A stretch of DNA of 64,000 nt from contig NZ_JACHMW010000001.1 in NCBI RefSeq assembly GCF_014205115.1, positions 2,604,001-2,668,000 of the forward strand. The letters run 5' to 3'. The number at the start of each line of letters is the position of its first letter. Position 1 is the first letter of the stretch. Below, in pieces: positions 1 to 64,000 of this stretch. The DNA comes from Micrococcus endophyticus. Lineage in GTDB: Bacteria; Actinomycetota; Actinomycetes; Actinomycetales; Micrococcaceae. Made by a program: the position numbers and the translations under genes. The notes beneath the pieces were generated by a model, which saw only the letters and a program-made list of their open reading frames with translations, was not told the origin of the DNA and did not search any database.

Positions 1-42
1 CTGGATCCGTCGCCAGGACGGCTGAGGAGAGAGGACGCAGGC

Positions 43-996
43 GTGCACGAGGACGAGGGACGACGCCGGCACTACGGCCACTTCTACGGGCTCGAGGACC
101 TGCCCGAGGGCGACCTGCTCCTGGTGTGGGGCAACTGCCAGGGCGAGTCGTACCGGCGGCTCCTCGGCGGGGAGCCCGGCACACCGCTGCACGGGGCGGA
201 CGTGGTGAGCGTCCGCGTGCCACCGGCCTTCGAGGTCCAGCCGGACGAGGTCGAGCACCTGGAGCGGCTGCTGCCCCGCGTGAAGGCGCTGGTCACCCAG
301 CCGATCCCGCACGACTACCGGGGCATGCCCATCGGCACGGACCAGCTCGTGGCCCGGCTGCCCGAGGACGCCGTGGTGGTGCGGATCCCCGTGGTGTACG
401 ACGTCTCGCGCTTCCCCTGGCAGGTCACCCTTCGCAACTGGAAGTTCGCGCCCGGGGCAGCCGAGCGGCCGGGGGAGGACCCGCCCGTCGTGCCGTACCA
501 CGACCTGCGCGTGCTGGCCGAGGCGGCGACGGGCCGTCGTCGGGAGGTGGCGCCGGCGGCGATCCGCGAGGCCGCGGCCGCGTCCGTGCAGGCGCTGCGG
601 GCGCGGGAGGAGGCGAAGGGGACCCTGTCCATGGCGGATCTGGTGGCGGCGGAGCGGGGCGTCGGCTTCTACACCGTGAACCACCCGACCAACACGGTGC
701 TGACCCGGGTGGCCGAGCGCGTGGCCGAGCACCTGCCGGGCGACGTCGCCGTCCAGCCCGTGCCCGCCTCCCGCGTGCTCCTCGGCGGGGTGCGCGCGCC
801 CCTCGAGGCGGTCGTGATCGAGGCCCTCGACCTGGACGCCGAGCCGACCGAGGACTGGACCGTGGCCGGACAGACCGTCCCGGCCGAGCAGCTGCGGCGC
901 ACGCATCTGGACTGGTACGCACAGAACCCGCAGGCCGTGGAGGTCGGGATGCGCAAGTACGCCGAACAGCTGCGGATGCTGGGCCTCGCGGGCTAG
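43..996 (+). CDS. WcbI-like polysaccharide biosynthesis protein
   Basis: A 317-residue soluble protein. An early GNCQ motif at residues 30-33 follows a hydrophobic strand, and a later V-N-H-P-T motif lies near residue 210. This pairing is typical of the WcbI family of putative acetyltransferases acting on cell-surface polysaccharides. No signal peptide or membrane segment is seen. The GTG start at 43 is preceded by a purine-rich GAGGAGAGAGGA about 10 nt upstream, which supports it. No neighbouring capsule or glycosyltransferase genes are visible, so the pathway is unknown. The family call rests on the two motifs and overall layout; the catalytic role is inferred from the family. Confidence 0.6.
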   Translation: MHEDEGRRRHYGHFYGLEDLPEGDLLLVWGNCQGESYRRLLGGEPGTPLHGADVVSVRVPPAFEVQPDEVEHLERLLPRVKALVTQPIPHDYRGMPIGTDQLVARLPEDAVVVRIPVVYDVSRFPWQVTLRNWKFAPGAAERPGEDPPVVPYHDLRVLAEAATGRRREVAPAAIREAAAASVQALRAREEAKGTLSMADLVAAERGVGFYTVNHPTNTVLTRVAERVAEHLPGDVAVQPVPASRVLLGGVRAPLEAVVIEALDLDAEPTEDWTVAGQTVPAEQLRRTHLDWYAQNPQAVEVGMRKYAEQLRMLGLAG

Positions 997-1108
997 CCCC
1001 GGCCCCGGCCCCCAGTGGAGGATGGGCGGCACGTCCCGTCTGCCCCGGAGCGCGTCTGCGGGGGCGGTCGTACCGTTCCCCTGACCCCGCCACCCCACGG
1101 AGGACCAC

Positions 1109-2290
1109 GTGACCGAGCAGTACGACATCCTGATCGTCGGTGGCGGCAACGCCGGCGTGTCCCTGGCCGCCGCACTGCGGCGGAGGCGGCAGGGTCGGGT
1201 CGCCATCGCCGACGGCCAACAGCTGCACCGCTACCGGCCGATGTTGAACTACGCGGCGGGCGGGCAGGCGGACATGGCCCGGTTCGAACGGCCGATGCGG
1301 GCCGTCATCCCGGACGGGGTCGAATGGATCCCGGACCACGTCGTGGCCGTGGACGCCGAGGAACGGACCGCGGTGACGACCACCGGGCTGACCGTCGGCT
1401 TCGGCCACCTGGTGCTCTGCCCGGGGCTGACCCCGTGGTGGGGTGCGATCGACGGGCTGCGTGAGGCCTACGCCGCCGGATGGGCGGCGAGTGCGCACGT
1501 GCCCGAGCACGTGGACGCCGCCCGGGCGCTGCTGTCGCGTGTGGCCGCGGGGGACCGTGTGGTGGCGAATGTGCCGGCTGAGCCCTCCTCGTGCGGCGGC
1601 ACCGTGCTCAAGGCGCTGTTCCTGGCCTGCGCGGCGTGGGAGCGCACGGGGATCCTGCCGGACGTGGATGTCCACCTGGTGACCCCGTACGGCCGGATCC
1701 TGGACCGGCAGACCATCGACCCCGCTCTGGCCGAGGCCGTGGCGAGGTACGGCATCCGTGTGCACGCCGACGCAGAGGTGAACGCGGTGGACCACGAGGC
1801 CCGCGAGGTGGTGCTCAACACCGGTGAGCGGATCACCGACGTCGCGGCCGCGTACATCACGCCCGTGGTGAGGGCCCCGGAGTTCATCGCCGAGGCGGGC
1901 CTGGCGGACGACGGCGAGGCCGGCCTGGCGGCCGCGGATCCCGCGACCCTGCGGCATCGCGTGCACCCGCACGTGTGGGCGCTGGGCGACGCCGCCGCCC
2001 TGGGCACACGGCCCTCCGGCGGTGCCCTGCGCCGGCAGATCAAGGTCCTGGCCCAGAACATCCAGGCCGCGGATGCGGGGAAGCCGCTCCAGAAGTACGA
2101 CGGCTACACCGTGATCCCGGTGATGGTCAGCCGGGACGAGCTGGTCCTGGACGAGCACGTCCGCGACGGCTCCGAGGACCGGTCGGTCCCCGGCGTGGAC
2201 CTGACGAAGCCGCGGAAGAGCACGGCGGCCTTCGACCGCTTCGGCCAGCCTCGGATCTACTGGCACCGACTGCTCAAGGGGAAGGTCTGA
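1109..2290 (+). CDS. SQR-like FAD/NAD(P)-dependent oxidoreductase
   Basis: A 393-residue two-dinucleotide-binding-domain flavoprotein of the sulfide:quinone reductase type. The N-terminal FAD site reads ILIVGGGNAGV (residues 7-17) and a second FAD-contact motif (HVWALGDAAAL) lies near residue 290. Cys162 sits in SSCGGT, at the position of a catalytic Cys in sulfide:quinone reductases; other cysteines are C104 and C174. The third, C-terminal catalytic Cys of classical enzymes is absent, so sulfide oxidation by the canonical route is not assured. The GTG start is chosen because GGAGG lies 8-9 nt upstream. It appears monocistronic. Alternative: another quinone- or persulfide-linked oxidoreductase. 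Confidence 0.8.
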   Translation: MTEQYDILIVGGGNAGVSLAAALRRRRQGRVAIADGQQLHRYRPMLNYAAGGQADMARFERPMRAVIPDGVEWIPDHVVAVDAEERTAVTTTGLTVGFGHLVLCPGLTPWWGAIDGLREAYAAGWAASAHVPEHVDAARALLSRVAAGDRVVANVPAEPSSCGGTVLKALFLACAAWERTGILPDVDVHLVTPYGRILDRQTIDPALAEAVARYGIRVHADAEVNAVDHEAREVVLNTGERITDVAAAYITPVVRAPEFIAEAGLADDGEAGLAAADPATLRHRVHPHVWALGDAAALGTRPSGGALRRQIKVLAQNIQAADAGKPLQKYDGYTVIPVMVSRDELVLDEHVRDGSEDRSVPGVDLTKPRKSTAAFDRFGQPRIYWHRLLKGKV

Positions 2291-2388
2291 GCCCAGCGTT
2301 CTCGCTGACGCGACACGTGCGGCGGGCGTGCTTTCCCTTGCGGGGCGCCCCCGCCCGATCCGGATGACGACGCCGGCCCGCCGAGCGT

Positions 2389-2405
2389 TTTCGTTCGGGA
2401 AACGG
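2389..2405. repeat. Dispersed 17-nt repeat, single copy (TTTCGTTCGGGAAACGG)
   Basis: The 17-mer TTTCGTTCGGGAAACGG recurs exactly at 53521 and 53554, in a tandem pair 51 kb away. Locally it forms a short hairpin (CGTTTTC, loop GTTCG, GGAAACG with one G-T pair). It lies in non-coding DNA in all three cases. Function unknown. Confidence 0.6.
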
Positions 2406-2633
2406 CGGCGTGTCGCACCGCTTGGCCGCGGTGTCCACGCCCACGCGCTCGTCCCGGGCGCGCAGGAGGGCCTCGTCCGAGAGGTGCTCATCGCGCCCAT
2501 GGGGTACTTCGGCTAGGCCAGGCCGGATGCCGCGTCCAGGAGGCGGGGCTTGAACGGGTGGCCCTTTCCGACGGCGGCCATGAGGGCGATCTTGCGGGCT
2601 GCTCAGGAGGCGAGGACGGCGGATCGTCGGCGC

Positions 2634-2687
2634 ATCTGACCCTTCTGAGTGGGCGCGTGGTCGCCAGAAGGGCCAGAGATGCAGAAG
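2634..2687. repeat. 54-nt palindromic dispersed repeat, copy 1
   Basis: The element has the form ATCTGACCCTTCT, a 19-nt loop, AGAAGGGCC, then a GATGCAGAAG-like tail. A second copy with the same spacing, the same arm sequence and nearly the same tail lies at 4103-4156. The loop sequences differ while the arms and tail are conserved, as in REP-like elements. Here the right arm has one substitution relative to a perfect palindrome. Confidence 0.65.
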
Positions 2688-2868
2688 ATTCCGGGTAGGG
2701 GCGGGCACGACGTCGGTCCATACGGCACGCGACAATGCGCAAAATTCATTTGCGCTAATCCTCTATGGACTAAGTCTCACCCCTCTTGTGCTATTCGTGG
2801 GCCGGGGTAATCTCGATTCCAGCAGCACCGTCCCAGTCCGGGGCGGGCCCGAACCGGAAGGACCTCCC

Positions 2869-3144
2869 ATGACCGCCACCGTCAGCTCCTGCGCCGCCAG
2901 TGCCTGCGCCTTCAATGCCGAGACGTCCTGCAACGCCCTGGCCATCACCGTCGCCGGCTCCGACCGCACGCCCGGCTGCGGCACCTTCGTCCAGCTGGAC
3001 GTCCGCCGCCCGGTGACCGAGGGTGCCTCGACCGTCGGTGCGTGCCACCGCCTCGAGTGCACGTACAACGCCGACCTCGCCTGCACTGCCGAGGGCATCG
3101 AGGTCACGGACGTGGCCACCTGCGCCACCTACTCGATCGACTGA
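2869..3144 (+). CDS. DUF1540 cysteine-rich small protein, two repeats
   Basis: A 91-residue protein built from two repeats with cysteines at 8, 13, 21, 37 and at 59, 64, 72, 85. The spacing is C-x4-C-x7-C followed by a fourth Cys 13-16 residues later. This is the DUF1540 pattern, a likely small metal-binding module; the metal is not known from sequence. The ATG at 2869 is preferred to the in-frame codon at 2788 because GGAAGGA lies 6 nt upstream and the conserved repeat begins directly after it. The upstream region is AT-rich. Next to it on the opposite strand is a gene with a DtxR-type iron box, which makes a metal link plausible but unproven. Confidence 0.8.
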   Translation: MTATVSSCAASACAFNAETSCNALAITVAGSDRTPGCGTFVQLDVRRPVTEGASTVGACHRLECTYNADLACTAEGIEVTDVATCATYSID

Positions 3145-3153
3145 CGCCGCCCC

Positions 3154-3981
3154 TCAGGGGTGGGCGACGCGCGCGGGGATCGCGTCCAGCAGTCGCCGCC
3201 AGGCGTGCCGGGGGCTGTGGTCGAGCCGGCTCGCGCTGGGCAGGGCCACGTGCACCGCGGTGGTCTCGCCGTCGCGGACGCGCAGCAGGGTCACCCCGGC
3301 TTCGTCCGCGTCGAGGGCATGGGCGGGGGACTCGGACCGGGGTTCGGTGCCGACCTGCAACGGGGTGCTCTCGCCCGGCAGCAGGCCCAGGGCGACGGCG
3401 TCGGCCAGGTCGGCGAGCACCTCGGGGGCGGTGCCCAGCACGTCGTCCGCCAGGTCTGCGAGCTCGGCCTGGTCGACGAGTCCGCGCGACGTGAGCGGCA
3501 GGGTGTGGCGGCAGAACACGGCGACGCCGTCGACGTCGTGCAGCAGGATCCGCTGGGTCTCGACGACACCCACGCGCACCCGCGGGCCGACGTCGGCCAC
3601 GAGGTCCGCGACGCGACCGCGCAGCCCCAGCTCCGCGACCTCGGCCGAGTCCCGGCACCAGCGCAGGGTGCCGAGCAGATGCACGGATGCCAGGCGGGTG
3701 GGGAGCGTGAGGTCCAGGGCGTCGCGCAGGACGTCCACGCGCACGTCCAGCGGCGCGGGCGTGTGGAACGCGCCGAGCGAACCGAGGAGGTTGGGGACGT
3801 GGGCGACCACGAGGCGGCCGTCCGCGCTCACGCCGTGGACGGCCGTCGTGAGTGTCTCGCCGGCGCGGAAGGCCGTGACCTCCACGGAACCCTCGCCACG
3901 GAGCAGTCGCTGGGCCAGCAGCAGGCGACGGGACGCCACGGGCGGCAGTGGATGGGCGGGGTGCGTGGAGGCGTGGGCCAT
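3154..3981 (-). CDS. DUF2470-like, probably iron-regulated protein
   Basis: A 275-residue soluble protein. Its C-terminal part (about residues 195-275: DADEAGVTLLRV, then VHVALP, then a helical Ala/Arg segment) resembles the DUF2470 domain found at the end of haem-oxygenase-like and pyridoxamine-oxidase-like proteins and in iron-responsive actinobacterial genes. The N-terminal 190 residues could not be placed firmly. The ATG at 3981 has AAGGAC 5 nt upstream and is preferred over the longer frame from 4023. An AGG-N4-CCT inverted repeat (4014-4027) lies just upstream, consistent with DtxR/IdeR repression. The gene ends 9 nt from the convergent DUF1540 gene. Confidence 0.55.
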   Translation of the reverse strand: MAHASTHPAHPLPPVASRRLLLAQRLLRGEGSVEVTAFRAGETLTTAVHGVSADGRLVVAHVPNLLGSLGAFHTPAPLDVRVDVLRDALDLTLPTRLASVHLLGTLRWCRDSAEVAELGLRGRVADLVADVGPRVRVGVVETQRILLHDVDGVAVFCRHTLPLTSRGLVDQAELADLADDVLGTAPEVLADLADAVALGLLPGESTPLQVGTEPRSESPAHALDADEAGVTLLRVRDGETTAVHVALPSASRLDHSPRHAWRRLLDAIPARVAHP

Positions 3982-4013
3982 GGGGGTCCTTCCGGCGGGT
4001 TTCCGGAAACCAG

Positions 4014-4027
4014 TAAGGCACACCTCA
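4014..4027 (-). promoter_or_regulatory. Candidate DtxR/IdeR-type iron box
   Basis: The sequence TAAGGCACACCTCA fits the TnAGG-N4-CCTnA core of the DtxR/IdeR operator and lies 33 nt upstream of the DUF2470-like start. About 11 of 19 positions match the extended consensus, so this is a moderate match. Confidence 0.45.
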
Positions 4028-4102
4028 GTGAGATACGCAAGGCGAGTGTTGTGTATTTATCGGGTGCGGGGCGGTGGGGCGTGTATCAGGAATCGTCTGC
4101 GG

Positions 4103-4156
4103 ATCTGACCCTTCTCGGCGGCCGTGGCCGGGTCAGAAGGGTCCGATGTGCAGAAG
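4103..4156. repeat. 54-nt palindromic dispersed repeat, copy 2
   Basis: Arms GACCCTTCT (4107-4115) and AGAAGGGTC (4134-4142) are perfectly complementary around an 18-nt loop, followed by a GATGTGCAGAAG tail matching the copy at 2634-2687. It lies just downstream of the stop of the PucR-type regulator, where it could also act as a transcription terminator, although no T-run follows on either strand. Confidence 0.65.
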
Positions 4157-4176
4157 AGTCCTAAGGCTCGGGGCTG

Positions 4177-5937
4177 TCACTCCCGGGTGCGCTCCCGGGG
4201 CCGGCGAAGCTCCGCGGCGCGACGACGGGGTTGACTTCGCGCGGGTGGTGCGCCCGGAGCGCCGCCGTCGTCGCGTGCTGCCGAGAGCAGGGCGAGATGG
4301 AGGTCGAGCGACCGCGGGGGCGTGTGCCAGTCGGGCCCCAGGACGGCGCCGAGCTGCTCCAGTCGTTGAAGGACCGTGTTGCGGTGCAGGAAGAGCCGGC
4401 GGGACGTCTCGGCCACGTTCATTCCGGCGTCCAGGTAGGCCAGCGCGGTCTCCCGGAGGGCCGAGGCACGCTGGGGCGGCAGATCGCGCAACGGCGCCAG
4501 CGGGCGGGCCGTCACGTCCTTGCCCGCCTCGCCGACCCCGGCGAGGACCATGCCCACGGCGCCCACGGTCGACGCGTCCACGGCGTGGAGCCCTCCGGCC
4601 ACCCGGCTGACGGCGAGGGCGTTCTCGAGCGTGCGGAACGCTCCCGGCAGATCGCGGAGGTGCTCGCCCGGCCCAAGGAAGGCCATCTGCCATACGGCCT
4701 CCGTCGCGTGCCGAACCGCGGCCTCCACGCGGGCGGGCACATCCGGGCGGTCGCCGACCACGCACCATGTGCCGCCCCACGGGGCGCTGAGGCGCACTCC
4801 GGCGACGGGTGAGAGCACTCGCTCGGCGAACTGGGGTTCGGGTACGGCGGCGAGATCGATGACGACCAAGCTGACCTGTGAATCCTCGCGCAGGCCGAGC
4901 TCGGAGAGCGCCCGACGTCGTCGCACGATTCCACCGGCGGAATCATCGACGAGTTCGGCCAGCAGGCCGGCGCCCGCCTCGAGCTCGGTGGCGCGCCGCG
5001 CGCTGCGGAGCCGTCGTGCGAGCAGGAGGTGCTGCGCGGTCCTGACCAGGGCCTTCTCCTCGGCAGGGTTGAGGGCGCGGCGGACGGCGAGCCAGTCGTG
5101 CGCGTCCCGATCTGCGGCAACGAGCGTCCAGGTGCAGCCGTCCGGCGCCACGACCTGGTGGACCACGCCTGCGGTGTGACGGGAGGGGAGGGTGGGGGCG
5201 GGCCGCAGCGGCGACGTCGGACGTTCGGGGGAGAGGAGTTCCACCTCCACCCCGAAGTGCTCGGAGGCCCGATTGAGCACGGCCGTCTCATTGGGCTCCG
5301 CCAGGAGGGCCTGGCATTGGCGAGAGGAGAGCTCCTCCAGGCGAGTGAGCTCACGCAGGGACTGGCGTTCGTGATCCCGGTCTGCGTCCGCGCGCCCCGC
5401 GGCGTTGAGTGCCTCCGTGTAGCGGTGTGCGTTCTGGATCGCGATGGCGGCATGTTTGGCGAGTGACTCGACGATGGTCACCTCGGAGTGGGTGAACCTC
5501 CGGGCGCGACGTTCGGCGACCATCAGGGCGCCGAGCGGTCGGCCGTCGACGACGAGGGGTGAGCCCATGATCGCGTGGACGCCCTCGGCCTGCACCGCGT
5601 GGTCCACCTGGGGGATGTGGGTGATCGTCGGGTCGTTGGAGTAGTCGAGGCTCTGGAAGGGTGCCAGACCCTCCGCCACCTTCCCGAGCACTCCCGTGCC
5701 GATGGGCATGCGGATCGTCCGGTACGCGTGGGTCACGACGCCCTCAGCCCGGCGGATGTACGTCTCACCTGCTGCGTGGTCATTGAGGCTGAGATACGCC
5801 ATGTCCGTTCCGACGAGGGCCCGAGTACGCCGAACGATGGACGCCAGGACGGATTCGGTGTCGGCCAGTTCCGCGAGGTCGGCAGCCGTGTCGAGCAGGG
5901 CTCGGAGGAGGCGGTGGTCGAGGGCGTCAGTGGACAT
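4177..5937 (-). CDS. GAF domain/PucR-type transcriptional regulator
   Basis: A 586-residue regulator. An N-terminal GAF domain (about residues 15-170, ending HAAIAIQNAHRY) is followed by a coiled-coil linker and a long central region. The C-terminal PucR-type helix-turn-helix lies near residues 500-550 (ALAYLDAGMNVAETSRRLFLHRNTVLQRLEQL). It is divergently placed 122 nt from an alcohol dehydrogenase and a permease gene, so control of those two genes by a small ligand sensed through GAF is the simplest inference. The last 35 residues are Arg/Pro-rich and probably disordered. The ligand cannot be deduced. Confidence 0.85.
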   Translation of the reverse strand: MSTDALDHRLLRALLDTAADLAELADTESVLASIVRRTRALVGTDMAYLSLNDHAAGETYIRRAEGVVTHAYRTIRMPIGTGVLGKVAEGLAPFQSLDYSNDPTITHIPQVDHAVQAEGVHAIMGSPLVVDGRPLGALMVAERRARRFTHSEVTIVESLAKHAAIAIQNAHRYTEALNAAGRADADRDHERQSLRELTRLEELSSRQCQALLAEPNETAVLNRASEHFGVEVELLSPERPTSPLRPAPTLPSRHTAGVVHQVVAPDGCTWTLVAADRDAHDWLAVRRALNPAEEKALVRTAQHLLLARRLRSARRATELEAGAGLLAELVDDSAGGIVRRRRALSELGLREDSQVSLVVIDLAAVPEPQFAERVLSPVAGVRLSAPWGGTWCVVGDRPDVPARVEAAVRHATEAVWQMAFLGPGEHLRDLPGAFRTLENALAVSRVAGGLHAVDASTVGAVGMVLAGVGEAGKDVTARPLAPLRDLPPQRASALRETALAYLDAGMNVAETSRRLFLHRNTVLQRLEQLGAVLGPDWHTPPRSLDLHLALLSAARDDGGAPGAPPARSQPRRRAAELRRPRERTRE

Positions 5938-6059
5938 TTTGCCTACTCTATCCCGTGAGAGATGGACTGGATGTCTATAGCGCTTGAAGGGGTGCGCTGG
6001 TGGGATGAGGGGAGGCCATGAGGCCTACATCACACATCCCCGTCGTGGAAGGCGCTCAC
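5938..6059. promoter_or_regulatory. Divergent promoter region, regulator and dehydrogenase
   Basis: This 122-nt gap holds a possible -10 TATAGC at 5976-5981 for the rightward operon and a weak inverted repeat CTCT-N8-AGAG (5946-5961) that may be a regulator site. A strong GAGGGGAGG at 6007-6015 sits only 2 nt from an in-frame ATG at 6018, too close to serve it well. Confidence 0.35.
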
Positions 6060-7163
6060 ATGCTGATCCGTGGAGCTGTTCTCGAGGAGATCGGCAGGCA
6101 GAGGCCGTACGCCTCGTCCCGTCCCCTCACCGTCTCGGACCTGGAGCTCGATCCCCCGGGCGCAGGCGAGATCCTCGTCCGCATGGAGACTTCGGGCGTG
6201 TGCCACTCGGATCTCTCCGTGGTGAACGGTCATCGTGTTCGGCCCGTCCCCATGCTGCTCGGCCACGAGGCCGCCGGGATCGTCGAGGAGCTCGGTGAGG
6301 GGGTCGACGACGTGGAGATCGGCCAGCGGGTCGTCATGACGTTCCTGCCTCGATGCGGCGAATGCGATGCGTGCAAGACCGACGGTCGCCTGCCCTGCAC
6401 CCCCGGCACGGAGGCGAACAACGCCGGCGTCCTCCTGGGCGGCGGGACCCGACTCCACCGCGACGGCGACGAGGTGTTCCACCACCTGGGCGTCTCAGGA
6501 TTCGCGACCCACGCGGTCGTGAACCGGAAGTCCGTGGTGCCCGTCGGCTCCGACGTGCCGGCCGCCGTCGCTGCGGTCCTGGGATGTGCCGTGCTGACCG
6601 GCGGCGGCGCCCTGCTCAATGCCGCGGCCCCGGAAGAGGGGGACTCCATCGCGATCGTCGGACTCGGCGGCGTGGGGGTCGCGTGCCTTCTGACGGCGGT
6701 GGCGAGCGGTGTGCAGGAGATCATCGCCGTGGACATGTCCGAGGAGAAGCGGGAGCTCGCCCTCAGCTATGGCGCGCATGCCGCCTACTCACCCGAAGAG
6801 ATGGCGGAGCGCGGCATCAAGACCACCCACGCCGTCGAGTGCGCCGGCCATCCGGCGGCCTTCACGACGGCGTTCAACGCGACGTCGCCGGGCGGCAGGA
6901 CCGTCACGGCAGGGCTTCCCTCGCCGGAGCAGACGGCGGAGATCTCACCGCTCACCATCACGGGTGAGGCCCGCACGATCATCGGCTCGTACCTGGGCAC
7001 CTCTGTGCCCGCTCGCGACATCCCGCGATACGAGCAGATGTGGCGTGAAGGTCGGCTGCCCGTGGAGAAGCTCGTCTCCGCGACCATGCGGCTCGACGAC
7101 ATCAACGAAGCGATGGACCAGCTGGCCGATGGCCGTGCGGTCCGTCAGATCATCGAATACTGA
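6060..7163 (+). CDS. Zinc-dependent alcohol dehydrogenase (MDR family)
   Basis: A 367-residue medium-chain dehydrogenase. The catalytic zinc site is seen as GVCHSD and LLGHEAAG, and the structural zinc lobe as four cysteines in CGECDACKTDGRLPC. The NAD-binding Rossmann motif GLGGVGV lies near residues 202-208. These features point to a zinc NAD-dependent primary or aryl alcohol or thiol-adduct dehydrogenase. The start at 6060 is chosen over 6018 because GGAAGG lies 7 nt upstream of it and homologous proteins begin close to this point. The permease follows after 11 nt, indicating an operon, and the PucR-type regulator is divergent. The substrate is unknown. Confidence 0.85.
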   Translation: MLIRGAVLEEIGRQRPYASSRPLTVSDLELDPPGAGEILVRMETSGVCHSDLSVVNGHRVRPVPMLLGHEAAGIVEELGEGVDDVEIGQRVVMTFLPRCGECDACKTDGRLPCTPGTEANNAGVLLGGGTRLHRDGDEVFHHLGVSGFATHAVVNRKSVVPVGSDVPAAVAAVLGCAVLTGGGALLNAAAPEEGDSIAIVGLGGVGVACLLTAVASGVQEIIAVDMSEEKRELALSYGAHAAYSPEEMAERGIKTTHAVECAGHPAAFTTAFNATSPGGRTVTAGLPSPEQTAEISPLTITGEARTIIGSYLGTSVPARDIPRYEQMWREGRLPVEKLVSATMRLDDINEAMDQLADGRAVRQIIEY

Positions 7164-7174
7164 AGGCCACGGAC

Positions 7175-8587
7175 ATGACGACTACTGCGCATCACTCGCT
7201 GGACGACGAAGGCATCGGGGAAGTCTCCCCGCACTGGAAGGCAGGGCCCTTCCAGATCCGCCTGCCGTTCGTGCACTACCGCTTCGAGTGGCCGGACTAC
7301 GTCCAGGGCCTCCTGATGTGCGCCGTGGACCTGGCGGCCATCCCCCTGATGGTCGAACTGCTCGGCATGCCGTTCGAGGTGGCCCTCGCCGTCGTGGTGT
7401 TCAACGGCCTCCTGTACCTCACCCATCACCTCCTCGGCGATCCGGTGGTTCCCGGGTGGATCACCCCGGCGATCCCGCTGGTCATGGCCTACTGCTCAGC
7501 GTTCCCCGAGGGGGAGGAGCGCGTGCATGCACTCATCGCGTTCCAGTTCATGCTGGGCGTCTTCTCGATCACGTTGGGTGCGACGGGACTCGCCTCCAAG
7601 GTGGTCTCGCTGATCCCCTCCGCCATCAAGGCGGGCGTCCTGGTGGGTGCGGGAATCGCCGCCGTCCAGTCACTCTTCGTCGCCGGAGGGCGTTTCGAGA
7701 CCTTCCCGGTCACCATCACGATCGCGGTGGGGATCGCCTTCCTCCTGCTCTTCTCCAGCCGGTTCGCCGCGATGCGGACCAAGAACCCGATGTGGCGCAC
7801 GATCGGCAACCTGGGCATCCTCCCGGTGATCCTCCTGGCCGTGGTCATCGCGCCCCTGGCCGGCGAAGCGCCGTGGCCGACCATCGAGTGGGGGTTCAAC
7901 ACCCCGGACTTCGCGGGCCTCTTCGCCGGATACACGATCTTCGGCATCGGCCTCCCGCCGGCCTCGATGTTCCTCACCGCGCTGCCCACCGTGCTCGCGA
8001 CCTACATCGTCGTGTTCGGTGACGTCCTCCAGTCCCGGGCGATCCTCAAGGAGGCCGACCAGATCCGCACGGATGAGGCGGTCGTGTACAACCCGGACCG
8101 TGCGCACCTGATCTTCGGCGGCCGCAACACCCTCATGTCCATGATCGGTCCGGACGTGGCCATGTGCGGTCCGATCTGGTCTGCCATGCACGTCGTGATC
8201 GTGGAGCGCTACAAGGAAGGCCGCAAGGCCATGAAGTCGATCTTCGGCGGGGCAGGGTCGTTCCGGTGGGGCACGAACACCGGGCTCCTGCTGCTGCCGA
8301 TCGTGACGCTGGTGCAGCCGGTGCTCGGGGTGGCACTGGCCCTGACCCTGCTCATCCAGGGATTCGTGTCCGTGAAGGTCGGCATCATGGAGGCCCGCAG
8401 CCTCAAGGATCTTGGAATCGCGGGAGTCACCGCGGCGGTGCTGGCGTCCAACGGTGCCGCATGGGGCCTGGCGACGGGAGTCATCCTCTGCCTCGTGGTC
8501 TACGGCCGGGACTTCTTCCGCGGTGAGCCGGATGCCACCTTCAAGGCCATGCTCCGCGCGCAGGAGGGCCAGGCCGCCGAGAGCTGA
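7175..8587 (+). CDS. NCS2-like (solute carrier 23-type) permease
   Basis: A 470-residue polytopic membrane protein with about 12 hydrophobic segments, starting near residue 42 after a polar N-terminus. The segment layout and loops resemble the nucleobase/ascorbate (NCS2) and related permease superfamily. Examples are the PSAIKAGVLVGAGIAA re-entrant-like segment and the FGDVLQSRAI loop. It is co-directional with, and 11 nt downstream of, the alcohol dehydrogenase, so it probably imports the compound that enzyme acts on or a precursor. The substrate cannot be assigned. The C-terminal tail is short and cytoplasmic. Confidence 0.65.
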   Translation: MTTTAHHSLDDEGIGEVSPHWKAGPFQIRLPFVHYRFEWPDYVQGLLMCAVDLAAIPLMVELLGMPFEVALAVVVFNGLLYLTHHLLGDPVVPGWITPAIPLVMAYCSAFPEGEERVHALIAFQFMLGVFSITLGATGLASKVVSLIPSAIKAGVLVGAGIAAVQSLFVAGGRFETFPVTITIAVGIAFLLLFSSRFAAMRTKNPMWRTIGNLGILPVILLAVVIAPLAGEAPWPTIEWGFNTPDFAGLFAGYTIFGIGLPPASMFLTALPTVLATYIVVFGDVLQSRAILKEADQIRTDEAVVYNPDRAHLIFGGRNTLMSMIGPDVAMCGPIWSAMHVVIVERYKEGRKAMKSIFGGAGSFRWGTNTGLLLLPIVTLVQPVLGVALALTLLIQGFVSVKVGIMEARSLKDLGIAGVTAAVLASNGAAWGLATGVILCLVVYGRDFFRGEPDATFKAMLRAQEGQAAES

Positions 8588-8813
8588 CCTCTCACGGGCC
8601 GCAGCCGTCGACCGAGGCCTCGGGATGCATCGCCCAGTGCGACGCAGACCGGGGCCTCGGTGCGTGGGTGGGTCTGGCCGCCGGAGGGTCCGCGCGACGA
8701 ACTGAGTCGGAGTGGGAAGCGGCCGTGCCGGGTGAGAGCCGAGACCTGGGATGTCGCCGTGCCAGAATGAGGCCGACTGCCACACCGCCGTGCTCCGAAA
8801 GGCTCTGCCGCCT

Positions 8814-8845
8814 TGGGACTGATGCACGCATAGGTGACAGTCCCA
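8814..8845. repeat. Inverted repeat TGGGACTG/CAGTCCCA
   Basis: Perfect 8-bp arms (8814-8821 and 8838-8845) enclose a 16-nt spacer. The position beside a transposase remnant suggests the end of a decayed insertion sequence, but no second end was found. Confidence 0.4.
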
Positions 8846-8871
8846 TGGCTCGGATCCCGGGCGAACGAGGC

Positions 8872-8994
8872 CCCCTGGGTGGCCTGGCGTTTCAGGATCA
8901 TCCGTACGGCGCGTTCACGCAGCTCGAGGCTGAACTTCTTGGGCATGGTCCGATTCTCCTTCAGTTGGATCGGAACGAAACCCAGGGCGCTTCA
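8872..8994 (-). pseudogene. IS3-family transposase OrfA remnant
   Basis: From the ATG at 8946 the minus strand reads MPKKFSLELRERAVRMILKR, the typical N-terminus of IS3-family OrfA proteins, which contain a helix-turn-helix. Similarity ends after about 20-25 residues and the rest of orfA and all of orfB are missing. Upstream, the sequence beginning TGAAGCGCCC at 8994 may be the terminal inverted repeat of the element. This is therefore the left tip of a deleted insertion sequence at the edge of the restriction block. Confidence 0.65.
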
Positions 8995-9297
8995 GGCTCT
9001 GCCAACGAGGTCACCGGGCCAGCGTCATCCTTCCCGGCTCGGACCTGGGGCGGGTTCCCTGACAGGCGCATCCGCGACGCAGATTTTTGACGAGCCACGC
9101 GCGGAGCCAGGTTGCCGGCTGCCCTCGTGTCAGACTGCAAAGAGATCGACCGATTTCCTGCAGGTCGGCATGACAGGGGAAGCGAGGCGCCAGCACCATG
9201 GCACCCACCGAGGCTCGAACGGCGGCGTTAGATCAGAGGCACAGCTACGACGTGATAACTGACGGCCATCTGCTCATCTCCCAGGGGAATGGGTGTC

Positions 9298-10158
9298 ATG
9301 CATAAGGCGCCCCCTCCAGAACGGGATTCGCGACTGCCGTTCACCGTTCTGCTCGCGGACGCCCCCGGGCAACCGATCGAGATCCACGATCACTCCGTCG
9401 GCCTCCACATGGTTCTCGTCGAGAAGTCGTCGGTGCACTGGTTGAACACGGATTGGGACGTCACCGGCGTCTACCTGTTGCTTGACCTTGTCCAAGCCGA
9501 CGGGTCCTTCGGTGCCTATGTTGGGAAGTCCCCGGCAGGGGTGCGGTCACGGCTACAGCAGCACGAGCGAGAGAAATCCTGGAACCGCGCCCTCTTGATC
9601 CGCCGGTCTACGTTGCACGGGTTGACCTCCGCGCAGGCAGGGTGGCTGGAAGGCGACCTCCATGAGCTCCTGCGCGCATCCGAGCGCGCTGTTCTTAGCA
9701 ACTCTGTAACGCCCGGTGACGACACCGTCCCCTCCTACGACCAGACCATCCTGGAATCGTTTCGAGATCCCATCGTTCGTGTCCTCCGCCTCCTCGGCTA
9801 CGAGACGGAGAGTGTGGATTCCAGCTCTCCGGCCGGTGGAACGCAGCAACGACGAAGCAGCAAGTACGCCGGCATTCAGCTCGCCGACCTCATCGGCACC
9901 GATCTCCTTCATGCAGGGGACCGGCTGATCTCGGTCAACAGCTCGTGGCCGGCCAGCGCGAGCGTGAACAGTGACGGGACCATCTCCTGCAACGCCACTT
10001 CGTACACGTCGCCCTCCGCGGCCGCGGCCGCAGTAAGGGGCGGGGCGGCCAACGGCTGGGACTTCTGGGCCGTCGAAGGCCCGGGCAAGTCCGTTCGCCT
10101 GGCCACTTTGCGTGAGCAGTACTTCGAACAGCGAGAAGCGGAGGGCTCAGACACCTGA
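9298..10158 (+). CDS. GIY-YIG nuclease with C-terminal RAMA/DUF4357-like domain
   Basis: A 286-residue two-domain protein. Residues about 55-125 show a GIY-YIG nuclease core: GVY (57-59), AYVGKS (73-78), the catalytic Arg in GVRSR (81-85), and a Glu in WLEGDL (E118). Residues about 195-280 match the RAMA domain (restriction enzyme adenine methylase associated, related to DUF4357): LADLIGTDLLHAGD, then SPSAAAAAV, then NGWDFW, ending in LREQYF. RAMA is predicted to bind modified or specific DNA. The ATG at 9298 is preferred over 9289 because AGGGGA is then correctly spaced. It precedes the MmeI-like gene by 97 nt in the same direction. It may be an auxiliary, modification-dependent nuclease. 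Confidence 0.75.
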   Translation: MHKAPPPERDSRLPFTVLLADAPGQPIEIHDHSVGLHMVLVEKSSVHWLNTDWDVTGVYLLLDLVQADGSFGAYVGKSPAGVRSRLQQHEREKSWNRALLIRRSTLHGLTSAQAGWLEGDLHELLRASERAVLSNSVTPGDDTVPSYDQTILESFRDPIVRVLRLLGYETESVDSSSPAGGTQQRRSSKYAGIQLADLIGTDLLHAGDRLISVNSSWPASASVNSDGTISCNATSYTSPSAAAAAVRGGAANGWDFWAVEGPGKSVRLATLREQYFEQREAEGSDT

Positions 10159-10172
10159 GCAACCCAAAAGCC

Positions 10173-10226
10173 GTCCTGCAGCAAGGCCGAGATCCATACG
10201 GGCTGGCTGACAGGACACTGCAGGAC
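10173..10226. repeat. Intercistronic inverted repeat GTCCTGCAG/CTGCAGGAC
   Basis: Perfect 9-bp arms at 10173-10181 and 10218-10226 are separated by 36 nt, in the gap between the GIY-YIG gene and the MmeI-like gene. It could be an operator or an mRNA hairpin controlling the restriction enzyme. No T-run follows. Confidence 0.45.
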
Positions 10227-10255
10227 TGATGATTTCGGACCCCGGAGGGACACAC

Positions 10256-13048
10256 ATGGCAGACCAGGCGCAGGCTGCGCGCAAGCGCGCCGCGAAGGAG
10301 TTCGCGGAGAAGTGGGCCGGACGCGGCTATGAGAAGGGCGACACGTCCTCGTTCTGGCTCGAGCTGCTGCGCGATGTGGTCGGCATGGAGGACGTGACCA
10401 CCAACGTCCGGTTCGAGAACCGCACCACCGAGCGGGGCTTCATCGACGTCGTCATCCGCGACGCCAAGACCGTGATCGAGCAGAAGTCTCTCGGCGTCGA
10501 CCTGGACAAGGCCGAGATGCGCCAGGGCGTGGCTGTGACCCCCTTCGGGCAGGCCAAGCGCTACGCCGACTCCCTCCGGAACTCGGAGCGGCCAGACACG
10601 ATCATCGTCTGCGATTTCGACCGCTTCCGCATCCACGACCTGGACACCGAGCACCCCGAGCGGGACTACGAAGAGTTCCGCCTGGCCGAGCTGCCCGAGC
10701 AGCTGCACCTGCTGGACTTCCTCCTTGACCCCCAGCGCGAGCGGCAGCGACGCGAGACGCAGGTCTCCCTGGACGCCGGCGCCCTGATCGGCAAGCTCTA
10801 CGACATGCTGCGGGCGCAGTACCTCGACCCCGACTCCGAAGCGTCGATGCACTCGCTGAACGTGCTGTGCGTGCGGCTGGTGTTCCTGCTGTTCGCCGAG
10901 GACGCCGGCCTGTTCCCCAAGAACGCGTTCTACCACTACCTCAAGCCGGTGCCGGCCGATCGGGCCCGGGCCGCGCTCAAGGAGCTCTTCGCCTACCTCA
11001 ACGCCGCCCCGCAGGAGCGGGACCCCTACGCCTCGGAAGCACTGAAGGCCTTCCCCTACGTCAACGGCGGCCTGTTCGCCGCGGACGTGGAGATCCCCCA
11101 GCTGACCCAGGACATCGTCGACATGCTCCTGGATGAGGTCAGTGAGGGTACGGACTGGTCCCAGATCAGCCCCACCGTGTTCGGCGGCGTGTTCGAGTCC
11201 ACCCTGAACCCCGAGACCCGCCGTTCCGGGGGCATGCACTATACCTCCCCGCAGAACATCCACCGGCTGATCGACCCGCTGTTCCTGGACGAGCTAAAGG
11301 CCGAACTGGACGGCATCCTCACCGCCCAGGGCGTGGGGGACCGTAAGCGACGCAACGAGCTGACCCGGTTTCACGACAAGATCGCCGGCCTGAGGTTCTT
11401 CGACCCGGCCTGCGGGTCCGGGAACTTCCTCACCGAGACCTACATCCAGCTGCGCAAGCTCGAGAACAAGATCCTCTCCGTGCTCCTGCACGACCAGGGC
11501 GTCTTCGAGCTCCAGGAGCAGCACTCCCCCCTGAAGGTCTCCCTGCAGCAGTTCCACGGCATCGAGATCAACGACTTCGCCGTGAACGTGGCGACCACGG
11601 CCCTGTGGATCGCCGAGCTGCAGGCCAACGCCGAAGCCGAGACCATCGTCTACGGCATGGTCAAGGACCTCCCCCTGAAGGACTCCGCCCACATCGTGCT
11701 CGGCAACGCCCTGACCGTGGACTGGGCCGAGGTCCTGGACCCGGCCGAGTGCGACTACATCATCGGCAACCCCCCGTTCCTCGGCTACTCGAACCTGTCC
11801 TTGGAACAGAAGGCCGACCGTCAGAAGGTGATGGGGGCGGCCGGAGGCGTTCTGGACTTCGTCACGTGCTGGTTCGCGCTCGCTGGCCAGTACATGGGGG
11901 GCACCCGAACACAGGCGGCCTTTGTTGCCACGAACTCGATCTGCCAGGGCCAGCAGGTCCAGCCGCTGTGGAAGCCACTTTTCGAGGCCGGGGTGGTCAT
12001 CAACTTCGCCCATCGCACCTTTACTTGGGCAAGCGAATCCAAGGACGCGGCCCACGTGCACGTGGTGATCGTGGGCTTCGGTTATCACTCCTGGTCACAG
12101 AAGACGTTGTTCACACATCTGCGGGGCGGGGAGGTCGCGGTTGAGCATCCAGACAACATCAACGCCTATCTCGCACCAGCGCCCAACCTGTTCATCGCCA
12201 AGCGCAGTAAGCCATTGAGCGCCCCGGTGCAGATGATCGCCGGAGGGAAGCCGACGGATGGAAAGCATCTGCTGCTCAGCAGGGAAGCGCGCGATGAGCT
12301 GGTGGCAGCTGAACCAGCGGCTGAGGAATGGATTCGGCCGTTCTCCATGGGCGAGGAGTTCATCTCAGGGACCGAGCGGTTCTGCCTGTGGCTGGTGGAC
12401 TGCCCGCCGGAAATCCTGAAAACCATGCCTCTGGTCAGGGAAAGGGTTGAACGGGTCAGGTCCATGCGGCTGGCATCGCCTAAGCCGGCCACACAGGCGA
12501 AGGCGGCGGTCCCGTGGCGCTTCGACGAGGTCAAGTACCGCGGAGAGGGCGATTACATCGCGGTGCCAAAGGTGTCCTCTCAGCGCCGCGTATACGTCCC
12601 CATCGGGTTCGTTACGGACGGGATGATCCCTGGCGACAAGCTGTTCTACATCCCGTCGGAGTCCCGTTACGTCTTCGGAGTCCTGATGTCCCGCGTCCAT
12701 AATGCGTGGATGCGGTCTGTGGGCGGCCGCCTCAAGAGCGACTACAGCTACGCCAACACGCTGATCCACAACACGATGGTGTGGCCAGACACCTCTGACT
12801 CACAGCGTGAGAAGATCGAGAAGGCTGCTCAGGCCGTGCTGGATGCGCGAGCAGAGCACCCGCAGGCTTCACTGGCGGATCTGTATGAACCGGACGACGC
12901 CTGGCTCTACCCGGCTCTCACCGCCGCGCACCAGGCCCTCGATGACGCCGTGGAGCGGGCCTACGGGCTCGAACCTGGCCTAGACGAAGCTGACCTGGTC
13001 GCGCACCTGTTCGAGCTGTACGGCAAGGCTGTAGGAGCCACCTCGTGA
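10256..13048 (+). CDS. MmeI-like type IIL restriction-modification enzyme
   Basis: A 930-residue single-chain restriction endonuclease/DNA adenine methyltransferase, close to the roughly 919 residues of MmeI. The N-terminal PD-(D/E)xK nuclease is seen as D64-x10-E75-Q-K77, in GFIDVV...VIEQK, after a helical lead. A helical spacer (about 150-330) follows. The methyltransferase core has motif I FDPACGSGNFL (about 381-391) and motif IV NPPF (about 505-508), diagnostic of N6-adenine methylation. A divergent target-recognition region (about 610-800) and a helical C-terminus complete the layout. GGAGGG 7 nt upstream of the ATG at 10256 favours this start over 10229. The recognition sequence cannot be predicted. 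The stop overlaps the recombinase stub start (GTGA). Confidence 0.88.
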   Translation: MADQAQAARKRAAKEFAEKWAGRGYEKGDTSSFWLELLRDVVGMEDVTTNVRFENRTTERGFIDVVIRDAKTVIEQKSLGVDLDKAEMRQGVAVTPFGQAKRYADSLRNSERPDTIIVCDFDRFRIHDLDTEHPERDYEEFRLAELPEQLHLLDFLLDPQRERQRRETQVSLDAGALIGKLYDMLRAQYLDPDSEASMHSLNVLCVRLVFLLFAEDAGLFPKNAFYHYLKPVPADRARAALKELFAYLNAAPQERDPYASEALKAFPYVNGGLFAADVEIPQLTQDIVDMLLDEVSEGTDWSQISPTVFGGVFESTLNPETRRSGGMHYTSPQNIHRLIDPLFLDELKAELDGILTAQGVGDRKRRNELTRFHDKIAGLRFFDPACGSGNFLTETYIQLRKLENKILSVLLHDQGVFELQEQHSPLKVSLQQFHGIEINDFAVNVATTALWIAELQANAEAETIVYGMVKDLPLKDSAHIVLGNALTVDWAEVLDPAECDYIIGNPPFLGYSNLSLEQKADRQKVMGAAGGVLDFVTCWFALAGQYMGGTRTQAAFVATNSICQGQQVQPLWKPLFEAGVVINFAHRTFTWASESKDAAHVHVVIVGFGYHSWSQKTLFTHLRGGEVAVEHPDNINAYLAPAPNLFIAKRSKPLSAPVQMIAGGKPTDGKHLLLSREARDELVAAEPAAEEWIRPFSMGEEFISGTERFCLWLVDCPPEILKTMPLVRERVERVRSMRLASPKPATQAKAAVPWRFDEVKYRGEGDYIAVPKVSSQRRVYVPIGFVTDGMIPGDKLFYIPSESRYVFGVLMSRVHNAWMRSVGGRLKSDYSYANTLIHNTMVWPDTSDSQREKIEKAAQAVLDARAEHPQASLADLYEPDDAWLYPALTAAHQALDDAVERAYGLEPGLDEADLVAHLFELYGKAVGATS

Positions 13049-13182
13049 AGCTCGGCTATGTCCGCGTGAGCACCCGCGACCAGGAAGGCTCCCTCCAGGC
13101 CCAGGAGACTGCGCTGGCCGGGGCCGGCTGCTCGAAGAGCTTCCAGGACCGGCTCTCGGGGGCCAGAGCCGACCGGCCCTGA
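13045..13182 (+). pseudogene. Truncated serine recombinase (resolvase/invertase) N-terminus
   Basis: The GTG at 13045 overlaps the TGA of the MmeI-like gene. The 45 codons read VKLGYVRVSTRDQEGSLQ..., ending SGARADRP then TGA at 13180. This is the first third of the resolvase catalytic domain, with the nucleophilic Ser at residue 9 (YVRVST) and the conserved GARADRP segment. The rest of the catalytic domain and the DNA-binding domain are missing. It is too short to be an active recombinase. It is best explained as a remnant left at the junction when the restriction gene or the next gene was inserted. Confidence 0.8.
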
Positions 13183-13215
13183 CACCTCGGGACGACCTGG
13201 CCTTAGGGCCCCCGT

Positions 13216-13227
13216 TAGGCTCGTCCC
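13216..13227 (+). promoter_or_regulatory. Leaderless-type -10 (TAGGCT) for the GmrSD-like gene
   Basis: TAGGCT (13216-13221) is followed by 6 nt and then the ATG at 13228. No Shine-Dalgarno sequence is visible, so transcription probably starts at or next to the start codon. Confidence 0.5.
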
Positions 13228-15768
13228 ATGGTCGCCGCGCGTGAAGTCACCCTTCAGGAACTCCTCGGGGGCTCCTACCAGTACACGGTCCCGCTCTATC
13301 AGCGGACGTACTCCTGGGGCCGCCCGCAGTGGCAACGACTGTGGGAGGACGTCGTGGACGTCGCCGACCACCGGCGGGACAACCCGTCGGCAACCCACTT
13401 CATCGGCTCCCTCGTTCTCGCCGGCTTCCGGGACAACGGGCCCGGCGGCGTCCAGCGGTGGCTCGTGGTGGACGGGCAGCAGCGACTGACGACGCTGACG
13501 CTCCTCCTCGCCGCTGTCCGCGACCACCGGGCTGAGCACGAAGGCCCCATGCACGCCGATCGGGTCAACGAGAAGTACCTGGTCAACAAGTGGGAGGACG
13601 GCGATCTCCGCTACAAGGTCCTGCCCACCCAGGCCGACCGTGCCGCCTACCGCGGGCGGATCGAGCACGCCCCGGACGCTGCCGAGGGCTCCAGGATCAG
13701 CGAAGCCCACCAGTTCTTCCTGACGAAGCTGTTCGGGTTGAGTCAACCGTCTGCTGACGGTGAAGAGGAGCAGCTGACCTTGGCGGAGGTTGAGTCCGCC
13801 GTCGTCGCCGGCCTGTCGATCGTGTCCGTGACCACCGGGGAGAACGACAACGCTCACCGCATCTTCGAGTCGCTGAACAACACCGGCCTCAAGCTCACCC
13901 AAGGCGACCTGCTCAGGAACTACCTGTTCATGCAGCTGCCCACACGGGCGGATGAGGTCTACACCACCCTGTGGCTCCCGTTGCAGAACCTGCTCTCCAA
14001 TGAGGAACTGGAGACGCTGTTCTGGCTTGACCTGGTGCAACAGGATCCCAAGGTCCGCCAGACGGAGATCTACGCGGGGCAGCAGCGTCGCATGCGTGGC
14101 CTGCAGGATGAGTCGCAGGTCAGGGCGGAAGTCGAGCGGTTCCTGGCGTTGGGGCGTCTCTACGACGTCATGCTCCGTCCGGAGAAGGAGAAGGACGCCG
14201 CAGTGCGGTTCCGCTTGGCGCGCCTGCGCGCCTGGCGCACGACGACGACGTTCCCCATCACACTGCACCTGATGGAGCGCCGGTCCTTGGGGGACATCGA
14301 CTCGGACGAACTGGCCCGTGCGCTCCTCTACCTCGAGTCGTACCTGGTCCGGCGCCTCGTCTTCGGCCGCTACTCCGACGGTCTCAACACCACCTTGCTC
14401 GCGGCGACGGCGGACATCCAAGGTCAGGACGATCCGGCGGATGCCCTGCACCGCTTCCTCTCCAGCGGACGGAAGCACTTCGCCTCCGACGATCAGATCC
14501 GCCAGGCCGTGATGACGGCACCCTTCTATACGACGGGCCGGGCGGCCCACCGGAAGCTGATCCTCCGGTGGATCGAGGAGTCCTACGGCAGCAAGGAGCC
14601 GGTGGATCTCGACAGCGCGACCATCGAGCACGTCATGCCGCGGACGCTCACGGAGGAGTGGGAGCGCGCTCTGGCCGGTCAGCTCGAGGCGCACCAGGAC
14701 CTTCGAGAGGTGCACACCGAGCTCCTGCACACCTTGGGCAACCTCACCCTCACCGGGTACAACAGCGAGCTGAGCAATGGGCCCTTCGCGGTCAAGCGTG
14801 CGGAGCTGGCCAAGAGCGGCATCCGCATGAACCAGGAGATCTCCGCTGAGCCGGTATGGGGTCCCGCGCAGATCCGTGCTCGCGCCGAGCGGCTGGCGGA
14901 CCGGATCGTCGGCATCTGGCCGGGACCCTCAGCAGAGGCCGCCTCCGGAGTCGCTCACACGGCCTGGCAGACGCTGACGGATGCCGTCGCGGCCATTCCC
15001 GACGGGTCCTGGACCTCCTACGGCGAACTCGCACGGCTGATCGGAAGCCATCCGGTCCCCGTGGGCACCTACCTCGCACGGACGGCCCTGCCGCACGCTC
15101 ATCGTGTGCTCCAGGCGGGAGGCACCGTCTCTCCGTCCTTCCGGTGGCCCGACGTCCACCGCACGGACGATCCGCACGACGTCCTCGCAGCCGAAGGCGT
15201 GCGCTTCTCCGAGGACGGACGGGCCGACGGCGGCCAGCGGCTGTTGGCGGAGCAGCTCGCCGAGCTCATCGATGTCGACGTCGACCTGACCGATCCCCGG
15301 TCGCTCGCCGCCCCGGGCAACGACCCTGCGCTGCGGGACCGCTGGGTCGACCGACTGCACGACCACAACGATCCCGAATCGGCCCGCGCACTGATCGAGG
15401 TCCAACGAGGCTGGGTCGAGCGCGGTGGCCGGGCGGAATTCGCGGACAATGCCGCCGGCGGTTGCTTCTTGGTCGTCCCGCGCGCGTCAGCACGCGTTAT
15501 CTGGCCGGTGATCCTGTACCCGACGTACGGCGTCGAGGTCGTCTTCTATCATCTGGCGAAGTGGGCTCCCTTCACGGACGAGGCGCTTCTCGACGAATTC
15601 CGGGGGCGTCTGAATCTCGTCCCCGGGCTGGAATTCGGCCCTGAGGCTCTCCGTCGGCGCCCGAGCATCAGGCCGCAGATCCTTCAGCCGGCCGCGGCGC
15701 AGGAGGCGTTCCTCGATGCGCTGGAGTGGTTCCTGCACACCGTCCAGGAGGACGACAGAAGTGCCTGA
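13228..15768 (+). CDS. GmrSD-like DUF262/DUF1524 protein with alkyltransferase-like domain
   Basis: An 846-residue protein. The N-terminal DUF262 (ParB/sulfiredoxin-like nucleotidase) domain shows YQRTYSW (24-30), FIGSLVL and VVDGQQRLTTL (about 75-86). A central helical region leads to a DUF1524 His-Me nuclease domain, IEHVMPRTL (about 466) and HTLGNLTLTGYNSELS (about 503-518). Then comes a domain resembling the DNA-binding part of O6-alkylguanine transferases (about 577-680: IPDGSWTSYGELA, VGTYLARTALPHAHRVL). The transferase PCHR Cys is replaced by PHAHR, so it should bind, not repair. A further C-terminal domain of about 110 residues ends the protein. GmrSD-type proteins are type IV restriction enzymes for modified DNA. 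It has its own leaderless-type promoter. Confidence 0.8.
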   Translation: MVAAREVTLQELLGGSYQYTVPLYQRTYSWGRPQWQRLWEDVVDVADHRRDNPSATHFIGSLVLAGFRDNGPGGVQRWLVVDGQQRLTTLTLLLAAVRDHRAEHEGPMHADRVNEKYLVNKWEDGDLRYKVLPTQADRAAYRGRIEHAPDAAEGSRISEAHQFFLTKLFGLSQPSADGEEEQLTLAEVESAVVAGLSIVSVTTGENDNAHRIFESLNNTGLKLTQGDLLRNYLFMQLPTRADEVYTTLWLPLQNLLSNEELETLFWLDLVQQDPKVRQTEIYAGQQRRMRGLQDESQVRAEVERFLALGRLYDVMLRPEKEKDAAVRFRLARLRAWRTTTTFPITLHLMERRSLGDIDSDELARALLYLESYLVRRLVFGRYSDGLNTTLLAATADIQGQDDPADALHRFLSSGRKHFASDDQIRQAVMTAPFYTTGRAAHRKLILRWIEESYGSKEPVDLDSATIEHVMPRTLTEEWERALAGQLEAHQDLREVHTELLHTLGNLTLTGYNSELSNGPFAVKRAELAKSGIRMNQEISAEPVWGPAQIRARAERLADRIVGIWPGPSAEAASGVAHTAWQTLTDAVAAIPDGSWTSYGELARLIGSHPVPVGTYLARTALPHAHRVLQAGGTVSPSFRWPDVHRTDDPHDVLAAEGVRFSEDGRADGGQRLLAEQLAELIDVDVDLTDPRSLAAPGNDPALRDRWVDRLHDHNDPESARALIEVQRGWVERGGRAEFADNAAGGCFLVVPRASARVIWPVILYPTYGVEVVFYHLAKWAPFTDEALLDEFRGRLNLVPGLEFGPEALRRRPSIRPQILQPAAAQEAFLDALEWFLHTVQEDDRSA

Positions 15769-15831
15769 CAGCCCTGCCAGGGGCAGGTCCTGACGACGCG
15801 CCGACCCCCTCACCCCGTCCGCCCCACCCAT

Positions 15832-15843
15832 TACGCTCGCCCC
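15832..15843 (+). promoter_or_regulatory. Leaderless-type -10 (TACGCT) for the small basic gene
   Basis: TACGCT (15832-15837), then 6 nt, then the ATG at 15844; no Shine-Dalgarno sequence is present. Confidence 0.45.
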
Positions 15844-16053
15844 ATGAAGATCGGTCTCCGCAAGCCCAGCCTGAAGAAGTCCATCAAGGCCCGCACCACG
15901 GGCCGCGCCAAGCGGGCGATCAAGCGCAAGCTCATCCCCGGTTACGGCCGCAAGGGGATGGGCTGGCTGCGCGATCCGAAGCGCGCCGCCTACAACGCCG
16001 TCTACCGGCGCACCACGGTCGGGCTGGGCGACGTCCTGAAGATGTTTCGATGA
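15844..16053 (+). CDS. Small basic phage-like hypothetical protein
   Basis: A 69-residue, strongly basic protein (KKSIKARTTGRAKRAIKRKLIPGYG, then RDPKRAAYNAVYRRTT, with a central GMGW). Small proteins with this KARTTG...IPGYGKKGMGW pattern occur in Gram-positive genomes and phage-like islands; none has a function known to me. It might bind nucleic acid because of its charge. It overlaps the next frame by ATGA at 16050, suggesting translational coupling. It lies at the right edge of the accessory block. Confidence 0.65.
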   Translation: MKIGLRKPSLKKSIKARTTGRAKRAIKRKLIPGYGRKGMGWLRDPKRAAYNAVYRRTTVGLGDVLKMFR

Positions 16054-16423
16054 GCACGCGCAGCAGCATCCCCGACGCCGTCGATACGGACCGGACCGCC
16101 GGCACCATCGAGCTCCTCGAACCGCCCCGTGAGGCCGTGGAGTGGATGGAGTCGCCGGACCGGCCCACGGACCTCTGGTGGACCACCAAGGTCCGCGGGG
16201 AGGTGGACCCGTACTGGCACGAACTGAAGAGCGCCGCTCAGATCGCGGATCTGGTGCACGCACTCACCGACCCCCAGGACCTCGTCCAGCCGCTTCAGGA
16301 ACTGACTAACGCCGAGACCATCGAAGTGCTAGTCAGCTGGGCGCAGGGCCACGGCCTCCCGTTGCCCTACGGGGGGCCCTGCGCACGTACGGCTACCCGC
16401 CGGACCCGGGGCTCGTCGCGTGA
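16050..16423 (+). pseudogene. Small hypothetical gene, probable 1-nt frameshift
   Basis: The ATG at 16050 overlaps the stop of the preceding gene. The frame encodes a plausible acidic protein (MSTRSSIPDAV... to GHGLPLPYGG) up to the six-G run at 16371-16376. There it loses G/C third-position bias and runs on through the spacer into the downstream pterin dehydratase gene. With one extra G the continuation would read ALRTYGYPPDPGLVA and stop at 16421-16423, restoring codon bias. Either this is a sequencing or homopolymer error, or the gene is a recent frameshift mutant. No family is recognised. Confidence 0.6.
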
Positions 16424-16484
16424 TCGCCGGCGGTCGTGTCGCGCGGCCGCCTCGTCCCCGCACCGCACCAGGCATCATGGCCCA

Positions 16485-17222
16485 ATGACGTCCACCCTGG
16501 ACCTCCTCGCCGCCACCCCGGCCCTCCGCCCGCTCGACCCGGCGGACGTCGCCGCGGCGCTCGCGGCCGCGCCCGAGCTGGCCGGCTGGGCGGTCGCCGC
16601 CCCCGAGGCTCCCGTCGCCGCCCCGCCCGAACTCGCCATCACCTACGCCACCGGCGACTTCGCCACCGCCCTCGCCCTGGCCGACCGGATCGGGGAGGCC
16701 GCCGAGGCCGCCGACCACCACCCGGACCTCGCTGTCTCCTACGGCCGGCTCGGCGTGCGCATGCACAGCCACGACGTCCGCGCCCTCACCTCCCGGGACG
16801 TCCGCCTGGCCCGCACCGTCGCCCGCCTCGCCGCCGAGGTGCTCGCGCCCACCGCCCTGGCCGCCTACGGCACCCTCGCGCCGGGCCGCTCGAACGCGCA
16901 CGTCATGGACGGCGTCCGCGGCCCGTGGACGCCCGGCACCGTCCGCGGCGTGCTCCACGCCAGCGGCGCCGGCGCCGCCACGGGCTACCCGGGCGTCGTC
17001 CTCGCCACCCCGGCCGCAGCGGAGCACCCCGCCGCCCAGATCGCCGACGTCCCCGCCCAGCTGCTGGTCTCCGTCGACCTCCCGGACCACTGGGACCGCC
17101 TCGACGCCTTCGAGGGCGCCGGCTACCGGCGCGTGCCCGCCGTCGTCGCCCTGGACGACGACGCCGTCCGTCCCGCCTACCTCTACGAGCTGGTCCCCGA
17201 TGCCGTCCCGCCGTCCGCCTGA
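16485..17222 (+). CDS. Pterin-4a-carbinolamine dehydratase/gamma-glutamylcyclotransferase fusion
   Basis: A 245-residue two-domain protein. Residues about 5-115 form a PhhB/PCD domain: a helix ending EAAEAADHHPDLAVSYGRLGVRMHSHD and LTSRDVRLART carries the conserved HHP and tH...D residues of 4a-hydroxytetrahydrobiopterin dehydratase. Residues about 125-245 form a gamma-glutamylcyclotransferase-like (AIG2) domain: YGTLAPGRSN, GVLH, GYPGVVL, and RLDAFEGAGYRR. That combination would link pterin recycling to gamma-glutamyl or related amide chemistry, but no biochemical link is known to me. CATCAT 6 nt upstream of the ATG at 16485 suggests a leaderless transcript. The upstream frame reads in phase into this gene because of the frameshift at 16371. 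Confidence 0.8.
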   Translation: MTSTLDLLAATPALRPLDPADVAAALAAAPELAGWAVAAPEAPVAAPPELAITYATGDFATALALADRIGEAAEAADHHPDLAVSYGRLGVRMHSHDVRALTSRDVRLARTVARLAAEVLAPTALAAYGTLAPGRSNAHVMDGVRGPWTPGTVRGVLHASGAGAATGYPGVVLATPAAAEHPAAQIADVPAQLLVSVDLPDHWDRLDAFEGAGYRRVPAVVALDDDAVRPAYLYELVPDAVPPSA

Positions 17223-17925
17223 GCGCCCCGTCGTCGGCCCCGCCGCTCCCGACGTCGCCCCGTCCCGTCCGGTCCCCGGGTCCTGTCAGCGCGCGCTCGT
17301 CCGGCGCTCGCCGCTGATCCTCGCCGCGGTCGTGCTGCTTGTCAGCGCCGCCGTCCTCGCCGCCCGGGGCGAGACGGAGGCGGCCGGCCTCAGCGTGCAG
17401 ATCGCGATGGTCGTCCCCGTGACGATCGCCGTCGAGCGCGCGGCCCGGGTCCGCCTGCCCACCTCCCTGCACGCGATGTATGCGGCTCTCCTGCTGTCCG
17501 CCCCGTGGCTGGGCGCCGCACTCGGGCGCTACGCCGCCTGGCCGTGGTGGGACGTCCTCGTGCACTTCTTCTCGGGCGTGCCCATCGCGCTGGGGGCCGT
17601 CCTGCTCCTGGGCGTCGCCGCCGCCCGCCGGAGCCTGGTCATGCCGCCCGGGCTCGAGGCCCTCACCGTGGTGGGGCTGCACTCGCTCGTGGCCCTGGCG
17701 TGGGAGGTCGCCGAGTTCACCGCGGACCAGGTGCTCGGCGCCCAGACGCAGAAGGGCAACACGGACACCATGACGGACCTGATCGTGGGCACGCTGGGGG
17801 CGCTGCTCGTCGCGCTCGCCCTGTACGCGCACCGCACCCGGGGACGGTTCCCCTGGCTGGCCCGCTTCGCCGGGGCTCGGACGGACCTCGCCTGCGGGGG
17901 GCCGGCGCAGCCGCCGCCGGCCTGA
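17200..17925 (+). CDS. DUF2238/YjdF-like integral membrane protein
   Basis: A 241-residue membrane protein with about six hydrophobic segments. It carries the motifs WWDVLVHFFSGV near residue 120 and WEVAEFTADQVLGAQTQKGNTDTMTDLIVG near residues 165-195. These match the pattern of DUF2238/YjdF-type proteins (D-x-x-x-H-x-x-x-G, then W-E-x-x-E and a DT-x-x-D-L loop). Function unknown. Its ATG overlaps the end of the PCD/GGCT gene by 23 nt, consistent with co-expression. The first 30 residues are Pro/Arg-rich and probably cytoplasmic. Confidence 0.65.
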   Translation: MPSRRPPERPVVGPAAPDVAPSRPVPGSCQRALVRRSPLILAAVVLLVSAAVLAARGETEAAGLSVQIAMVVPVTIAVERAARVRLPTSLHAMYAALLLSAPWLGAALGRYAAWPWWDVLVHFFSGVPIALGAVLLLGVAAARRSLVMPPGLEALTVVGLHSLVALAWEVAEFTADQVLGAQTQKGNTDTMTDLIVGTLGALLVALALYAHRTRGRFPWLARFAGARTDLACGGPAQPPPA

Positions 17926-17983
17926 GCCCGCGACGCCGTCGCCTCAGTGGGCGACGCCGCCGGCCCGGGCCGCAGCCCGCCCC

Positions 17984-18784
17984 TCACTGGCCCGCGAAGG
18001 CCTCCACCCGCCGCACGGCCTCCGGATGCTCGGACGCCGCCGCGATCGACGCCGCCTCCTGCCGCACGTGCGCGCGCAGCGCCTCGACGTCGGCCCCGCG
18101 CGCCAGCGCCTTCGTCGGCCCATAGGTGTGCGCCGGACCGGCCACCAGCTCGTCCTCGAGCTCCGCCAGACGTGCCGCGAACGCGTCGCCGGCCACCGCC
18201 TCAGTCGCCAGGCCCCACGCGACGGCCTCGGCCCCGTTCAGGCGCCGCCCGCCGAGCAGCAGCTGCGTCGCGCGCACCGGCCCGAGCACCCGCGGCAGCC
18301 AGTAGGACACGCCCGTGTCCGGGGTCATCCCGAGCGCGGAGAACGCCGTCACCAGCTGGGCGTCCTCGCGCACCAGCACGACGTCGCCGCCCAGCATGAG
18401 CCCGAGCCCCGCCCCGGCGGCCGTCCCGTTGACGCCGGCCAGCACCAGCAGGCGAGAGCCCGTCAGCGCCACCGCGACCTCGCCCGCCGCCTCGCCGAGC
18501 TCCTGGATCATCGTGCGCCGCTCCGGCCCGGCGGGGGAGGCAGCCATGGCCTGGACGTCCCCGCCGCCGCAGAAGATCCGCCCCGCGCCGGTCAGCGTGA
18601 GCACGTGCACGGACTCGTCCGCCTCGGCCGCGGCGATCGCCGCGAGCACCTCGCGCGCCATCGTCAGTCCGAGCGCGTTGCCCTTCGCGGGCCGGTTCAG
18701 CGTCAGCCGCACGACGCCGGGCCGCGTCTCGACGAGGACGGCGGGGGCGTCGTCGGCGGAGGAAGGGGTGGGCGCGGTGGTCAT
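17984..18784 (-). CDS. Enoyl-CoA hydratase/isomerase family protein
   Basis: A 266-residue crotonase-fold protein. The oxyanion-hole segments are seen as GRIFCGGGDVQAM (about 68-80) and VNGTAAGAGLGLMLGGDVV (about 112-130), with the trimerisation/active-site loop GMTPDTGVSYWLPRVLG. The position that holds a catalytic Glu in many hydratases is not clearly Glu here, so isomerase or other crotonase activity is possible. GGAGC lies 5 nt upstream of the ATG at 18784. It is the last gene of a minus-strand run with an acyl-CoA dehydrogenase, acyl-CoA ligase and thiolase, pointing to fatty or aryl acyl-CoA degradation. Confidence 0.85.
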   Translation of the reverse strand: MTTAPTPSSADDAPAVLVETRPGVVRLTLNRPAKGNALGLTMAREVLAAIAAAEADESVHVLTLTGAGRIFCGGGDVQAMAASPAGPERRTMIQELGEAAGEVAVALTGSRLLVLAGVNGTAAGAGLGLMLGGDVVLVREDAQLVTAFSALGMTPDTGVSYWLPRVLGPVRATQLLLGGRRLNGAEAVAWGLATEAVAGDAFAARLAELEDELVAGPAHTYGPTKALARGADVEALRAHVRQEAASIAAASEHPEAVRRVEAFAGQ

Positions 18785-18846
18785 GTCAGCTCCTAGGAGA
18801 CGGAAGGTGGGGGCGGGTGTCGGCCACGTGCAGGGCCGGCCGGGGC

Positions 18847-20049
18847 TCACGCAAACGCGCTCATCCCGGTCAGGTCCCGGCCGAGGATCAACGCCTGCAC
18901 GGACTCCGTGCCCTCGTAGGTGTGCAGCGCCTCGACGTCGGCGAAGTGCCGCATCACCCGGTGCTCCAGCAGGATGCCGTTGCCGCCGAGCATGTCCCGG
19001 GCGATCTGCGCGACCCGCCGCGCGCCCCGCGTGCAGGCGTACTTCAGCAGGGAGGCCTGCTCGTCACGCAGCCGCCCGGCCGCCTGCAGGCGGGCCACGG
19101 CCACGCAGCGGGTCTGCATCGCGGTCACCTCGTCCAGCATCTGCGCGAGCCGTTCCTGCACCATCTGGTGCGCTCCCAGCGGCTTGCCGAACTGCTCGCG
19201 CTGCCGGGCGTAGGCCAGCGCGGCCTCGAACATGGCGGTCGCGTGGCCCAGCGCGGACCAGCCCACGTTCACGCGGGTGGCCACCAGCACGCGCGCGGCG
19301 TCCTTGAACGTCGCCACGCCCGGCAGCCGCGCGTCGTCACCGACCCGCACGTCGGTCAGCGTGATCTCGGCCTGGTGGATCGCCCGCAGCGCCCCCTTGC
19401 CCGTGATCACCTCGGCCTCGTAACCGGGCGTGGACTGCTCCACCACGAACCCCTTGACCTGGCCGTCCTCGGTGTCCCGGGCCCACACGATCGTGATGCC
19501 CCCGGCGGCCCCGTTGCCGATCCACTTCTTGGCGCCGTTCAGCACCCAGCCGCCGGCGCCGTCGGGCCGCGCGGACGTCTCGAGGGACACCGAGTCCGAA
19601 CCGTGCAGCGGCTCCGTGAGCGCGAACCCGCCCGGCAGCGTGCCGCGCGCCACCGGCTCGAGGTACCTCTCCTTCTGCTCCGGGCTCGCGCAGTGCACCA
19701 GGGCGCGCAGCACGAGCCCGCCCTGCACCGCCGCCGCAGCCGCCATGGAGCCGTCCGCCCGGGAGATCTCCATCGCCACCAGGCCCGCGGCCAACGGGGA
19801 CATCACGGCGTGCCCCGGCACCTCCAGCCCGTCGGTGAGCAGGTCCAGCTCGCCCGCGCGCGCCACCAGGTCCAGCGGGTACTCCGCCCGGTCCCAGTGC
19901 CCGTCGATCCGCTCGAGCACCTCCCGGCCGTAGGCACGGGCGCGGTCCCAGTGCGCGCGGTCCTCCTCCGTCGCCTCCCCGAACGCGTCCAGATAGTCGA
20001 TGTCCAGGGGCGTGACGACGTCGTACGTCGGCTTCTGCCTGCGTGTCAC
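18847..20049 (-). CDS. Acyl-CoA dehydrogenase family protein (GCDH-like)
   Basis: A 400-residue flavoprotein. FAD/substrate motifs include FALTEPLHGSDS (about 136-147) and WIGNG. The C-terminal segment DMLGGNGILLEHRVMRHFADVEALHTYEGTESVQALILGRDLTG has the catalytic-base Glu in YEGT, as in the glutaryl-CoA dehydrogenase branch. It oxidises an acyl-CoA thioester and passes electrons to ETF. Start: GTG at 20049 behind AGGAGG, overlapping the stop of the ligase gene by GTGA, so the two are translationally coupled. Confidence 0.9.
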   Translation of the reverse strand: MTRRQKPTYDVVTPLDIDYLDAFGEATEEDRAHWDRARAYGREVLERIDGHWDRAEYPLDLVARAGELDLLTDGLEVPGHAVMSPLAAGLVAMEISRADGSMAAAAAVQGGLVLRALVHCASPEQKERYLEPVARGTLPGGFALTEPLHGSDSVSLETSARPDGAGGWVLNGAKKWIGNGAAGGITIVWARDTEDGQVKGFVVEQSTPGYEAEVITGKGALRAIHQAEITLTDVRVGDDARLPGVATFKDAARVLVATRVNVGWSALGHATAMFEAALAYARQREQFGKPLGAHQMVQERLAQMLDEVTAMQTRCVAVARLQAAGRLRDEQASLLKYACTRGARRVAQIARDMLGGNGILLEHRVMRHFADVEALHTYEGTESVQALILGRDLTGMSAFA

Positions 20050-21641
20050 CGGGCCTCCTGCGTCCGCTCGGCGCGCAGCGCGCGCTTGAGCAGCTTGCCC
20101 GACTGGTTCCGCGGCAGCTCCGCCACGAAGTCCACGCGCTTGGGCACCTTGAAGCCCGCCAGGCGCTCCTTCACGTGGGTGCGCACGGTCTCCGCGGTCA
20201 GCTCGGCGCCCTCCTTGAGCACGACGACGGCGGTCACCGCCTCGATCCAGCGCTCGTCCGGCAGGCCGATGACGGCGACCTCGGCCACCTCGTCGAGCTC
20301 GTAGATCGCGTCCTCGACCTCCCGCGGGGCGACCAGGACGCCGCCCGTGTTGATGACGTCCTTGATGCGGTCCACCACCTGGATGTAGCCGGCCGCGTCC
20401 TGGGTGACCTGGTCGCCGGAGCGGAACCAGCCGTCGTCGGTGAACGCGTCCGCGGTGGCATCCGGGCGGTTCCAGTAGCCGGAGAGCAGCTGCGGCGAGC
20501 GGTACTGGATCTCGCCGGGCTCGCCGGGCGCGGCGGGGGCGCCGTCGGCCGTCATCACCCGCGCCTCCACGTGGAACACGGGGCGGCCGCACGAGGCCGG
20601 CCGCGCGTCGTGCTCCTCGGGGCGCAGCACGGTGCACAAGGGGCCCAGCTCGGATTGGCCGAAGCAGTTGTAGAAGCCGATGCCCGGCTGGCTCTGACGC
20701 AGGCGCTGCAGCACGGTCACCGGCATGATCGAGGCGCCGTACTGGGCCTTGCGCAGCGAGGAGAGGTCGCGCGTGGCCAGGTCCGGATGGTTCGCCAGCG
20801 GCACCCAGACGGTGGGCGCCAGGAACAGGGAGCCGATGTGCTCGGTCTCCACCAGCTCGAGCATCCGGGGGATGTCCGGGGCGGCCAGCAGGCGCACCGT
20901 GGCGCCGAGGCTCAGGTAGGGGAGCAGGAACACGTGCATCGCGGCGGAGTGGTACAGCGGCATGGCCACCAGGGGGCGGTCCTCGGCCGTGAAGTCCAGC
21001 GCAATGATGCAGGAGAGGTACTCGGCCACGAGCGCCCGGTGGGACATCATCGCGCCCTTGGGCGTGGAGGTGGTGCCGGAGGTGTAGAGCAGCTGGGCCA
21101 GATCGGTGGCCGACACCTCCGCCTCCGGGGCCGCGGCATCCAACGTCTCGTCCTGGGCGGTCTCCAGCACGGAGGGCTCGGCGTGGCCGGCGGGGAGCAT
21201 GGTCCACACGTGCCGCAGCCCGGCCCCGCCGCCGTCGGCCCGGACCTGCTCGACGCGCTCGAGCATGCCGGCGTCGGCCACGAGCAGCTCCGCGCCGGAG
21301 TCCTCGAGGGCGTGGGCGAGCTCCCCGCCCTTGAGCGCGAAGTTCACGGGCACGTGCACGTAACCGGCCGTGACGCAGGCCAGGAAGAGCAGCGCGTAGG
21401 CGTCCGAGTTGGTGGCGTAGGCGGCCACCCGGGTGCCGGCCGGCAGGCCGGTGTCCTGGAGGCGGCGGGCCACGCGGTGCGCTCCGTCCCGCAGCTGGGC
21501 GTAGGTCCAGTCCCGGTCCTCGAAGCGCAGGGCCACGGTCTCGGGGTGGCGGGCCACAGCCCGCGTGAACAGGCGGCCGATCGTGTCCTCGGGCGAGGGG
21601 GAGCCGGCGGTCGGGGCGGCGGGCGAGGTCTGCTCGGTCAT
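20046..21641 (-). CDS. AMP-dependent acyl-CoA synthetase (ligase)
   Basis: A 531-residue ANL-superfamily enzyme. The P-loop YTSGTTSTPKG lies near residues 187-197, A5 YNCFGQSE near 323, A7 WFRSGD near 412, and A10 NQSGKLLKR near 513. The acid substrate is not predictable; long-chain or aromatic acids are the common choices. It activates the acid for the co-transcribed acyl-CoA dehydrogenase. The operon promoter region immediately upstream contains a 31-nt nested palindrome, so regulation by a dimeric repressor of acyl-CoA catabolism is likely. Confidence 0.9.
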   Translation of the reverse strand: MTEQTSPAAPTAGSPSPEDTIGRLFTRAVARHPETVALRFEDRDWTYAQLRDGAHRVARRLQDTGLPAGTRVAAYATNSDAYALLFLACVTAGYVHVPVNFALKGGELAHALEDSGAELLVADAGMLERVEQVRADGGGAGLRHVWTMLPAGHAEPSVLETAQDETLDAAAPEAEVSATDLAQLLYTSGTTSTPKGAMMSHRALVAEYLSCIIALDFTAEDRPLVAMPLYHSAAMHVFLLPYLSLGATVRLLAAPDIPRMLELVETEHIGSLFLAPTVWVPLANHPDLATRDLSSLRKAQYGASIMPVTVLQRLRQSQPGIGFYNCFGQSELGPLCTVLRPEEHDARPASCGRPVFHVEARVMTADGAPAAPGEPGEIQYRSPQLLSGYWNRPDATADAFTDDGWFRSGDQVTQDAAGYIQVVDRIKDVINTGGVLVAPREVEDAIYELDEVAEVAVIGLPDERWIEAVTAVVVLKEGAELTAETVRTHVKERLAGFKVPKRVDFVAELPRNQSGKLLKRALRAERTQEAR

Positions 21642-21716
21642 GGGGTCCTCCAGGTGGGGGCGGGACGGGGGTGCTGGGGGTGAGGGCGATGGGGGAGGGG
21701 GGTCTCGATCGGCGAG

Positions 21717-21747
21717 TGCAATCTTTTCTCCCGGAGAATCGATTGCA
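21717..21747. promoter_or_regulatory. 31-nt nested palindrome, probable repressor operator
   Basis: Outer arms TGCAATC (21717-21723) and GATTGCA (21741-21747) enclose inner arms TTCTCC (21726-21731) and GGAGAA (21733-21738), all on the same centre at 21732. The element lies 76 nt upstream of the acyl-CoA ligase start, in an AT-rich patch between the ligase and the thiolase gene. Its symmetry and place are those of an operator for a dimeric regulator. Confidence 0.65.
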
Positions 21748-21794
21748 TTCTTCCGACGACGGCCTCGCCGCCGCCTCGGGTGAGGACGGTGCCG

Positions 21795-22943
21795 TCAGAG
21801 CCGCTCGATGACGGTGACGTTGGCCTGGCCGCCGCCCTCGCACATGGTCTGCAGGCCGTAGCGGCCGCCGCTGCGCTCGAGCTCGTGCAGCAGGGAGGTC
21901 ATCAGCCGGGCGCCGGTGGCGCCGATGGGGTGGCCCAGGGCGATCGCCCCGCCGTTGACGTTGACCTTCGCGGGGTCCGCGCCGGTCTCGGTCAGCCAGG
22001 CCAGCACGACGGCGCCGAACGCCTCGTTGATCTCCACGAGATCCATGTCGTCGATGGTCAGCCCCATGCGGTCGAGCGCATGCGCCGTCGCCGGGATCGG
22101 GGCGGAGAGCATCATGACGGGGTCCGCGCCGCGCGCGGAGATGTGGTGGATGCGGGCGCGCGGGGTGAGGCCGTGACGACGCACCGCCTCCTCGGAGGCG
22201 AGCAGGAGGGCGGCCGCGCCGTCGGACATCTGGGAGGCGGTGGCCGCCGTGTGCAGCCCGCCCTCGACGATGGGCGGCAGGGAGGCGATCTTCGCCCGGT
22301 CCGGGGTGCGCGGGCCCTCGTCCGCCGCCAGGCCGGCCAGCGGCAGGATCTCCCGGTCGAACCGGCCCTCGGCCTGGGCGGCCAGCGCCCGCTCGTGGGA
22401 GCGCACCGCGAACTCCTCGAGGGCGTCCTGGTCCAGGCCCCACTGCCGGGCCATCATCTCGGCGCCGCGGAACTGGGAGATCTCCTGGTCCCCGTAGCGG
22501 GCGGCCCAGGACTCCGAGCCGGTGAAGGGGTCCGCGAAGCCGAACTCGGCGGCCGCCCGGTTCGAGTGGGAGAGCGGGATCGCGCTCATGGACTGCACGC
22601 CGCCGGCGACCACCAAGTCCGCGGTCCCGCTCATCACGGCCTGCGCCGCGTAGTGCACGGCCTGCTGGCCCGAGCCGCACTGGCGCTCCACCGTGGTGCC
22701 CGGGACGTCCTCGGAGAGCCCGGCCGCGAGCCAGGCGTTGCGCGCCACGTCCATGGCCTGGGGGCCGAGCTGGTCGATGCAGCCGAGGATGACCTCGTCG
22801 TACTCGGCCGAGTCGATGTCCTGGCGGCCCACGAGCTCGCGCAGGGGAGCGGCCGCCAGGTCCAGCGGATGCACCTGCGCCAGGCCCTTGCCGCGGCGTC
22901 CCACCGGGGTGCGGACGGCGTCGATGATGTAGGCCTCGGGCAT
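21795..22943 (-). CDS. Thiolase (acetyl-CoA C-acyltransferase)
   Basis: A 382-residue thiolase. The nucleophilic Cys89 sits in [11 protein letters not shown], the NEAFGAV motif carries the conserved Asn/His-site region, [16 protein letters not shown] the catalytic His, and [11 protein letters not shown] the second active-site Cys. The full complement of catalytic motifs suggests a working degradative thiolase completing beta-oxidation with the downstream ligase, dehydrogenase and hydratase. Start ATG at 22943 with GGAGGAG 4-5 nt upstream. It is separated from the ligase by 153 nt, which contain the palindrome, so it may be transcribed separately. Confidence 0.92.
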
Positions 22944-23035
22944 GGGGCTCCTCCAGGAGGTCGGGGCGACTGTGGCCCTGGTCACGCTAGCCCCGGCTCC
23001 CCGGCCGGACAACCTCGCCGGGGCATCATGGACCC

Positions 23036-23467
23036 ATGCGCGCCGACCACCGCTTCGAGGCCACCCTGGACGAGGACCTGGAGGCCGCCTCCGCCTCCGC
23101 CCTCCACCACTGCCTCGTTACCGAGATCCCGCCGCTGACGGACACGCAGCTGCGGGCCTTCCGCCGGGCCCGGATCGAGATCCGCGCGGACCACGTCCCC
23201 TCCTTCGACACCGGCCTCACCGGCCTGCGCCTGGTGGTGGCCGCCGTCGCCCTAGGCCTGAGCGCCGCGGCCCTGTACAACGTGGCCCCCAACGGCATCG
23301 TCCTGGTGTGGGCGGTCGTGGCGCTGGCCGTGGTGCTGCTGCTGGCGATGCTGGGCATGACCCTGCTGCACGGCCGCAACCGGCGGCGCTCGCAGACGCT
23401 GGAGATGGCCGTCGCCCTCGCGGAGATCGTGGAGCCGCTGGGCGCCCGGCCGCGCGTGCGGCACTGA
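23036..23467 (+). CDS. Two-TM hypothetical membrane protein
   Basis: A 143-residue protein: a polar N-terminus of about 60 residues, two adjacent membrane segments (about 63-83 and 87-110) with a short loop, and a basic cytoplasmic tail. No family is recognised. CATCAT followed by 6 nt and the ATG at 23036 suggests a leaderless transcript. It is divergent from the thiolase and convergent with a MarR gene. Codon usage is normal for the genome. Confidence 0.7.
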   Translation: MRADHRFEATLDEDLEAASASALHHCLVTEIPPLTDTQLRAFRRARIEIRADHVPSFDTGLTGLRLVVAAVALGLSAAALYNVAPNGIVLVWAVVALAVVLLLAMLGMTLLHGRNRRRSQTLEMAVALAEIVEPLGARPRVRH

Positions 23468-23486
23468 GCCGGACGACGGCGTCGCC

Positions 23487-23523
23487 CGCCTCCGCCTGGC
23501 GGCGTCGGCATTCCGCGGAGGCG
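23487..23523. terminator. Hairpin between convergent genes
   Basis: Perfect 9-bp arms CGCCTCCGC and GCGGAGGCG with a 19-nt loop lie between the convergent ends of the membrane-protein gene and the MarR gene. No T-run is present. Confidence 0.4.
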
Positions 23524-23554
23524 TGCCCGCCTGCCCGGGGACGGCGGGGGAGGG

Positions 23555-24085
23555 TCAGTGCTCCGTGCCGTGTTCCAGCGCGTCCTCCGCGGCCTCGTCC
23601 ACGCTGCGGGTGAGCGCGGTGAGGAACTTCGCGACGGCGGCCAGCTCGTCCGGGCTCAGCGACTCGACCGCGTCCAGCATGCTGCGGTGCATGCGGCCCA
23701 GGGTGGCGCGGACCTCGTCGTCGGTGCGCGCCGTGGTCTCGATGATCACCGACCGACGGTCGGCCGGATGCGGGGACCGGCGCGCGTAGCCGTCCCTGAT
23801 GAGGCGGTCCACCAGGGCGCTGGCGGAGGCGGGGCTGATCTCGAGCGCGGCGGCGAGGTCGCGCTGGCGCACCGGCCGGCCGGCGCGGCTCTCGCGGAGC
23901 AGGTGGCGCAGGGCCAGCAGGTCCGTCTCGCCCATGCGCATCGAGTCCCGGGTGCGCTGGCGCATGCGCCGCTCGGCCGCGAGGTAGCCGCGCAGCAGGT
24001 TGAGGACCTCCACGGGCCCGGCGGAGTCGGGGGAGGAGAGGTACCAGTAGCCGCTCGCGGACGGCGCACGGTGGTCCTCGGTCAT
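23555..24085 (-). CDS. MarR-family transcriptional regulator
   Basis: A 176-residue MarR-type regulator. The winged helix is seen as LRHLLRESRAGRPVRQRDLAAALEISPASASALVDRLIRDGYARRSPHPADRRSVIIETT (about 60-120), with the usual wing DRRS, flanked by dimerisation helices. The divergent gene at 24238 starts 152 nt away. A CTATC-N5-GATAG site lies between them, the expected place for an autoregulatory operator. Effector unknown. The start at 24085 has GAGGGG upstream. Confidence 0.88.
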   Translation of the reverse strand: MTEDHRAPSASGYWYLSSPDSAGPVEVLNLLRGYLAAERRMRQRTRDSMRMGETDLLALRHLLRESRAGRPVRQRDLAAALEISPASASALVDRLIRDGYARRSPHPADRRSVIIETTARTDDEVRATLGRMHRSMLDAVESLSPDELAAVAKFLTALTRSVDEAAEDALEHGTEH

Positions 24086-24142
24086 GGTCTCCCCTCCTGA
24101 CGTGCCGTGATGTGATGGCGCGGCGGCCCGGGTGTTGTTAGC

Positions 24143-24157
24143 CTATCGAACAGATAG
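24143..24157. promoter_or_regulatory. Candidate MarR operator CTATC-N5-GATAG
   Basis: CTATCGAACAGATAG is a 15-nt hyphenated palindrome in the divergent region between marR and the gene at 24238. A TCGAACAG direct repeat (24146 and 24162) overlaps it. Confidence 0.45.
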
Positions 24158-24237
24158 AGACTCGAACAGTCTGGTCCGCTCCCACTCCCGGGCATCGGAT
24201 GGGCGCCTCTCCGAGCATAGAGAACAGGAGCAGGGAC

Positions 24238-24636
24238 ATGACCGCGACGATGCACCCGCACGTGGAGGATTCCACGGACGGCCTCACCACCACCTCCGCC
24301 GACCGGGCCGAAGAGGTCGCCGCCCGATGGGCGCAGGAAGTCTGGATCGCCCGCGCCCGCCGGCTGGCGGCCAGCGCCGAGCGCGCCGTGCTCGTGTTCC
24401 CCGAGGTGGCCTCCGCGCGGTTCGCCATCGACGGCGGCCCCGCGGCCCCGACCGTGGACATCGACTGCACCGTGCTGTCCGGCGAGGACACCGAGGCCGT
24501 GATCGAGACCATCACCTGCAAGGTCGTCGCCGACCTCGAGCAGCTCCTCGACGCGCGGTTCGCCACCCGGCGGATCAACGTCCAGGTGGCCGCCGAGCCT
24601 GTGGTCCCCGGCATCGGGGTGGTCGAGCTCGCCTGA
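24238..24636 (+). CDS. Asp23/Gls24-like hypothetical protein
   Basis: A 132-residue soluble protein. The C-terminal half (about residues 55-130: FAIDGGPAAPTVDIDCTVL, then AVIETITCKVVADLEQLLD, then INVQVA) has the strand-helix-strand shape of the alkaline-shock Asp23/Gls24 superfamily; the match is by pattern only. AGGAG lies 7 nt upstream of the ATG at 24238, which is preferred to the frame opening at 24199. It may be controlled by the divergent MarR regulator. Confidence 0.5.
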   Translation: MTATMHPHVEDSTDGLTTTSADRAEEVAARWAQEVWIARARRLAASAERAVLVFPEVASARFAIDGGPAAPTVDIDCTVLSGEDTEAVIETITCKVVADLEQLLDARFATRRINVQVAAEPVVPGIGVVELA

Positions 24637-24730
24637 GCGGGCCGTCGTGCCTGGTCAGGCCCCCCGGGGAGGGGTCTAGCGTGTGCGCGACAGGCGCCGC
24701 GTGCGCCGTCACCACGAAGAGGAGCCGTCC

Positions 24731-24994
24731 ATGGCCGCCCCGCACACCCCCCGTCCCCACGACTCCGACCCTCACGACGCCCGCCGGGCCGCAGACGAGC
24801 ACTCCGGCCACACGGACCGCGGCGGCACGCCGCCCGCCGAAGGGTCCGGAGTCGGCCCCACGAACCCGCAGATGGACGTGGAGCAGCCGGGTGAGCGATC
24901 CACGGGCAGGATCGTCCTGTTCGCGATCATCGCCCTGCTGGTGATCGGCATCCTGCTGTTCGTCCTCGGCCGCATGTTCGACGTGTTCGGCTGA
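24731..24994 (+). CDS. DUF6480-like single-TM small protein
   Basis: An 87-residue protein with a disordered polar N-terminus, a PPAEGSGVGPTNPQ segment, and one C-terminal transmembrane helix (about 60-83: VLFAIIALLVIGILLFVLG). Short actinobacterial DUF6480 proteins have the same TPPAEGS segment and terminal helix. GAGGAG lies 5-6 nt upstream of the ATG, and TAGCGT at 24677-24682 is a likely -10. It terminates at a strong bidirectional hairpin about 110 nt downstream. Function unknown. Confidence 0.65.
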   Translation: MAAPHTPRPHDSDPHDARRAADEHSGHTDRGGTPPAEGSGVGPTNPQMDVEQPGERSTGRIVLFAIIALLVIGILLFVLGRMFDVFG

Positions 24995-25102
24995 GCGGGG
25001 CGGACCTCACCTTGACGGTGCCGCCGTCCCGCTCCACCGCGGAGAAGCGCCGGCCTCTTGAATCACCGCAGAGAAGCACGAGCTCTCCGCATCACAGCAG
25101 AG

Positions 25103-25143
25103 AAACGACATCACCGCCGGGCGGACCGGCGGTGATGTCGTTT
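25103..25143. terminator. Bidirectional Rho-independent terminator
   Basis: An 18-bp perfect stem (25103-25120 with 25126-25143; arm ends AAACGACATC and GATGTCGTTT) with a 5-nt loop. T residues follow on the plus strand and A residues precede, so it can stop transcription from both convergent genes. Upstream at 25065-25106 are two imperfect copies of a CAC-GCAGAGAA unit. Confidence 0.85.
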
Positions 25144-25233
25144 TCTGCAGGTGGGTCTGGTGGCCTGGTGGCACCGGCGGACGGGCCGGCGGGTGAGCCG
25201 TCCGGCGGCGGCGGGGCCCCCAGCCCCGTGGGC

Positions 25234-25611
25234 TCAGAACCGGCCGCCGGTGGTGCGGCGCCCGCTGCGGGAGTTCATCGCGCCGCTGAGCAGTCCGCCC
25301 AGCAGGCCGCCGCCGCGGCTCGAGGAGCGGCCGGCGCCCATGCCGCCGAGTCCGCCCAGCAGGCCGCCGAGCCCGCCGGAGGTGCGGCCGTAGCCGCCGG
25401 TGGTCCGGCCGTAGCCGGCCTGGCCGCCGTAGCCCCGCGCGGTGCCGCCGGAGCTGCGGCGGGAGAGCTCGCGCAGCGCGAGGCCGCCGAGTGTGCCGAG
25501 CAGGGCGCCGCCGGCGCCGCTGGAGCGACGTCGGCCGTAGGTGTTCGCGCCGATGGTGGGGCGGCGTCGGCTGCCGCCGAGTGCACGGGTGATGCCGGAC
25601 AGGATGCCCAT
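25234..25611 (-). CDS. Gly/Arg/Ser-rich low-complexity small protein
   Basis: A 125-residue, very basic protein dominated by Gly, Arg, Ser and Leu, with repeats such as GYGRTT/GYGRTS and GGLLGGLGG. It is preceded by a strong GAGGAGG 6 nt before the ATG at 25611, so it is probably translated. There is no clear membrane segment or signal peptide. Low-complexity Gly-rich proteins like this may bind RNA or associate with membranes, but nothing specific can be said. Its transcript is closed by the bidirectional terminator at 25103. Confidence 0.6.
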   Translation of the reverse strand: MGILSGITRALGGSRRRPTIGANTYGRRRSSGAGGALLGTLGGLALRELSRRSSGGTARGYGGQAGYGRTTGGYGRTSGGLGGLLGGLGGMGAGRSSSRGGGLLGGLLSGAMNSRSGRRTTGGRF

Positions 25612-25807
25612 GGTGTCCTCCTCGTACGTCTGGCCGGCCGCGGTGCACGGCCGGTCGGGTGAGAGCCAACGTAGGCCCGCGCCCCCCTGATCCGTCCAGG
25701 GTTCGACGCCGCTGGGACGGACGCCGCTGAGACGGACGCCGCCGGGACGACCCCCGCACCGGCCCGGGGCTCCCGGACCGGCCGGCGTCGCGCCCGGCGG
25801 CGTCGGC

Positions 25808-27250
25808 TCACTTCTGCAGCGGAGCGGTCTCCGGCGTGTCCTGCCACAGCGCCACGTTGCGGGCCTCGGGCAGGTCGGAGATGTGGAAGCCCGGATCCAT
25901 GCCCGCCTTGAGCTTGCGCTCGTAGTCCTTGAGCAGCTTCACGGCCAGGCCGCCCAGCGGGATGATCGCCACGAGGTTGATGGTGGCCATGAGCGCGGCG
26001 AACGTGTCCGCGAGGTTCCACACCAGCGCCACGGAGCCGAGCGCGCCGCCGACCACGCACACCAGCACGAGCACGCGGAACACGGTGATGGCCGCGTCGG
26101 CGCGCTTGCCGGCGAGGTACCGGATGTTGGCCTCGCCGTAGTAGGTGTTGCCCAGCATGGAGGACCAGGCGAGGAAGAAGATGATCACGGTCAGCGCGGG
26201 GCCGGCCCATGCGCCCACGGCCTGCTGCAGCGCGTTCTGCGTGACGGCCATGCCGAGGGCCTCGCCGTCGCCGTAGGCCGGGTTGGAGAGCAGGATGATG
26301 AACGCCGTGGCCGAGCAGACGATCAGGGTGTCGAAGTACACGCCGAGGGACTGCACGAAGCCCTGCTTGGCGGGGTGGGAGACGGCCGCGGTGGCGGCGG
26401 CGTTCGGGGCCGAGCCCATGCCGGCCTCGTTGGAGAACATGCCGCGGCGCACGCCCTGCATGATCATGGCCATGCCGACGGCGGCGCCGGCCACCTCCTG
26501 GAAGCCGAGGGCGTGGCCCACGATGAGGCCGATCAGGGCCGGCACCTCGGTGATGTTCAGCGCGAGGACGATGATCGCCAGGATGATGTAGAACACGGCC
26601 ATCACGGGCACGACCACGTTGGTCACGGCGGAGAGCCGGCGCACGCCGCCGAAGATCACGAGGCCGGTGATGACGGCCAGGGCGATGCCCACGATCCACG
26701 CGGTGGTGGTGGAGACGCCCCAGTTGGCCTGCACGGACTCGGAGATGGAGTTGGACTGCACGGCGTTGAACACGAAGCCGTAGGTCACGGTGATGGCGAG
26801 GGCGAAGATCGTCGCGAGCCAGGGGGCGCGCAGGCCGTCGCGGATGTAGTAGGCGGGGCCGCCGTAGAAGCCGTCCGGGCCCTTCTGCTTGTACAGCTGG
26901 GCGAGGGTGGACTCCACGAAGGCCGTGGCGCCGCCGATGATGGCCAGCACCCACATCCAGAACACCGCGCCGGGGCCGCCGATCACGATCGCGATCGCCA
27001 CGCCGGCCACGTTGCCGGTGCCCACGCGGGAGGCCGCGGAGATGGTGAAGGCGCGGAACGGGCTGACGCCGTCGTTCTCGAAGCCCTTCTGCGAGCCCGC
27101 CGTCACCGAGCGGACCATCTCCGGGAGCATGCGCACCTGCACGCCCACGGTACGGATCGTGAACCACACGCCCGCCGTGAACAGCAGCGCCATGACCACG
27201 TACCAGTACTTGTTGTTGAAGGCGGAGACCGCCGCTGTGATCGCTTCCAC
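25808..27250 (-). CDS. Alanine/glycine:cation symporter family protein
   Basis: A 480-residue AGCS-family (sodium:alanine symporter) protein with about 11 membrane segments. Family signatures include SRVGTGNVAGVAIAI near residue 55, RRGMFSNEAGMGSAP near residue 265 and VWNLADTFAALMATINLVAIIPLGGLAV near residue 420. It imports alanine or glycine with sodium. The GTG start at 27250 has TAGGCT 8 nt upstream, possibly a leaderless -10. It follows the RNase HI-like gene on the same strand after 22 nt, so it may also be read from that gene's promoter. Confidence 0.9.
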   Translation of the reverse strand: MEAITAAVSAFNNKYWYVVMALLFTAGVWFTIRTVGVQVRMLPEMVRSVTAGSQKGFENDGVSPFRAFTISAASRVGTGNVAGVAIAIVIGGPGAVFWMWVLAIIGGATAFVESTLAQLYKQKGPDGFYGGPAYYIRDGLRAPWLATIFALAITVTYGFVFNAVQSNSISESVQANWGVSTTTAWIVGIALAVITGLVIFGGVRRLSAVTNVVVPVMAVFYIILAIIVLALNITEVPALIGLIVGHALGFQEVAGAAVGMAMIMQGVRRGMFSNEAGMGSAPNAAATAAVSHPAKQGFVQSLGVYFDTLIVCSATAFIILLSNPAYGDGEALGMAVTQNALQQAVGAWAGPALTVIIFFLAWSSMLGNTYYGEANIRYLAGKRADAAITVFRVLVLVCVVGGALGSVALVWNLADTFAALMATINLVAIIPLGGLAVKLLKDYERKLKAGMDPGFHISDLPEARNVALWQDTPETAPLQK

Positions 27251-27272
27251 AAGATCACAGCCTAGGGCCTGG

Positions 27273-28691
27273 TCACCGCCCGCGCGGCATCGGCCGGTGG
27301 CCCTCGGCCGCCTCGGCCCGGGCAGGCGTCTGCCCGGCCTCGGCCTCGGTCTCCTCGTGCAGGTCGATCAGCCGGTCCAGGCGGCGGCGCAGGTCTTCCT
27401 CGGAGGTTCCCACGCCGGCGTGGCGGGCGGCGGCGCGGGCCAGGTCGTCGGCCAGCTCGTTGCCCTGCACGCCCACGTGCCCCTTGACCCAGGTGGTCTC
27501 CACGCGGACGTCCGCGGCCTGGGCGAGGTCGACGGCGGCCAGCAGGCGCCTCAGGGTGCGGCGGATGCGCTCGCCGCGGGCGCCGCCGAGGGTCAGCCGG
27601 TCGCGGCGGGCGGCGTTGAGCAGCGCCAGGGCGGCACGCGAGTCGGAGTGGATGGTCACGCGCTCGCCGGGGACGCCGGCCCAGGCGCTGACCACGTGGC
27701 CGAGGACGAGGGCCTCGAGTTCCACCTCGAGGGGGGTGGTGGCCCCGTTGACGGCCTGGACGGCCCACATGCTGGGCCCGCCCACGGCGGCGGCGCCGCC
27801 GATCCGGGAGCCGCGCAGCACGGAGCCGTCCACGTAGACGTCCGCCACGTCGGCCTCGTCGGAGAAGGAGAGGCTGTGGGTGACGGCCGGGAGGGTGCGT
27901 CGCAGGAAGCGGTCCGTGCGGCGGCGGGAGAGGAACACGCCCGAGGAGCGGCGCAGGGCGTCCTCCTCCTCCTGCGTGGCCTCGATGGCCTCCAGGGGGA
28001 TGCGGGGGGACTCGGTGCGGGCCACGATCTCGGGGTCCACGTCCGGCAGGAGGTAGCTGGAGCGCTGGGTGCCCACGGGGGACTCGTGCAGCCGGTAGGA
28101 CACCACCCGCATCTCCACGGGGGCGAGGACCTCCAGCAGGGAGAGCAGCTCGGCGTCCCGGTCCGAGCGCAGGCGGACGATCACGGGCCGGTCCGGGGGC
28201 AGGTCCACGGTCACCGTGGACCAGAAGGCGTGGAGCTGGGCGGTGCCCACCATGCCCGCGTGCACATGGCCGCGGACGTCGTCGCCGAGCTCGCGCAGCA
28301 CGAGGTCCCGGGCCACGTAGACGATGCCGCCGGGCACCGGGTGCAGATCCATGCGCAGGGCCGGGCCGTGGTCCACGCCGGGCAGCATGGCCAGCGGGGC
28401 GGCCACCACGCGCACCCCGTCGGGGCGGACGCGGGTGCGGGGCGGGGCGGGCCGCGGAGTGGCGGGGCGGCGGTCGGTGAGGTCGACGGCGGGCCGGTCG
28501 TAGGGGATGCCCCGGGGGCGGCGGGCGCGGACGACGCGCAGCGGCGCGTGTCGCTCGGCGGCCTTGGCGCCGGGTCCACGGAACTCCCAGCCCACGTCGA
28601 CGAGCGCCGCGGGGTGGCCGGCGGCGACGTCGTGGTGCAGCGAGCGGTCGACGGCCGTCCGCGGGTGGTTGATCCTGGCTCCCATAGTCAT
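27273..28691 (-). CDS. Protein with C-terminal RNase HI domain
   Basis: A 472-residue protein. The C-terminal RNase HI domain (about 283-430) has all four acidic catalytic residues in context: DVYVDGS, LEVELEALVL, IHSDSRAAL and GNELADDLA, plus WVKGHVGVQGNELAD. The N-terminal 280 residues are unusual, Arg/Pro-rich with a conserved-looking region around 100-230, and were not recognised. The protein probably cleaves RNA in RNA-DNA hybrids, with the N-terminus giving substrate or partner specificity. Two in-frame starts (28691, 28685) are possible. A 12-bp palindrome and a small hairpin lie upstream. Confidence 0.8.
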   Translation of the reverse strand: MTMGARINHPRTAVDRSLHHDVAAGHPAALVDVGWEFRGPGAKAAERHAPLRVVRARRPRGIPYDRPAVDLTDRRPATPRPAPPRTRVRPDGVRVVAAPLAMLPGVDHGPALRMDLHPVPGGIVYVARDLVLRELGDDVRGHVHAGMVGTAQLHAFWSTVTVDLPPDRPVIVRLRSDRDAELLSLLEVLAPVEMRVVSYRLHESPVGTQRSSYLLPDVDPEIVARTESPRIPLEAIEATQEEEDALRRSSGVFLSRRRTDRFLRRTLPAVTHSLSFSDEADVADVYVDGSVLRGSRIGGAAAVGGPSMWAVQAVNGATTPLEVELEALVLGHVVSAWAGVPGERVTIHSDSRAALALLNAARRDRLTLGGARGERIRRTLRRLLAAVDLAQAADVRVETTWVKGHVGVQGNELADDLARAAARHAGVGTSEEDLRRRLDRLIDLHEETEAEAGQTPARAEAAEGHRPMPRGR

Positions 28692-28767
28692 CGGCTGGTG
28701 GTCGGAGGGGACCGCGCCGGGGGTGTCAGCCGGGTCCGGGGCGGCCTTGCTGGTCCTGCCGGGAGGC

Positions 28768-28822
28768 GCATTCCTCAGCAGAGGGAATGCGGTCTGCCCG
28801 GGTCGATTTAATGGTCGACCAT
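28768..28822. promoter_or_regulatory. Hairpin and ATGGTCGACCAT palindrome upstream of RNase HI gene
   Basis: GCATTCC/GGAATGC (28768-28774, 28784-28790) forms a hairpin. ATGGTCGACCAT (28811-28822) is a perfect palindrome whose TGGT-N2-ACCA core resembles GntR/FadR-type operators. Both lie in the 187-nt gap that must hold the promoter of the minus-strand RNase HI gene. Confidence 0.4.
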
Positions 28823-28878
28823 ACCGACACCTGCGTCGGGCAGGCAGGTCTGTCCACCTGTGCGACCACGAACCGCGC

Positions 28879-29397
28879 TCACAGCGGATCCGTGCGGTGG
28901 CGCTGCACGTCCGGGCCCACGCGCACGCCGAGGGCCTCGGCCTGGGCCCGCTGCTGGCGCAGGGAGACGCCGCCGAGCAGCAGGGCCAGGGCCCGCTCGC
29001 CCTCCTCCGGGGTGGGCGCCGCCTCGGTGAGCAGGGCGTGCAGGCCGAGCCCGCCGAGCCCGAGGGCGAGCGCGGAGAGGACCACGTCGGCGCCGTCGCG
29101 GTGGCGCAGCAGGGCGGCCTCCGCGACCTCGGCGCGGCCGGCGAGGTCGGCGATCCCGCGGTGCCGCACGGCCTCCTCGGCCTCGGCGACGATCCGGTCC
29201 GCCACGCGCGCCAGCAGGGTCTGCTTGTCCGGGACGTGCCAGTACAGGGCGGAGGCCTGCACGCCGAGCACCGAGGCCACGCGCCGCATGGACAGGTCGC
29301 CCATGCCGAAGTCCTGCAGGATCCCGACGGCGGCGTCCACCACGTCCGTCGCGCTGAGGCGGCCGCGGGAGGAGCCGGCGCGGGGTGGTGAGCTCAT
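28879..29397 (-). CDS. TetR-family transcriptional regulator
   Basis: A 172-residue TetR-type regulator. The N-terminal helix-turn-helix lies at about residues 12-60 (DVVDAAVGILQDFGMGDLSMRRVASVLGVQASALYWHVPDKQTLL), with the typical ALYWHVPDK recognition-helix end, and a helical ligand-binding domain follows. The ATG at 29397 starts 10 nt after the stop of the ABC ATPase, so it is probably the last gene of the TPP-controlled operon. A regulator in a thiamine transport operon is unusual; its target is not obvious from the sequence. Confidence 0.85.
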   Translation of the reverse strand: MSSPPRAGSSRGRLSATDVVDAAVGILQDFGMGDLSMRRVASVLGVQASALYWHVPDKQTLLARVADRIVAEAEEAVRHRGIADLAGRAEVAEAALLRHRDGADVVLSALALGLGGLGLHALLTEAAPTPEEGERALALLLGGVSLRQQRAQAEALGVRVGPDVQRHRTDPL

Positions 29398-29407
29398 GCG
29401 CTCGAGG

Positions 29408-30202
29408 CTACCGCGCGTCGCCGTCCGGCCCCGGCCCGGCGCCCTCGTCCGGCTCGCCCTCGCCCGGCGCGGCCAGGCGCCCACCCGCGCCGAGGCGCAC
29501 GGTGCGGTCGGCCATCACGGCGGCCTCGGCGAGGTCGTGGGTCACGACGACGGCGGTCACCCCCGCCGCCCGCAGCACCTCGCGGATCTGCACGGCCAGG
29601 CGGGCCCGCAGGTCGGCGTCGAGCGCGGACAGCGGCTCGTCCAGCAGCAGCACGCGGGGCCGCGGGGCGAGGGAGCGGGCCAGCGCCACGCGCTGGGCCT
29701 GGCCGCCGGAGAGCGACTGCACGGGCCGCTCGGCCAGCTCCGCCAGGTCCACGAGCTCGAGGAGCTCGGCCACCCGCGCCCGGCGCCGCTCCCGCGGCCA
29801 CCCGGCGGCCTCGAGTCCGTAGGCCACGTTGCGGGCCACGCTGCGGTGGGGGAACAGCTGCCCGTCCTGGAACACCATCCCCACGCCGCGCCGGTGCGTG
29901 GGCACCGCGGCCACGTCCTCGCTGTCGATCTCGACGACGCCGCCCACCACGTCCTCCAGGCCCGCGATCCCGCGCAGCACCGTGGACTTGCCGGAGCCCG
30001 AGGCGCCCACGAGGGCGACGATCTCCCCGGGGGCCAGCTCCAGGTCCAGGCCGCGCACGGGCGTGGTTCCGTCCGGGTAGGCCACGCTCAGCGCGCGCAG
30101 GCGCAGGCCGGCGGGGTCGCGGCCGGCCCGGCCGTCATCGTCGTGGCCCCGGGGCGCCGGGTCCGGGGTCGCGCCCCGGGACGTCCTCGTGGTGCGTGCC
30201 AT
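29408..30202 (-). CDS. thiQ: ABC transporter ATP-binding protein, thiamine-type
   Basis: A 264-residue ATPase. Walker A GASGSGKST lies near residue 66, the Q-loop in MVFQDGQLFPHRSV, the signature LSGGQAQRVALARSL near 163-177, Walker B RVLLLDEPLSALD, and the H-loop VVVTHDLAEA. Its ATG overlaps the permease stop (ATGA). It powers the adjoining permease and binding protein. The thiamine assignment comes from the TPP riboswitch and the ThiB-like binding protein, not from the ATPase itself; ATPases for ferric iron, spermidine and sulfate look similar. Confidence 0.88.
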   Translation of the reverse strand: MARTTRTSRGATPDPAPRGHDDDGRAGRDPAGLRLRALSVAYPDGTTPVRGLDLELAPGEIVALVGASGSGKSTVLRGIAGLEDVVGGVVEIDSEDVAAVPTHRRGVGMVFQDGQLFPHRSVARNVAYGLEAAGWPRERRRARVAELLELVDLAELAERPVQSLSGGQAQRVALARSLAPRPRVLLLDEPLSALDADLRARLAVQIREVLRAAGVTAVVVTHDLAEAAVMADRTVRLGAGGRLAAPGEGEPDEGAGPGPDGDAR

Positions 30203-31992
30203 CAGATCCCTCCTCGTGAGGCCGCGGCCCGCGGGCCCAGCCGTTCGCAGGCCATCATGGTGCCGGCGCTGAGCACGGCGAGCACCGTGGCCGCCGCGAG
30301 CGCCATGCCGTAGTTGTCCGCCCCGGGCCGGCCGAGGAGCTTCACGATCAGCAGGGGCAGGGTCTGGTAGTCGGGGCTGGAGAGGAAACTGGTGGCGCCG
30401 AACTCGCCCAGGGACACCGCGAACGCGAACCCGGCCGCCACCCCCAGCCCACGCAGGAGGAACGGGCCGTCCACGGTGGCCAGCACCCGCAGCGGGCCGG
30501 CGCCCAGGGTGCGGGCGGCCTCGCGCAGCCGCGGGTCCACGGCGCCGAGCACCGGCACCAGCGAGCGCACCACGAGCGGCAGCGCCACCACCGCCTGCGC
30601 GATGGGCACGAGCGCGCCCGAGGCGGCCAGCGCCGGCGCCTCCGCCCGCAGGGACACCACGAACCCGAAGCCCACCGTCACCGCGGAGACGCCCAGCGGC
30701 AGCAGCAGGGCGCCGTCCAGGCCGCGCTGGGCCCGCCGCCCCGCGGCCGAGCGCACGGGCCGGGTGAGCAGCAGCGCCAGCGGGACGCCGATCAGCAGGG
30801 TCAGCAGCGTGGCGTCCAGCGCGATCCGCAGCGAGTGCTCGAGGGCCTGCGCCGGGGTGACGCCGCCGGAGAACCCCGCCCCGGGGCTCGAGGCGAGCAG
30901 GCGGTAGTTGCGCAGCCCCCAGCCCTCGCTCGAGTGGAAGGAGCGCACCAGCAGGGTCGCCAGCGGCGCGAGGACGAGCAGCGCCGTCGCCAGGGTGACG
31001 GCCACGGGCGCGGCGTCCGCGCGGGTGAGCCGGCGCACCGGGGCGTCGCGCAGCCGCAGGGCGCGGCGGGTGCGCCGCGCGGTGGCGCCCGAGACCAGCA
31101 CGGCGGCCAGCACCACGAGGAACTGCAGCGTGGAGAACACGGCCGCGGTGCGCAGGTCGAAGTAGACCACCGTCTGGACCCAGATCTCGGACTCCAGGGT
31201 GCCCACGCCGGGCCGGCCCAGCGTCTGCACGATCCCGAACGCGGACGCGCAGAACAGGAAGACGAGCGCCGCAGAGCTGGCCAGCGCCGGCGCCAGCTGC
31301 GGCAGGGTCACCGTGCGGAAGGCGCGCCAGCCCGAGGAGCCCAGGGTCCGCGCCGCCTCCGCCTGCCGCGGGTCCAGGGACGCCCACAGGGCGCCCACCT
31401 GGCGCACCACCACGGAGACGTTGAAGAACACCATGGCCAGCACGACGGCGGCCGTGGACTGGTCCAGGCCCGTCCAGCCGAACGGGCCGCCCGGGGCCAG
31501 CAGGGCGCGGAACGCCACGCCGACCACCACGGTGGGCAGCACGAACGGCACCGTGATCACCGCGCGCAGCGCCGCCCGTCCCGGGAAGGCGCGCCGGTGC
31601 AGCACGAACGCCGCCGGCAGCCCCAGCGCCACCGCCAGGACCGTGCCGGCCGCCGCCATCCCCAGCGTCTGGCCCACGATCCGCCACGTGCGCTCGCGGC
31701 CCAGCACCTCCGCGAAGGCGCCCAGGTCCAGGACGCCCTCGGCGGACACGCCGCGCCAGAGCATCGCGCCCACCGGCCACGCGAAGAACACCAGCAGGAA
31801 CGCCACGGGCACCACCGCGGCCAGCAGCCACCACGCCCCGATCCCGTCCCCGCCGGCGGTGCGCCGCCGTCGTCGTCCCCCGGACGCGGCCGGGCCGGGC
31901 GCGTCCGAGGGCGCGCCCGGCCCGCCCACCGGCGCGGGGAGGGAGGTCAGCCCGCCCGTCAGGAGGCCGCTTCCTCGTGCAGGGCCGTCCAC
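30202..31992 (-). CDS. thiP: Fused ABC permease, thiamine-type (two permease domains)
   Basis: A 596-residue permease with about 12 membrane segments and two BPD_transp_1 modules. EAA-like loops are seen as RQAEAARTLGSSGWRAFRTVTLPQLAP and RLREAARTLGAGPLRVLATVDGP. This fused arrangement is typical of ThiP and of FbpB-type ferric iron permeases. The GTG at 31992 overlaps the end of the binding-protein gene by 34 nt; a later start is possible because the first 45 residues are low-complexity. It is part of the TPP-riboswitch operon. Confidence 0.85.
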   Translation of the reverse strand: MDGPARGSGLLTGGLTSLPAPVGGPGAPSDAPGPAASGGRRRRRTAGGDGIGAWWLLAAVVPVAFLLVFFAWPVGAMLWRGVSAEGVLDLGAFAEVLGRERTWRIVGQTLGMAAAGTVLAVALGLPAAFVLHRRAFPGRAALRAVITVPFVLPTVVVGVAFRALLAPGGPFGWTGLDQSTAAVVLAMVFFNVSVVVRQVGALWASLDPRQAEAARTLGSSGWRAFRTVTLPQLAPALASSAALVFLFCASAFGIVQTLGRPGVGTLESEIWVQTVVYFDLRTAAVFSTLQFLVVLAAVLVSGATARRTRRALRLRDAPVRRLTRADAAPVAVTLATALLVLAPLATLLVRSFHSSEGWGLRNYRLLASSPGAGFSGGVTPAQALEHSLRIALDATLLTLLIGVPLALLLTRPVRSAAGRRAQRGLDGALLLPLGVSAVTVGFGFVVSLRAEAPALAASGALVPIAQAVVALPLVVRSLVPVLGAVDPRLREAARTLGAGPLRVLATVDGPFLLRGLGVAAGFAFAVSLGEFGATSFLSSPDYQTLPLLIVKLLGRPGADNYGMALAAATVLAVLSAGTMMACERLGPRAAASRGGI

Positions 31993-33041
31993 TCCTTCAG
32001 GAGGTCCTCACGGCGGGAGTCCAGGAGCCCCGCGTCCGGGACGATCGGGTCCTCGACCAGCGGGGCGTGCTCGGCCCAGGCCTCGGGCAGCGGGACCGAG
32101 GAGTCGACCGGGTACATGTACATGGCGTCCGGGATGGCCGCCTGCACGTCCTCGGTGAGCAGGAAGTCCACGAACGCGCGGGCGCCCTCGGGGTTCTCCG
32201 CGCCCTCGACGACGCCGGCGTACTCCACCTGCGGGGTGCATGAGGCCGCCACCACGTCCGTGTCCGGGGCGAACGCGGGGGAGGAGGAGTAGGACAGCAC
32301 GATCGGCCGGGTGCCGGTGCCCTCGCCGCCGGAGAAGGAGGTGTTGTAGGCGTCGGACCAGGAGGCGTCCACCTGCATGCCGCCCTGCAGGGCGGTGCGC
32401 CACCAGTCCTGCCAGCCGTCCTCGCCGAACTCGGCCACGGTGGCGGCCAGCAGCGCCAGGCCGGGGGAGGAGCTGACGGGGCTGGTGACCACGGTCAGCT
32501 CGGCGTACTCGGGGGCGGCCACCTGCTCCAGGGTGGTCGGGGCCGCCAGCCCCTGCTCCTGGAACCACGGGGTGTCCACGTTCAGGCACACCTGGCCCTG
32601 GTCCACCGGGGTCATGCGGCCGTCCACCACGAGGTCCCGGGCGGAGTCGGGCAGGTCGGCGGGGACGTGCTCGGCGATCACGCCCTCGGACACCAGGCGG
32701 TGGGCCGAGTGGTCCTCGATGCCGTAGACGCCGTCCACGGTGGGGGCGTCCTTGGCCAGCAGCAGCTGGTTCACCACGGAGCCGGCGTCGCCCGGGGCGG
32801 TGGTGACGAGGGTGTGGCCGGACTCCTGCTCGAACCGGGCGATCAGCTCGTCCGGCAGGGAGAAGGAGTCGTGCGTCATGATCGTGACGGTCCTCGCCTC
32901 GGCCGAGGACGAGCCCTGGTCGCCGGAGCCGCCGCGGTCGGCGACCGAGCAGCCGGTGAGGGCGAGGGCCGCCACGGAGAGGGCGGCGAGGGCGCCGTGC
33001 CGGCGGGGCCGGGTGCGGACGCGGTGCGGGGCGGTGGTCAT
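31959..33041 (-). CDS. thiB: Thiamine ABC transporter substrate-binding lipoprotein
   Basis: A 360-residue lipoprotein. The signal peptide ends at the lipobox LTGC (about residues 28-31), followed by a Ser/Gly-rich linker. The mature protein opens with TVTIMTHDSFSLPDELIARFEQESGHTL and contains DAMYMYPVDSSVPLP near the C-terminus, both typical of the ThiB/periplasmic-binding family. It is the first gene after the TPP riboswitch, which strongly supports thiamine, thiamine phosphate or a precursor as ligand. GGAGGAG lies upstream of the ATG at 33041. Confidence 0.85.
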   Translation of the reverse strand: MTTAPHRVRTRPRRHGALAALSVAALALTGCSVADRGGSGDQGSSSAEARTVTIMTHDSFSLPDELIARFEQESGHTLVTTAPGDAGSVVNQLLLAKDAPTVDGVYGIEDHSAHRLVSEGVIAEHVPADLPDSARDLVVDGRMTPVDQGQVCLNVDTPWFQEQGLAAPTTLEQVAAPEYAELTVVTSPVSSSPGLALLAATVAEFGEDGWQDWWRTALQGGMQVDASWSDAYNTSFSGGEGTGTRPIVLSYSSSPAFAPDTDVVAASCTPQVEYAGVVEGAENPEGARAFVDFLLTEDVQAAIPDAMYMYPVDSSVPLPEAWAEHAPLVEDPIVPDAGLLDSRREDLLKEWTALHEEAAS

Positions 33042-33109
33042 GGTGGTCTCCTCCGTGCGGTGCAGGAGGGGCCGGTGCGACGCCGGCCGGGGACGACGTC
33101 GACCGGGAG

Positions 33110-33200
33110 GACTCGACTTCCTTCGCCGGTGCGAGCCGGAGCAGGTTCGAGGGTCTGCGGCGGACCGCACTCTCAGCGCCGTGGGGCGCTCCCCTGTCGA
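33110..33200 (-). promoter_or_regulatory. TPP riboswitch (THI element)
   Basis: On the minus strand the conserved blocks run in order: GACAGGGGAGC, GCGCTGAGAG, GACCCTCGAACCTG, and CACCGGCGAAGGAAGTCG. The P1 helix closes by CGAC pairing with GTCG. These match the TPP aptamer closely. It lies 69 nt upstream of the binding-protein start and should repress the ABC transporter when thiamine diphosphate is plentiful. Confidence 0.95.
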
Positions 33201-33237
33201 TGTGACACCTCGACCCTACCCCGTCCGGTCCCGTGCA

Positions 33238-33249
33238 TAGACTGCCCGG
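33238..33249 (+). promoter_or_regulatory. Leaderless-type -10 (TAGACT) for the AI-2E family gene
   Basis: TAGACT (33238-33243), 6 nt, then the GTG at 33250; there is no Shine-Dalgarno sequence. Confidence 0.5.
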
Positions 33250-34656
33250 GTGAGCGCCGCACAGCCCGTCGGGGCGGCCCCGACCCCCTCCGCCGCCGGT
33301 CCCGTCTCGGACTGGGACATCCGCCGTCCGCATCGCATGTGGCCGCGGATGCTCGTGATCGTCCTGACGCTGGCCGGGCTCGTGCTCCTGGTCCAGTTCT
33401 TCCAGGGCATCGCGTCCATCGCGGCACCCGTGTTCCTCGGCCTGAACCTCGTGATCGTGGCCTACCCGCTGCAGGCGTGGCTGATCCGCCGGGGCGTGCA
33501 CCCGGTGCTCGGGGCCGCCGCCAGCGTGGTGGTGGTCGTGGCCGTGCTCGGGGCGTTCGTGGGCATGATCGTGTGGTCCGGCCTCGAGCTGGTGGCCGAG
33601 CTGCCCAAGTACTCGGGCCAGTTCCAGCAGATCGTCCTGGACGTCTCGAACTGGCTGAACGCGCGCGGCGTCACCCCGGACATGGTCTCCCAGCAGCTCG
33701 CCTCGATCGACATGAGCGCGGTGACCAGCGCGGCGGTCGGCGCGCTCACCAAGATCGCCACGAACCTCTACGCCGTGCTCGGCCTGCTCGTCACCGTGGT
33801 GATGGGCATGTTCTTCCTGGCCATGGACTCCATGGACGTGGAGCGCCGGGTCCGACTGCTCAGCACCGCCCGCCTCGAGCTCGGCGAGGCGCTCATCGAC
33901 TTCGCCCACGGCGTGCGCCGGTACTGGGTGGTCACCACCGTGTTCGGCCTGATCGTGGCCGTGCTGGACGTGATCGCCCTGGTCCTCATCGGCGTCCCGC
34001 TGGCGCTCGTGTGGGGCGTGCTGAGCTTCCTCACGAACTACATCCCGAACGTCGGGTTCATCATCGGGCTCATCCCGCCGGCCATCCTCGGCCTGGCGGC
34101 GGGCGGCTGGACCTCGTTCCTGTGGGTGGTGGTGAGCTACAGCGTGCTGAACTTCGTGCTGCAGTCCGTCATCCAGCCGAAGGTGGCCGGGGACGCGATC
34201 GGCGTGATCCCCACCGTCAGCTTCCTCTCCCTGCTGTTCTGGGCTTGGGTCCTCGGCCCGCTCGGCGCCATCCTCGCCCTGCCCTGCACCCTGCTGGCCA
34301 AGGCCGTGCTCATCGACGCCGACCCGAACGCCCGGTGGGTGAACTCGCTGATCGCCTCGGACCTGAAGGGCATGGAGCGGCGGCAGCACTCCCTGCTGGA
34401 GCGCCTGCGCGAGGGCCGGCGCGGCGAGGGCCGGGCGGGGAAGGCGGACGCCGAGGCCGTGGCCGGCATCGACGGCGCCGCAGCCGGGGTCGACGACGCG
34501 CCGGACGTCGACGACGCCGCGGCGGGCGCCCGGCGCCCCGAGGCGGCCCCGACGGGGTCGACGCTCACCGAGCCGGCGCGCACCGAGCCGGGACCGGCCG
34601 CACCGGCCGACGGCCCGGGCCTCACGGGCGGGGCTGCACCAGCACCAGGTCGCTGA
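33250..34656 (+). CDS. AI-2E family transporter (DUF20)
   Basis: A 468-residue membrane protein with about 8 membrane segments between residues 35 and 370. Family features include PVFLGLNLVIVAYPLQAWL and the C-terminal pair NYIPNVGFIIGLIPPAILGLAAGGW and LGPLGAILALPCTLLAKAVL. The family includes YdiK/TqsA, proposed AI-2 exporters and sodium/proton antiporters, so the substrate is open. The last 90 residues are acidic, Ala/Pro-rich and disordered. It starts with GTG behind a leaderless-type -10. Its 3' end overlaps the convergent deiminase-like gene by 35 nt. Confidence 0.85.
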   Translation: MSAAQPVGAAPTPSAAGPVSDWDIRRPHRMWPRMLVIVLTLAGLVLLVQFFQGIASIAAPVFLGLNLVIVAYPLQAWLIRRGVHPVLGAAASVVVVVAVLGAFVGMIVWSGLELVAELPKYSGQFQQIVLDVSNWLNARGVTPDMVSQQLASIDMSAVTSAAVGALTKIATNLYAVLGLLVTVVMGMFFLAMDSMDVERRVRLLSTARLELGEALIDFAHGVRRYWVVTTVFGLIVAVLDVIALVLIGVPLALVWGVLSFLTNYIPNVGFIIGLIPPAILGLAAGGWTSFLWVVVSYSVLNFVLQSVIQPKVAGDAIGVIPTVSFLSLLFWAWVLGPLGAILALPCTLLAKAVLIDADPNARWVNSLIASDLKGMERRQHSLLERLREGRRGEGRAGKADAEAVAGIDGAAAGVDDAPDVDDAAAGARRPEAAPTGSTLTEPARTEPGPAAPADGPGLTGGAAPAPGR

Positions 34657-35671
34657 GGGAGCCGGCCAGCCGCAGCAGAGGCGCGCCGGGGAACGGCACG
34701 GGGCGCAGCCCGGGGTGCAGGGCCGCGCACGCGGCGGCGGCCGCCTCCTCGGTGCCGGCGTCCTCGAACGCGGGCCGCAGCACCGCCGAGCCCAGGGGCA
34801 CCGTGTCCACGAGGGAGCGGGGCCCGATCTCCGCGGGGTCGTGCTCGGGCGGCAGCGCCCCGCCGGGCACGGTGCGCACGCGCAGCGGTCGGCCGGCGGC
34901 GTCCGGCGCGTCCTGCAGGATCCGCAGCGCGGCCGCGCCGTGGAGGTGCTCGGGGTGGAAGCGGTCCGCGCGCCAGTGCACGGCCGCCTCGCCCCCGCCG
35001 AGCAGGCGCACCCACGCGCCCAGGTGACCGGCCCCGCCCCACGGCCCGGTGGGGATGCGGGGCACGGGCGGCAGCCACACCACGCGGGTGATCCCCAGCA
35101 GCGTCGCGAACTCCGCCTCCACCTGCTCCGGGGTCCACGCCGGGTTGGTCCGGCCGTCCAGCACGGGGTCCGCGGCGACCACGGCCGTCCCCTCGCCGTC
35201 GGCCACCCACGCGTCCCGCGGGGCCCGCAGCATCGGGGTCAGCAGGGGCAGCCCGGCGGCCGCGGCCACGGCGGCGGCCACGCCCGCGTCCCGGGGGCCG
35301 GGCCCGCCCGCGCCGGCGGCCGGGCGCCAGGCGATCGCCGCCAGGCCCTCGGGGCGGCGCACGAAGCCCGGCCCGGCGCGGCCGAGCAGGGGCGAGTCCA
35401 CGGGGGCGGCCAGCAGGTCCACCTCGGGCGGGATCAGGCTCCGGGCGGTGTGGTCCGCGGGGTCGGCGAGCACGGTCACGGGCAGCACCTCGGCGAGCGT
35501 CTCCGCGAGCCCGGCGACGGCGTCGCGGGCCTCGTCCAGCAGCGCGGGCACCGGGTGCCGGCGCGGCAGCGCCAGCCAGGCCCGCTCCGGCTGCTCCCGG
35601 GGTCCGGGCACGCGCGGCCGGGCGTCGGGACGCCCGGCGGCGTCGGCGGGGACGGTCTCGGCGGCGGGCAT
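34622..35671 (-). CDS. Agmatine deiminase family protein, probably degenerate
   Basis: A 349-residue protein with the layout of the agmatine/peptidylarginine deiminase family: an N-terminal WLALPRRHP, a central RDAWVADGEGTAVV in place of the usual substrate-binding Asp segment, and NPAWTPEQVEAEFATLLGITRVVWLP. The usual DGH-x-D motif is not seen (HLGAWVRLL stands there), and the C-terminal GGG-x-x-HC-x-T with the catalytic Cys is missing; the only Cys nearby is in AAACAALHPG. It is therefore likely inactive as a canonical deiminase or has a different role. It is tail-to-tail and overlapping with the AI-2E gene. Confidence 0.6.
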   Translation of the reverse strand: MPAAETVPADAAGRPDARPRVPGPREQPERAWLALPRRHPVPALLDEARDAVAGLAETLAEVLPVTVLADPADHTARSLIPPEVDLLAAPVDSPLLGRAGPGFVRRPEGLAAIAWRPAAGAGGPGPRDAGVAAAVAAAAGLPLLTPMLRAPRDAWVADGEGTAVVAADPVLDGRTNPAWTPEQVEAEFATLLGITRVVWLPPVPRIPTGPWGGAGHLGAWVRLLGGGEAAVHWRADRFHPEHLHGAAALRILQDAPDAAGRPLRVRTVPGGALPPEHDPAEIGPRSLVDTVPLGSAVLRPAFEDAGTEEAAAAACAALHPGLRPVPFPGAPLLRLAGSLSDLVLVQPRP

Positions 35672-35824
35672 GGCGGGCGGCTCCGGAGGCGTGAGGCGTG
35701 TTGCATGGGGCGTGATGCTCGGACGCGCCGGGGACGCGTCCTCCCTGCCGAGCATAGGCCGCCGCGCGGCGCGGCAGGGGGGTGCGGCGGCCCCCGGACC
35801 GGGCCGCTCTGGCAGGGTGGGGAC

Positions 35825-36388
35825 ATGCATCTGATCCCACGCACCCTCTGGGTGCTCGCCCGCGCCCGCCGCCGCCCGCCCCTGTCGATCTGGGACTCCG
35901 CGTCCCTGCCGATGCGGGCCCTGCCCACGGACGTGGACATCGCCGGCCACGTGAACAACGGCCAGTACTTCGGCCTGTTCGATCTCGGCCGCTTCGACCT
36001 CATGGCCCGCTCCGGCGTGATGCGGGCCGTCCGCCGGCGCGGCTGGCTGCCCGTGGTGCAGGCCGAGCAGATCGCCTTCCGCCGCTCCGTCACCCTGGGC
36101 GCCGCGTTCACCCTGGAGACCCGGATCATCGGCCTGGACGAGCGCGCCGTCTGGTTCGAGCAGCGCGTGGTGGTGGCCGGGGACGTGGCCGTGCGCGGGT
36201 ACGTCTGCACCCGGCTGCGCGGCCGCGACGGCACCCCCGTGGGCAACGACGAGGTGCGCGCCCTCGCCGTCGAGCTGGGCCACGATCCGGCCGCCGAGCC
36301 CGAGCTGCCGGGCTGGCTGCACGACTGGCGCGAGCAGGTCGCCCTGCCCTCGGCGCGCACCCCGCTGCCGCACGCCTGGGGGCGCTGA
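35825..36388 (+). CDS. Hotdog-fold thioesterase family protein
   Basis: A 187-residue 4HBT-type protein of the THEM6-like branch. The active-site helix reads VDIAGHVNNGQYFGLFDLGRFDLM (about 38-62), with the Asp and HVNN typical of acyl-CoA thioesterases. Residues about 80-130 form the hotdog sheet. The substrate is probably an acyl-CoA. CAGGGT 6 nt before the ATG suggests a leaderless transcript. It lies upstream of putA in the same direction but with its own start signal. Confidence 0.78.
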   Translation: MHLIPRTLWVLARARRRPPLSIWDSASLPMRALPTDVDIAGHVNNGQYFGLFDLGRFDLMARSGVMRAVRRRGWLPVVQAEQIAFRRSVTLGAAFTLETRIIGLDERAVWFEQRVVVAGDVAVRGYVCTRLRGRDGTPVGNDEVRALAVELGHDPAAEPELPGWLHDWREQVALPSARTPLPHAWGR

Positions 36389-36435
36389 CCGGGGCCGGTT
36401 TGACCGGTGACGCGGCTCGCGTGCAGAGTGCGCCC

Positions 36436-39400
36436 ATGACCCCCACGTTCTCCGCGCAGGACCACGACGACCTCGACCGTGTCCTCACCGCCACCGGCGG
36501 CATCCCCGACCCCGCCGACCTCCAGCACCTGGCCGACGACGCCGTCGCGCAGGTCCGCCGCTGGCTCGCCGACGCGCGCGGCCACCAGGCCGACTTCGCC
36601 GCCCAGCAGCTGGCCGGCGCCCTGAAGGAGCCGGGCGGCCTGGACTTCATCGTCCGCTTCGTGGACCACGTGGTGCGGCCGGAGGACCCGGCCATCGCCG
36701 CCCGCGCCCTGCGCGAGCTCGCCCAGCAGGCTCCCGGCTTCCTGCCCCCGGCCCTGCGCGCCGTGTTCGGGGTCGGCGGCCGCGCGGCCCCGCTCGTGCC
36801 GCGCGTCGCCGTGCCGGTGGCCCGGCGCGTGCTGCGCCGGATGGTCTCCCACCTGATCGTCGACGCGCGCGACCGGCAGCTCGGCGAGGCCATCGCCGCC
36901 CTGCGCGACGAGCGCACGCGGCTTAACGTGAACCTGCTCGGCGAGGCCATCCTCGGCAAGGGCGAGGCCGACCGCCGCCTCGAGGGCATCGCCGGGCTCA
37001 TCCGCCGCGACGACGTGGACTACGTGTCCGTGAAGGTCTCCGCCGCCACCGCCCCGCACGCCCCCTACGCGTTCGACGAGGCCGTCGCGGACATCACCGA
37101 GCGCCTCACGCCGCTCTACGAGCTGGCGCGGGACAACGGCACCTTCATCAACCTGGACATGGAGGAGTACCACGACCTCGACCTCACCCTGAACGTGTTC
37201 ACCGGCCTGCTCGAGCAGCCCGGGCTGCGCGACTACGAGGCCGGGATCGTGCTGCAGGCCTACCTGCCGGACGCGCTTGCGGCCATGGTGCGCCTGCAGG
37301 AGTGGGCGGCCCGGCGCGTGGCCGCCGGCGGGGCCCCCGTGAAGGTGCGCGTGGTCAAGGGCGCCAACCTGCCCATGGAGCTGATGCAGGCCTCCCTCAT
37401 GGGCTGGCCGGTGGCCACCGTGGCCTCCAAGCAGGAGGCGGACACCAACTACAAGCGGGTGCTGAACTACGCGCTCACCCCGGAGCACCTGCGCCACGTG
37501 CGCATCGGCGTGGCCGGGCACAACCTCTTCGACGTCGCCCTGGCCCACCGCCTCATGGACCGCCGCGGCCTCGGCCCGGAGCAGGTGGAGTTCGAGATGC
37601 TGCTGGGCATGGCCACCGGCCAGGCCGCGGCCGTGAAGGCGGACGTCGGCTCGCTGCTGCTCTACACCCCGGTGGTGCGGCCCGAGGAGTTCGACGTGGC
37701 CATCTCCTACCTCGTGCGCCGCCTCGAGGAGGGCGCCTCCCCGGAGAACTTCATGTCCGCGGTCTTCGACCTGGACGCGGACGAGGCCCTGTTCGCCCGG
37801 GAGGAGGAGCGCTTCCGCGCCTCGCTGGCCCACCTGGACGCCGAGGTGCCCCGCCCCTCCCGCGGCCAGGACCGCTCGCGCGGGGAGGACGGCGTGCGGC
37901 CGGCCCCCGTGGACGGGTTCGCCAACACCCCGGACACCGACCCCTCGCTGCCCGGCAACCGCGCCTGGGCGCGCGGGATCCTCGAGGCGATCCCCGGCTC
38001 CGCGCTGGGGGCCGAGCGCGCCCGCGCGCACCGCGTGGGCACCGCCGAGGCCGCCCGCGCCGCGATCGCGGACACGCAGGCCCCGGGCGCCGCGTGGGGC
38101 GCGCTCACCGGCGCGCAGCGGGCCGAGGCGCTGGACGCCGTCGGGCGGGCGCTGCACGCCGGCCGCGGACGCCTCCTGGAGGTCGCCGCCGCCGAGACCG
38201 GCAAGACCCTGGACCAGGGCGACCCGGAGATCTCCGAGGCCGTGGACTTCGCCCACTACTACGCGCGGCTGGCCCGCGGCCTGGACGAGGTGGAGGGCGC
38301 CCGCGCCGTGCCCGTGCGCCTGACCCTGGTCATCCCGCCGTGGAACTTCCCCGTGGCCATCCCCGTCGGCGGCGTCCTCGCCGCCCTGGGCGCCGGCTCG
38401 CCCGTGGTGTTCAAGCCGGCCCCGCAGTCCGAGCGGACCGGCGCCGTCGCCTGGGAGCTGATCGTCCAGGGCCTGCGGGACTCGGGCCTGTTCGACGACG
38501 GCGGCCCCCTCGCCGCGCACGACCCGGCGGACCTCGTGCGGCTGGTGACGATGGCCGACGAGGACGAGGAGGAGGTGGGCACCGCGCTGGTGACCGACCC
38601 GGCCGTGGAGCGGCTCATCCTCACCGGCGGCTGGGACACCGCGAAGCTGTTCAAGGGCATGCGCCCGGACCTGCACCTGCTCGCGGAGACCTCCGGCAAG
38701 AACGCCGTGATCGTCACCCCGTCGGCGGACCTGGACCTGGCCACGAAGGACGTGGTGCACTCCGCGTTCGGCCACGCCGGGCAGAAGTGCTCCGCCTCCT
38801 CCCTCGTGGTGCTCGTGGGCTCGGTGGCCACCTCGGAGCGGTTCCACCGCCAGCTGCTGGACGCCGCCTCGTCCCTGCACGTGGCGCACCCGGCCGACCC
38901 GCGCGCCCAGATGGGCCCCGTCATCGAGGAGCCGGGCGAGAAGCTGCGCCGCGGGCTCACCGAGCTCGGCGAGGGGGAGCGGTGGGCGCTGCGCCCCCGC
39001 GAGCTGGACGCCACCGGGCGCCTGTGGAGCCCCGGCATCCGCTCGGGCGTGCGCCCCGGCGCGGACGCGCACCTCACCGAGTACTTCGGCCCCGTGCTCT
39101 CCGTGATGACCGCGGCCACCCTGGACGAGGCCATCGACATCGTCAACGCCGTGGACTTCGGCCTCACCTCGGGCCTGCACTCCCTGGACCCGGACGAGAT
39201 CGCCCACTGGCTCGAGCGCGTGCACGCCGGCAACCTCTACGTGAACCGCGGCATCACCGGCGCCATCGTGCGTCGCCAGCCGTTCGGCGGCTGGAAGCGC
39301 TCCGTGGTCGGCCCCACCACCAAGGCCGGCGGCCCGCACTACCTGCACGGCCTCGTGGACTGGGAGGACGCGCCCTCGTCGACGTCGGAGTCGCCGGCCG

Positions 39401-40104
39401 CGGACCGGGCGGGGGAGGGGACCGTCGCCGGGACCCCGGCCGCCGCCGAGCGGTCCTGGCTGGACGCCGCCCGCGCGCTGGACGAGCGGGCCTGGGCCGC
39501 CACGTTCGGCGCGGGCACGGACGTCTCGGCGCTCGCGGCCGAGCGCAACGTGCTGCGCCACCTGCCCGTCCCCGTGCTGGTGCGCCGCGCGTCCGGCCCC
39601 GCCGAGCACCTGCTGCGCGTCGTCTCCGCCGGCCTGCGCGCCGGGGCGCCCATGACGGTGAGCATCGCCCCGACCCCGGCCGCGCAGGCCCCCGGCACGG
39701 ACGACCTGTCCGCCGAGGCACTGCGCGGGCAGGTGGCCGAGCTCGTCCGCACCGCCGGCGCGGGCCGGGCCGAGGGCGCCGCCCCGGTGAGCGTCGTCGT
39801 CGAGGACGCCGCGGCGTTCCACGACCGCGCCCGCCAGCTCGCGCAGATCCCGCCGGCCGCCGAGGGCGGCGGGGACGCCCGCATCCGCCTGGTCGCCGAC
39901 TGGGCGCAGGACCGCGAGGGCGCCCGGGCCGCCGGCGCCGCCCTCCACGCGGCCCTCGGGGACACCCCGGACGTGGCCGTCTACGCCGGTCCCGTGGTCT
40001 CCGCGGGCGAGGTGGAGCTGCTGCCGTTCCTGCACGAGCAGGCGGTGTCCGTGACCGCCCACCGGTTCGGCACCCCGGACCACCTCACCGACGCGATCCT
40101 GTGA
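36436..40104 (+). CDS. putA: Bifunctional proline dehydrogenase/P5C dehydrogenase
   Basis: A 1222-residue bifunctional enzyme that oxidises proline to glutamate. The PRODH half (about 100-460) includes KVRVVKGANLPMELMQASL and the FAD/substrate segment RRGLGPEQVEFEMLLGMA. The P5C dehydrogenase half (about 500-975) has VIPPWNFPVAIP, ETSGKNAVIV and the catalytic Cys785 in GHAGQKCSASS. A C-terminal domain of about 240 residues resembles the trailing domain of long PutA proteins. There is no N-terminal ribbon-helix-helix, so it does not repress its own gene. CAGAGT with a 6-nt spacer precedes the ATG at 36436. Confidence 0.95.
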   Translation: MTPTFSAQDHDDLDRVLTATGGIPDPADLQHLADDAVAQVRRWLADARGHQADFAAQQLAGALKEPGGLDFIVRFVDHVVRPEDPAIAARALRELAQQAPGFLPPALRAVFGVGGRAAPLVPRVAVPVARRVLRRMVSHLIVDARDRQLGEAIAALRDERTRLNVNLLGEAILGKGEADRRLEGIAGLIRRDDVDYVSVKVSAATAPHAPYAFDEAVADITERLTPLYELARDNGTFINLDMEEYHDLDLTLNVFTGLLEQPGLRDYEAGIVLQAYLPDALAAMVRLQEWAARRVAAGGAPVKVRVVKGANLPMELMQASLMGWPVATVASKQEADTNYKRVLNYALTPEHLRHVRIGVAGHNLFDVALAHRLMDRRGLGPEQVEFEMLLGMATGQAAAVKADVGSLLLYTPVVRPEEFDVAISYLVRRLEEGASPENFMSAVFDLDADEALFAREEERFRASLAHLDAEVPRPSRGQDRSRGEDGVRPAPVDGFANTPDTDPSLPGNRAWARGILEAIPGSALGAERARAHRVGTAEAARAAIADTQAPGAAWGALTGAQRAEALDAVGRALHAGRGRLLEVAAAETGKTLDQGDPEISEAVDFAHYYARLARGLDEVEGARAVPVRLTLVIPPWNFPVAIPVGGVLAALGAGSPVVFKPAPQSERTGAVAWELIVQGLRDSGLFDDGGPLAAHDPADLVRLVTMADEDEEEVGTALVTDPAVERLILTGGWDTAKLFKGMRPDLHLLAETSGKNAVIVTPSADLDLATKDVVHSAFGHAGQKCSASSLVVLVGSVATSERFHRQLLDAASSLHVAHPADPRAQMGPVIEEPGEKLRRGLTELGEGERWALRPRELDATGRLWSPGIRSGVRPGADAHLTEYFGPVLSVMTAATLDEAIDIVNAVDFGLTSGLHSLDPDEIAHWLERVHAGNLYVNRGITGAIVRRQPFGGWKRSVVGPTTKAGGPHYLHGLVDWEDAPSSTSESPAADRAGEGTVAGTPAAAERSWLDAARALDERAWAATFGAGTDVSALAAERNVLRHLPVPVLVRRASGPAEHLLRVVSAGLRAGAPMTVSIAPTPAAQAPGTDDLSAEALRGQVAELVRTAGAGRAEGAAPVSVVVEDAAAFHDRARQLAQIPPAAEGGGDARIRLVADWAQDREGARAAGAALHAALGDTPDVAVYAGPVVSAGEVELLPFLHEQAVSVTAHRFGTPDHLTDAIL

Positions 40105-40196
40105 GCTGAGCCCGCCGCGCTCCTCGGGAGGCTGTCCGCACTGCGACACAGTCTCCCGGGGATGCCGGATCGAGTGATATAGGGCACCATGGTCGG

Positions 40197-42188
40197 GTGA
40201 ACAACAGACTCCTGATCGTCGCGACCCTCTCCCTCGGCGCGCTCGTGGTCGTCCTGGTCGCCGCCATCGGCAACGGCGCCTGGTGGGTGCTCGCCGCGAT
40301 CGTCGTCGGGCTGCTGATCCTGGCCGTCCGCGACATGACCCAGAAGCGCCACGCGATCCTGCGCAACTTCCCCGTGCTCGGGCACATGCGGTACCTGCTG
40401 GAGTCGATCCGCCCGGAGATCCAGCAGTACTTCATCGAGCGCAACTTCGACGGCAAGCCCTTCGACCGGGACACCCGCTCGCTCGTGTACGCCCGCTCCA
40501 AGGGCCTGGACAGCCACAAGGCGTTCGGCACCGAGCGGGACACCTCGGAGATCGGCTACGAGTTCCTGCTGCACTCGTCCGCCCCCGTGAACGCCCCGGC
40601 CGAGGCCCCCACCGTGCGCATCGGCGGGCCCGACTGCCGCCAGCCCGTGGACATCTCCCTGATGAACATCTCCTCGATGTCCTTCGGCTCGCTCTCGGCC
40701 AACGCCGTGCAGGCCATGAACAAGGGCGCCGGCCTGGGCGGGTTCATCCACGAGACCGGCGAGGGCGGCCTCACCAAGTACCACCGCGGCAACGGCGCGG
40801 ACCTGTTCTGGGAGATCGGCTCCGGCTACTTCGGCTGCCGGAGCGACGACGGCACGTTCAGCGCGGAGAAGTTCGCGGCCAAGGCGGCGCTCCCCGAGGT
40901 CAAGGGCATCACCATCAAGATGTCCCAGGGCGCCAAGCCCGGCCTGGGCGGCATGCTGCCCAAGGAGAAGATCACCGCGGAGATCGCCGAGGCCCGCGAG
41001 ATCCCCATGGACCAGGACTGCCTGTCCCCGGCCTCCCACTCCGCGTTCCGCACCCCCCGCGAGATGGTCCGGTTCATCGGGCACCTGCGCGAGCTCTCCG
41101 ACGGCAAGCCGGTGGGCATCAAGTTCTGCGTGGGCTCCCGCGTGGACGTGCTGGCCATGTGCAAAGCCATCTGGGAGGAGCGGATCGCCCCGGACTTCAT
41201 CATCGTGGACGGCTCCGAGGGCGGCACCGGCGCCGCCCCGCTGGAGTACTCGGACCGCGTGGGCACCCCGCTGACCGAGGGCCTGATGCTCGTGCACAAT
41301 GCCCTCGTGGGCACCGGCCTGCGCCACATGATCAAGCTCGGCGCCGCCGGCAAGGTGGCCACCGGCTCGGACATCGTCAAGCGCCTCATCCAGGGCGCGG
41401 ACTTCACCATGTCCGCCCGCGCCATGATGATGGCCACCGGCTGCATCCAGGCGCAGAAGTGCCACACCAACGAGTGCCCCGTGGGCGTCGCGACCCAGGA
41501 CCCGCGCCTCATGCGCGCCCTGGACGTGACGGACAAGTCGAACCGCGTGTTCAACTACCACCGCCTGACCGTGCGCGAGGCCGTGCAGATCATGGCCTCC
41601 ATGGGCGTCACCCACCCGTCCCAGCTGAACACGCGCATGCTCCGCCGCCGCGTGGACCACCTGGCCACCCGCTCCTACGCGTCCATCTACCACTGGCTGC
41701 GCACGGACGAGCTGCTCAACGACCCGCCGGCCGGCTGGGCCATGGACTGGGAGGAGGCGGACGGCGACCACTTCGGCGAGCACGCCCGCGTGGACTACCT
41801 CACCGAGCGCGACCCCGAGTGGCGCTCCGAGCTGCTCATCCCGGGCCGCGAGGAGCAGGGCGCCCCGGTCCAGGGCTCCCCGGCCTCGGGCGCCGGCTCC
41901 CGCGTGGCCGTCGGCGACTCCCGGGACACCGTGCCCGCCACCACCTCGCCGCTGCCGCGCGTGAGCACGCTCGCCGAGGGCGAGACCCTGTACTCGCGCA
42001 GCACCCGCTCCCACGACCCGGCCCGTGAGCAGGCCGGCGTCACCCAGCGCGTGGACACGGACGGCAACGACGGTCTGTCCCCGCACGCCGGCGAGGACCC
42101 GGAGCGTCAGGACGGCGAGGAGGTCACGCAGCGCGGGACCACCGGCCGCGTGGACGCCGAGCCCCGCGGGGAGGGCCGCGTCGGCTGA
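40197..42188 (+). CDS. FMN-binding glutamate-synthase-like protein, membrane-anchored
   Basis: A 663-residue protein. Two N-terminal membrane helices (about residues 4-45) precede a glutamate-synthase central/FMN domain (about 80-520): SSMSFGSLSANAV, GEGGLTKYH, VDGSEGGTGAAPLEYSD, and the Cys cluster GCIQAQKCHTNECPVGVATQDP (about 414-436), which may bind an iron-sulfur centre. The GltB amidotransferase and C-terminal domains are absent, as in archaeal-type stand-alone proteins, so true GOGAT activity is uncertain. The last 110 residues are disordered. It begins with GTG and ends just before a large palindrome. Confidence 0.85.
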   Translation: MNNRLLIVATLSLGALVVVLVAAIGNGAWWVLAAIVVGLLILAVRDMTQKRHAILRNFPVLGHMRYLLESIRPEIQQYFIERNFDGKPFDRDTRSLVYARSKGLDSHKAFGTERDTSEIGYEFLLHSSAPVNAPAEAPTVRIGGPDCRQPVDISLMNISSMSFGSLSANAVQAMNKGAGLGGFIHETGEGGLTKYHRGNGADLFWEIGSGYFGCRSDDGTFSAEKFAAKAALPEVKGITIKMSQGAKPGLGGMLPKEKITAEIAEAREIPMDQDCLSPASHSAFRTPREMVRFIGHLRELSDGKPVGIKFCVGSRVDVLAMCKAIWEERIAPDFIIVDGSEGGTGAAPLEYSDRVGTPLTEGLMLVHNALVGTGLRHMIKLGAAGKVATGSDIVKRLIQGADFTMSARAMMMATGCIQAQKCHTNECPVGVATQDPRLMRALDVTDKSNRVFNYHRLTVREAVQIMASMGVTHPSQLNTRMLRRRVDHLATRSYASIYHWLRTDELLNDPPAGWAMDWEEADGDHFGEHARVDYLTERDPEWRSELLIPGREEQGAPVQGSPASGAGSRVAVGDSRDTVPATTSPLPRVSTLAEGETLYSRSTRSHDPAREQAGVTQRVDTDGNDGLSPHAGEDPERQDGEEVTQRGTTGRVDAEPRGEGRVG

Positions 42189-42230
42189 TCCGGGCCGGCC
42201 GTCGTCGTCCTCGGACGCCGACCGATGGTG

Positions 42231-42288
42231 CGCTGGGCGCACTACTGCCAGGTAGACCGCAAGGTACTCGGCAGTAGTGCGCCCAGCG
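42231..42288. repeat. Perfect 19-bp palindromic element with 20-nt loop
   Basis: Arms CGCTGGGCGCACTACTGCC (42231-42249) and its exact complement (42270-42288) flank a loop rich in AGGTA/GGTAC. There is no T-run, so it is a poor classical terminator. The length and perfection suggest a REP/MITE-like or recombination element, or a strong mRNA 3' hairpin for the upstream gene. Confidence 0.75.
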
Positions 42289-42310
42289 TCGTCGTGGGGC
42301 GGTCCACCCC

Positions 42311-42385
42311 TCACCCGACGTCGGCGCACCTCGCCCCCCGGTTGACGCCCCGCCCATCACCCGACGTCGGCGCACCTCGCCCCCC
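42311..42385. repeat. Two 29-bp direct repeats, 46-bp period
   Basis: The segment TCACCCGACGTCGGCGCACC plus CTCGCCCCCC occurs at 42311-42339 and again at 42357-42385, separated by 17 nt, directly between the palindrome and the first MFS gene. Each copy holds a CCGACGTCGG palindrome. Confidence 0.8.
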
Positions 42386-42422
42386 CGGGCGACGCCCGGA
42401 CCGCCGCCGCGTCGGCCGGGTC

Positions 42423-42434
42423 TAGCCTGGGTCC
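42423..42434 (+). promoter_or_regulatory. Leaderless-type -10 (TAGCCT) for the MFS pair
   Basis: TAGCCT (42423-42428), 6 nt, then the GTG at 42435; no Shine-Dalgarno sequence is visible. Confidence 0.5.
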
Positions 42435-43763
42435 GTGACCCCGGCCTCCTCCGCCCCCGCCGCCGCGCGCTCCGGCCCCTCCACGGCGCTGCTGTGGGTG
42501 CTGCTGGCCGCCATGGGCGCCGGGCCCCTGTTCAACTACGGGATCTCCGCGTCCTCCACGGTGATCATCGAACGGCTCGGGGTGACCTCCGGCCAGCTGG
42601 GCACCGTGATGACCGCGGTGTTCGCGGCGGCCGCGGTCACCTCCCTCGGCCTGGGCCGGGCCGCCGACCGGCTCTCCTCCCGCGCCCAGATGAGCATCAT
42701 CTTCGGCGGCACCGCCGTGGCCCTCGTGATGGGCGCGTCCGCCCCGTCCCTGCCCGTGCTCTACGCGGCGGCCGCCGTCGCGGGCGTCACCCAGGCGATC
42801 TCCAACCCCACCACCAACCGGATCATCCGCACCGTGGTCCCGCCCGAGCGGCGGATCGGGTGGATCGGCGTGAAGCAGTCTGGCGTGCAGGCCGCGCAAC
42901 TCTTCGGCGGCCTGTTCTTCCCGGCCGCCTCCCTCGCCCTCGGCTGGACGGGGGCGGCGCTGGTCGTGGCCGTGCTCGCGTGCGTGCTGTGGGGCTTCGC
43001 CCTGTGGGCGGCCCCGCCGCTGCCCGGCGCGGCACCCACCGCGGACCCGGACGCCGAGCGCGCCTCGGCACCCGACGCCGACCGCGCGTCGGCTCCGGAC
43101 ACCGGGCCGGCCGCGGCCCGCGCGCGCCGCCGGGACGGACGACGTCGGCGGGGCACCACGGCGCTGCCGGCCTCGGTCTGGTTCTTCGCGGCCATCGCGT
43201 TCCTCACCGGCCTGGGCATGCAGGCCACCAACATGTACCTGCCGTTGTTCGCGGTGGAGTCCCTGGACCTCACGCTCGTGGCCGGCGGCGCGGCGGCGGC
43301 CGTGTCCGGCGTGATCGGCGTGTTCTCGCGCATCTGGTGGAGCCGCCGCATGGCCGCGGGCGCGCGCCCCACCGCCCTGCTGGCCGCGATCTGCCTGGGC
43401 GCCCTGGCCGGCGTCGTGGTGCTGCTCGCCGCCGACCTCGCCCACCTGCCCGCCCTGCTGTGGGTGGGGGCGGCCGTGCACGGGCTGACCGTGCTGGGCG
43501 CGAACGTGGTCACCAACGCCGGCCTGATGAGCGAGGTGCCGGCCGAGAGCCTCGGCCGCGCCAGCGGCGCCAACGCGATGGGCATGTACGCCGGGTTCGC
43601 CCTGGGGCCGCTGGTCATGGGCGTGCTGCGCGACTTCACCGGCGACTACCGGGCCGGCTTCGGCGCGGTGGGCCTCGGGTATGTCCTCGCGTTCCTCGTG
43701 GTGCTGCTGCTGCGCCGCCACGTGGGCCGTCGCGCGGCGGATCTGCGCGCCGAGACGGCGTGA
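42435..43763 (+). CDS. MFS transporter
   Basis: A 442-residue major facilitator with 12 membrane segments and a central cytoplasmic, Asp/Arg-rich loop (about 195-235). The segment GLGRAADRLSSRAQ after the second helix corresponds to the MFS A-motif. The substrate is unknown. It starts with GTG after TAGCCT and overlaps the next MFS gene by GTGA, so the two are translationally coupled and could form a pair. Confidence 0.85.
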   Translation: MTPASSAPAAARSGPSTALLWVLLAAMGAGPLFNYGISASSTVIIERLGVTSGQLGTVMTAVFAAAAVTSLGLGRAADRLSSRAQMSIIFGGTAVALVMGASAPSLPVLYAAAAVAGVTQAISNPTTNRIIRTVVPPERRIGWIGVKQSGVQAAQLFGGLFFPAASLALGWTGAALVVAVLACVLWGFALWAAPPLPGAAPTADPDAERASAPDADRASAPDTGPAAARARRRDGRRRRGTTALPASVWFFAAIAFLTGLGMQATNMYLPLFAVESLDLTLVAGGAAAAVSGVIGVFSRIWWSRRMAAGARPTALLAAICLGALAGVVVLLAADLAHLPALLWVGAAVHGLTVLGANVVTNAGLMSEVPAESLGRASGANAMGMYAGFALGPLVMGVLRDFTGDYRAGFGAVGLGYVLAFLVVLLLRRHVGRRAADLRAETA

Positions 43764-45064
43764 GGGGCAACGGCGTGGGCGGGCGCGGGTCGCGTGGGCG
43801 CGGACCGGAAGGGGACCGCGCGTCCCTGGCGTGGCTCTGGGCCCTCGTGGCCGGGGCCGCGCTGACCCAGACCGCCCTCAACCTCGCCCGCCCCGTCACC
43901 AGCTACCGCCTGCTGGCACTCGACGCCCCCGAGGCCGCCGTGGGCTGGGCGACGGCGGCCTACGCCCTGCTCCCGCTGCTCGGCGCCCTGTGGATGGGCC
44001 GGGCCACGGACCGGCTGCCCTCCGCGGTGCCGCTCGTGGCGGCCGGCGCCCTCACGATGGGCGCGGGCGGGGCCGGCCTGGCCCTCGCGACGTCGGCGGC
44101 GGCCGTGTACGCCGCCTCCGCCGTGCTCGGCGTGGGCCACCTCGCCTTCACCATCGCGGGGCAGGCCGCGATCGCCCGACGCGCGGGCCCCGGGCTTCTC
44201 GACGCCGGCTTCGGCTGGTTCACGGCCGCCTTCTCCGTGGGGCAGATGGCCGGGCCCCTGCTCGCCGGGCCGATGCTGGCCGACGGCGCCACCGTGGAGG
44301 CCACCGCGCTCGCCCTCTGGGTGTCCGCCGGGATCGCCGCCGCCGGCATGCTCCCCGTGCTCCTCGTCCCGGGCGCGCGGCCCCGGCCGGGGGAGCGGGA
44401 CGGGACGGTCGAGCCGGACTCCCGTTCGGGTGATGCCGCCGAGGGCGCCGACGCCTCTGCCCCGCGTGGAGGCGAGACGGCGGACGCCGCCGCATCCCCG
44501 GGGGAGGCGACCACGCCGGAACCGGCGGCGGGGCGGCACGGGGGGCGGCCGAGCCTCGCGCGCATCCTGCGGGTGCCGGGCGTGGCCCCGCAGCTGCTCG
44601 CCTCGGTGGCGCTGCTGGCCATGGTGGACATCCTCACGGCGTTCCTGCCGGTGGTGGGGGAGCACTACGGCGTGAGCCCCGCCCATGTGGGCGTCCTGCT
44701 GGCCGTGCGCGGGGCGGGCTCGCTGCTCTCGCGGGCGCTGCTGCCGTGGCTGCGGCGCCGCTGGAGCCGCGAGGGGCTGGTGCGCACGGCCCTGCTGTTC
44801 TCCGCGGCGGCGATCGGCGTGGCCCCGCTGGGGCTGGCCGAGCCGACGTGGGGGTGGGTGGCCGTCGTCGCGATGGCGGCGGGCGGGTTCACCCTGGGGC
44901 TGGGGCAGCCGCTGACCATGTCCCTGGTGACGCAGGCCGTGCCGGCGGGCTGGCGCTCCAGCGCCCTGGCCGTCCGGCTGATGGGCAACCGGGCGGGGCA
45001 GGTGGTGCTGCCCGCGACGGCCGGCCTGCTGGCCGCCCCGCTCGGTCCGGCCGCGGCCGTGTGA
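43760..45064 (+). CDS. MFS transporter, C-terminus cut by a TGA codon
   Basis: A 434-residue major facilitator coupled to the preceding MFS gene (GTGA overlap). It has 12 predicted membrane segments with a long acidic central loop (about 210-260). The frame stops at TGA 45062-45064 inside the last membrane helix. The next 21 codons in the same frame (FACAVLAASGLERTAAARRRR, stop at 45128) are a perfect continuation of that helix plus a basic tail. A TGG-to-TGA change is therefore likely, shortening the protein by 22 residues. It may be impaired or still work. Substrate unknown. Confidence 0.85.
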   Translation: MRGNGVGGRGSRGRGPEGDRASLAWLWALVAGAALTQTALNLARPVTSYRLLALDAPEAAVGWATAAYALLPLLGALWMGRATDRLPSAVPLVAAGALTMGAGGAGLALATSAAAVYAASAVLGVGHLAFTIAGQAAIARRAGPGLLDAGFGWFTAAFSVGQMAGPLLAGPMLADGATVEATALALWVSAGIAAAGMLPVLLVPGARPRPGERDGTVEPDSRSGDAAEGADASAPRGGETADAAASPGEATTPEPAAGRHGGRPSLARILRVPGVAPQLLASVALLAMVDILTAFLPVVGEHYGVSPAHVGVLLAVRGAGSLLSRALLPWLRRRWSREGLVRTALLFSAAAIGVAPLGLAEPTWGWVAVVAMAAGGFTLGLGQPLTMSLVTQAVPAGWRSSALAVRLMGNRAGQVVLPATAGLLAAPLGPAAAV

Positions 45065-45200
45065 TTCGCGTGCGCCGTGCTCGCCGCCTCCGGGCTGGAG
45101 CGGACGGCGGCCGCGCGCCGCCGTCGCTGACCTCGGCACGACGGCGCCGCCCGCCGCCGGACACGACGACCAGCGCACACGCCCACCCCCCGGACACGAC

Positions 45201-45232
45201 GACGCCCCCGGTCCGTGTGGACCGGGGGCGTC
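45201..45232. terminator. Bidirectional hairpin terminator
   Basis: Perfect 14-bp stem GACGCCCCCGGTCC/GGACCGGGGGCGTC with a GTGT loop between the convergent MFS and cold-shock genes. No T-run follows, as is common in very GC-rich actinobacteria. Confidence 0.75.
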
Positions 45233-45271
45233 GGGACGTCCCCGGGGGACGTCAAGCCTGGTGGGCGAAGA

Positions 45272-45475
45272 TCAGATCTTCGTCACGTTCGCGGCCTGGA
45301 GGCCCTTGGGGCCGTCCTGGGTCTCGAACTCGACGCGGTCGTTCTCCTGGAGCTCCTTGAAGCCCGAGCCCTGGATGGCGGAGAAGTGCACGAACACGTC
45401 CGCGGAGTTGTCCTCGGGGGCGATGAAGCCGTAGCCCTTCTCAGCGTTGAACCACTTGACGGTGCCGACAGCCAT
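45272..45475 (-). CDS. cspA: Cold-shock protein (CspA family)
   Basis: A 67-residue single cold-shock domain. RNP1 KGYGFI (13-18) and RNP2 VFVHF (27-31) bind single-stranded nucleic acid; it acts as an RNA chaperone and antiterminator. AAAGGAC lies upstream of the ATG at 45475. The gene has a long apparent leader, as is usual for cold-shock mRNAs, and ends at a strong hairpin. Confidence 0.95.
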
Positions 45476-45731
45476 GATGGTGTCCTTTCGATGTGCCGCC
45501 GCAGTGCGGTGGCGGTGTTGGACCGCGGCCCGGGATGGGACGCGGGTGAAGCGGCGAGACTGAACCGCTTGCCCAACACTCATCAGCACCGGCCGGGGCC
45601 GGGAGGACGAGCAGTGAAGATGGCGGGATACAGCTTGATCAACTTCAGACACCATCCTCGCACGGATCGGCCGCCGCCGGAACCACGTGGGGAATGTTCA
45701 CCCGGAGTTCGCCCGCGACGGGCCTGAGGAG
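45476..45731 (-). promoter_or_regulatory. Leader and promoter region of the cold-shock gene
   Basis: There is no gene in these 256 nt. On the minus strand a TTGATC hexamer (within the palindrome TTGATCAA, about 45634-45641) could be a -35, leaving a leader of roughly 130-150 nt. The leader includes several GC-rich hairpins, as expected for temperature-responsive cold-shock mRNAs. Confidence 0.4.
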
Positions 45732-46256
45732 TCAGAGCGCGCGCAGGCCGTGGAACAGGTTGCGGTGCAGCGCGGCGGGCGCCACCTCGTCCGTGTGGTC
45801 CGCGAAGCCGGTCACCTCGAGCAGCACCACGGTGTGGTCCCCGGCCGGCACCTCGGCGTGCAGGCGAGTCTCCAGCCACAGCGCCGCGCCCTCGATGAGC
45901 AGGGCCTCGTTCGGGCTGACGTGGACGTCCAGGCCGGCGAACCGGTCGCCCTCGCGGGAGGCGAGCTGCCGGCACAGGTGGGTCTGGTCCGCCGCGAGCA
46001 GCGAGACGCCGAGCGAGGCGGCCTGCCGCAGGCGCGGCCAGGTGCGGGAGGTGTTCTGCGCGGAGAAGGCCACGAGGGCCGGCTCCCAGGAGATGCCCAC
46101 GCCGAACGAGGAGGAGACCATCACCTCCCGACGGTCCTCGGCGAGGCCGGCCACGGCCACGACCCCGGTGGGGAACGCGGACAGGCCGGAGCGCAGGTTG
46201 TGGTGGGAGAGGTCGGTGTCCCACACGCGGGTGCGGTCATCGAGAGTCCGGGTCAT
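45732..46256 (-). CDS. Flavin reductase family protein
   Basis: A 174-residue flavin-reductase/HpaC-like FMN-binding split-barrel protein: NLRSGLSAFPTGVVAVAG (about 20-38), VSSSFGVGISWEPALVAFSAQNTSRTWPRL (about 48-77), and HTVVLLEVTGFA near residue 140. It supplies reduced flavin to a partner monooxygenase, which is not nearby. The ATG at 46256 has GAGGAC 6 nt upstream and is preferred to the frame from 46274. A SAM-type riboswitch lies 107 nt upstream, tying it to sulfur or methionine metabolism, for example flavin-dependent organosulfur oxidation. Confidence 0.88.
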   Translation of the reverse strand: MTRTLDDRTRVWDTDLSHHNLRSGLSAFPTGVVAVAGLAEDRREVMVSSSFGVGISWEPALVAFSAQNTSRTWPRLRQAASLGVSLLAADQTHLCRQLASREGDRFAGLDVHVSPNEALLIEGAALWLETRLHAEVPAGDHTVVLLEVTGFADHTDEVAPAALHRNLFHGLRAL

Positions 46257-46363
46257 GGCGTCGGTCCTCTGCAAGACGAACGCGGCTCCGCGGCGAGGCG
46301 GTCACGCGGATCGACACGATCCACGGAGGCGCGGTACTTGCCCGCCGGAGGTCCCCGGGGGCC

Positions 46364-46448
46364 GAATCATCACCTGGAGCACCCCACTACTGCGTGAGAG
46401 GGTTGCCGTCCCGCCGGCCAGGGCCGTGATGACGGGAACTCGTGATTC
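46364..46448 (-). promoter_or_regulatory. SAM riboswitch (SAM-IV or SAM-I/IV-like)
   Basis: On the minus strand P1 is closed by GAATCA (46448-46443) pairing with TGATTC (46369-46364). Inside it are CTGGCCGGC, GGGACGGCAACCCTC, AGTAGTGGGGTGCTCCAGGTGATGA, in the order and spacing of the SAM-IV and SAM-I/IV aptamers (GGCAACCCTC, then GGGGTGC, then GGTGA). It lies in the leader of the flavin reductase gene and should lower its expression when S-adenosylmethionine is abundant. Subclass not certain. Confidence 0.8.
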
Positions 46449-46657
46449 TGCGTCCCACACTAGGACCGTCCCCGCCGCCCGGTCAACGTGGTCCGTCAGA
46501 TGGGACGGCGGGCCGGTCTTCCGGCGTCACAGTGCAGAGTCACGGGAGCGCAACGATTCGAGGGCGTCACGCTCGACGCGTTGCCCCGCCCTGTGGCCCG
46601 GGTCACACTGGGGCATCCGCCGCGCACCCCGCGCGGTCATCCTGCAGAGGGGAAGCC

Positions 46658-47308
46658 ATGCCGCACCGCCGCCGTCGCCCCCGCGTCCCCGTCGCCCTGT
46701 CCGTCGCCGCGGCGCTCGGCCTGGCACTGTCCGCCTGTGCCTCCACGACGACGGCGGGCGTCGGCTCGCAGTCGCCCGCGCCGTCCTCGGCGGCGGGCAC
46801 GACGTCCTCCGCCGCGGGCACGTCCTCCGCCGCACCGACGACCTCCGCCGCCCCGACGACGCCGGGCACCGCCGCCGAGATCGCCGGGGACGAGGCGGCC
46901 GCACAGGCCCAGGACGACGCCGCCACCCGGACCGCCCTGAACCGCGCCGTGGACGAGGACGGCATCCCCTACGCCGAGCTCGACCCGTCCCTGACCCTCG
47001 TCCCGGACGGCGCCTCGATCCTCTGGGAGGGGCTGGCCGTGGGGGCGCAGTCGCTGCGCGTGGACGCCCGCGCCGGGGAGGAGTACACGGTGGTGCTCCT
47101 CTGCGCGGAGCAGGACGGGTCCCGCCGCAGCCTCGTGATGACCACGGTGCCGGGCGAGGACTTCAGCGACGTGATGGCGGAGTCCCCGGGCTGCGGCCAC
47201 TGGTCCGCGGGGCTGCCCGCCCGCGAGGCGGATGGGCCGCTGACGCTGACCGGCGTCGTGCCCGACGGCGGCCCGTTCCGCATGGTGGTGTACCGGTCCG
47301 AGGGCTGA
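46658..47308 (+). CDS. Secreted lipoprotein of unknown function
   Basis: A 216-residue lipoprotein. A basic N-terminus and hydrophobic segment end at the lipobox LSAC (about residue 27), followed by a Ser/Thr/Pro/Ala linker to about residue 75. The C-terminal domain (about 85-216) has two conserved-looking cysteines, in VLLCAEQDG and ESPGCGHW, that could form a disulfide. No family is recognised. AGGGGAAGCC precedes the ATG at 46658. It is divergent from the flavin reductase and its riboswitch. Confidence 0.7.
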   Translation: MPHRRRRPRVPVALSVAAALGLALSACASTTTAGVGSQSPAPSSAAGTTSSAAGTSSAAPTTSAAPTTPGTAAEIAGDEAAAQAQDDAATRTALNRAVDEDGIPYAELDPSLTLVPDGASILWEGLAVGAQSLRVDARAGEEYTVVLLCAEQDGSRRSLVMTTVPGEDFSDVMAESPGCGHWSAGLPAREADGPLTLTGVVPDGGPFRMVVYRSEG

Positions 47309-47337
47309 CACCCTCGCCCTTGCCCAGCCCCGCCCGC

Positions 47338-47718
47338 TCAGCCCCGCTCGTCCGACGCGCGGCCGCGCAGTTCGTCCAGCTTGCGGCGGTCCCGCTTGGT
47401 GGGCCGGCCCGCGCCGCGCTCGCGGTGGGGCACCGCCAGCAGCTCGCGCGGGATCGGCGGCGGGGAGTGGTCGATGTAGTTCTTCACGGCCACGGGCGCG
47501 CCGACCCGCTTGCCGATCAGCCCGGTGACCTCGAGGATCCGCTCGCGCTGGTCCTTGCGCACCCGAACGCGGTCGCCCACGGCGAGGGTGTGGGCGGCCT
47601 TGACCGGCTCGTCGTTGACGCGCACGTGCCCGCCGCGCACGGCGGCGGTGGCCGCCGAACGGGTCTTGTACACGCGCACGGCCCACAGCCACGCGTCCAC
47701 CCGGACGGCGCCGCTCAC
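47338..47718 (-). CDS. S4-domain RNA-binding protein (Hsp15-like)
   Basis: A 126-residue protein with an N-terminal S4 domain (residues 6-55: RVDAWLWAVRVYKTRSAATAAVRGGHVRVNDEPVKAAHTLAVGDRV) and a basic C-terminal tail. It belongs to the Hsp15/RlbA-like group that binds stalled 50S-peptidyl-tRNA complexes. The GTG start at 47718 has no clear Shine-Dalgarno sequence. It lies downstream of hisD across the tandem repeat, so it may be read from the same transcript. Confidence 0.85.
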   Translation of the reverse strand: MSGAVRVDAWLWAVRVYKTRSAATAAVRGGHVRVNDEPVKAAHTLAVGDRVRVRKDQRERILEVTGLIGKRVGAPVAVKNYIDHSPPPIPRELLAVPHRERGAGRPTKRDRRKLDELRGRASDERG

Positions 47719-47766
47719 GCCGCGCCCCCGGGCCGGGCCGCCGTCGTCGTGGTGGTCACCGCCGGG

Positions 47767-47836
47767 CCGCTCACGCGAACCGACCCGCTCACGCGAACCG
47801 ACCCGCTCACGCGAACCGACCCGCTCACGCGAACCG
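47767..47836. repeat. 18-bp tandem repeat copied from the hisD 3' end
   Basis: Units of CCGCTCACGCGAACCGAC start at 47767, 47785, 47803 and 47821 (three full, the fourth 16 bp). The fourth copy contains the hisD stop codon (TCA at 47825-47827 on the plus strand) and its last codons. The array therefore looks like stepwise duplication of the hisD terminus into the spacer before the S4 gene. Confidence 0.88.
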
Positions 47837-49141
47837 GGTCCGCACCGCCACCCCGTGGGCGGGCAGGCGCTCGTCCTCGGCGAGCACGCTGATGCCCTCG
47901 GCGAGCTCCTTGAGCCCGGTCTCGGTGTACCGGATGCGCTGCTGCAGGCGCAGGAACGTCACGGTGCTCAGGCCGGAGGAGTGGCGGGCGGTGCCGGAGG
48001 TGGGCAGCACGTGGTTGGAGCCGGCGGAGTAGTCGCCGAGCGGCACGGGGGCGTGCGGGCCCACGAACACGGCGCCGGCGTTGCGGATCCGCGCCGCGAC
48101 GGCCTCAGGGTCGCGGGTCTGGATCTCCAGGTGCTCGGTGGCGTAGCGGTCCGAGACCTCCACGGCCTGGTCGAGGTCGCGCACCAGCAGCACGCCGGAC
48201 TGCGGCCCGGTGAGGGCCACGCGGATCTGCTCCTCGTGGAGGGAGCCGGGCACCTGCGCCTCGATCGCCGCGAGCACGTCCCGCACGAGGTCCTCGGAGT
48301 CCGTGATGAGCACGGAGGCGGCCAGCGGGTCGTGCTCGGACTGGCTGATCAGGTCCGCGGCCACCCAGTCGGCGCGGGCGGTGCCGTCCGCGATCACGGC
48401 GATCTCGGAGGGCCCGGCCTCCGCGTCCACGCCGATGATCCCCTGCAGGGCGCGCTTCGCGGCGGCCACGTACACGTTGCCGGGCCCCGTCACCATGTCC
48501 ACGGGGGCGCAGAGCCACCCGCCGCGTTCGTCCCGGACGCCGTGGGCGAGCATCGCCACGGCCTGCGCGCCGCCGGCCGCGTAGACCTCGTCCACGCCCA
48601 GCAGGGCGCACGCGGCGAGCACGGTGGGGTGCGGCAGGCCGCCGTGGTCGGCCTGCGGCGGGGAGGTCACCGCGAGCGAGCCGACGCCGGCCGCCTGGGC
48701 CGGCACCACGTTCATCACCACGGAGGACGGGTACACGGCGCGGCCGCCGGGCACGTACAGGCCCACGCGGTCCACGGGGATCCAGTGGTTCTGCACCGAG
48801 GCGCCCTCGCCGAGCTCCACCGTGCTGTCCTGCGGCAGCTGCGCGGCGTGCACGAGCCGGGCGCGCCGGATCGACTCCTCCAGGGCCGCGCGCACGTCCG
48901 CGTCCAGGCCCTCGAGGGCGGCGGCCAGCGCCTCGGCGGGCACGCGCAGGGCGGGCGGGCGGACGCCGTCGAAGCGCTCGGCCAGCTCCAGCAGCGCGGC
49001 CTCGCCCCCGGTGCGGACCTGCTCGAGGATCGGCGCCACCACCGGCACGGTGGAGGCCACGTCCACGTCCGCGCGGGGGATGATGCGGGACAGGTCCGCG
49101 GCGGCGGTGTCGATCTGACGCAGGTCGGTGACGGAGAGCAC
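47825..49141 (-). CDS. hisD: Histidinol dehydrogenase
   Basis: A 438-residue zinc- and NAD-dependent enzyme for the last two steps of histidine synthesis. Signature blocks are seen: [19 protein letters not shown] (about 128-146), [18 protein letters not shown] with the catalytic Glu/His (about 268-274), and the C-terminal [24 protein letters not shown] (about 370-395). The GTG start at 49141 has AGGGAGG-like sequence upstream. Other his genes are not present within the window. The stop codon lies in an 18-bp tandem repeat. Confidence 0.95.
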
Positions 49142-49290
49142 GGGATCCTCCAGGGAGGTCGGGGGGCGGGCGTCGGGGGCCGGCGGCGCGGGACCACAAC
49201 GGCGGCGGCCGGCCCCGGACCGCGCGGACGGTCAGCCTCCATTGTGCTCTTCCCCGGCGGGCGTCCGGTCACCGGTGTCAGACTGTCGTC

Positions 49291-50868
49291 ATGCTCCTCG
49301 CCGCGCTCTCCGGTCCCGCGTCCCCGCCCGTGCTCGGCTCCCTGGCACGCCTGTTCGCCGGGGAGAACGTGCCCGCCGGCGTGGAGGGCAACGTCCAGGA
49401 CGGGGCGGCCGCCACCACCGCCGCCCTCGGCGTGGAGTGGGGCACCCTGCTGACCGTGCTCGTCGCCTTCGCCGTCGGCGCCACGCTCGTCTACGCGGCG
49501 CTGCAGCTGGCCCGCGGCGTGCTGCGCCGCCGCCCCGCGTTCCAGCACGGCGCGGCCCGGCTCAGCGCGCCCGCGGCGGTGGCTGCCGGCTTCCTGGCCG
49601 CGCGCATCTGGCTGGGCGTGATGGCGGAGGAGCAGACCTGGTACCGGCCGGCGTCGTTCCTGCTGCTGATCGCCGTGGCCGCCGCCGGCGCGTGGGCCGC
49701 GTGGCGGCTGGTCGGGGTCATCGAGGAGGGCATCCTCGGCCGCTACCAGGAGACCGGCGTGGAGCACCGCCGCGAGCGCCGCATCCGCACGCAGACCATC
49801 CTGATCCGCCGCATCCTCAACGCGGTGATCGTGGTGGTGGCGATCGCCGTCGTGCTGCTGGGCGTGCCGGAGGTGCGCTCGCTCGGCGCCGGCCTGCTGG
49901 CCTCCGCGGGCGTGATCTCCGTGATCGCCGGCCTCGCCGTGCAGTCCACGCTCACCAACGTGTTCGCCGGCTTCCAGCTGGCCTTCACGGACGCGATCCG
50001 CGTGGGGGACGTGGTGGACATGGAGGGCGTGTTCGGCACGGTGGAGGAGATCACCCTGTCCAACGTGGTCCTCAAGCTCTGGGACGGGCGGCGCATGGTC
50101 TACCCGTCCTCCCACTTCACCACCCAGCCGTTCGAGAACTGGACGCGCGTGGGCACGGAGGTCTCCGGCGTCGTGGAGCTGGACGTGGACTGGCGCGTGC
50201 CCATGCCGGCGCTGCGCGAGCGCCTCACCCAGCTGCTGGACTCCACCGACCTCTGGGACGGCCGCGAGTCCTCCATGCAGGTCACGGACGCGATCGGCGG
50301 CACCGTGCGCATCCGCGCCGTGGTCTCGGCCCGCAACTCCGGCGACCTGTGGGACCTGCGCTGCCTCGTCCGCGAGGACCTCGTGACGTTCCTGCGCAGC
50401 GAGCACCCCGAGGCCATCGTGGTGCAGCGCGTGGCGGAGCGGCTCCCCGCCCACGACGACGCGGCCCCCGCCTCCGAGGGCTCCGACGCGGGGGCCCGCG
50501 GTGCCGACCCGACAGGCGAGCCGGGCCCGGACGGCTCCGGGGTGGCGGCCCGCGAGCCGCGCCCGCGCACCGCGGAGCTGCCGCGCGTCGAGGGCGGGGA
50601 GCCCCGCCCGGACACGGTGACCACGCCGCTGACCCGCGTGGACGACCACGCCGGCCTCTACACCGGCTCGATCACCGCGGTGCAGCGCAACCGCGAGCTC
50701 GCCGGCCCGGGCGAGGAGGCGTTCGCCGAGCGGCGCGCCCAGCAGGCCAAACAGGCGGCGGAGGCTGCGACGGCAGACGAGGCCGGGCGGCGCAGCGGCG
50801 CCGGCTCCCACGCGGACGGCCTCCTCGACGACGCTGTCACGCGCCGCCGTCAGGACGACGAGGACTGA
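49291..50868 (+). CDS. MscS-type mechanosensitive ion channel
   Basis: A 525-residue protein with membrane segments at about 50-70, 90-110, 118-138 and the pore-lining region 170-215 (GAGLLASAGVISVIAGLAVQSTLTNVFAGFQL). An MscS beta-domain follows (DVVDMEGVFGTVEEITLSNVVLKLWDGRRMVYPSSHF) and an alpha/beta domain to about 385. The last 130 residues are disordered and rich in Ala, Glu and Arg. It releases solutes on hypo-osmotic stress. CAGACT with a 6-nt spacer before the ATG suggests a leaderless transcript. It is divergent from hisD. Confidence 0.9.
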   Translation: MLLAALSGPASPPVLGSLARLFAGENVPAGVEGNVQDGAAATTAALGVEWGTLLTVLVAFAVGATLVYAALQLARGVLRRRPAFQHGAARLSAPAAVAAGFLAARIWLGVMAEEQTWYRPASFLLLIAVAAAGAWAAWRLVGVIEEGILGRYQETGVEHRRERRIRTQTILIRRILNAVIVVVAIAVVLLGVPEVRSLGAGLLASAGVISVIAGLAVQSTLTNVFAGFQLAFTDAIRVGDVVDMEGVFGTVEEITLSNVVLKLWDGRRMVYPSSHFTTQPFENWTRVGTEVSGVVELDVDWRVPMPALRERLTQLLDSTDLWDGRESSMQVTDAIGGTVRIRAVVSARNSGDLWDLRCLVREDLVTFLRSEHPEAIVVQRVAERLPAHDDAAPASEGSDAGARGADPTGEPGPDGSGVAAREPRPRTAELPRVEGGEPRPDTVTTPLTRVDDHAGLYTGSITAVQRNRELAGPGEEAFAERRAQQAKQAAEAATADEAGRRSGAGSHADGLLDDAVTRRRQDDED

Positions 50869-50884
50869 GGCCCGGCGGGAGCGC

Positions 50885-51421
50885 TCAGCGCTCCAGCGTC
50901 GGGTCCCCGGGATCGACGGGCGTGAGTCGACGCTGCTCGACCATCGGCTCGGAGGCGGGCAGGCCGCGGGTCGCGGGGTCGGTCTCGGCCACGTGGCTGA
51001 CGGCCTCCGGGGTGCGGTCCCCGTACTGCGTGTATTCCTTGACGCACAGCACCGGCTGGTCGATCTCCTGGAGCAGCTCGTCCGAGACGGAGCCCATCAC
51101 GAACCGGCCGAAGCCGCCGCGGCGGCGCACGCCGATCACCACGATGGACGGGTCCAGCTCCGCGGCCACGTCCTTCATCTCCTGCACGGTGGAGCGCCCG
51201 CGCGCGTACTGGCGGAACTCCGCGTCCACGCCCGAGGCGTCGAGGCGGGCCTGCACGCCGCGCTGCTGCTCCTCGGTGACGAGGGACTTGGTGCGGTGCT
51301 CCCCGCCCGGGCCCGCGTTGACCACCACCACGCGCTCGCCGGTGGAGCGGGCGATGTCCAGGGCGGTGTCCAGGGCGGCGTCCGCGGACGTCGAGGGGGC
51401 GTAGCCGACGAGGATGGTCAT
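50885..51421 (-). CDS. Universal stress protein (UspA family)
   Basis: A 178-residue protein with one Usp domain (residues 1-130). The ATP-binding motif G-x2-G-x9-G-S is seen as GVRRRGGFGRFVMGSVSDELL (about 97-117), so it belongs to the nucleotide-binding class. A 45-residue C-terminal extension follows. GGAGGC lies upstream of the ATG at 51421. It is convergent with the mscS-type gene with only 16 nt between them. Confidence 0.9.
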   Translation of the reverse strand: MTILVGYAPSTSADAALDTALDIARSTGERVVVVNAGPGGEHRTKSLVTEEQQRGVQARLDASGVDAEFRQYARGRSTVQEMKDVAAELDPSIVVIGVRRRGGFGRFVMGSVSDELLQEIDQPVLCVKEYTQYGDRTPEAVSHVAETDPATRGLPASEPMVEQRRLTPVDPGDPTLER

Positions 51422-51529
51422 GGGGTGCCTCCGCGGGGGTCGAGGTGAGGAGTCGAGACTGCAGGGTGTGGCCCCAGCGTAGTGGCGGCGGGCCGCCCCG
51501 GGGGAGGGCCGACGGCGCCGCGGGACCGC

Positions 51530-52345
51530 TCAGCCCTCGCGCAGGTGGCGCAGGTGCGCGGCCACCGTCTGGACGGCCACGCGCGCCACGGTGCCCTCGA
51601 GCCCGGGGTAGATCCGCGGGGCCAGATGCTCGGGGGTGACGGTCGCGGCCTCGTCCTCGCCCAGCTCGGCGAGCGCCGCGCTGACCTGCGCCAGCCGGCC
51701 CTCGCGGTGGTGCCGGTAGTCGCGGGCGACGACGTCCAGCGGCTCCGGCACGGGCCCGTGCGCGGGCAGCACCGTGAGCGGGCCCGCCGCCTCGAGGCGA
51801 CGCAGGCTGGCCAGGTAGTCGGTGAGCGTGCCGTCCGGGTGGTCGAGCATGGTGGTGCCCGAGCCGAGGATGGTGTCGCCCGTGATGACCGCGCCGTGCG
51901 CGCCCGCGTCCGGGACGGCGAACGAGTAGGAGTCCGAGGTGTGGCCCGGGGTGTGCCACGCCAGCACCAGGGTGCCGGCGACGTCGATCCGCTCGTCCCG
52001 CGTCAGGACGGCGGCCCCGCCGCGGCACCAGTCCGGGTCCGCGGCGCGCACGGGGGCGCCCGTGGCTGTGTGGAACGCGTCCACCCCGCCGGTGTGGTCG
52101 GCGTGCCGGTGCGTCACCAGGATGAGCGCGATCCGGCGCCCCTCGGCCGCCGCACGGACGCGCTCGAGGTGGGCGGCGGCGTCGTCCTCCGGGCCCGGGT
52201 CCACCACGACGGCCGCATCTGAGTCCGGTGCGGCGACCACGTACGTGTTGGTGCCCGCGAGGGTCATCGGGGAGGGGTTCTGGGCGGTCACGCAGCGCAC
52301 CAGCGGGGCGGGCGTGAGGCCAGGCGTGGCGGGGGTCGTCGTCAT
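51530..52345 (-). CDS. MBL-fold metallo-hydrolase (LACTB2-like)
   Basis: A 271-residue metallo-beta-lactamase-fold hydrolase. The metal ligands are seen in THRHADHTGG (H79, H81, D83, H84), WHTPGHTSDS (about 129-138) and TGDTILG, with HGP at about 198. A C-terminal helical domain (about 210-271) resembles the LACTB2/glyoxalase-II-related group. The substrate is not predictable. Its ATG at 52345 lies 12 bp from the start of the divergent GST gene. TACACT, 7 nt upstream, fits a leaderless -10. No Shine-Dalgarno sequence is seen. Confidence 0.85.
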   Translation of the reverse strand: MTTTPATPGLTPAPLVRCVTAQNPSPMTLAGTNTYVVAAPDSDAAVVVDPGPEDDAAAHLERVRAAAEGRRIALILVTHRHADHTGGVDAFHTATGAPVRAADPDWCRGGAAVLTRDERIDVAGTLVLAWHTPGHTSDSYSFAVPDAGAHGAVITGDTILGSGTTMLDHPDGTLTDYLASLRRLEAAGPLTVLPAHGPVPEPLDVVARDYRHHREGRLAQVSAALAELGEDEAATVTPEHLAPRIYPGLEGTVARVAVQTVAAHLRHLREG

Positions 52346-52359
52346 AGGCTCGAGTGTAT
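52344..52359. promoter_or_regulatory. Overlapping divergent leaderless promoters
   Basis: The 14-bp segment TAGGCTCGAGTGTA gives TAGGCT on the plus strand (52345-52350), 7 nt before the ATG at 52358. It gives TACACT on the minus strand (52358-52353), 7 nt before the ATG at 52345. Each -10 overlaps the other gene's start codon, so the two polymerases cannot bind together. Confidence 0.6.
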
Positions 52360-53509
52360 GGAGAACCAGCAGACCGGCCAGGCCGCGGACCGCGGCACCA
52401 TCGACACCCGCGAGGGGCTCAAGGGCAACTACGTGCAGTCGGGCGCCGAGTTCACGCGCGACACGAACTACATCACCGACCGGATCGTGGCAGACCCGGA
52501 GGCCGTGCGGGCCCTGCCCGTGGCCGAGCCGTCCACGGTCGGCCGCGTGGGCGGCGGGCTCACCGAGGGGGCCGAGGCGTGGCCCGTCGAGGCGGGCCGC
52601 TACCGCCTCGTGGCGGCGAGGGCGTGCCCGTGGGCGAACCGGACGATCATCGTGCGGCGCCTGCTCGGCCTGGAGGACGCGATCTCGCTGGGCACCCCGG
52701 GGCCGACCCACGACGAGCGATCCTGGACCTTCGACCTCGACGAGGGCGGGAAGGACCCCGTGCTCGGCACCGAGCGGCTCCAGGAGAACTACTTCACGCG
52801 GTTCCCCGACTACCCGCGGGGCATCACGGTGCCGGCGATCGTGGACGTGCCGACGGGCGGCGTCGTGACCAACGACTACCCGCAGATCACCCTCGACCTC
52901 TCGACGGAGTGGACCGCGTTCCACCGCGACGGCGCCCCGCAGCTGATCCCCGACGCCGGGCCGGAGCGGGACGAGATGTTCGAGGTGATCAAGCGCGTGT
53001 TCACCGAGGTGAACAACGGCGTGTACCGGTGCGGCTTCGCGGGCTCGCAGGAGGCGTACGACGCCGCGTACGAGCGGCTGTGGGCCGCGATGGACTGGCT
53101 CGAGGAGCGACTGACGACGCGCCGCTTCCTGATGGGGGAGCGGATCACCGAGGCCGACGTGCGGCTGTTCACCACGCTGGTGCGGTTCGACCCCGTGTAC
53201 CACGGGCACTTCAAGTGCAACCGGAACAGGCTGACCGAGATGCCGGCGCTGTGGGGCTACGCGCGGGACCTGTTCCAGACCCCGGGCTTCGGGGACACGA
53301 TCGACTTCGCCCAGATCAAGGAGCACTACTACGTGGTGCACGAGGACATCAACCCGGCGGGCATCGTGCCCGCCGGCCCGGAGCTGGCGAGCTGGATGAG
53401 CGAGCACGGGCGTGAGGCGTTCGGCGGCGACCCGTGGGGCGGCGGCACCGCACCCGGGCCCGTGCGCGAGGGCGAAGAGGTCGACCCGGCGCACACCCCG
53501 CTGCACTGA
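52358..53509 (+). CDS. Xi-class glutathione S-transferase/hydroquinone reductase family
   Basis: A 383-residue YqjG/ECM4-type protein. The thioredoxin-like domain carries the catalytic Cys90 in ARACPWANR. The C-terminal helical domain has GERITEADVRLFTTLVRFDPVYHGHFKCN (about 262-292) and the Xi-specific HYYVVHEDINPAGIVPAGP (about 323-343). In glutathione users this family reduces glutathionyl-hydroquinones. Most actinobacteria make mycothiol instead, so a mycothiol adduct is the likely substrate (inference). The start is leaderless-type and faces the MBL gene 12 bp away. Confidence 0.88.
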   Translation: MENQQTGQAADRGTIDTREGLKGNYVQSGAEFTRDTNYITDRIVADPEAVRALPVAEPSTVGRVGGGLTEGAEAWPVEAGRYRLVAARACPWANRTIIVRRLLGLEDAISLGTPGPTHDERSWTFDLDEGGKDPVLGTERLQENYFTRFPDYPRGITVPAIVDVPTGGVVTNDYPQITLDLSTEWTAFHRDGAPQLIPDAGPERDEMFEVIKRVFTEVNNGVYRCGFAGSQEAYDAAYERLWAAMDWLEERLTTRRFLMGERITEADVRLFTTLVRFDPVYHGHFKCNRNRLTEMPALWGYARDLFQTPGFGDTIDFAQIKEHYYVVHEDINPAGIVPAGPELASWMSEHGREAFGGDPWGGGTAPGPVREGEEVDPAHTPLH

Positions 53510-53520
53510 CCCGCCCCCGC

Positions 53521-53578
53521 TTTCGTTCGGGAAACGGGAGCCTTCACGGGCACTTTCGTTCGGGAAACGGGAGCCTTC
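53521..53578. repeat. Tandem pair of 25-bp repeats, 33-bp period
   Basis: Two identical 25-bp copies begin TTTCGTTCGGGAAACGGGAG and end CCTTC, at 53521-53545 and 53554-53578, separated by ACGGGCAC. The first 17 bp also occur at 2389-2405. The pair is directly downstream of the GST gene. The first copy can pair CCCG with CGGG as a hairpin. No coding function is evident. Confidence 0.75.
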
Positions 53579-53692
53579 CGGGCCCGGCTTCCCGCACGAC
53601 AGCGCTGGGGGACGACGACGGCGCGCACCCGGCGATTGAGGCTCGCCTGCCCTTCGTGGCGGGCGGGCCCCGACCGGAGCATCCTGGTCCCC

Positions 53693-54460
53693 ATGAACGA
53701 GTCCACCGCCCCCTCCGAGCCCACCGTCCGTGACGACGTCGCCGCCTCCTCCGGCCACGCCGGCCCCGAGCCGCACGCCGGCGGCGGGCTGCACGAGCGC
53801 CTGAACTGGCTGCGCGCCGGCGTGCTCGGCGCGAACGACGGCATCGTCTCCGTCGCCGCCACCGTGGTGGGCGTGGCGGGAGCGACGACGGCGGTCGCCC
53901 CGGTCGCGATCGCCGGCGTGGCCGCCGTCGTGGGCGGCGCCGTGTCCATGGCGCTGGGGGAGTACGTGTCCGTGTCCTCGTCCTCGGACTCGCAGAAGGC
54001 GCTGATCGCCAAGGAGCGCCGCGAGCTGGCCGAGGACCCGGAGGGCGAGCTCGAGGAGCTCGTCGGCCTGTACGAGGCTGAGGGCCTGAGCCGCGCCACC
54101 GCGGAGACCGTGGCCCGCGAGCTCACCGAGAAGGACGCGCTCAAGGCCCACCTGCGGGCCGAGCTGGGGATGGACGAGACCGGCGTCGTCAGCCCGTGGT
54201 CGGCGGCCGGCGCCTCGTTCGTGGCGTTCCTCCTCGGCGCGCTGCTGCCGTTCCTGACGATCATCCTCGCGCCCGTGGACATCCGGGTGGCGCTGACCTT
54301 CGTCACCACGCTGCTCGCGCTCGCGGTGACCGGCGGCATGGGCGCGTGGCTCGGCGGCGCCCGGGTCCTGCCGGCCATGGTGCGCGTGGTGATCGGCGGC
54401 GCGCTCGCCCTGGCCCTCACGTTCGCGGTGGGCGCCTGGCTCGGGACGACGGTGGCCTGA
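53693..54460 (+). CDS. VIT1/CCC1 family protein (iron/manganese transporter-like)
   Basis: A 255-residue membrane protein. The core shows LRAGVLGANDGIVSVAATVVGVAGA (about 41-65) and GGAVSMALGEYVSVSSSSDSQKA (about 82-104), both VIT-family hallmarks. A cytosolic helical segment (104-165) carries Glu-rich metal-binding positions, and three C-terminal membrane helices follow. The family moves ferrous iron or manganese out of the cytosol. CATCCT 7 nt before the ATG at 53693 suggests a leaderless start. Confidence 0.9.
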   Translation: MNESTAPSEPTVRDDVAASSGHAGPEPHAGGGLHERLNWLRAGVLGANDGIVSVAATVVGVAGATTAVAPVAIAGVAAVVGGAVSMALGEYVSVSSSSDSQKALIAKERRELAEDPEGELEELVGLYEAEGLSRATAETVARELTEKDALKAHLRAELGMDETGVVSPWSAAGASFVAFLLGALLPFLTIILAPVDIRVALTFVTTLLALAVTGGMGAWLGGARVLPAMVRVVIGGALALALTFAVGAWLGTTVA

Positions 54461-54477
54461 GCGGGCAGGATGGCCGC

Positions 54478-54978
54478 ATGAGCGAGCCGGAGCGTACGAG
54501 ACCCGAGACCACGCCCGACGGCCACCACATCGTCGTGGACGGCCGGAAGTGGCGCGCCCAGGACCCGCACATCCCGGCGGCGCTCGCGGGCGAGCTCGTG
54601 AAGGGGCTCATGGCCGCGCGTCGACTCGTCCGCACGGACCCGACGACGGCGCGCCCCCGCGTCCAGGACGCGAAGGTCGCGCTGGGGGAGCGCGGCGACC
54701 CGTGGTGGGAGCCCACCCCGGAGGGCACACGCGAGCGGCTGGCCGCCGCGATGCGGACGCTGCTGCGCCAGCGGGATGAGGGGAAGACCATCTGCCCCTC
54801 CGACGCCGCGCGCGTGGCCGGGGGAGAGGCGTGGCGCGACCTCATGGACGAGGCCCGCGCCGTGGCCGCGGAGCTGCACGCGGCCGGCGCCGTGGAGGTG
54901 CGGCAGAGGGGCGAGCGCGTGAACCCGGCCGCGGCGCGGGGCCCGATCCGGCTGGCGGAGGGGCCGCAGCTGGGCTGA
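54478..54978 (+). CDS. DUF3253 domain-containing protein
   Basis: A 166-residue soluble protein. The C-terminal DUF3253 domain (about 80-160) is seen as GKTICPSDAARVAGGEAWRDLMDEARAVAAELHAAGAVEVRQRG and RGPIRLAEG, a winged-helix-like module. The N-terminal 70 residues (DGHHIVVDGRKWRAQDPHIP, then a helix ending AKVALGERGDPWW) are a conserved companion segment. Function unknown. It begins 18 nt after the VIT gene, with CAGGAT 6 nt before the ATG. Confidence 0.78.
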   Translation: MSEPERTRPETTPDGHHIVVDGRKWRAQDPHIPAALAGELVKGLMAARRLVRTDPTTARPRVQDAKVALGERGDPWWEPTPEGTRERLAAAMRTLLRQRDEGKTICPSDAARVAGGEAWRDLMDEARAVAAELHAAGAVEVRQRGERVNPAAARGPIRLAEGPQLG

Positions 54979-55033
54979 CGGCTGGAGTGGCGGTGCCTTC
55001 CCGCCCACCGCGAGGAGGGCGCAGGGTGGAGGC

Positions 55034-55315
55034 ATGGCCACGCAGAAGAAGTCCGAGTCCGACACCCCGCAGATCAAGGACCCCGAGATGTACGAGGCGC
55101 TCCGCCGAGACGGCGCCTCGAAGGAGAAGGCCGCGCGCATCTCCAATGCGGCCGCCCGCGACGGGCGCGAGGAGGTCGCGGAGCGCGGCGGCGAGTCCGA
55201 GTCCTACGAGGAGTGGACCGTGGACGAGCTCGAGGACCGCGCCAAGGAGTTGGACCTCACCGGGTACTCGGACAAGCGCAAGGACGAACTCATCGCGATG
55301 CTGCGGGAGCACTGA
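55034..55315 (+). CDS. DUF7218-type protein with Rho-N/SAP-like C-terminus
   Basis: A 93-residue protein. The N-terminal part reads KDPEMYEALRRDGASKEKAARISNAAARDG, the DUF7218 pattern. The C-terminal 35 residues (WTVDELEDRAKELDLTGYSDKRKDELIAMLRE) form a helix-extended-helix module like Rho-N or SAP domains, which bind nucleic acid. A role with DNA or RNA is plausible. GGAGG lies before the ATG at 55034 and CAGGGT upstream of it could be the -10. Confidence 0.78.
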   Translation: MATQKKSESDTPQIKDPEMYEALRRDGASKEKAARISNAAARDGREEVAERGGESESYEEWTVDELEDRAKELDLTGYSDKRKDELIAMLREH

Positions 55316-55464
55316 GCGCTGAGCACCGAGCCTCCTGCCGCCGTCTGGAACCCGCCGCCTCCAGGGGCCTGACGACGTCCCCCGGACGGGAGAAGGATGG
55401 AGGCGCGTCCGCATCCCCGAGGGGCCCGGCCGATCCGGGCCGTGACGCGTCAGGAGGAGCATCC

Positions 55465-56526
55465 ATGACCACCATGAAGGCCGTCCGTTTCACCGCCTAC
55501 AAGACGTTCCCGGAGCTCAAGGAGATCGAGCGTCCCGCCCCCGGCCCCGGCGAGGTGCTGCTCAAGGTGGCCGGCGCCGGCGCCTGCCACTCGGACGTCG
55601 CCGTCTACGACGAGTTCGAGCCCGGCATGAACCCGCTCGTGGACCCGGAGTACACGCTGGGCCACGAGACGTCCGGCTGGGTGGAGGAGCTCGGCGAGGG
55701 CGTCACCGGCTTCGAGGTCGGCTCCGCGCAGCTCGTCTACGGCCCAGTGGGCTGCGGCCACTGCCCGGCCTGCTCGCGCGGCCAGGACACCTACTGCCAG
55801 AACGTGGCCGAGATGGACTACGCCGGCATCGGCCTGGGCCGCGACGGCGGCATGGCCGAGTACGTGACCGTGCCGGCCCGCAACCTCGTCCCCCTGGGCG
55901 ACGCCGACCCCGTCCCCGCCTCGGCCCTCGCCGACGCCGGCCTCACCCCGTACCACGCGATCAAGCTGGCCCTGCCGCGCCTGAACCGCGCCGGCGCCTA
56001 CGCGCTCGTGGTGGGCCTGGGCGGCCTGGGCCTGATGGCCGTGCAGATCCTCAAGGCCCTGACCGGCGCCACCGTGATCGCCACGGACATGAAGCCCGAG
56101 GCCATGGCGGAGGCGGAGAAGTACGGCGCGGTGACCGTGCCCTCCGGTGAGGACCAGGTGGCCCGCATCCGCGAGATCACCGGCGGCCGCGGCGTGGACG
56201 CCGCCTTCGACTTCGTGGGCATCGCCGCCACCGCCCGCGCCGCCCTGGACTCGGCCGCCGTGCAGTCCCGCGTGACCATCGTGGGCATCGGCAACGGCTC
56301 CACGATCGACTGGTCCTTCCTCTCCACGCCGTACGAGGCGGAGCTGGTGACCACCTACTGGGGCACCGTCGAGGAGCTGCACGAGCTCGCCGGCCTCTAC
56401 CGGGACGGCAAGGTCGAGCCGCTCTACACCACCTACGCGATGGACGGCGCCCTGCAGGCCTACCGCGACCTGCAGGACGGCAAGATCTCCGGCCGCGCCG
56501 TCGTCGTGCCCCACGGCCAGGCCTGA
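55465..56526 (+). CDS. Zinc-dependent alcohol dehydrogenase (MDR family)
   Basis: A 353-residue medium-chain dehydrogenase. Catalytic zinc ligands lie in GACHSD and YTLGHETSGW; the structural zinc cysteines are in GCGHCPACSRGQDTYC, and the NAD(P) motif is GLGGLGL (about 183-189). AGGAGGAG lies 6 nt upstream of the ATG. The substrate is a primary or branched alcohol or aldehyde, unknown. It is transcribed alone and closed by a strong hairpin at 56539. It differs in sequence from the dehydrogenase at 6060. Confidence 0.9.
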   Translation: MTTMKAVRFTAYKTFPELKEIERPAPGPGEVLLKVAGAGACHSDVAVYDEFEPGMNPLVDPEYTLGHETSGWVEELGEGVTGFEVGSAQLVYGPVGCGHCPACSRGQDTYCQNVAEMDYAGIGLGRDGGMAEYVTVPARNLVPLGDADPVPASALADAGLTPYHAIKLALPRLNRAGAYALVVGLGGLGLMAVQILKALTGATVIATDMKPEAMAEAEKYGAVTVPSGEDQVARIREITGGRGVDAAFDFVGIAATARAALDSAAVQSRVTIVGIGNGSTIDWSFLSTPYEAELVTTYWGTVEELHELAGLYRDGKVEPLYTTYAMDGALQAYRDLQDGKISGRAVVVPHGQA

Positions 56527-56538
56527 CCCGCCCCGGCC

Positions 56539-56575
56539 ACGGCGTCCCGCCCCGCATCCCGGGGCGGGGCGCCGT
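56539..56575. terminator. 16-bp GC-rich hairpin terminator
   Basis: Stem ACGGCGTCCCGCCCCG (56539-56554) with CGGGGCGGGGCGCCGT (56560-56575), one G-T pair, loop ATCCC. It lies 13 nt after the alcohol dehydrogenase stop. No T-run. Confidence 0.7.
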
Positions 56576-56594
56576 CCCCGTGCCCGGTGGACGT

Positions 56595-56795
56595 TCCGGG
56601 CCGCGGCGGCCCCGGAGGATGCCCGCGTCGAGCTCACCGTGGACGTGGACGGCCGGGCAGACCGTGGCCGTCCTGGAGGCGATGAAGACGGAGACGCCCG
56701 TGACGGCCCCGGCGGCGGGCGTCCTGCGGCGGGAGGCACTGGCGCCCGGGGCGGGCGTGGCCCGCGGACAGCGGCTGGCCCGCATCGAGTCCTGA
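56595..56795 (+). pseudogene. Biotinyl (BCCP-like) domain remnant
   Basis: The frame ending at 56795 reads GQTVAVLEAMKTETPVTAPAAGVL...GVARGQRLARIES. It contains the EAMKTE biotinylation motif with the Lys that would carry biotin. The preceding half of the domain is in another frame (DARVELTVDVDGRA), so a frameshift near 56660 separates the parts, and no carboxylase gene is attached. This looks like the tail of a lost biotin-dependent carboxylase or a decayed stand-alone carrier. Confidence 0.65.
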
Positions 56796-56885
56796 CGCGG
56801 ACCGGACCGGGGCCCGCAACACGCCGGGGTCCCGGTCCGGTCCCGTTGAGTCGCCGTCCCGGTGCTGACCTGGCACGATCACCCC

Positions 56886-57557
56886 ATGACCTCCGCCGAC
56901 CACCGACCCGAGCCCGACACCGCGCCGGAGCCCGAGGCCTTCCCCGCGCTGGAGGATCCGTACCGGCGCAGCCTGCTGACGAACGAGCAGCGCAACGCGT
57001 GGGCCGCCCTCTCGGCGGCGTGCCTCGGCCTCGTGTCCCAGATGGAGTCCGACCTGCACCGGGACGCGGGCCTGACCCCCTTCGAGTTCCACCTCCTCTA
57101 CGTGCTGGGCGCGGAGGAGGCCAGCCGCGAAGCCGAGGGCACGATGCCCATGAGCCGCGCGGCGCAGCTCGTGGACTCTTCCCTCTCCCGCCTGTCCCAC
57201 GTGGTGCGGCGCATCGAGGAGCGCGGCTGGGTGGAGCGGCGCCCCTCGGCCGAGGACGCGCGCGTCACCCTCGTCAGCCTGACCCCCGAGGGCCGGCGTC
57301 GCATGGAGGCCGCCGTCCCCGCCTACGACCGGATGGTCTGCCGCGTCTTCGTGGACCACATGGCGGAGGAGGACCTCGCCGAGGTCACGCGGCTGTCGAT
57401 GCGGCTGCTGGCCGGGCTGCGCGAGGACCACTGGCTGTTCGACGCCATGGACCCGGACGGGTCCCGGCGGGCGGGCGCCGCCGGGGCCGACGCCGGGGCC
57501 GTGACCGGGGCCACGGGGGAGTCCGAGGCGGATTCCGAGGGCCGGCCGGCGAGTTGA
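56886..57557 (+). CDS. MarR-family transcriptional regulator
   Basis: A 223-residue MarR-type protein. The winged helix is at about residues 70-130 (LTPFEFHLLYVLGAEEASREAEGTMPMSRAAQLVDSSLSRLSHVVRRIEERGWVERRPSAEDARVTLVSLT). The DxR wing reads EDARV. A 40-residue acidic, Gly/Ala-rich tail follows. CACGAT with a 6-nt spacer precedes the ATG at 56886 and no Shine-Dalgarno sequence is seen. No obvious target gene is adjacent. Confidence 0.88.
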   Translation: MTSADHRPEPDTAPEPEAFPALEDPYRRSLLTNEQRNAWAALSAACLGLVSQMESDLHRDAGLTPFEFHLLYVLGAEEASREAEGTMPMSRAAQLVDSSLSRLSHVVRRIEERGWVERRPSAEDARVTLVSLTPEGRRRMEAAVPAYDRMVCRVFVDHMAEEDLAEVTRLSMRLLAGLREDHWLFDAMDPDGSRRAGAAGADAGAVTGATGESEADSEGRPAS

Positions 57558-57908
57558 TCCCGCGCCCTCGCATCGCGTAGGGTAGGACGGCGCACGCCGC
57601 GTTGTTCTCGCTGTTCCCCGGTCAGGTGACCGGACGGACGGAGGGTCGGAAAAGCAACGCGCTCCCGCAGACCGGATCCCGGAACGCCGTCACAGCGGAC
57701 CGGGGCTCACCGTCCACACCAGCGATCCCATAAGGCACTTCGGTTGGCTCTCACCCAGCCTGGTCCACCTTTTCGAGAAGTCGCAGTAAGAGTGCGGTGT
57801 CCACACCCGGGGCGGGGCTCACAACAGGCCCTGCGCGGACTCGTCCGCGCAGCGCCGCCATGCGGGTTCCGCCCGTCCTTTTACTACTACTTGCCACGAG
57901 GAGTGATC
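57558..57908 (+). promoter_or_regulatory. rpmB upstream region with CCGGTCA palindrome
   Basis: There is no gene in these 351 nt. A perfect palindrome CCGGTCAGGTGACCGG (57618-57633) is the main structured feature, followed by a region with alternating hairpins and a T-rich patch (CCTTTTACTACTACTTG) just before the ribosome binding site GAGGAG. No clear Zur box was found, although Zur would be the expected regulator of zinc-independent paralogues. Confidence 0.4.
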
Positions 57909-58145
57909 ATGGCAGCTCACTGCCAGGTAACCGGGGCTGGGCCGGGATTCGGCCACAGCATCTCCCACTCGCACCGTCGCACCAAGCGCCGGTTCGACCC
58001 GAACATCCAGAAGAAGACCTACTGGGTCCCCTCCCTGCGCCGCAACGTCACCCTGACGCTGTCCGCCAAGGGCATCAAGACCATCGACGTGCGCGGGATC
58101 GACGCCGTCGTGGCGGACCTGATCGCGAAGGGAGTGAAGCTCTGA
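57909..58145 (+). CDS. rpmB: 50S ribosomal protein L28
   Basis: A 78-residue L28. The N-terminus reads [29 protein letters not shown]. Only one of the usual zinc-type cysteines remains (C5), and a His/Ser-rich loop replaces the second pair, so it is the zinc-independent form. GAGGAG lies 7 nt upstream. It is the first gene of rpmB-rpmG-rpsN. Confidence 0.97.
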
Positions 58146-58146
58146 C

Positions 58147-58314
58147 ATGGCCAAGGACAAGGACGTTCGTCCGATCATCAAGCTGAAGTCCACCGCCGGC
58201 ACCGGGTACACCTACGTGACCCGCAAGAACCGCCGCAACAACCCGGACCGCATCACCCTGAAGAAGTACGACCCGGTGGTCCGCAAGCACGTCGACTTCC
58301 GAGAGGAGCGCTGA
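58147..58314 (+). CDS. rpmG: 50S ribosomal protein L33
   Basis: A 55-residue L33 ([20 protein letters not shown], then [23 protein letters not shown]). All four cysteines of the zinc-binding form are absent ([10 protein letters not shown] where zinc forms have KKYCPxCRKH). The ATG is one base after the rpmB stop. Confidence 0.97.
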
Positions 58315-58315
58315 G

Positions 58316-58621
58316 ATGGCCAAGAAGTCCAAGATCGCCAAGAACGAGCAGCGCAAGGCCATCGTCGCCCGCTACGCCGAGAAGCGTCTCGAGCTGCGCA
58401 AGACCCTCGTGGACCCGAACGCCTCGGACGAGGCCCGCGAGGCCGCTCGCCTGGGCCTGCAGAAGCTGCCCCGCGACGCCTCCCCGGTGCGCGTGCGCAA
58501 CCGCGACGCCATCGACGGCCGTCCGCGCGGCACCTTCCAGCGCTTCGGCATCTCCCGCGTGCGCTTCCGCGACATGGCGCACCGTGGCGAGCTGCCCGGC
58601 GTGACCAAGTCCTCCTGGTGA
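58316..58621 (+). CDS. rpsN: 30S ribosomal protein S14, long zinc-independent form
   Basis: A 101-residue S14 of the long C-minus type, with no CxxC pairs. The C-terminus [34 protein letters not shown] is fully conserved. The ATG is one base after the rpmG stop. The operon is closed by the hairpin at 58668. Confidence 0.97.
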
Positions 58622-58667
58622 CCCCCGCTCCCCGCTGACGCGCGTCGGCGGGGCAGGGTCCCACCCC

Positions 58668-58709
58668 GACGGCGGCCGCACCCTCCTCACGGAGGGTGCG
58701 GCCGCCGTC
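58668..58709. terminator. 19-bp hairpin terminator after rpsN
   Basis: Perfect stem GACGGCGGCCGCACCCTCC (58668-58686) with its complement (58691-58709) and a TCAC loop, 46 nt after the rpsN stop. No T-run. Confidence 0.8.
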
Positions 58710-58913
58710 GTCGTGTCCGGGGCCCGGATCGTGCTCGCCGCCCGCCCGCTCCGGGGGCGCCGCGGGCGCTCCGGCGGGGAGAAAACCGGAGAAAAGGGCG
58801 GATTCACGCCGATCAGGGGGCGCTTCCGGGGCCTCGAGGTGGTACGTTCGCAACTGGCAACCCGGTCCGAACGGTCCGGGACCCGTGAAACCGACGTCCC
58901 ATAGGGAGGACCC

Positions 58914-59195
58914 ATGGCCATGAACCGCAAGGAACTCGTCGCCGCCGTCGCCGAGCGCTCCGGCAACACCCAGGCCGCCGTCAGCGATGTGCTGGACGCC
59001 CTCTTCGAGGTGTTCACCGCCCAGGTGAAGAAGGGCGAGAAGGTCTCGATCCCCGGCTGGATGGCCGTGGAGCGCACCGAGCGCAAGGAGCGCACCGGTC
59101 GCAACCCGCGCACCGGTGAGGAGATCACCATCCCCGCGGGCTACTCCGTGAAGGTGACCGCCGGCTCCAAGCTCAAGGCCGCCGCCTCCGAGTGA
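58914..59195 (+). CDS. hup: HU-type DNA-binding protein
   Basis: A 93-residue HU/IHF-family nucleoid protein. The dimer helices (MNRKELVAAVAERSGNTQAAVSDVLDALFEVF) are followed by the beta-arm motif RNPRTG (63-68) that intercalates DNA. It lacks the long Lys/Ala-rich tail of mycobacterial-type HupB. GGGAGGA lies just before the ATG at 58914, with an alternative ATG 6 nt later. A hairpin terminator follows. Confidence 0.95.
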   Translation: MAMNRKELVAAVAERSGNTQAAVSDVLDALFEVFTAQVKKGEKVSIPGWMAVERTERKERTGRNPRTGEEITIPAGYSVKVTAGSKLKAAASE

Positions 59196-59242
59196 TCCCG
59201 GCCGCGGAGCGGGCCTTGCGGCCCGTCCCGCGTCGCCGCACC

Positions 59243-59274
59243 ACGGGCGTCCCACCGCAGGGTGGGGCGCCCGT
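59243..59274. terminator. Hairpin terminator after hup
   Basis: Stem ACGGGCGTCCCACC with GGTGGGGCGCCCGT (one G-T pair), loop GCAG, 47 nt after the hup stop. Confidence 0.7.
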
Positions 59275-59366
59275 CGTCGTCTCCGGGGCGGTCCCGGACC
59301 CGGCGTAGGATGGCAGGGTCCCCAGCCGGTCGTCGCCGACCGGGCCCGTGCGAGAGGAGCCGAGGC

Positions 59367-60059
59367 ATGCGCAGCGCCGTCGACGCCGCCCCGCACGCCT
59401 CCGGGCGCCCCCATCCGGCTCCGGGCCGCGTGGTCCGCGGCCCCGCCCGCCTCGCCCGGGGCGTGGCCGGCGCCCTGGCCATGACCGTGCTGGCCGCCCT
59501 CTTCCACGCCGCCGCCGTGCCCGGCGTCGGCCTGCCGGACGTCCGCGTCGCCGCGTTCGCCGCCGTGCTCGCCGCCCCGGTGTGCACCGCGCTCGCCGGC
59601 CGCGCGCTCTCGCTGTGGCGCACCGCCGCCGCGGTCGGCGTCGCCCAGGGACTGTTCCACGTGCTCTACGGGATCGCCGCCGGTGGCCACGCCGTGACCC
59701 CCGCCGCCGGTGTCGACCCGGCCCACCTCCACCACGCGGCCGCCGCGGCGGGACCCCTCGTCTCCGTGAGCGCCGGGCCGGCCGCCGGACACGTCCACGC
59801 CGCCGACCCGCTGATGCTCGCCGCCCACGCGGCCGCGGCGGTGCTCACCGTGCTGGTGCTGCGCCGCGGCGAGGCCCTCGTGCTCGCCGTCGCCGAGCGC
59901 GTGCTCCAGGCCGTGCTCCCGCGCGCCGCCTCCGCCGGTCCGCTCCCGCTTCCGTCCCCCGCGCGCGTCCCGGCGCTGCCGGCGCCGCGGCCGACGGAGT
60001 CCCTCGTCCTGCTGGGCACCCCCGGGCGGCGCGGACCGCCCTTCGCCCTCGCGGCCTGA
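59367..60059 (+). CDS. Membrane protein of the copper cluster, His-rich loop
   Basis: A 230-residue protein with about four to five membrane segments (about 33-52, 58-80, 85-105, 148-168). An extracytoplasmic-looking loop is rich in His (AHLHHAAAAAG...GHVHAAD, about 112-146), suitable for metal binding. The C-terminal 40 residues are Pro/Arg-rich. No family is recognised. Strong GAGAGGAG precedes the ATG. Its place just upstream of copC-PCuAC-DyP-copD suggests a role in copper handling. Confidence 0.65.
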   Translation: MRSAVDAAPHASGRPHPAPGRVVRGPARLARGVAGALAMTVLAALFHAAAVPGVGLPDVRVAAFAAVLAAPVCTALAGRALSLWRTAAAVGVAQGLFHVLYGIAAGGHAVTPAAGVDPAHLHHAAAAAGPLVSVSAGPAAGHVHAADPLMLAAHAAAAVLTVLVLRRGEALVLAVAERVLQAVLPRAASAGPLPLPSPARVPALPAPRPTESLVLLGTPGRRGPPFALAA

Positions 60060-60165
60060 CGACGCCGGCCCCCGGCGTCCTCGAGGCCCGACCGCGCCCG
60101 ACGACCCTTCGGCACGGTCCGCCCGCGGCGTCCGCCGCGGACCCGAGCGGACCGGTGAGGACACC

Positions 60166-60873
60166 ATGCATCACCCCCACGAGACCGCACGCCCGCGCCG
60201 GGGAGCCGGCCGCGCCGCCCGCACGGCGGCCGGCCTGGCCCTGATCCCGGCGCTCGCCCTGGCCGGGGCCGCCCCCGCCGCCGCCCACGACGAGCTCGTC
60301 CGCACATCCCCGGGCGTCGACGAGACCGTCGGCACCGCGCCCGAGCGGGTCGCCCTGACCTTCAGCGGCGACCTGATCGACGGCGAAGGCATCCAGAACC
60401 TGCTCCAGGTGAGGGACGCGGCCGGCAACCAGTGGCAGGCCGAGCCCGGGACCGTGGACGGTCCCGGCTTCTCCGCGCCGCTGTGCGAGGGGCTGCCCAA
60501 CGGCGACTACCGCGTCGCCTACCGGGTGGTCTATTCGGACGGGCACTCCGAGGAGCGCGCTTTCGGGTTCGCCGTGGACGACCCCGCCGCCCCCGCCGAG
60601 GGCACCGCCCCGGACGGCTGCGGCGTGGCCGCGGCCCCCGCCGCCTCCGACGTCTCGACCCCGGCCCCCGCCGGGTCCGGCGCCGGGACCGGGGAGGCGT
60701 CCGAGGCCCCCGCCGAGCAGGGCTCCGCCGAGGCGGGCGAGTCCGCCGAGGCGGGCGCGCTGCCCGCGTGGGTGTGGGCCGTCGGCGTCGCCGGGCTGCT
60801 CGTGCTCGTGGCGGCGCTGATCCTCATGGGCCGTCGGGCCCGCGCGCTCGGCCACCTCGACGACGGTCGCTGA
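60166..60873 (+). CDS. copC: CopC-type copper resistance protein, membrane-anchored
   Basis: A 235-residue exported protein. A signal peptide ends AAPAAA at residue 40, so the mature chain begins with His41 (HDELVRTSPG), the N-terminal histidine that binds Cu(II) in CopC. The CopC beta-domain spans about 41-145 and includes YRVVYSDGHSEERAFGF. A Pro/Ala/Glu-rich linker and a C-terminal membrane helix (about 196-218) anchor it outside the membrane. It passes copper to the CopD-type protein encoded downstream. Confidence 0.92.
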   Translation: MHHPHETARPRRGAGRAARTAAGLALIPALALAGAAPAAAHDELVRTSPGVDETVGTAPERVALTFSGDLIDGEGIQNLLQVRDAAGNQWQAEPGTVDGPGFSAPLCEGLPNGDYRVAYRVVYSDGHSEERAFGFAVDDPAAPAEGTAPDGCGVAAAPAASDVSTPAPAGSGAGTGEASEAPAEQGSAEAGESAEAGALPAWVWAVGVAGLLVLVAALILMGRRARALGHLDDGR

Positions 60874-60980
60874 CCAGACCCCTCCGGCCGGCCCCACGAG
60901 GCCAGGCCCTCCCTCGCGCGCCCGCAGGCTCCGCCCCGGAGCCCGGCCACGCCCCGCACTCCTGAAGGAAGCGAACAGCC

Positions 60981-61589
60981 ATGACCACCCCCCGTTCCGC
61001 CCGCCGCCTGTCCGCCGCCGCCGTGGTGGCCGCCGCCGCCCTCGGCCTGACCGCCTGCGCCGGCGGCGCGGACGACGCCGCGTCGTCGTCCTCGAGCGCC
61101 CCGGCCGCCGCGACGACCACCCCGGCCGCCGCGTCATCGTCCGCCCCCGCCGAGGGGAAGGGCGCGCCCCTGACCGTCTCCGACCCGTGGACCAAGGCCA
61201 CCGAGGACGGCATGACCGGCTCCTTCGGCCTCCTGGAGAACTCCTCCGACGAGGACCTGCACGTGGTCGGCGTGAGCGCCGAGGTGGGCGCGAAGGCCGA
61301 GCTGCACGTGATGGTCGCCGACGAGGACGGCCAGATGGTGATGCAGCAGTCCCCGGACGGCTTCACGGTGCCCGCCGGCGCGTCCTTCGAGCTGGCCCCC
61401 GGCGGCGCCCACGTGATGCTGATGGGCCTGACCGAGCCGATCGAGCCCGGCGAGGAGGTCGCCTACGAGCTCGAGCTGGAGGACGGCTCCACCATGGAGG
61501 TCGTCTCCGTGGCCCGCCCGTTCGCCGGCGCCAACGAGTCCTACCACGGCGGCGGGGCGGAGGAGTCGGACGAGCATGCCGACCACTGA
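60981..61589 (+). CDS. PCuAC-type copper chaperone lipoprotein
   Basis: A 202-residue lipoprotein. The lipobox is LTAC (C26), followed by a Ser/Ala/Thr linker to about residue 60. The PCuAC domain carries the Cu(I) ligands in LHVMVADEDGQMVM (H109, M111, M119/M121) and AHVMLMGL (H144, M146), the H-M-...-HxM pattern. This chaperone family loads copper into cytochrome oxidase and other exported enzymes. A His/Asp/Glu tail may add metal sites. It overlaps the start of the DyP peroxidase gene by 14 nt. Confidence 0.92.
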   Translation: MTTPRSARRLSAAAVVAAAALGLTACAGGADDAASSSSSAPAAATTTPAAASSSAPAEGKGAPLTVSDPWTKATEDGMTGSFGLLENSSDEDLHVVGVSAEVGAKAELHVMVADEDGQMVMQQSPDGFTVPAGASFELAPGGAHVMLMGLTEPIEPGEEVAYELELEDGSTMEVVSVARPFAGANESYHGGGAEESDEHADH

Positions 61590-63003
61590 CCCCGCCGAGC
61601 ACCCGGACGACCCCCGCGGGGAGGACGCCCGCCCGGCGTCCCCCCGCGCGGAGGACGCCCGCCCGGCCGGGCCCTCCCGCCGCGGCCTGCTCTTCGGGGC
61701 GGGCGCGGTGGGCGGCGGCCTGCTGGGCACCGCGCTCGGCTACGGCGCCGGTCACGCCTCGGCCGCCCCGGACGCGCCCGCCGCGTCGGGGGCGGCCGGG
61801 GCGGGGGCCTCGCCCTCCGAGGTCATGGGCGACACCGGCATCGAGGGCGAGGTCGGCCGGGCCGGCTGGGCCGAGCCCGGCGGCCAGTCCGCCCGGGTGG
61901 CCGTCAGCTCGCCCGTGGGCACGGACACCGTGCCGTTCCACGGGCCCCGCCAGGCCGGCGTCGACACCCCGGCCCAGGCCCACGCGGTGTTCCTCGCCTT
62001 CGACCTGCTCCCGGACACGGACCGGCTGGGGATCGAGCGGATGCTGCGCCTGCTCACCGACGACGCCGCACGCCTCACCCAGGGCCGGGCCACGATCGCG
62101 GACACCGAGCCCGAGCTCGCGGCGGCCCCCGCCCGGCTCACGGTGACGTTCGGCTTCGGCCCCGAGCTCCTGGCGCGCGTCGCCCCGGACCGGGCCCCGG
62201 CCTGGCTGCGGCCCCTGCCCGCCTTCCCGCAGGTCGACCGCCTGGACCCCGCGTTCGGCGACGGGGACCTGCTCCTGCAGATCTGCGGCGACGACCGCAT
62301 GTCCGTGGCGCACGCGCGGCGCATGCTCATCAAGGCGGCGCGCCCGTTCACCGCGGAGCGCTGGGCGCAGGAGGGCTTCCGGGCCTCCCGAGGCGCCCAC
62401 CCCACCGGCACCACCATGCGCAACCTCTTCGGGCAGGTGGACGGCACCGCGAACCCGGCCGCGCAGACCCCGCACCTGGACCGCGTGGTGTGGGGCGTCG
62501 GGGCCGAGCAGGTGGGGATCACCCCGTGGATCCAGGACGGCACGTCCCTGGTGGTCCGGCGCATCGAGATGCTCCTGGACACGTGGGACGAGCTGGACCG
62601 CCCCGGCAAGGAGCGGGTGATCGGCCGGACCCTGGGCACCGGGGCGCCGCTCACCGGCGAGCAGGAGCACGACGAGCCGGACTTCGCGGCGCTCGGCCCC
62701 GCCGGGTTCCCCGTGATCCCGGACATCTCCCACCTGCGGCGCGCCCGGATGGACGTGCCGGAGTACGGGATGCTGCGCCGCGGGTACAACTACGACGACC
62801 CGCGCGGGGCCATCGAGTCCGGCGCGGGGCTGATCTTCGCCGCCTACCAGGCGGACGTGGACCGGCAGTTCGTCCCGGTGCAGGAGCGGCTCGCCGAGTC
62901 CGACCACCTGAACCTGTGGACCGTGCCCGTGGGCTCGGCGGTCTTCGCGATCCCGCCGGGCTGCGCCGAGGGCGGCTTCGTGGGCGACGTCCTGTTCGCC
63001 TGA
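61576..63003 (+). CDS. Tat-exported DyP-type haem peroxidase
   Basis: A 475-residue DyP peroxidase. A twin-arginine signal (SRRGLLFGAG, R35-R36) follows a hydrophilic N-terminus. The distal GxxDG motif with the catalytic Asp is GQVDG (about 286-290), and the proximal haem ligand is His386 in DISHLRRA, with the following RRGYNYDD. Its overlap with the PCuAC gene indicates a coupled function. In Streptomyces, DyP peroxidases are encoded with copper chaperones and linked to copper-enzyme maturation; the same logic may apply here (inference). Confidence 0.92.
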   Translation: MPTTDPAEHPDDPRGEDARPASPRAEDARPAGPSRRGLLFGAGAVGGGLLGTALGYGAGHASAAPDAPAASGAAGAGASPSEVMGDTGIEGEVGRAGWAEPGGQSARVAVSSPVGTDTVPFHGPRQAGVDTPAQAHAVFLAFDLLPDTDRLGIERMLRLLTDDAARLTQGRATIADTEPELAAAPARLTVTFGFGPELLARVAPDRAPAWLRPLPAFPQVDRLDPAFGDGDLLLQICGDDRMSVAHARRMLIKAARPFTAERWAQEGFRASRGAHPTGTTMRNLFGQVDGTANPAAQTPHLDRVVWGVGAEQVGITPWIQDGTSLVVRRIEMLLDTWDELDRPGKERVIGRTLGTGAPLTGEQEHDEPDFAALGPAGFPVIPDISHLRRARMDVPEYGMLRRGYNYDDPRGAIESGAGLIFAAYQADVDRQFVPVQERLAESDHLNLWTVPVGSAVFAIPPGCAEGGFVGDVLFA

Positions 63004-63066
63004 GCCGCCCCCGGCACGCCCCGGCCGCGCACCCGGCCGCAGACCCGGCCGCAGACCCGGACGCAC

Positions 63067-63096
63067 GACGACGGCGGGACCCGCCCCGCCGTCGTC
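63067..63096. terminator. Hairpin between DyP peroxidase and CopD-type genes
   Basis: Perfect 12-bp stem GACGACGGCGGG/CCCGCCGTCGTC, 6-nt loop. It could attenuate read-through into the next gene. Just upstream (63035-63058) is a short tandem array of ACCCGGCCGCAG units. Confidence 0.55.
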
Positions 63097-63128
63097 GGGC
63101 GTCCGCCCCCTTTGAGAGGATGGACCCC

Positions 63129-64000
63129 ATGCCCTCCGTCACCGCCCCCGCCCGGGGCAGCCGCCCCGCCTCACCCGACGACGCCGCCCGCCCGGGCGCG
63201 TCCGGCCGGCCCGGGGTGCCCCGATGGATCTGGGTGCTCGTGGCCGCCGCGGGTGCCGGCGCCCTCGCCGTCGCCGCCTGGCTGACGGGCATCACGGCCG
63301 TGCGGGAGCTCTCCGACCCCGGCTGGATCACCCGCTGGGGCGTGCCCGCGGGGGAGCTGGTCTCCAACCTGGCCATGACCATGGCCATCGCGGCGATCAT
63401 CTTCGCCGCCGGCATCCTGCCCCCGCACGCGGCGGGCACGGAGCGCTGGCATCGCTCCGCCGCGCAGCGCCGCGCGGACGCGCAGGAGGGCCCGCTGCCC
63501 GAGCACCCCGCCTTCACCCGGACGCTGCGGGTGGCCGCGGTGAGCGCCGGCGTGTGGACGGTGGCCGCCCTGGCCGTGGGGATCCTGTCCTACTCGGACC
63601 TGGCCGGCATCCCCGTCACCGCGGCGGAGGGCTTCACGGCCGGGCTCGTGGCGTACGTGGCCGGGATCTCGGTCGGCCAGGCATGGTTCTGGGTGACCGT
63701 GATCGCCGCCGTGGTGACCACGCTCGTGATCGCCGTGCGCTCCCACAACGGGCTGTTCTGGACCGGCATCCTCGCGATGATCGGCCTCGTGCCGCTGGCC
63801 CTGATCGGCCACGCCGCGGGCGGCGACGACCACTACGGCGCCGTGAACTCGATCGGGCTGCACCTGCTCGGCGTCGTCGTGTGGGTGGGCGGGCTGCTCG
63901 TGCTCGTGGCCATCTCGGACACCCTCGTGGGCCCGGACGGCGCGCAGGGCCGGGCCCGCGCCCCGCGCGAGCAGGGCTCGACGCCCCTGCTGCACACCGC
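63129..64000 (+). CDS. CopD-type copper protein, possibly CopD/CtaG fusion (partial)
   Basis: An open frame of at least 290 codons that runs off the right edge. GAGAGGA lies 6 nt before the ATG at 63129. After a 30-residue polar start there are at least seven membrane segments: about 33-55, 75-97, 135-155, 163-185, 193-212, 217-237, 245-266. The motif HLLGVVVWVGGLLVLVAI has the His and Gly-Gly layout of CopD/YcnJ copper-transport proteins. Actinobacterial versions are often fused to a CtaG-like cytochrome oxidase assembly domain, which would lie beyond the window. Confidence 0.8.
   Translation, partial: MPSVTAPARGSRPASPDDAARPGASGRPGVPRWIWVLVAAAGAGALAVAAWLTGITAVRELSDPGWITRWGVPAGELVSNLAMTMAIAAIIFAAGILPPHAAGTERWHRSAAQRRADAQEGPLPEHPAFTRTLRVAAVSAGVWTVAALAVGILSYSDLAGIPVTAAEGFTAGLVAYVAGISVGQAWFWVTVIAAVVTTLVIAVRSHNGLFWTGILAMIGLVPLALIGHAAGGDDHYGAVNSIGLHLLGVVVWVGGLLVLVAISDTLVGPDGAQGRARAPREQGSTPLLHT

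Follow-up and report, generated by a model that had tools for sequence, protein, structure and literature searches.

A variable defence site in Micrococcus has most probably taken up two independent modules, the first composed of a GIY-YIG nuclease with a RAMA domain (gene i) and a single-chain restriction-modification (R-M) enzyme of the MmeI family (gene ii), the second of a GmrSD type IV restriction enzyme which carries an alkyltransferase-like (ATL) domain (gene iii). The site lies in the window, i.e. the whole stretch of 64,000 nucleotides that was analysed, from a Micrococcus genome (G000) represented by one contig of 2,710,986 bases. It was compared with other genomes (G-numbers), including the very close relative M. 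lacusdianchii (G068), and with individual loci (L-numbers).

The three genes are long reading frames on the + strand, open and full length, with a coding-like GC content across codon positions: (i) extends from 9289 to 10158, (ii) from 10229 to 13048 and (iii) from 13228 to 15768, leaving 70 bases between (i) and the longest frame of (ii), and 179 bases between (ii) and (iii). The GC content of the island is 64-68%, against 67-79% in the rest of the window. To the left of (i), an insertion element fragment (8845 to 9004, no strand assigned) has three other partial copies in the same genome (144-162 bases, 85-86% identity). The end of (ii) is overlapped by a serine resolvase/invertase stub (13045 to 13179, + strand), 76% identical over 45 amino acids to a full serine resolvase in G061 and matching a phrog invertase at 1.7e-13. 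On the right, a gene of 69 amino acids (15844 to 16053, + strand) matches phage families down to 4.2e-31 and 87 of 50,697 phage records, and 8 of 11 same-genus genomes have it too. A sequence-only reading of the window had described this insertion debris, recombinase stub and phage-like small gene, all of which are real, as indicated by the genome copies, the resolvase identity and the phage-family matches; the three enzyme classes it had assigned were likewise right, given the Pfam and PADLOC domains, the structure matches and the intact full-length frames. Relatives of the 69-aa gene, up to 72% identical, occur in Streptococcus, Paenibacillus and other phages, and a second, damaged or partial copy was seen in G044, G150 and G139. 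A scan for the sigma-70 consensus found no promoter (0.5 expected in shuffled sequence), so that it demonstrates no separate promoter for (iii), while four terminator-like sites were counted against 2.8 expected; Rfam gave no match within 8000-18000.

The product of (ii) matches five MmeI Pfam domains, all over their cut-offs, in one chain: an N-terminal nuclease, a helical spacer, a methyltransferase, a target recognition domain (TRD) and a C-terminal domain, which is the type IIL layout. The MmeI structure 5hr4 matches residues 19-934 at 1.4e-180. The start at 10256 is favoured because GGAGGG precedes the ATG there; counted from it, the nuclease site D64-E75-K77 proposed previously is correct, and in the numbering from 10229 the residues D73/E84/K86 align with D70/E80/K82 of MmeI. 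Both methylase motifs noted earlier are present, as FFDPACGSGNF (AdoMet) and NPPF. The five domains, the catalytic D-E-K and these motifs are all in common with MmeI (5hr4; PMC4833311), whereas the target-reading residues differ, the target of MmeI being TCCRAC and that predicted for (ii) CCGCAG (PMC4833311, available text). The prediction was obtained by mapping the base-reading residues onto the MmeI rules published in that text, and would give C at position 1 (K752, E767), C at position 2 (K674, though residue 642 is Ala and not Tyr), G at position 3 (K781, D803), C at position 4 (S840, K804), A at position 5 and G at position 6 (K836, D838). As the rules are presented in the accessible portion of the paper, they are firmest for positions 3 and 6, include one described change for position 4, and consist of less simple correlations for positions 1 and 2 (PMC4833311). 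As a separate observation, four loci (L060-L063, in G088, G041, G011 and G093) hold MmeI relatives whose frame breaks where the AdoMet motif is encoded, corresponding to window residues ~392-402; some 2.7 kb carrying an alcohol-dehydrogenase-like frame lie there in G088 and G041, and in G093 a short loss is accompanied by a frame change.

The specificity part of (ii) has been replaced inside an otherwise common gene, as follows from matching flanks around a middle and later protein blocks which diverge. At the DNA level, G000 and G068 share ~95% identity over window positions 2700-12079 and 96% over 12926-16280, and no DNA match was found between the two for 12080-12925, a + strand segment of (ii) which contains most of the TRD. 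The protein comparison agrees: in each block as far as residue 500, 46 to 50 of the 50 residues are the same, and beyond it 14-30 of ~50, with the divergence beginning between residues 501 and 550 and the last blocks lowered since the G068 copy ends. In general, MmeI-type enzymes are known to exchange domains. A transposase frame with IS481-type and rve domains splits the G068 copy, and the order of (ii) and (iii) in that genome was inferred, because the end of the MmeI gene adjoins GmrSD on another contig.

Gene (i) encodes a GIY-YIG domain at approximately residues 45-140, followed by a RAMA domain at residues 184-283. RAMA membership is indicated by both profile and fold: Pfam PF18755 matches at 9.7e-17, an AlphaFold2 model (pLDDT 85.7) superposes on the RAMA region of CcrM with Z 13.6 (rmsd 2.3, 89 residues), the RAMA domain of MPND is matched as well, and RAMA chains rank first in a Foldseek search of the PDB. 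For the GIY-YIG half, no Pfam GIY-YIG match to the window protein was obtained at E <= 1, while PF01541 matches 14 of 25 family members (best 3.3e-6). No GIY-YIG chain was among the best 50 PDB matches listed by Foldseek, and UvrC emerged only on realignment, with a Z of 6.1 (rmsd 2.5, 79 residues) which tops the unrelated rows yet lies below the guide value of Z 8. Y62, Y77, R88 and E121, which we take to be the GIY-YIG catalytic residues, belong to the columns that do not vary across the 25 rows of an alignment made of the window protein and 24 of 27 scanned loci (L077, L090 and L091 were left out), and the model appears to place these active-site tyrosines, arginine and glutamate in a GIY-YIG fold. 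Against viral structures, Foldseek returned one match at E <= 0.001, the unnamed protein M4QMU8.

The protein matches the PADLOC family PDC-S14 over its full length (5.6e-106). PDC families come from genes located inside defence systems; the PDC-S14 entry has no description. GIY-YIG-RAMA fusions, uncharacterised, have been named as candidate 6mA readers, and by that description (the text accessed gives no sequences) they have the same two-domain architecture as (i) (PMC11037411). A further likeness is CMoRE / PD-T4-3, a type IV nuclease of the GIY-YIG class directed at 5hmC and 5ghmC, which is also a single gene with an N-terminal GIY-YIG and a C-terminal sensing domain; it is set apart by its description, since its sensing domain is presented without homologues in the available text whereas (i) has RAMA (PMC12923530).

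Relatives of (i) are linked above all to R-M genes. They were collected by a scan with two short peptide patterns, which kept 27 of 74 stretches and therefore yields a sample, and their neighbours within 5 kb were sought with single-protein baits at E <= 1e-5. HsdM, HsdS or HsdR was found at 14 of the 27 loci, MmeI at one (L065, M. lacusdianchii itself) and GmrSD at none; 12 loci gave no Hsd, MmeI or GmrSD match within 5 kb, although absences in L069, L086 and L091 carry little weight, as these contigs are shorter than 6 kb. Thus (i) adjoins an MmeI gene, while most of its R-M-linked relatives adjoin type I R-M genes, at times very tightly: in L079, L080, L082, L086 and L089 the relative lies at most four bases from the HsdS stop or overlaps it, with HsdR right behind. 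This strong R-M linkage of GIY-YIG-RAMA proteins is new in detail, and (i) is most simply seen as an accessory nuclease belonging to R-M modules. A plasmid collection held two partial matches to (i). One of the sampled loci, L091, is a short record (3579 bases) labelled as a metagenome-assembled genome of Brevibacterium senegalense, where the end of HsdR shares 97% identity with Micrococcus G044 and the GIY-YIG protein shares 93% with its counterpart in G014; such likeness may reflect either a recent transfer or a misbinned contig.

The pairing of (i) with an MmeI-type enzyme was examined through two family scans, PDC-S14 (1e-15) and MmeI_TRD, of one class sample of 394 genomes. PDC-S14 was present in 24 genomes and MmeI_TRD in 15, with G000, G410 and G430 having both; the two matches of G410 are ~958 kb apart. 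Near full-length matches to PDC04921 were restricted to G000 and G430, the other 22 covering the profile in part. In G430 (L125) the near full-length relative of (i) lies 1.6 kb from a methylase of 914 amino acids with MmeI spacer, methylase, TRD and C-terminal domains and no MmeI_N match, which is followed by an overlapping PLD-SNF2 helicase of 1089 amino acids (L125 10568-17470). The association of (i) and (ii) might consequently be tighter than the type I links imply. Between these enzymes and the GIY-YIG-RAMA gene, the same stretch of L125 also encodes a protein of 276 amino acids to which Pfam gave no match.

The second module is the single gene (iii), whose product combines in one chain, as a GmrSD type IV enzyme does, a DUF262 domain with DGQQR (residues 10-234) and a DUF1524 domain with HNH-type residues (419-558), and matches GmrSD_N, GmrSD_C and DNA_binding_1 in Pfam. 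The DUF262 DGQQR and DUF1524 HNH features are the same in GmrSD/BrxU (PMC8565348) and in the GmrSD proteins with PF01035, described in 2015 as several homologues, mainly in Streptomyces; the accessible portion of that paper also reports GmrSD with DUF4357, with DUF4268, and beside type I R-M genes (PMC4619093). The ATL domain of (iii) (residues 582-657; 14971 to 15198, + strand) matches PF01035 at 2.1e-7 and Atl1 at 2.4e-5 (A2 profile), and by profile the ATL structures 3gva (Atl1) and 2kif. The motif PCHR contains the acceptor cysteine of alkyltransferases; by eye, none of the seven aligned proteins has a cysteine at that position. The C-terminal part (15250 to 15765, + strand) is assigned to no family, with a best Pfam E of 0.31, and it differs from the DUF4268 end of the relatives in G045 and G031; a single-sequence model of 14944-15765 had a pLDDT of 48.6, too low for use. 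The end of a 1296-aa helicase-like protein of G034 (L029 9854-13744) matches residues 694-844 of (iii) at 35%. In L018 and L019 and in G128 and G080, a GmrSD is followed in one frame of 710-719 amino acids by a RAMA/DUF4357-like stretch which resembles the end of (i). The plasmid collection returned 210 matches to (iii), one of which covers at least 80% of the query; for the matched Streptomyces plasmid, neither MmeI nor GIY-YIG is annotated over 18.5 kb in the PLSDB tables, which are themselves incomplete. Among viral contigs there were ten GmrSD relatives, and none matches past residue 571.

The boundary of the second module and the exchange of its neighbours are visible in the comparison of Micrococcus genomes. 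GmrSD-ATL, at a protein identity of at least 95%, is present in five of nine same-genus genomes, and (i) and (ii) accompany it in two of those five; among its relatives in G068, G044, G014 and G150 only G068 has them, which speaks for two modules. The DNA common to G000, G014, G044 and G150 starts at window position 13173/13174, between (ii) and (iii), and the stretch from 13173 to 13228 marks the start of the GmrSD-ATL module. To its left, G044 carries HsdR, an SF1 helicase and Mrr; G014 carries HsdR, a second GIY-YIG gene and two DUF262 proteins; and G150 carries HsdM, HsdS, HsdR, a second GIY-YIG gene and two DUF262 proteins. Next to the 69-aa border gene, G139 has HsdM, HsdS and HsdR with no GmrSD-ATL, and G108 has another GmrSD; G090 has, among these markers, the 69-aa gene alone. 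The GmrSD-ATL frame is unbroken in G068, G044 and G150, and that of G014 has an in-frame stop after residue 705. Its DNA identity to (iii) is 97.5% in G068, 97.0% in G150, 96.3% in G044 and 94.3% in G014, against a yardstick of 95.1% (G150) and 96.0% (G044) for the crotonase gene and 86.7% (G044) for the acyl-CoA dehydrogenase region; as the similarity of the module does not clearly exceed that of all its neighbours, a recent transfer between species is only suggested. In G061, the full resolvase is 190 amino acids long and its frame overlaps the end of an MmeI relative 72% identical to (ii), which suggests that the MmeI gene may have arrived with a resolvase, the remainder of which was lost where GmrSD-ATL now begins.

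Some observations weigh against two independent modules. The second GIY-YIG protein of G014 and G150, 28% identical to (i) and with a DUF4357 end, belongs to another subtype of PDC-S14 (9e-86) and lies 3621 and 3633 bases, respectively, from GmrSD-ATL, so that some PDC-S14 protein is near GmrSD-ATL in four of the five genomes, although in G068 the two are on separate contigs. In two of these four genomes PDC-S14 stands directly behind HsdR, which fits a linkage to R-M genes as well as one to GmrSD. The 12 sampled loci of (i) without Hsd or MmeI and the G430 pairing count on the same side, as does the sigma-70 scan, which gave no promoter of its own for (iii).

According to the two-module explanation, the right border of the site would be formed by the 69-aa gene together with, in most cases, a crotonase gene. 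In the first module, (ii) would act as a type IIL R-M enzyme with (i) as its accessory nuclease just upstream, probably in one operon. Judging from its family, (ii) should methylate adenine on one strand of its own target, the predicted CCGCAG, and cut DNA lacking the mark, for a type IIL enzyme at a distance of about 20/18 bases, while (i) should supply a second nuclease whose RAMA domain may sense a feature of the DNA. In the second module, (iii) would hydrolyse NTP through DUF262 and cut modified DNA through the HNH of DUF1524, probably with the help of a catalytically dead ATL domain in finding altered bases. Together, (ii) and (iii) might provide complementary cover, in the manner of BREX and the GmrSD-family BrxU, which share one island and were shown experimentally, in the part of the work available, to cleave unmodified and modified phage DNA in a complementary way (PMC8565348).

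A broader view of (i), which we regard as speculative and rather unlikely, is that PDC-S14 GIY-YIG-RAMA proteins are general sentinel nucleases of adenine-methylating R-M systems, in which RAMA would read the methylation or occupancy of host sites and the nuclease would fire when a phage blocks or mimics the R-M system. It would span the type I operons with the gene between hsdS and hsdR, the MmeI enzyme of the window and the G430 MmeI-type methylase with its PLD-helicase.

It is also unlikely that (i) acts as a type IV nuclease which depends on m6A, its RAMA domain working like the winged-helix m6A reader found in other GIY-YIG fusions and the host being spared self-attack as the m6A context differs from that of (ii). 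The matches to the RAMA domains of CcrM and MPND and the naming of GIY-YIG-RAMA fusions as candidate 6mA readers agree with this possibility, but the adenine methyltransferases encoded next to relatives of (i) would mark host DNA, and for the MPND RAMA a preference for 6mA could not be verified, as stated in the accessible text (PMC11037411). Since the neighbours of (i) write m6A, the protein is unlikely to cut every m6A site.

The sequence-only reading had proposed instead a single layered system, in which (ii) cuts unmodified DNA, (iii) modified DNA, and (i) helps. The three genes are compact and on the same strand, the trio is kept in G068, G014 and G150 too have a PDC-S14 protein about 3.6 kb away from GmrSD-ATL, and G430 has its relative of (i) 1.6 kb from an MmeI-type methylase, all partly in favour of that proposal. 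However, of the 149 genomes sampled from the family, G000 and its very close relative G068 alone yielded the trio, so the expected conserved co-occurrence did not materialise; in G044, G014 and G150 (iii) has no adjoining (i) and (ii), its neighbours being type I R-M genes, Mrr or further DUF262 genes; the resolvase stub and the sharp homology edge divide (ii) from (iii); the MmeI gene is broken in G068; and relatives of (i), mostly tied to type I R-M, had GmrSD within 5 kb at none of the 27 loci. A co-evolved trio is accordingly judged quite improbable, and on this neighbourhood comparison the three-gene system was rejected as the leading reading. Its idea of layering retains the BREX and BrxU precedent for complementary cleavage by island neighbours (PMC8565348), while the specific partnership of the three is unsupported. 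Among the open-literature matches listed, no account of the three-gene combination was found, a scope outside which most subscription papers and preprints fall.

It is very improbable that the locus consists of decaying remains which no longer function: insertion sequence and resolvase remnants and the broken copies of MmeI in G068 and of GmrSD in G014 could be read in this way, but each of the three window frames has its full length and keeps its motifs intact, and three other genomes have an unbroken GmrSD-ATL.

Every class of component involved is already described, and the two-module explanation of the site draws its novelty from this particular assembly, the replacement of the TRD, the predicted target and the R-M linkage of GIY-YIG-RAMA proteins. 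The last of these raises the question of what a GIY-YIG-RAMA nuclease recognises and for what reason it is carried at so many R-M loci. A naturally varying type IIL enzyme receives a concrete predicted target, CCGCAG. For Micrococcus, one site is seen to swap both whole restriction modules and an inner specificity segment, while its border stays constant.
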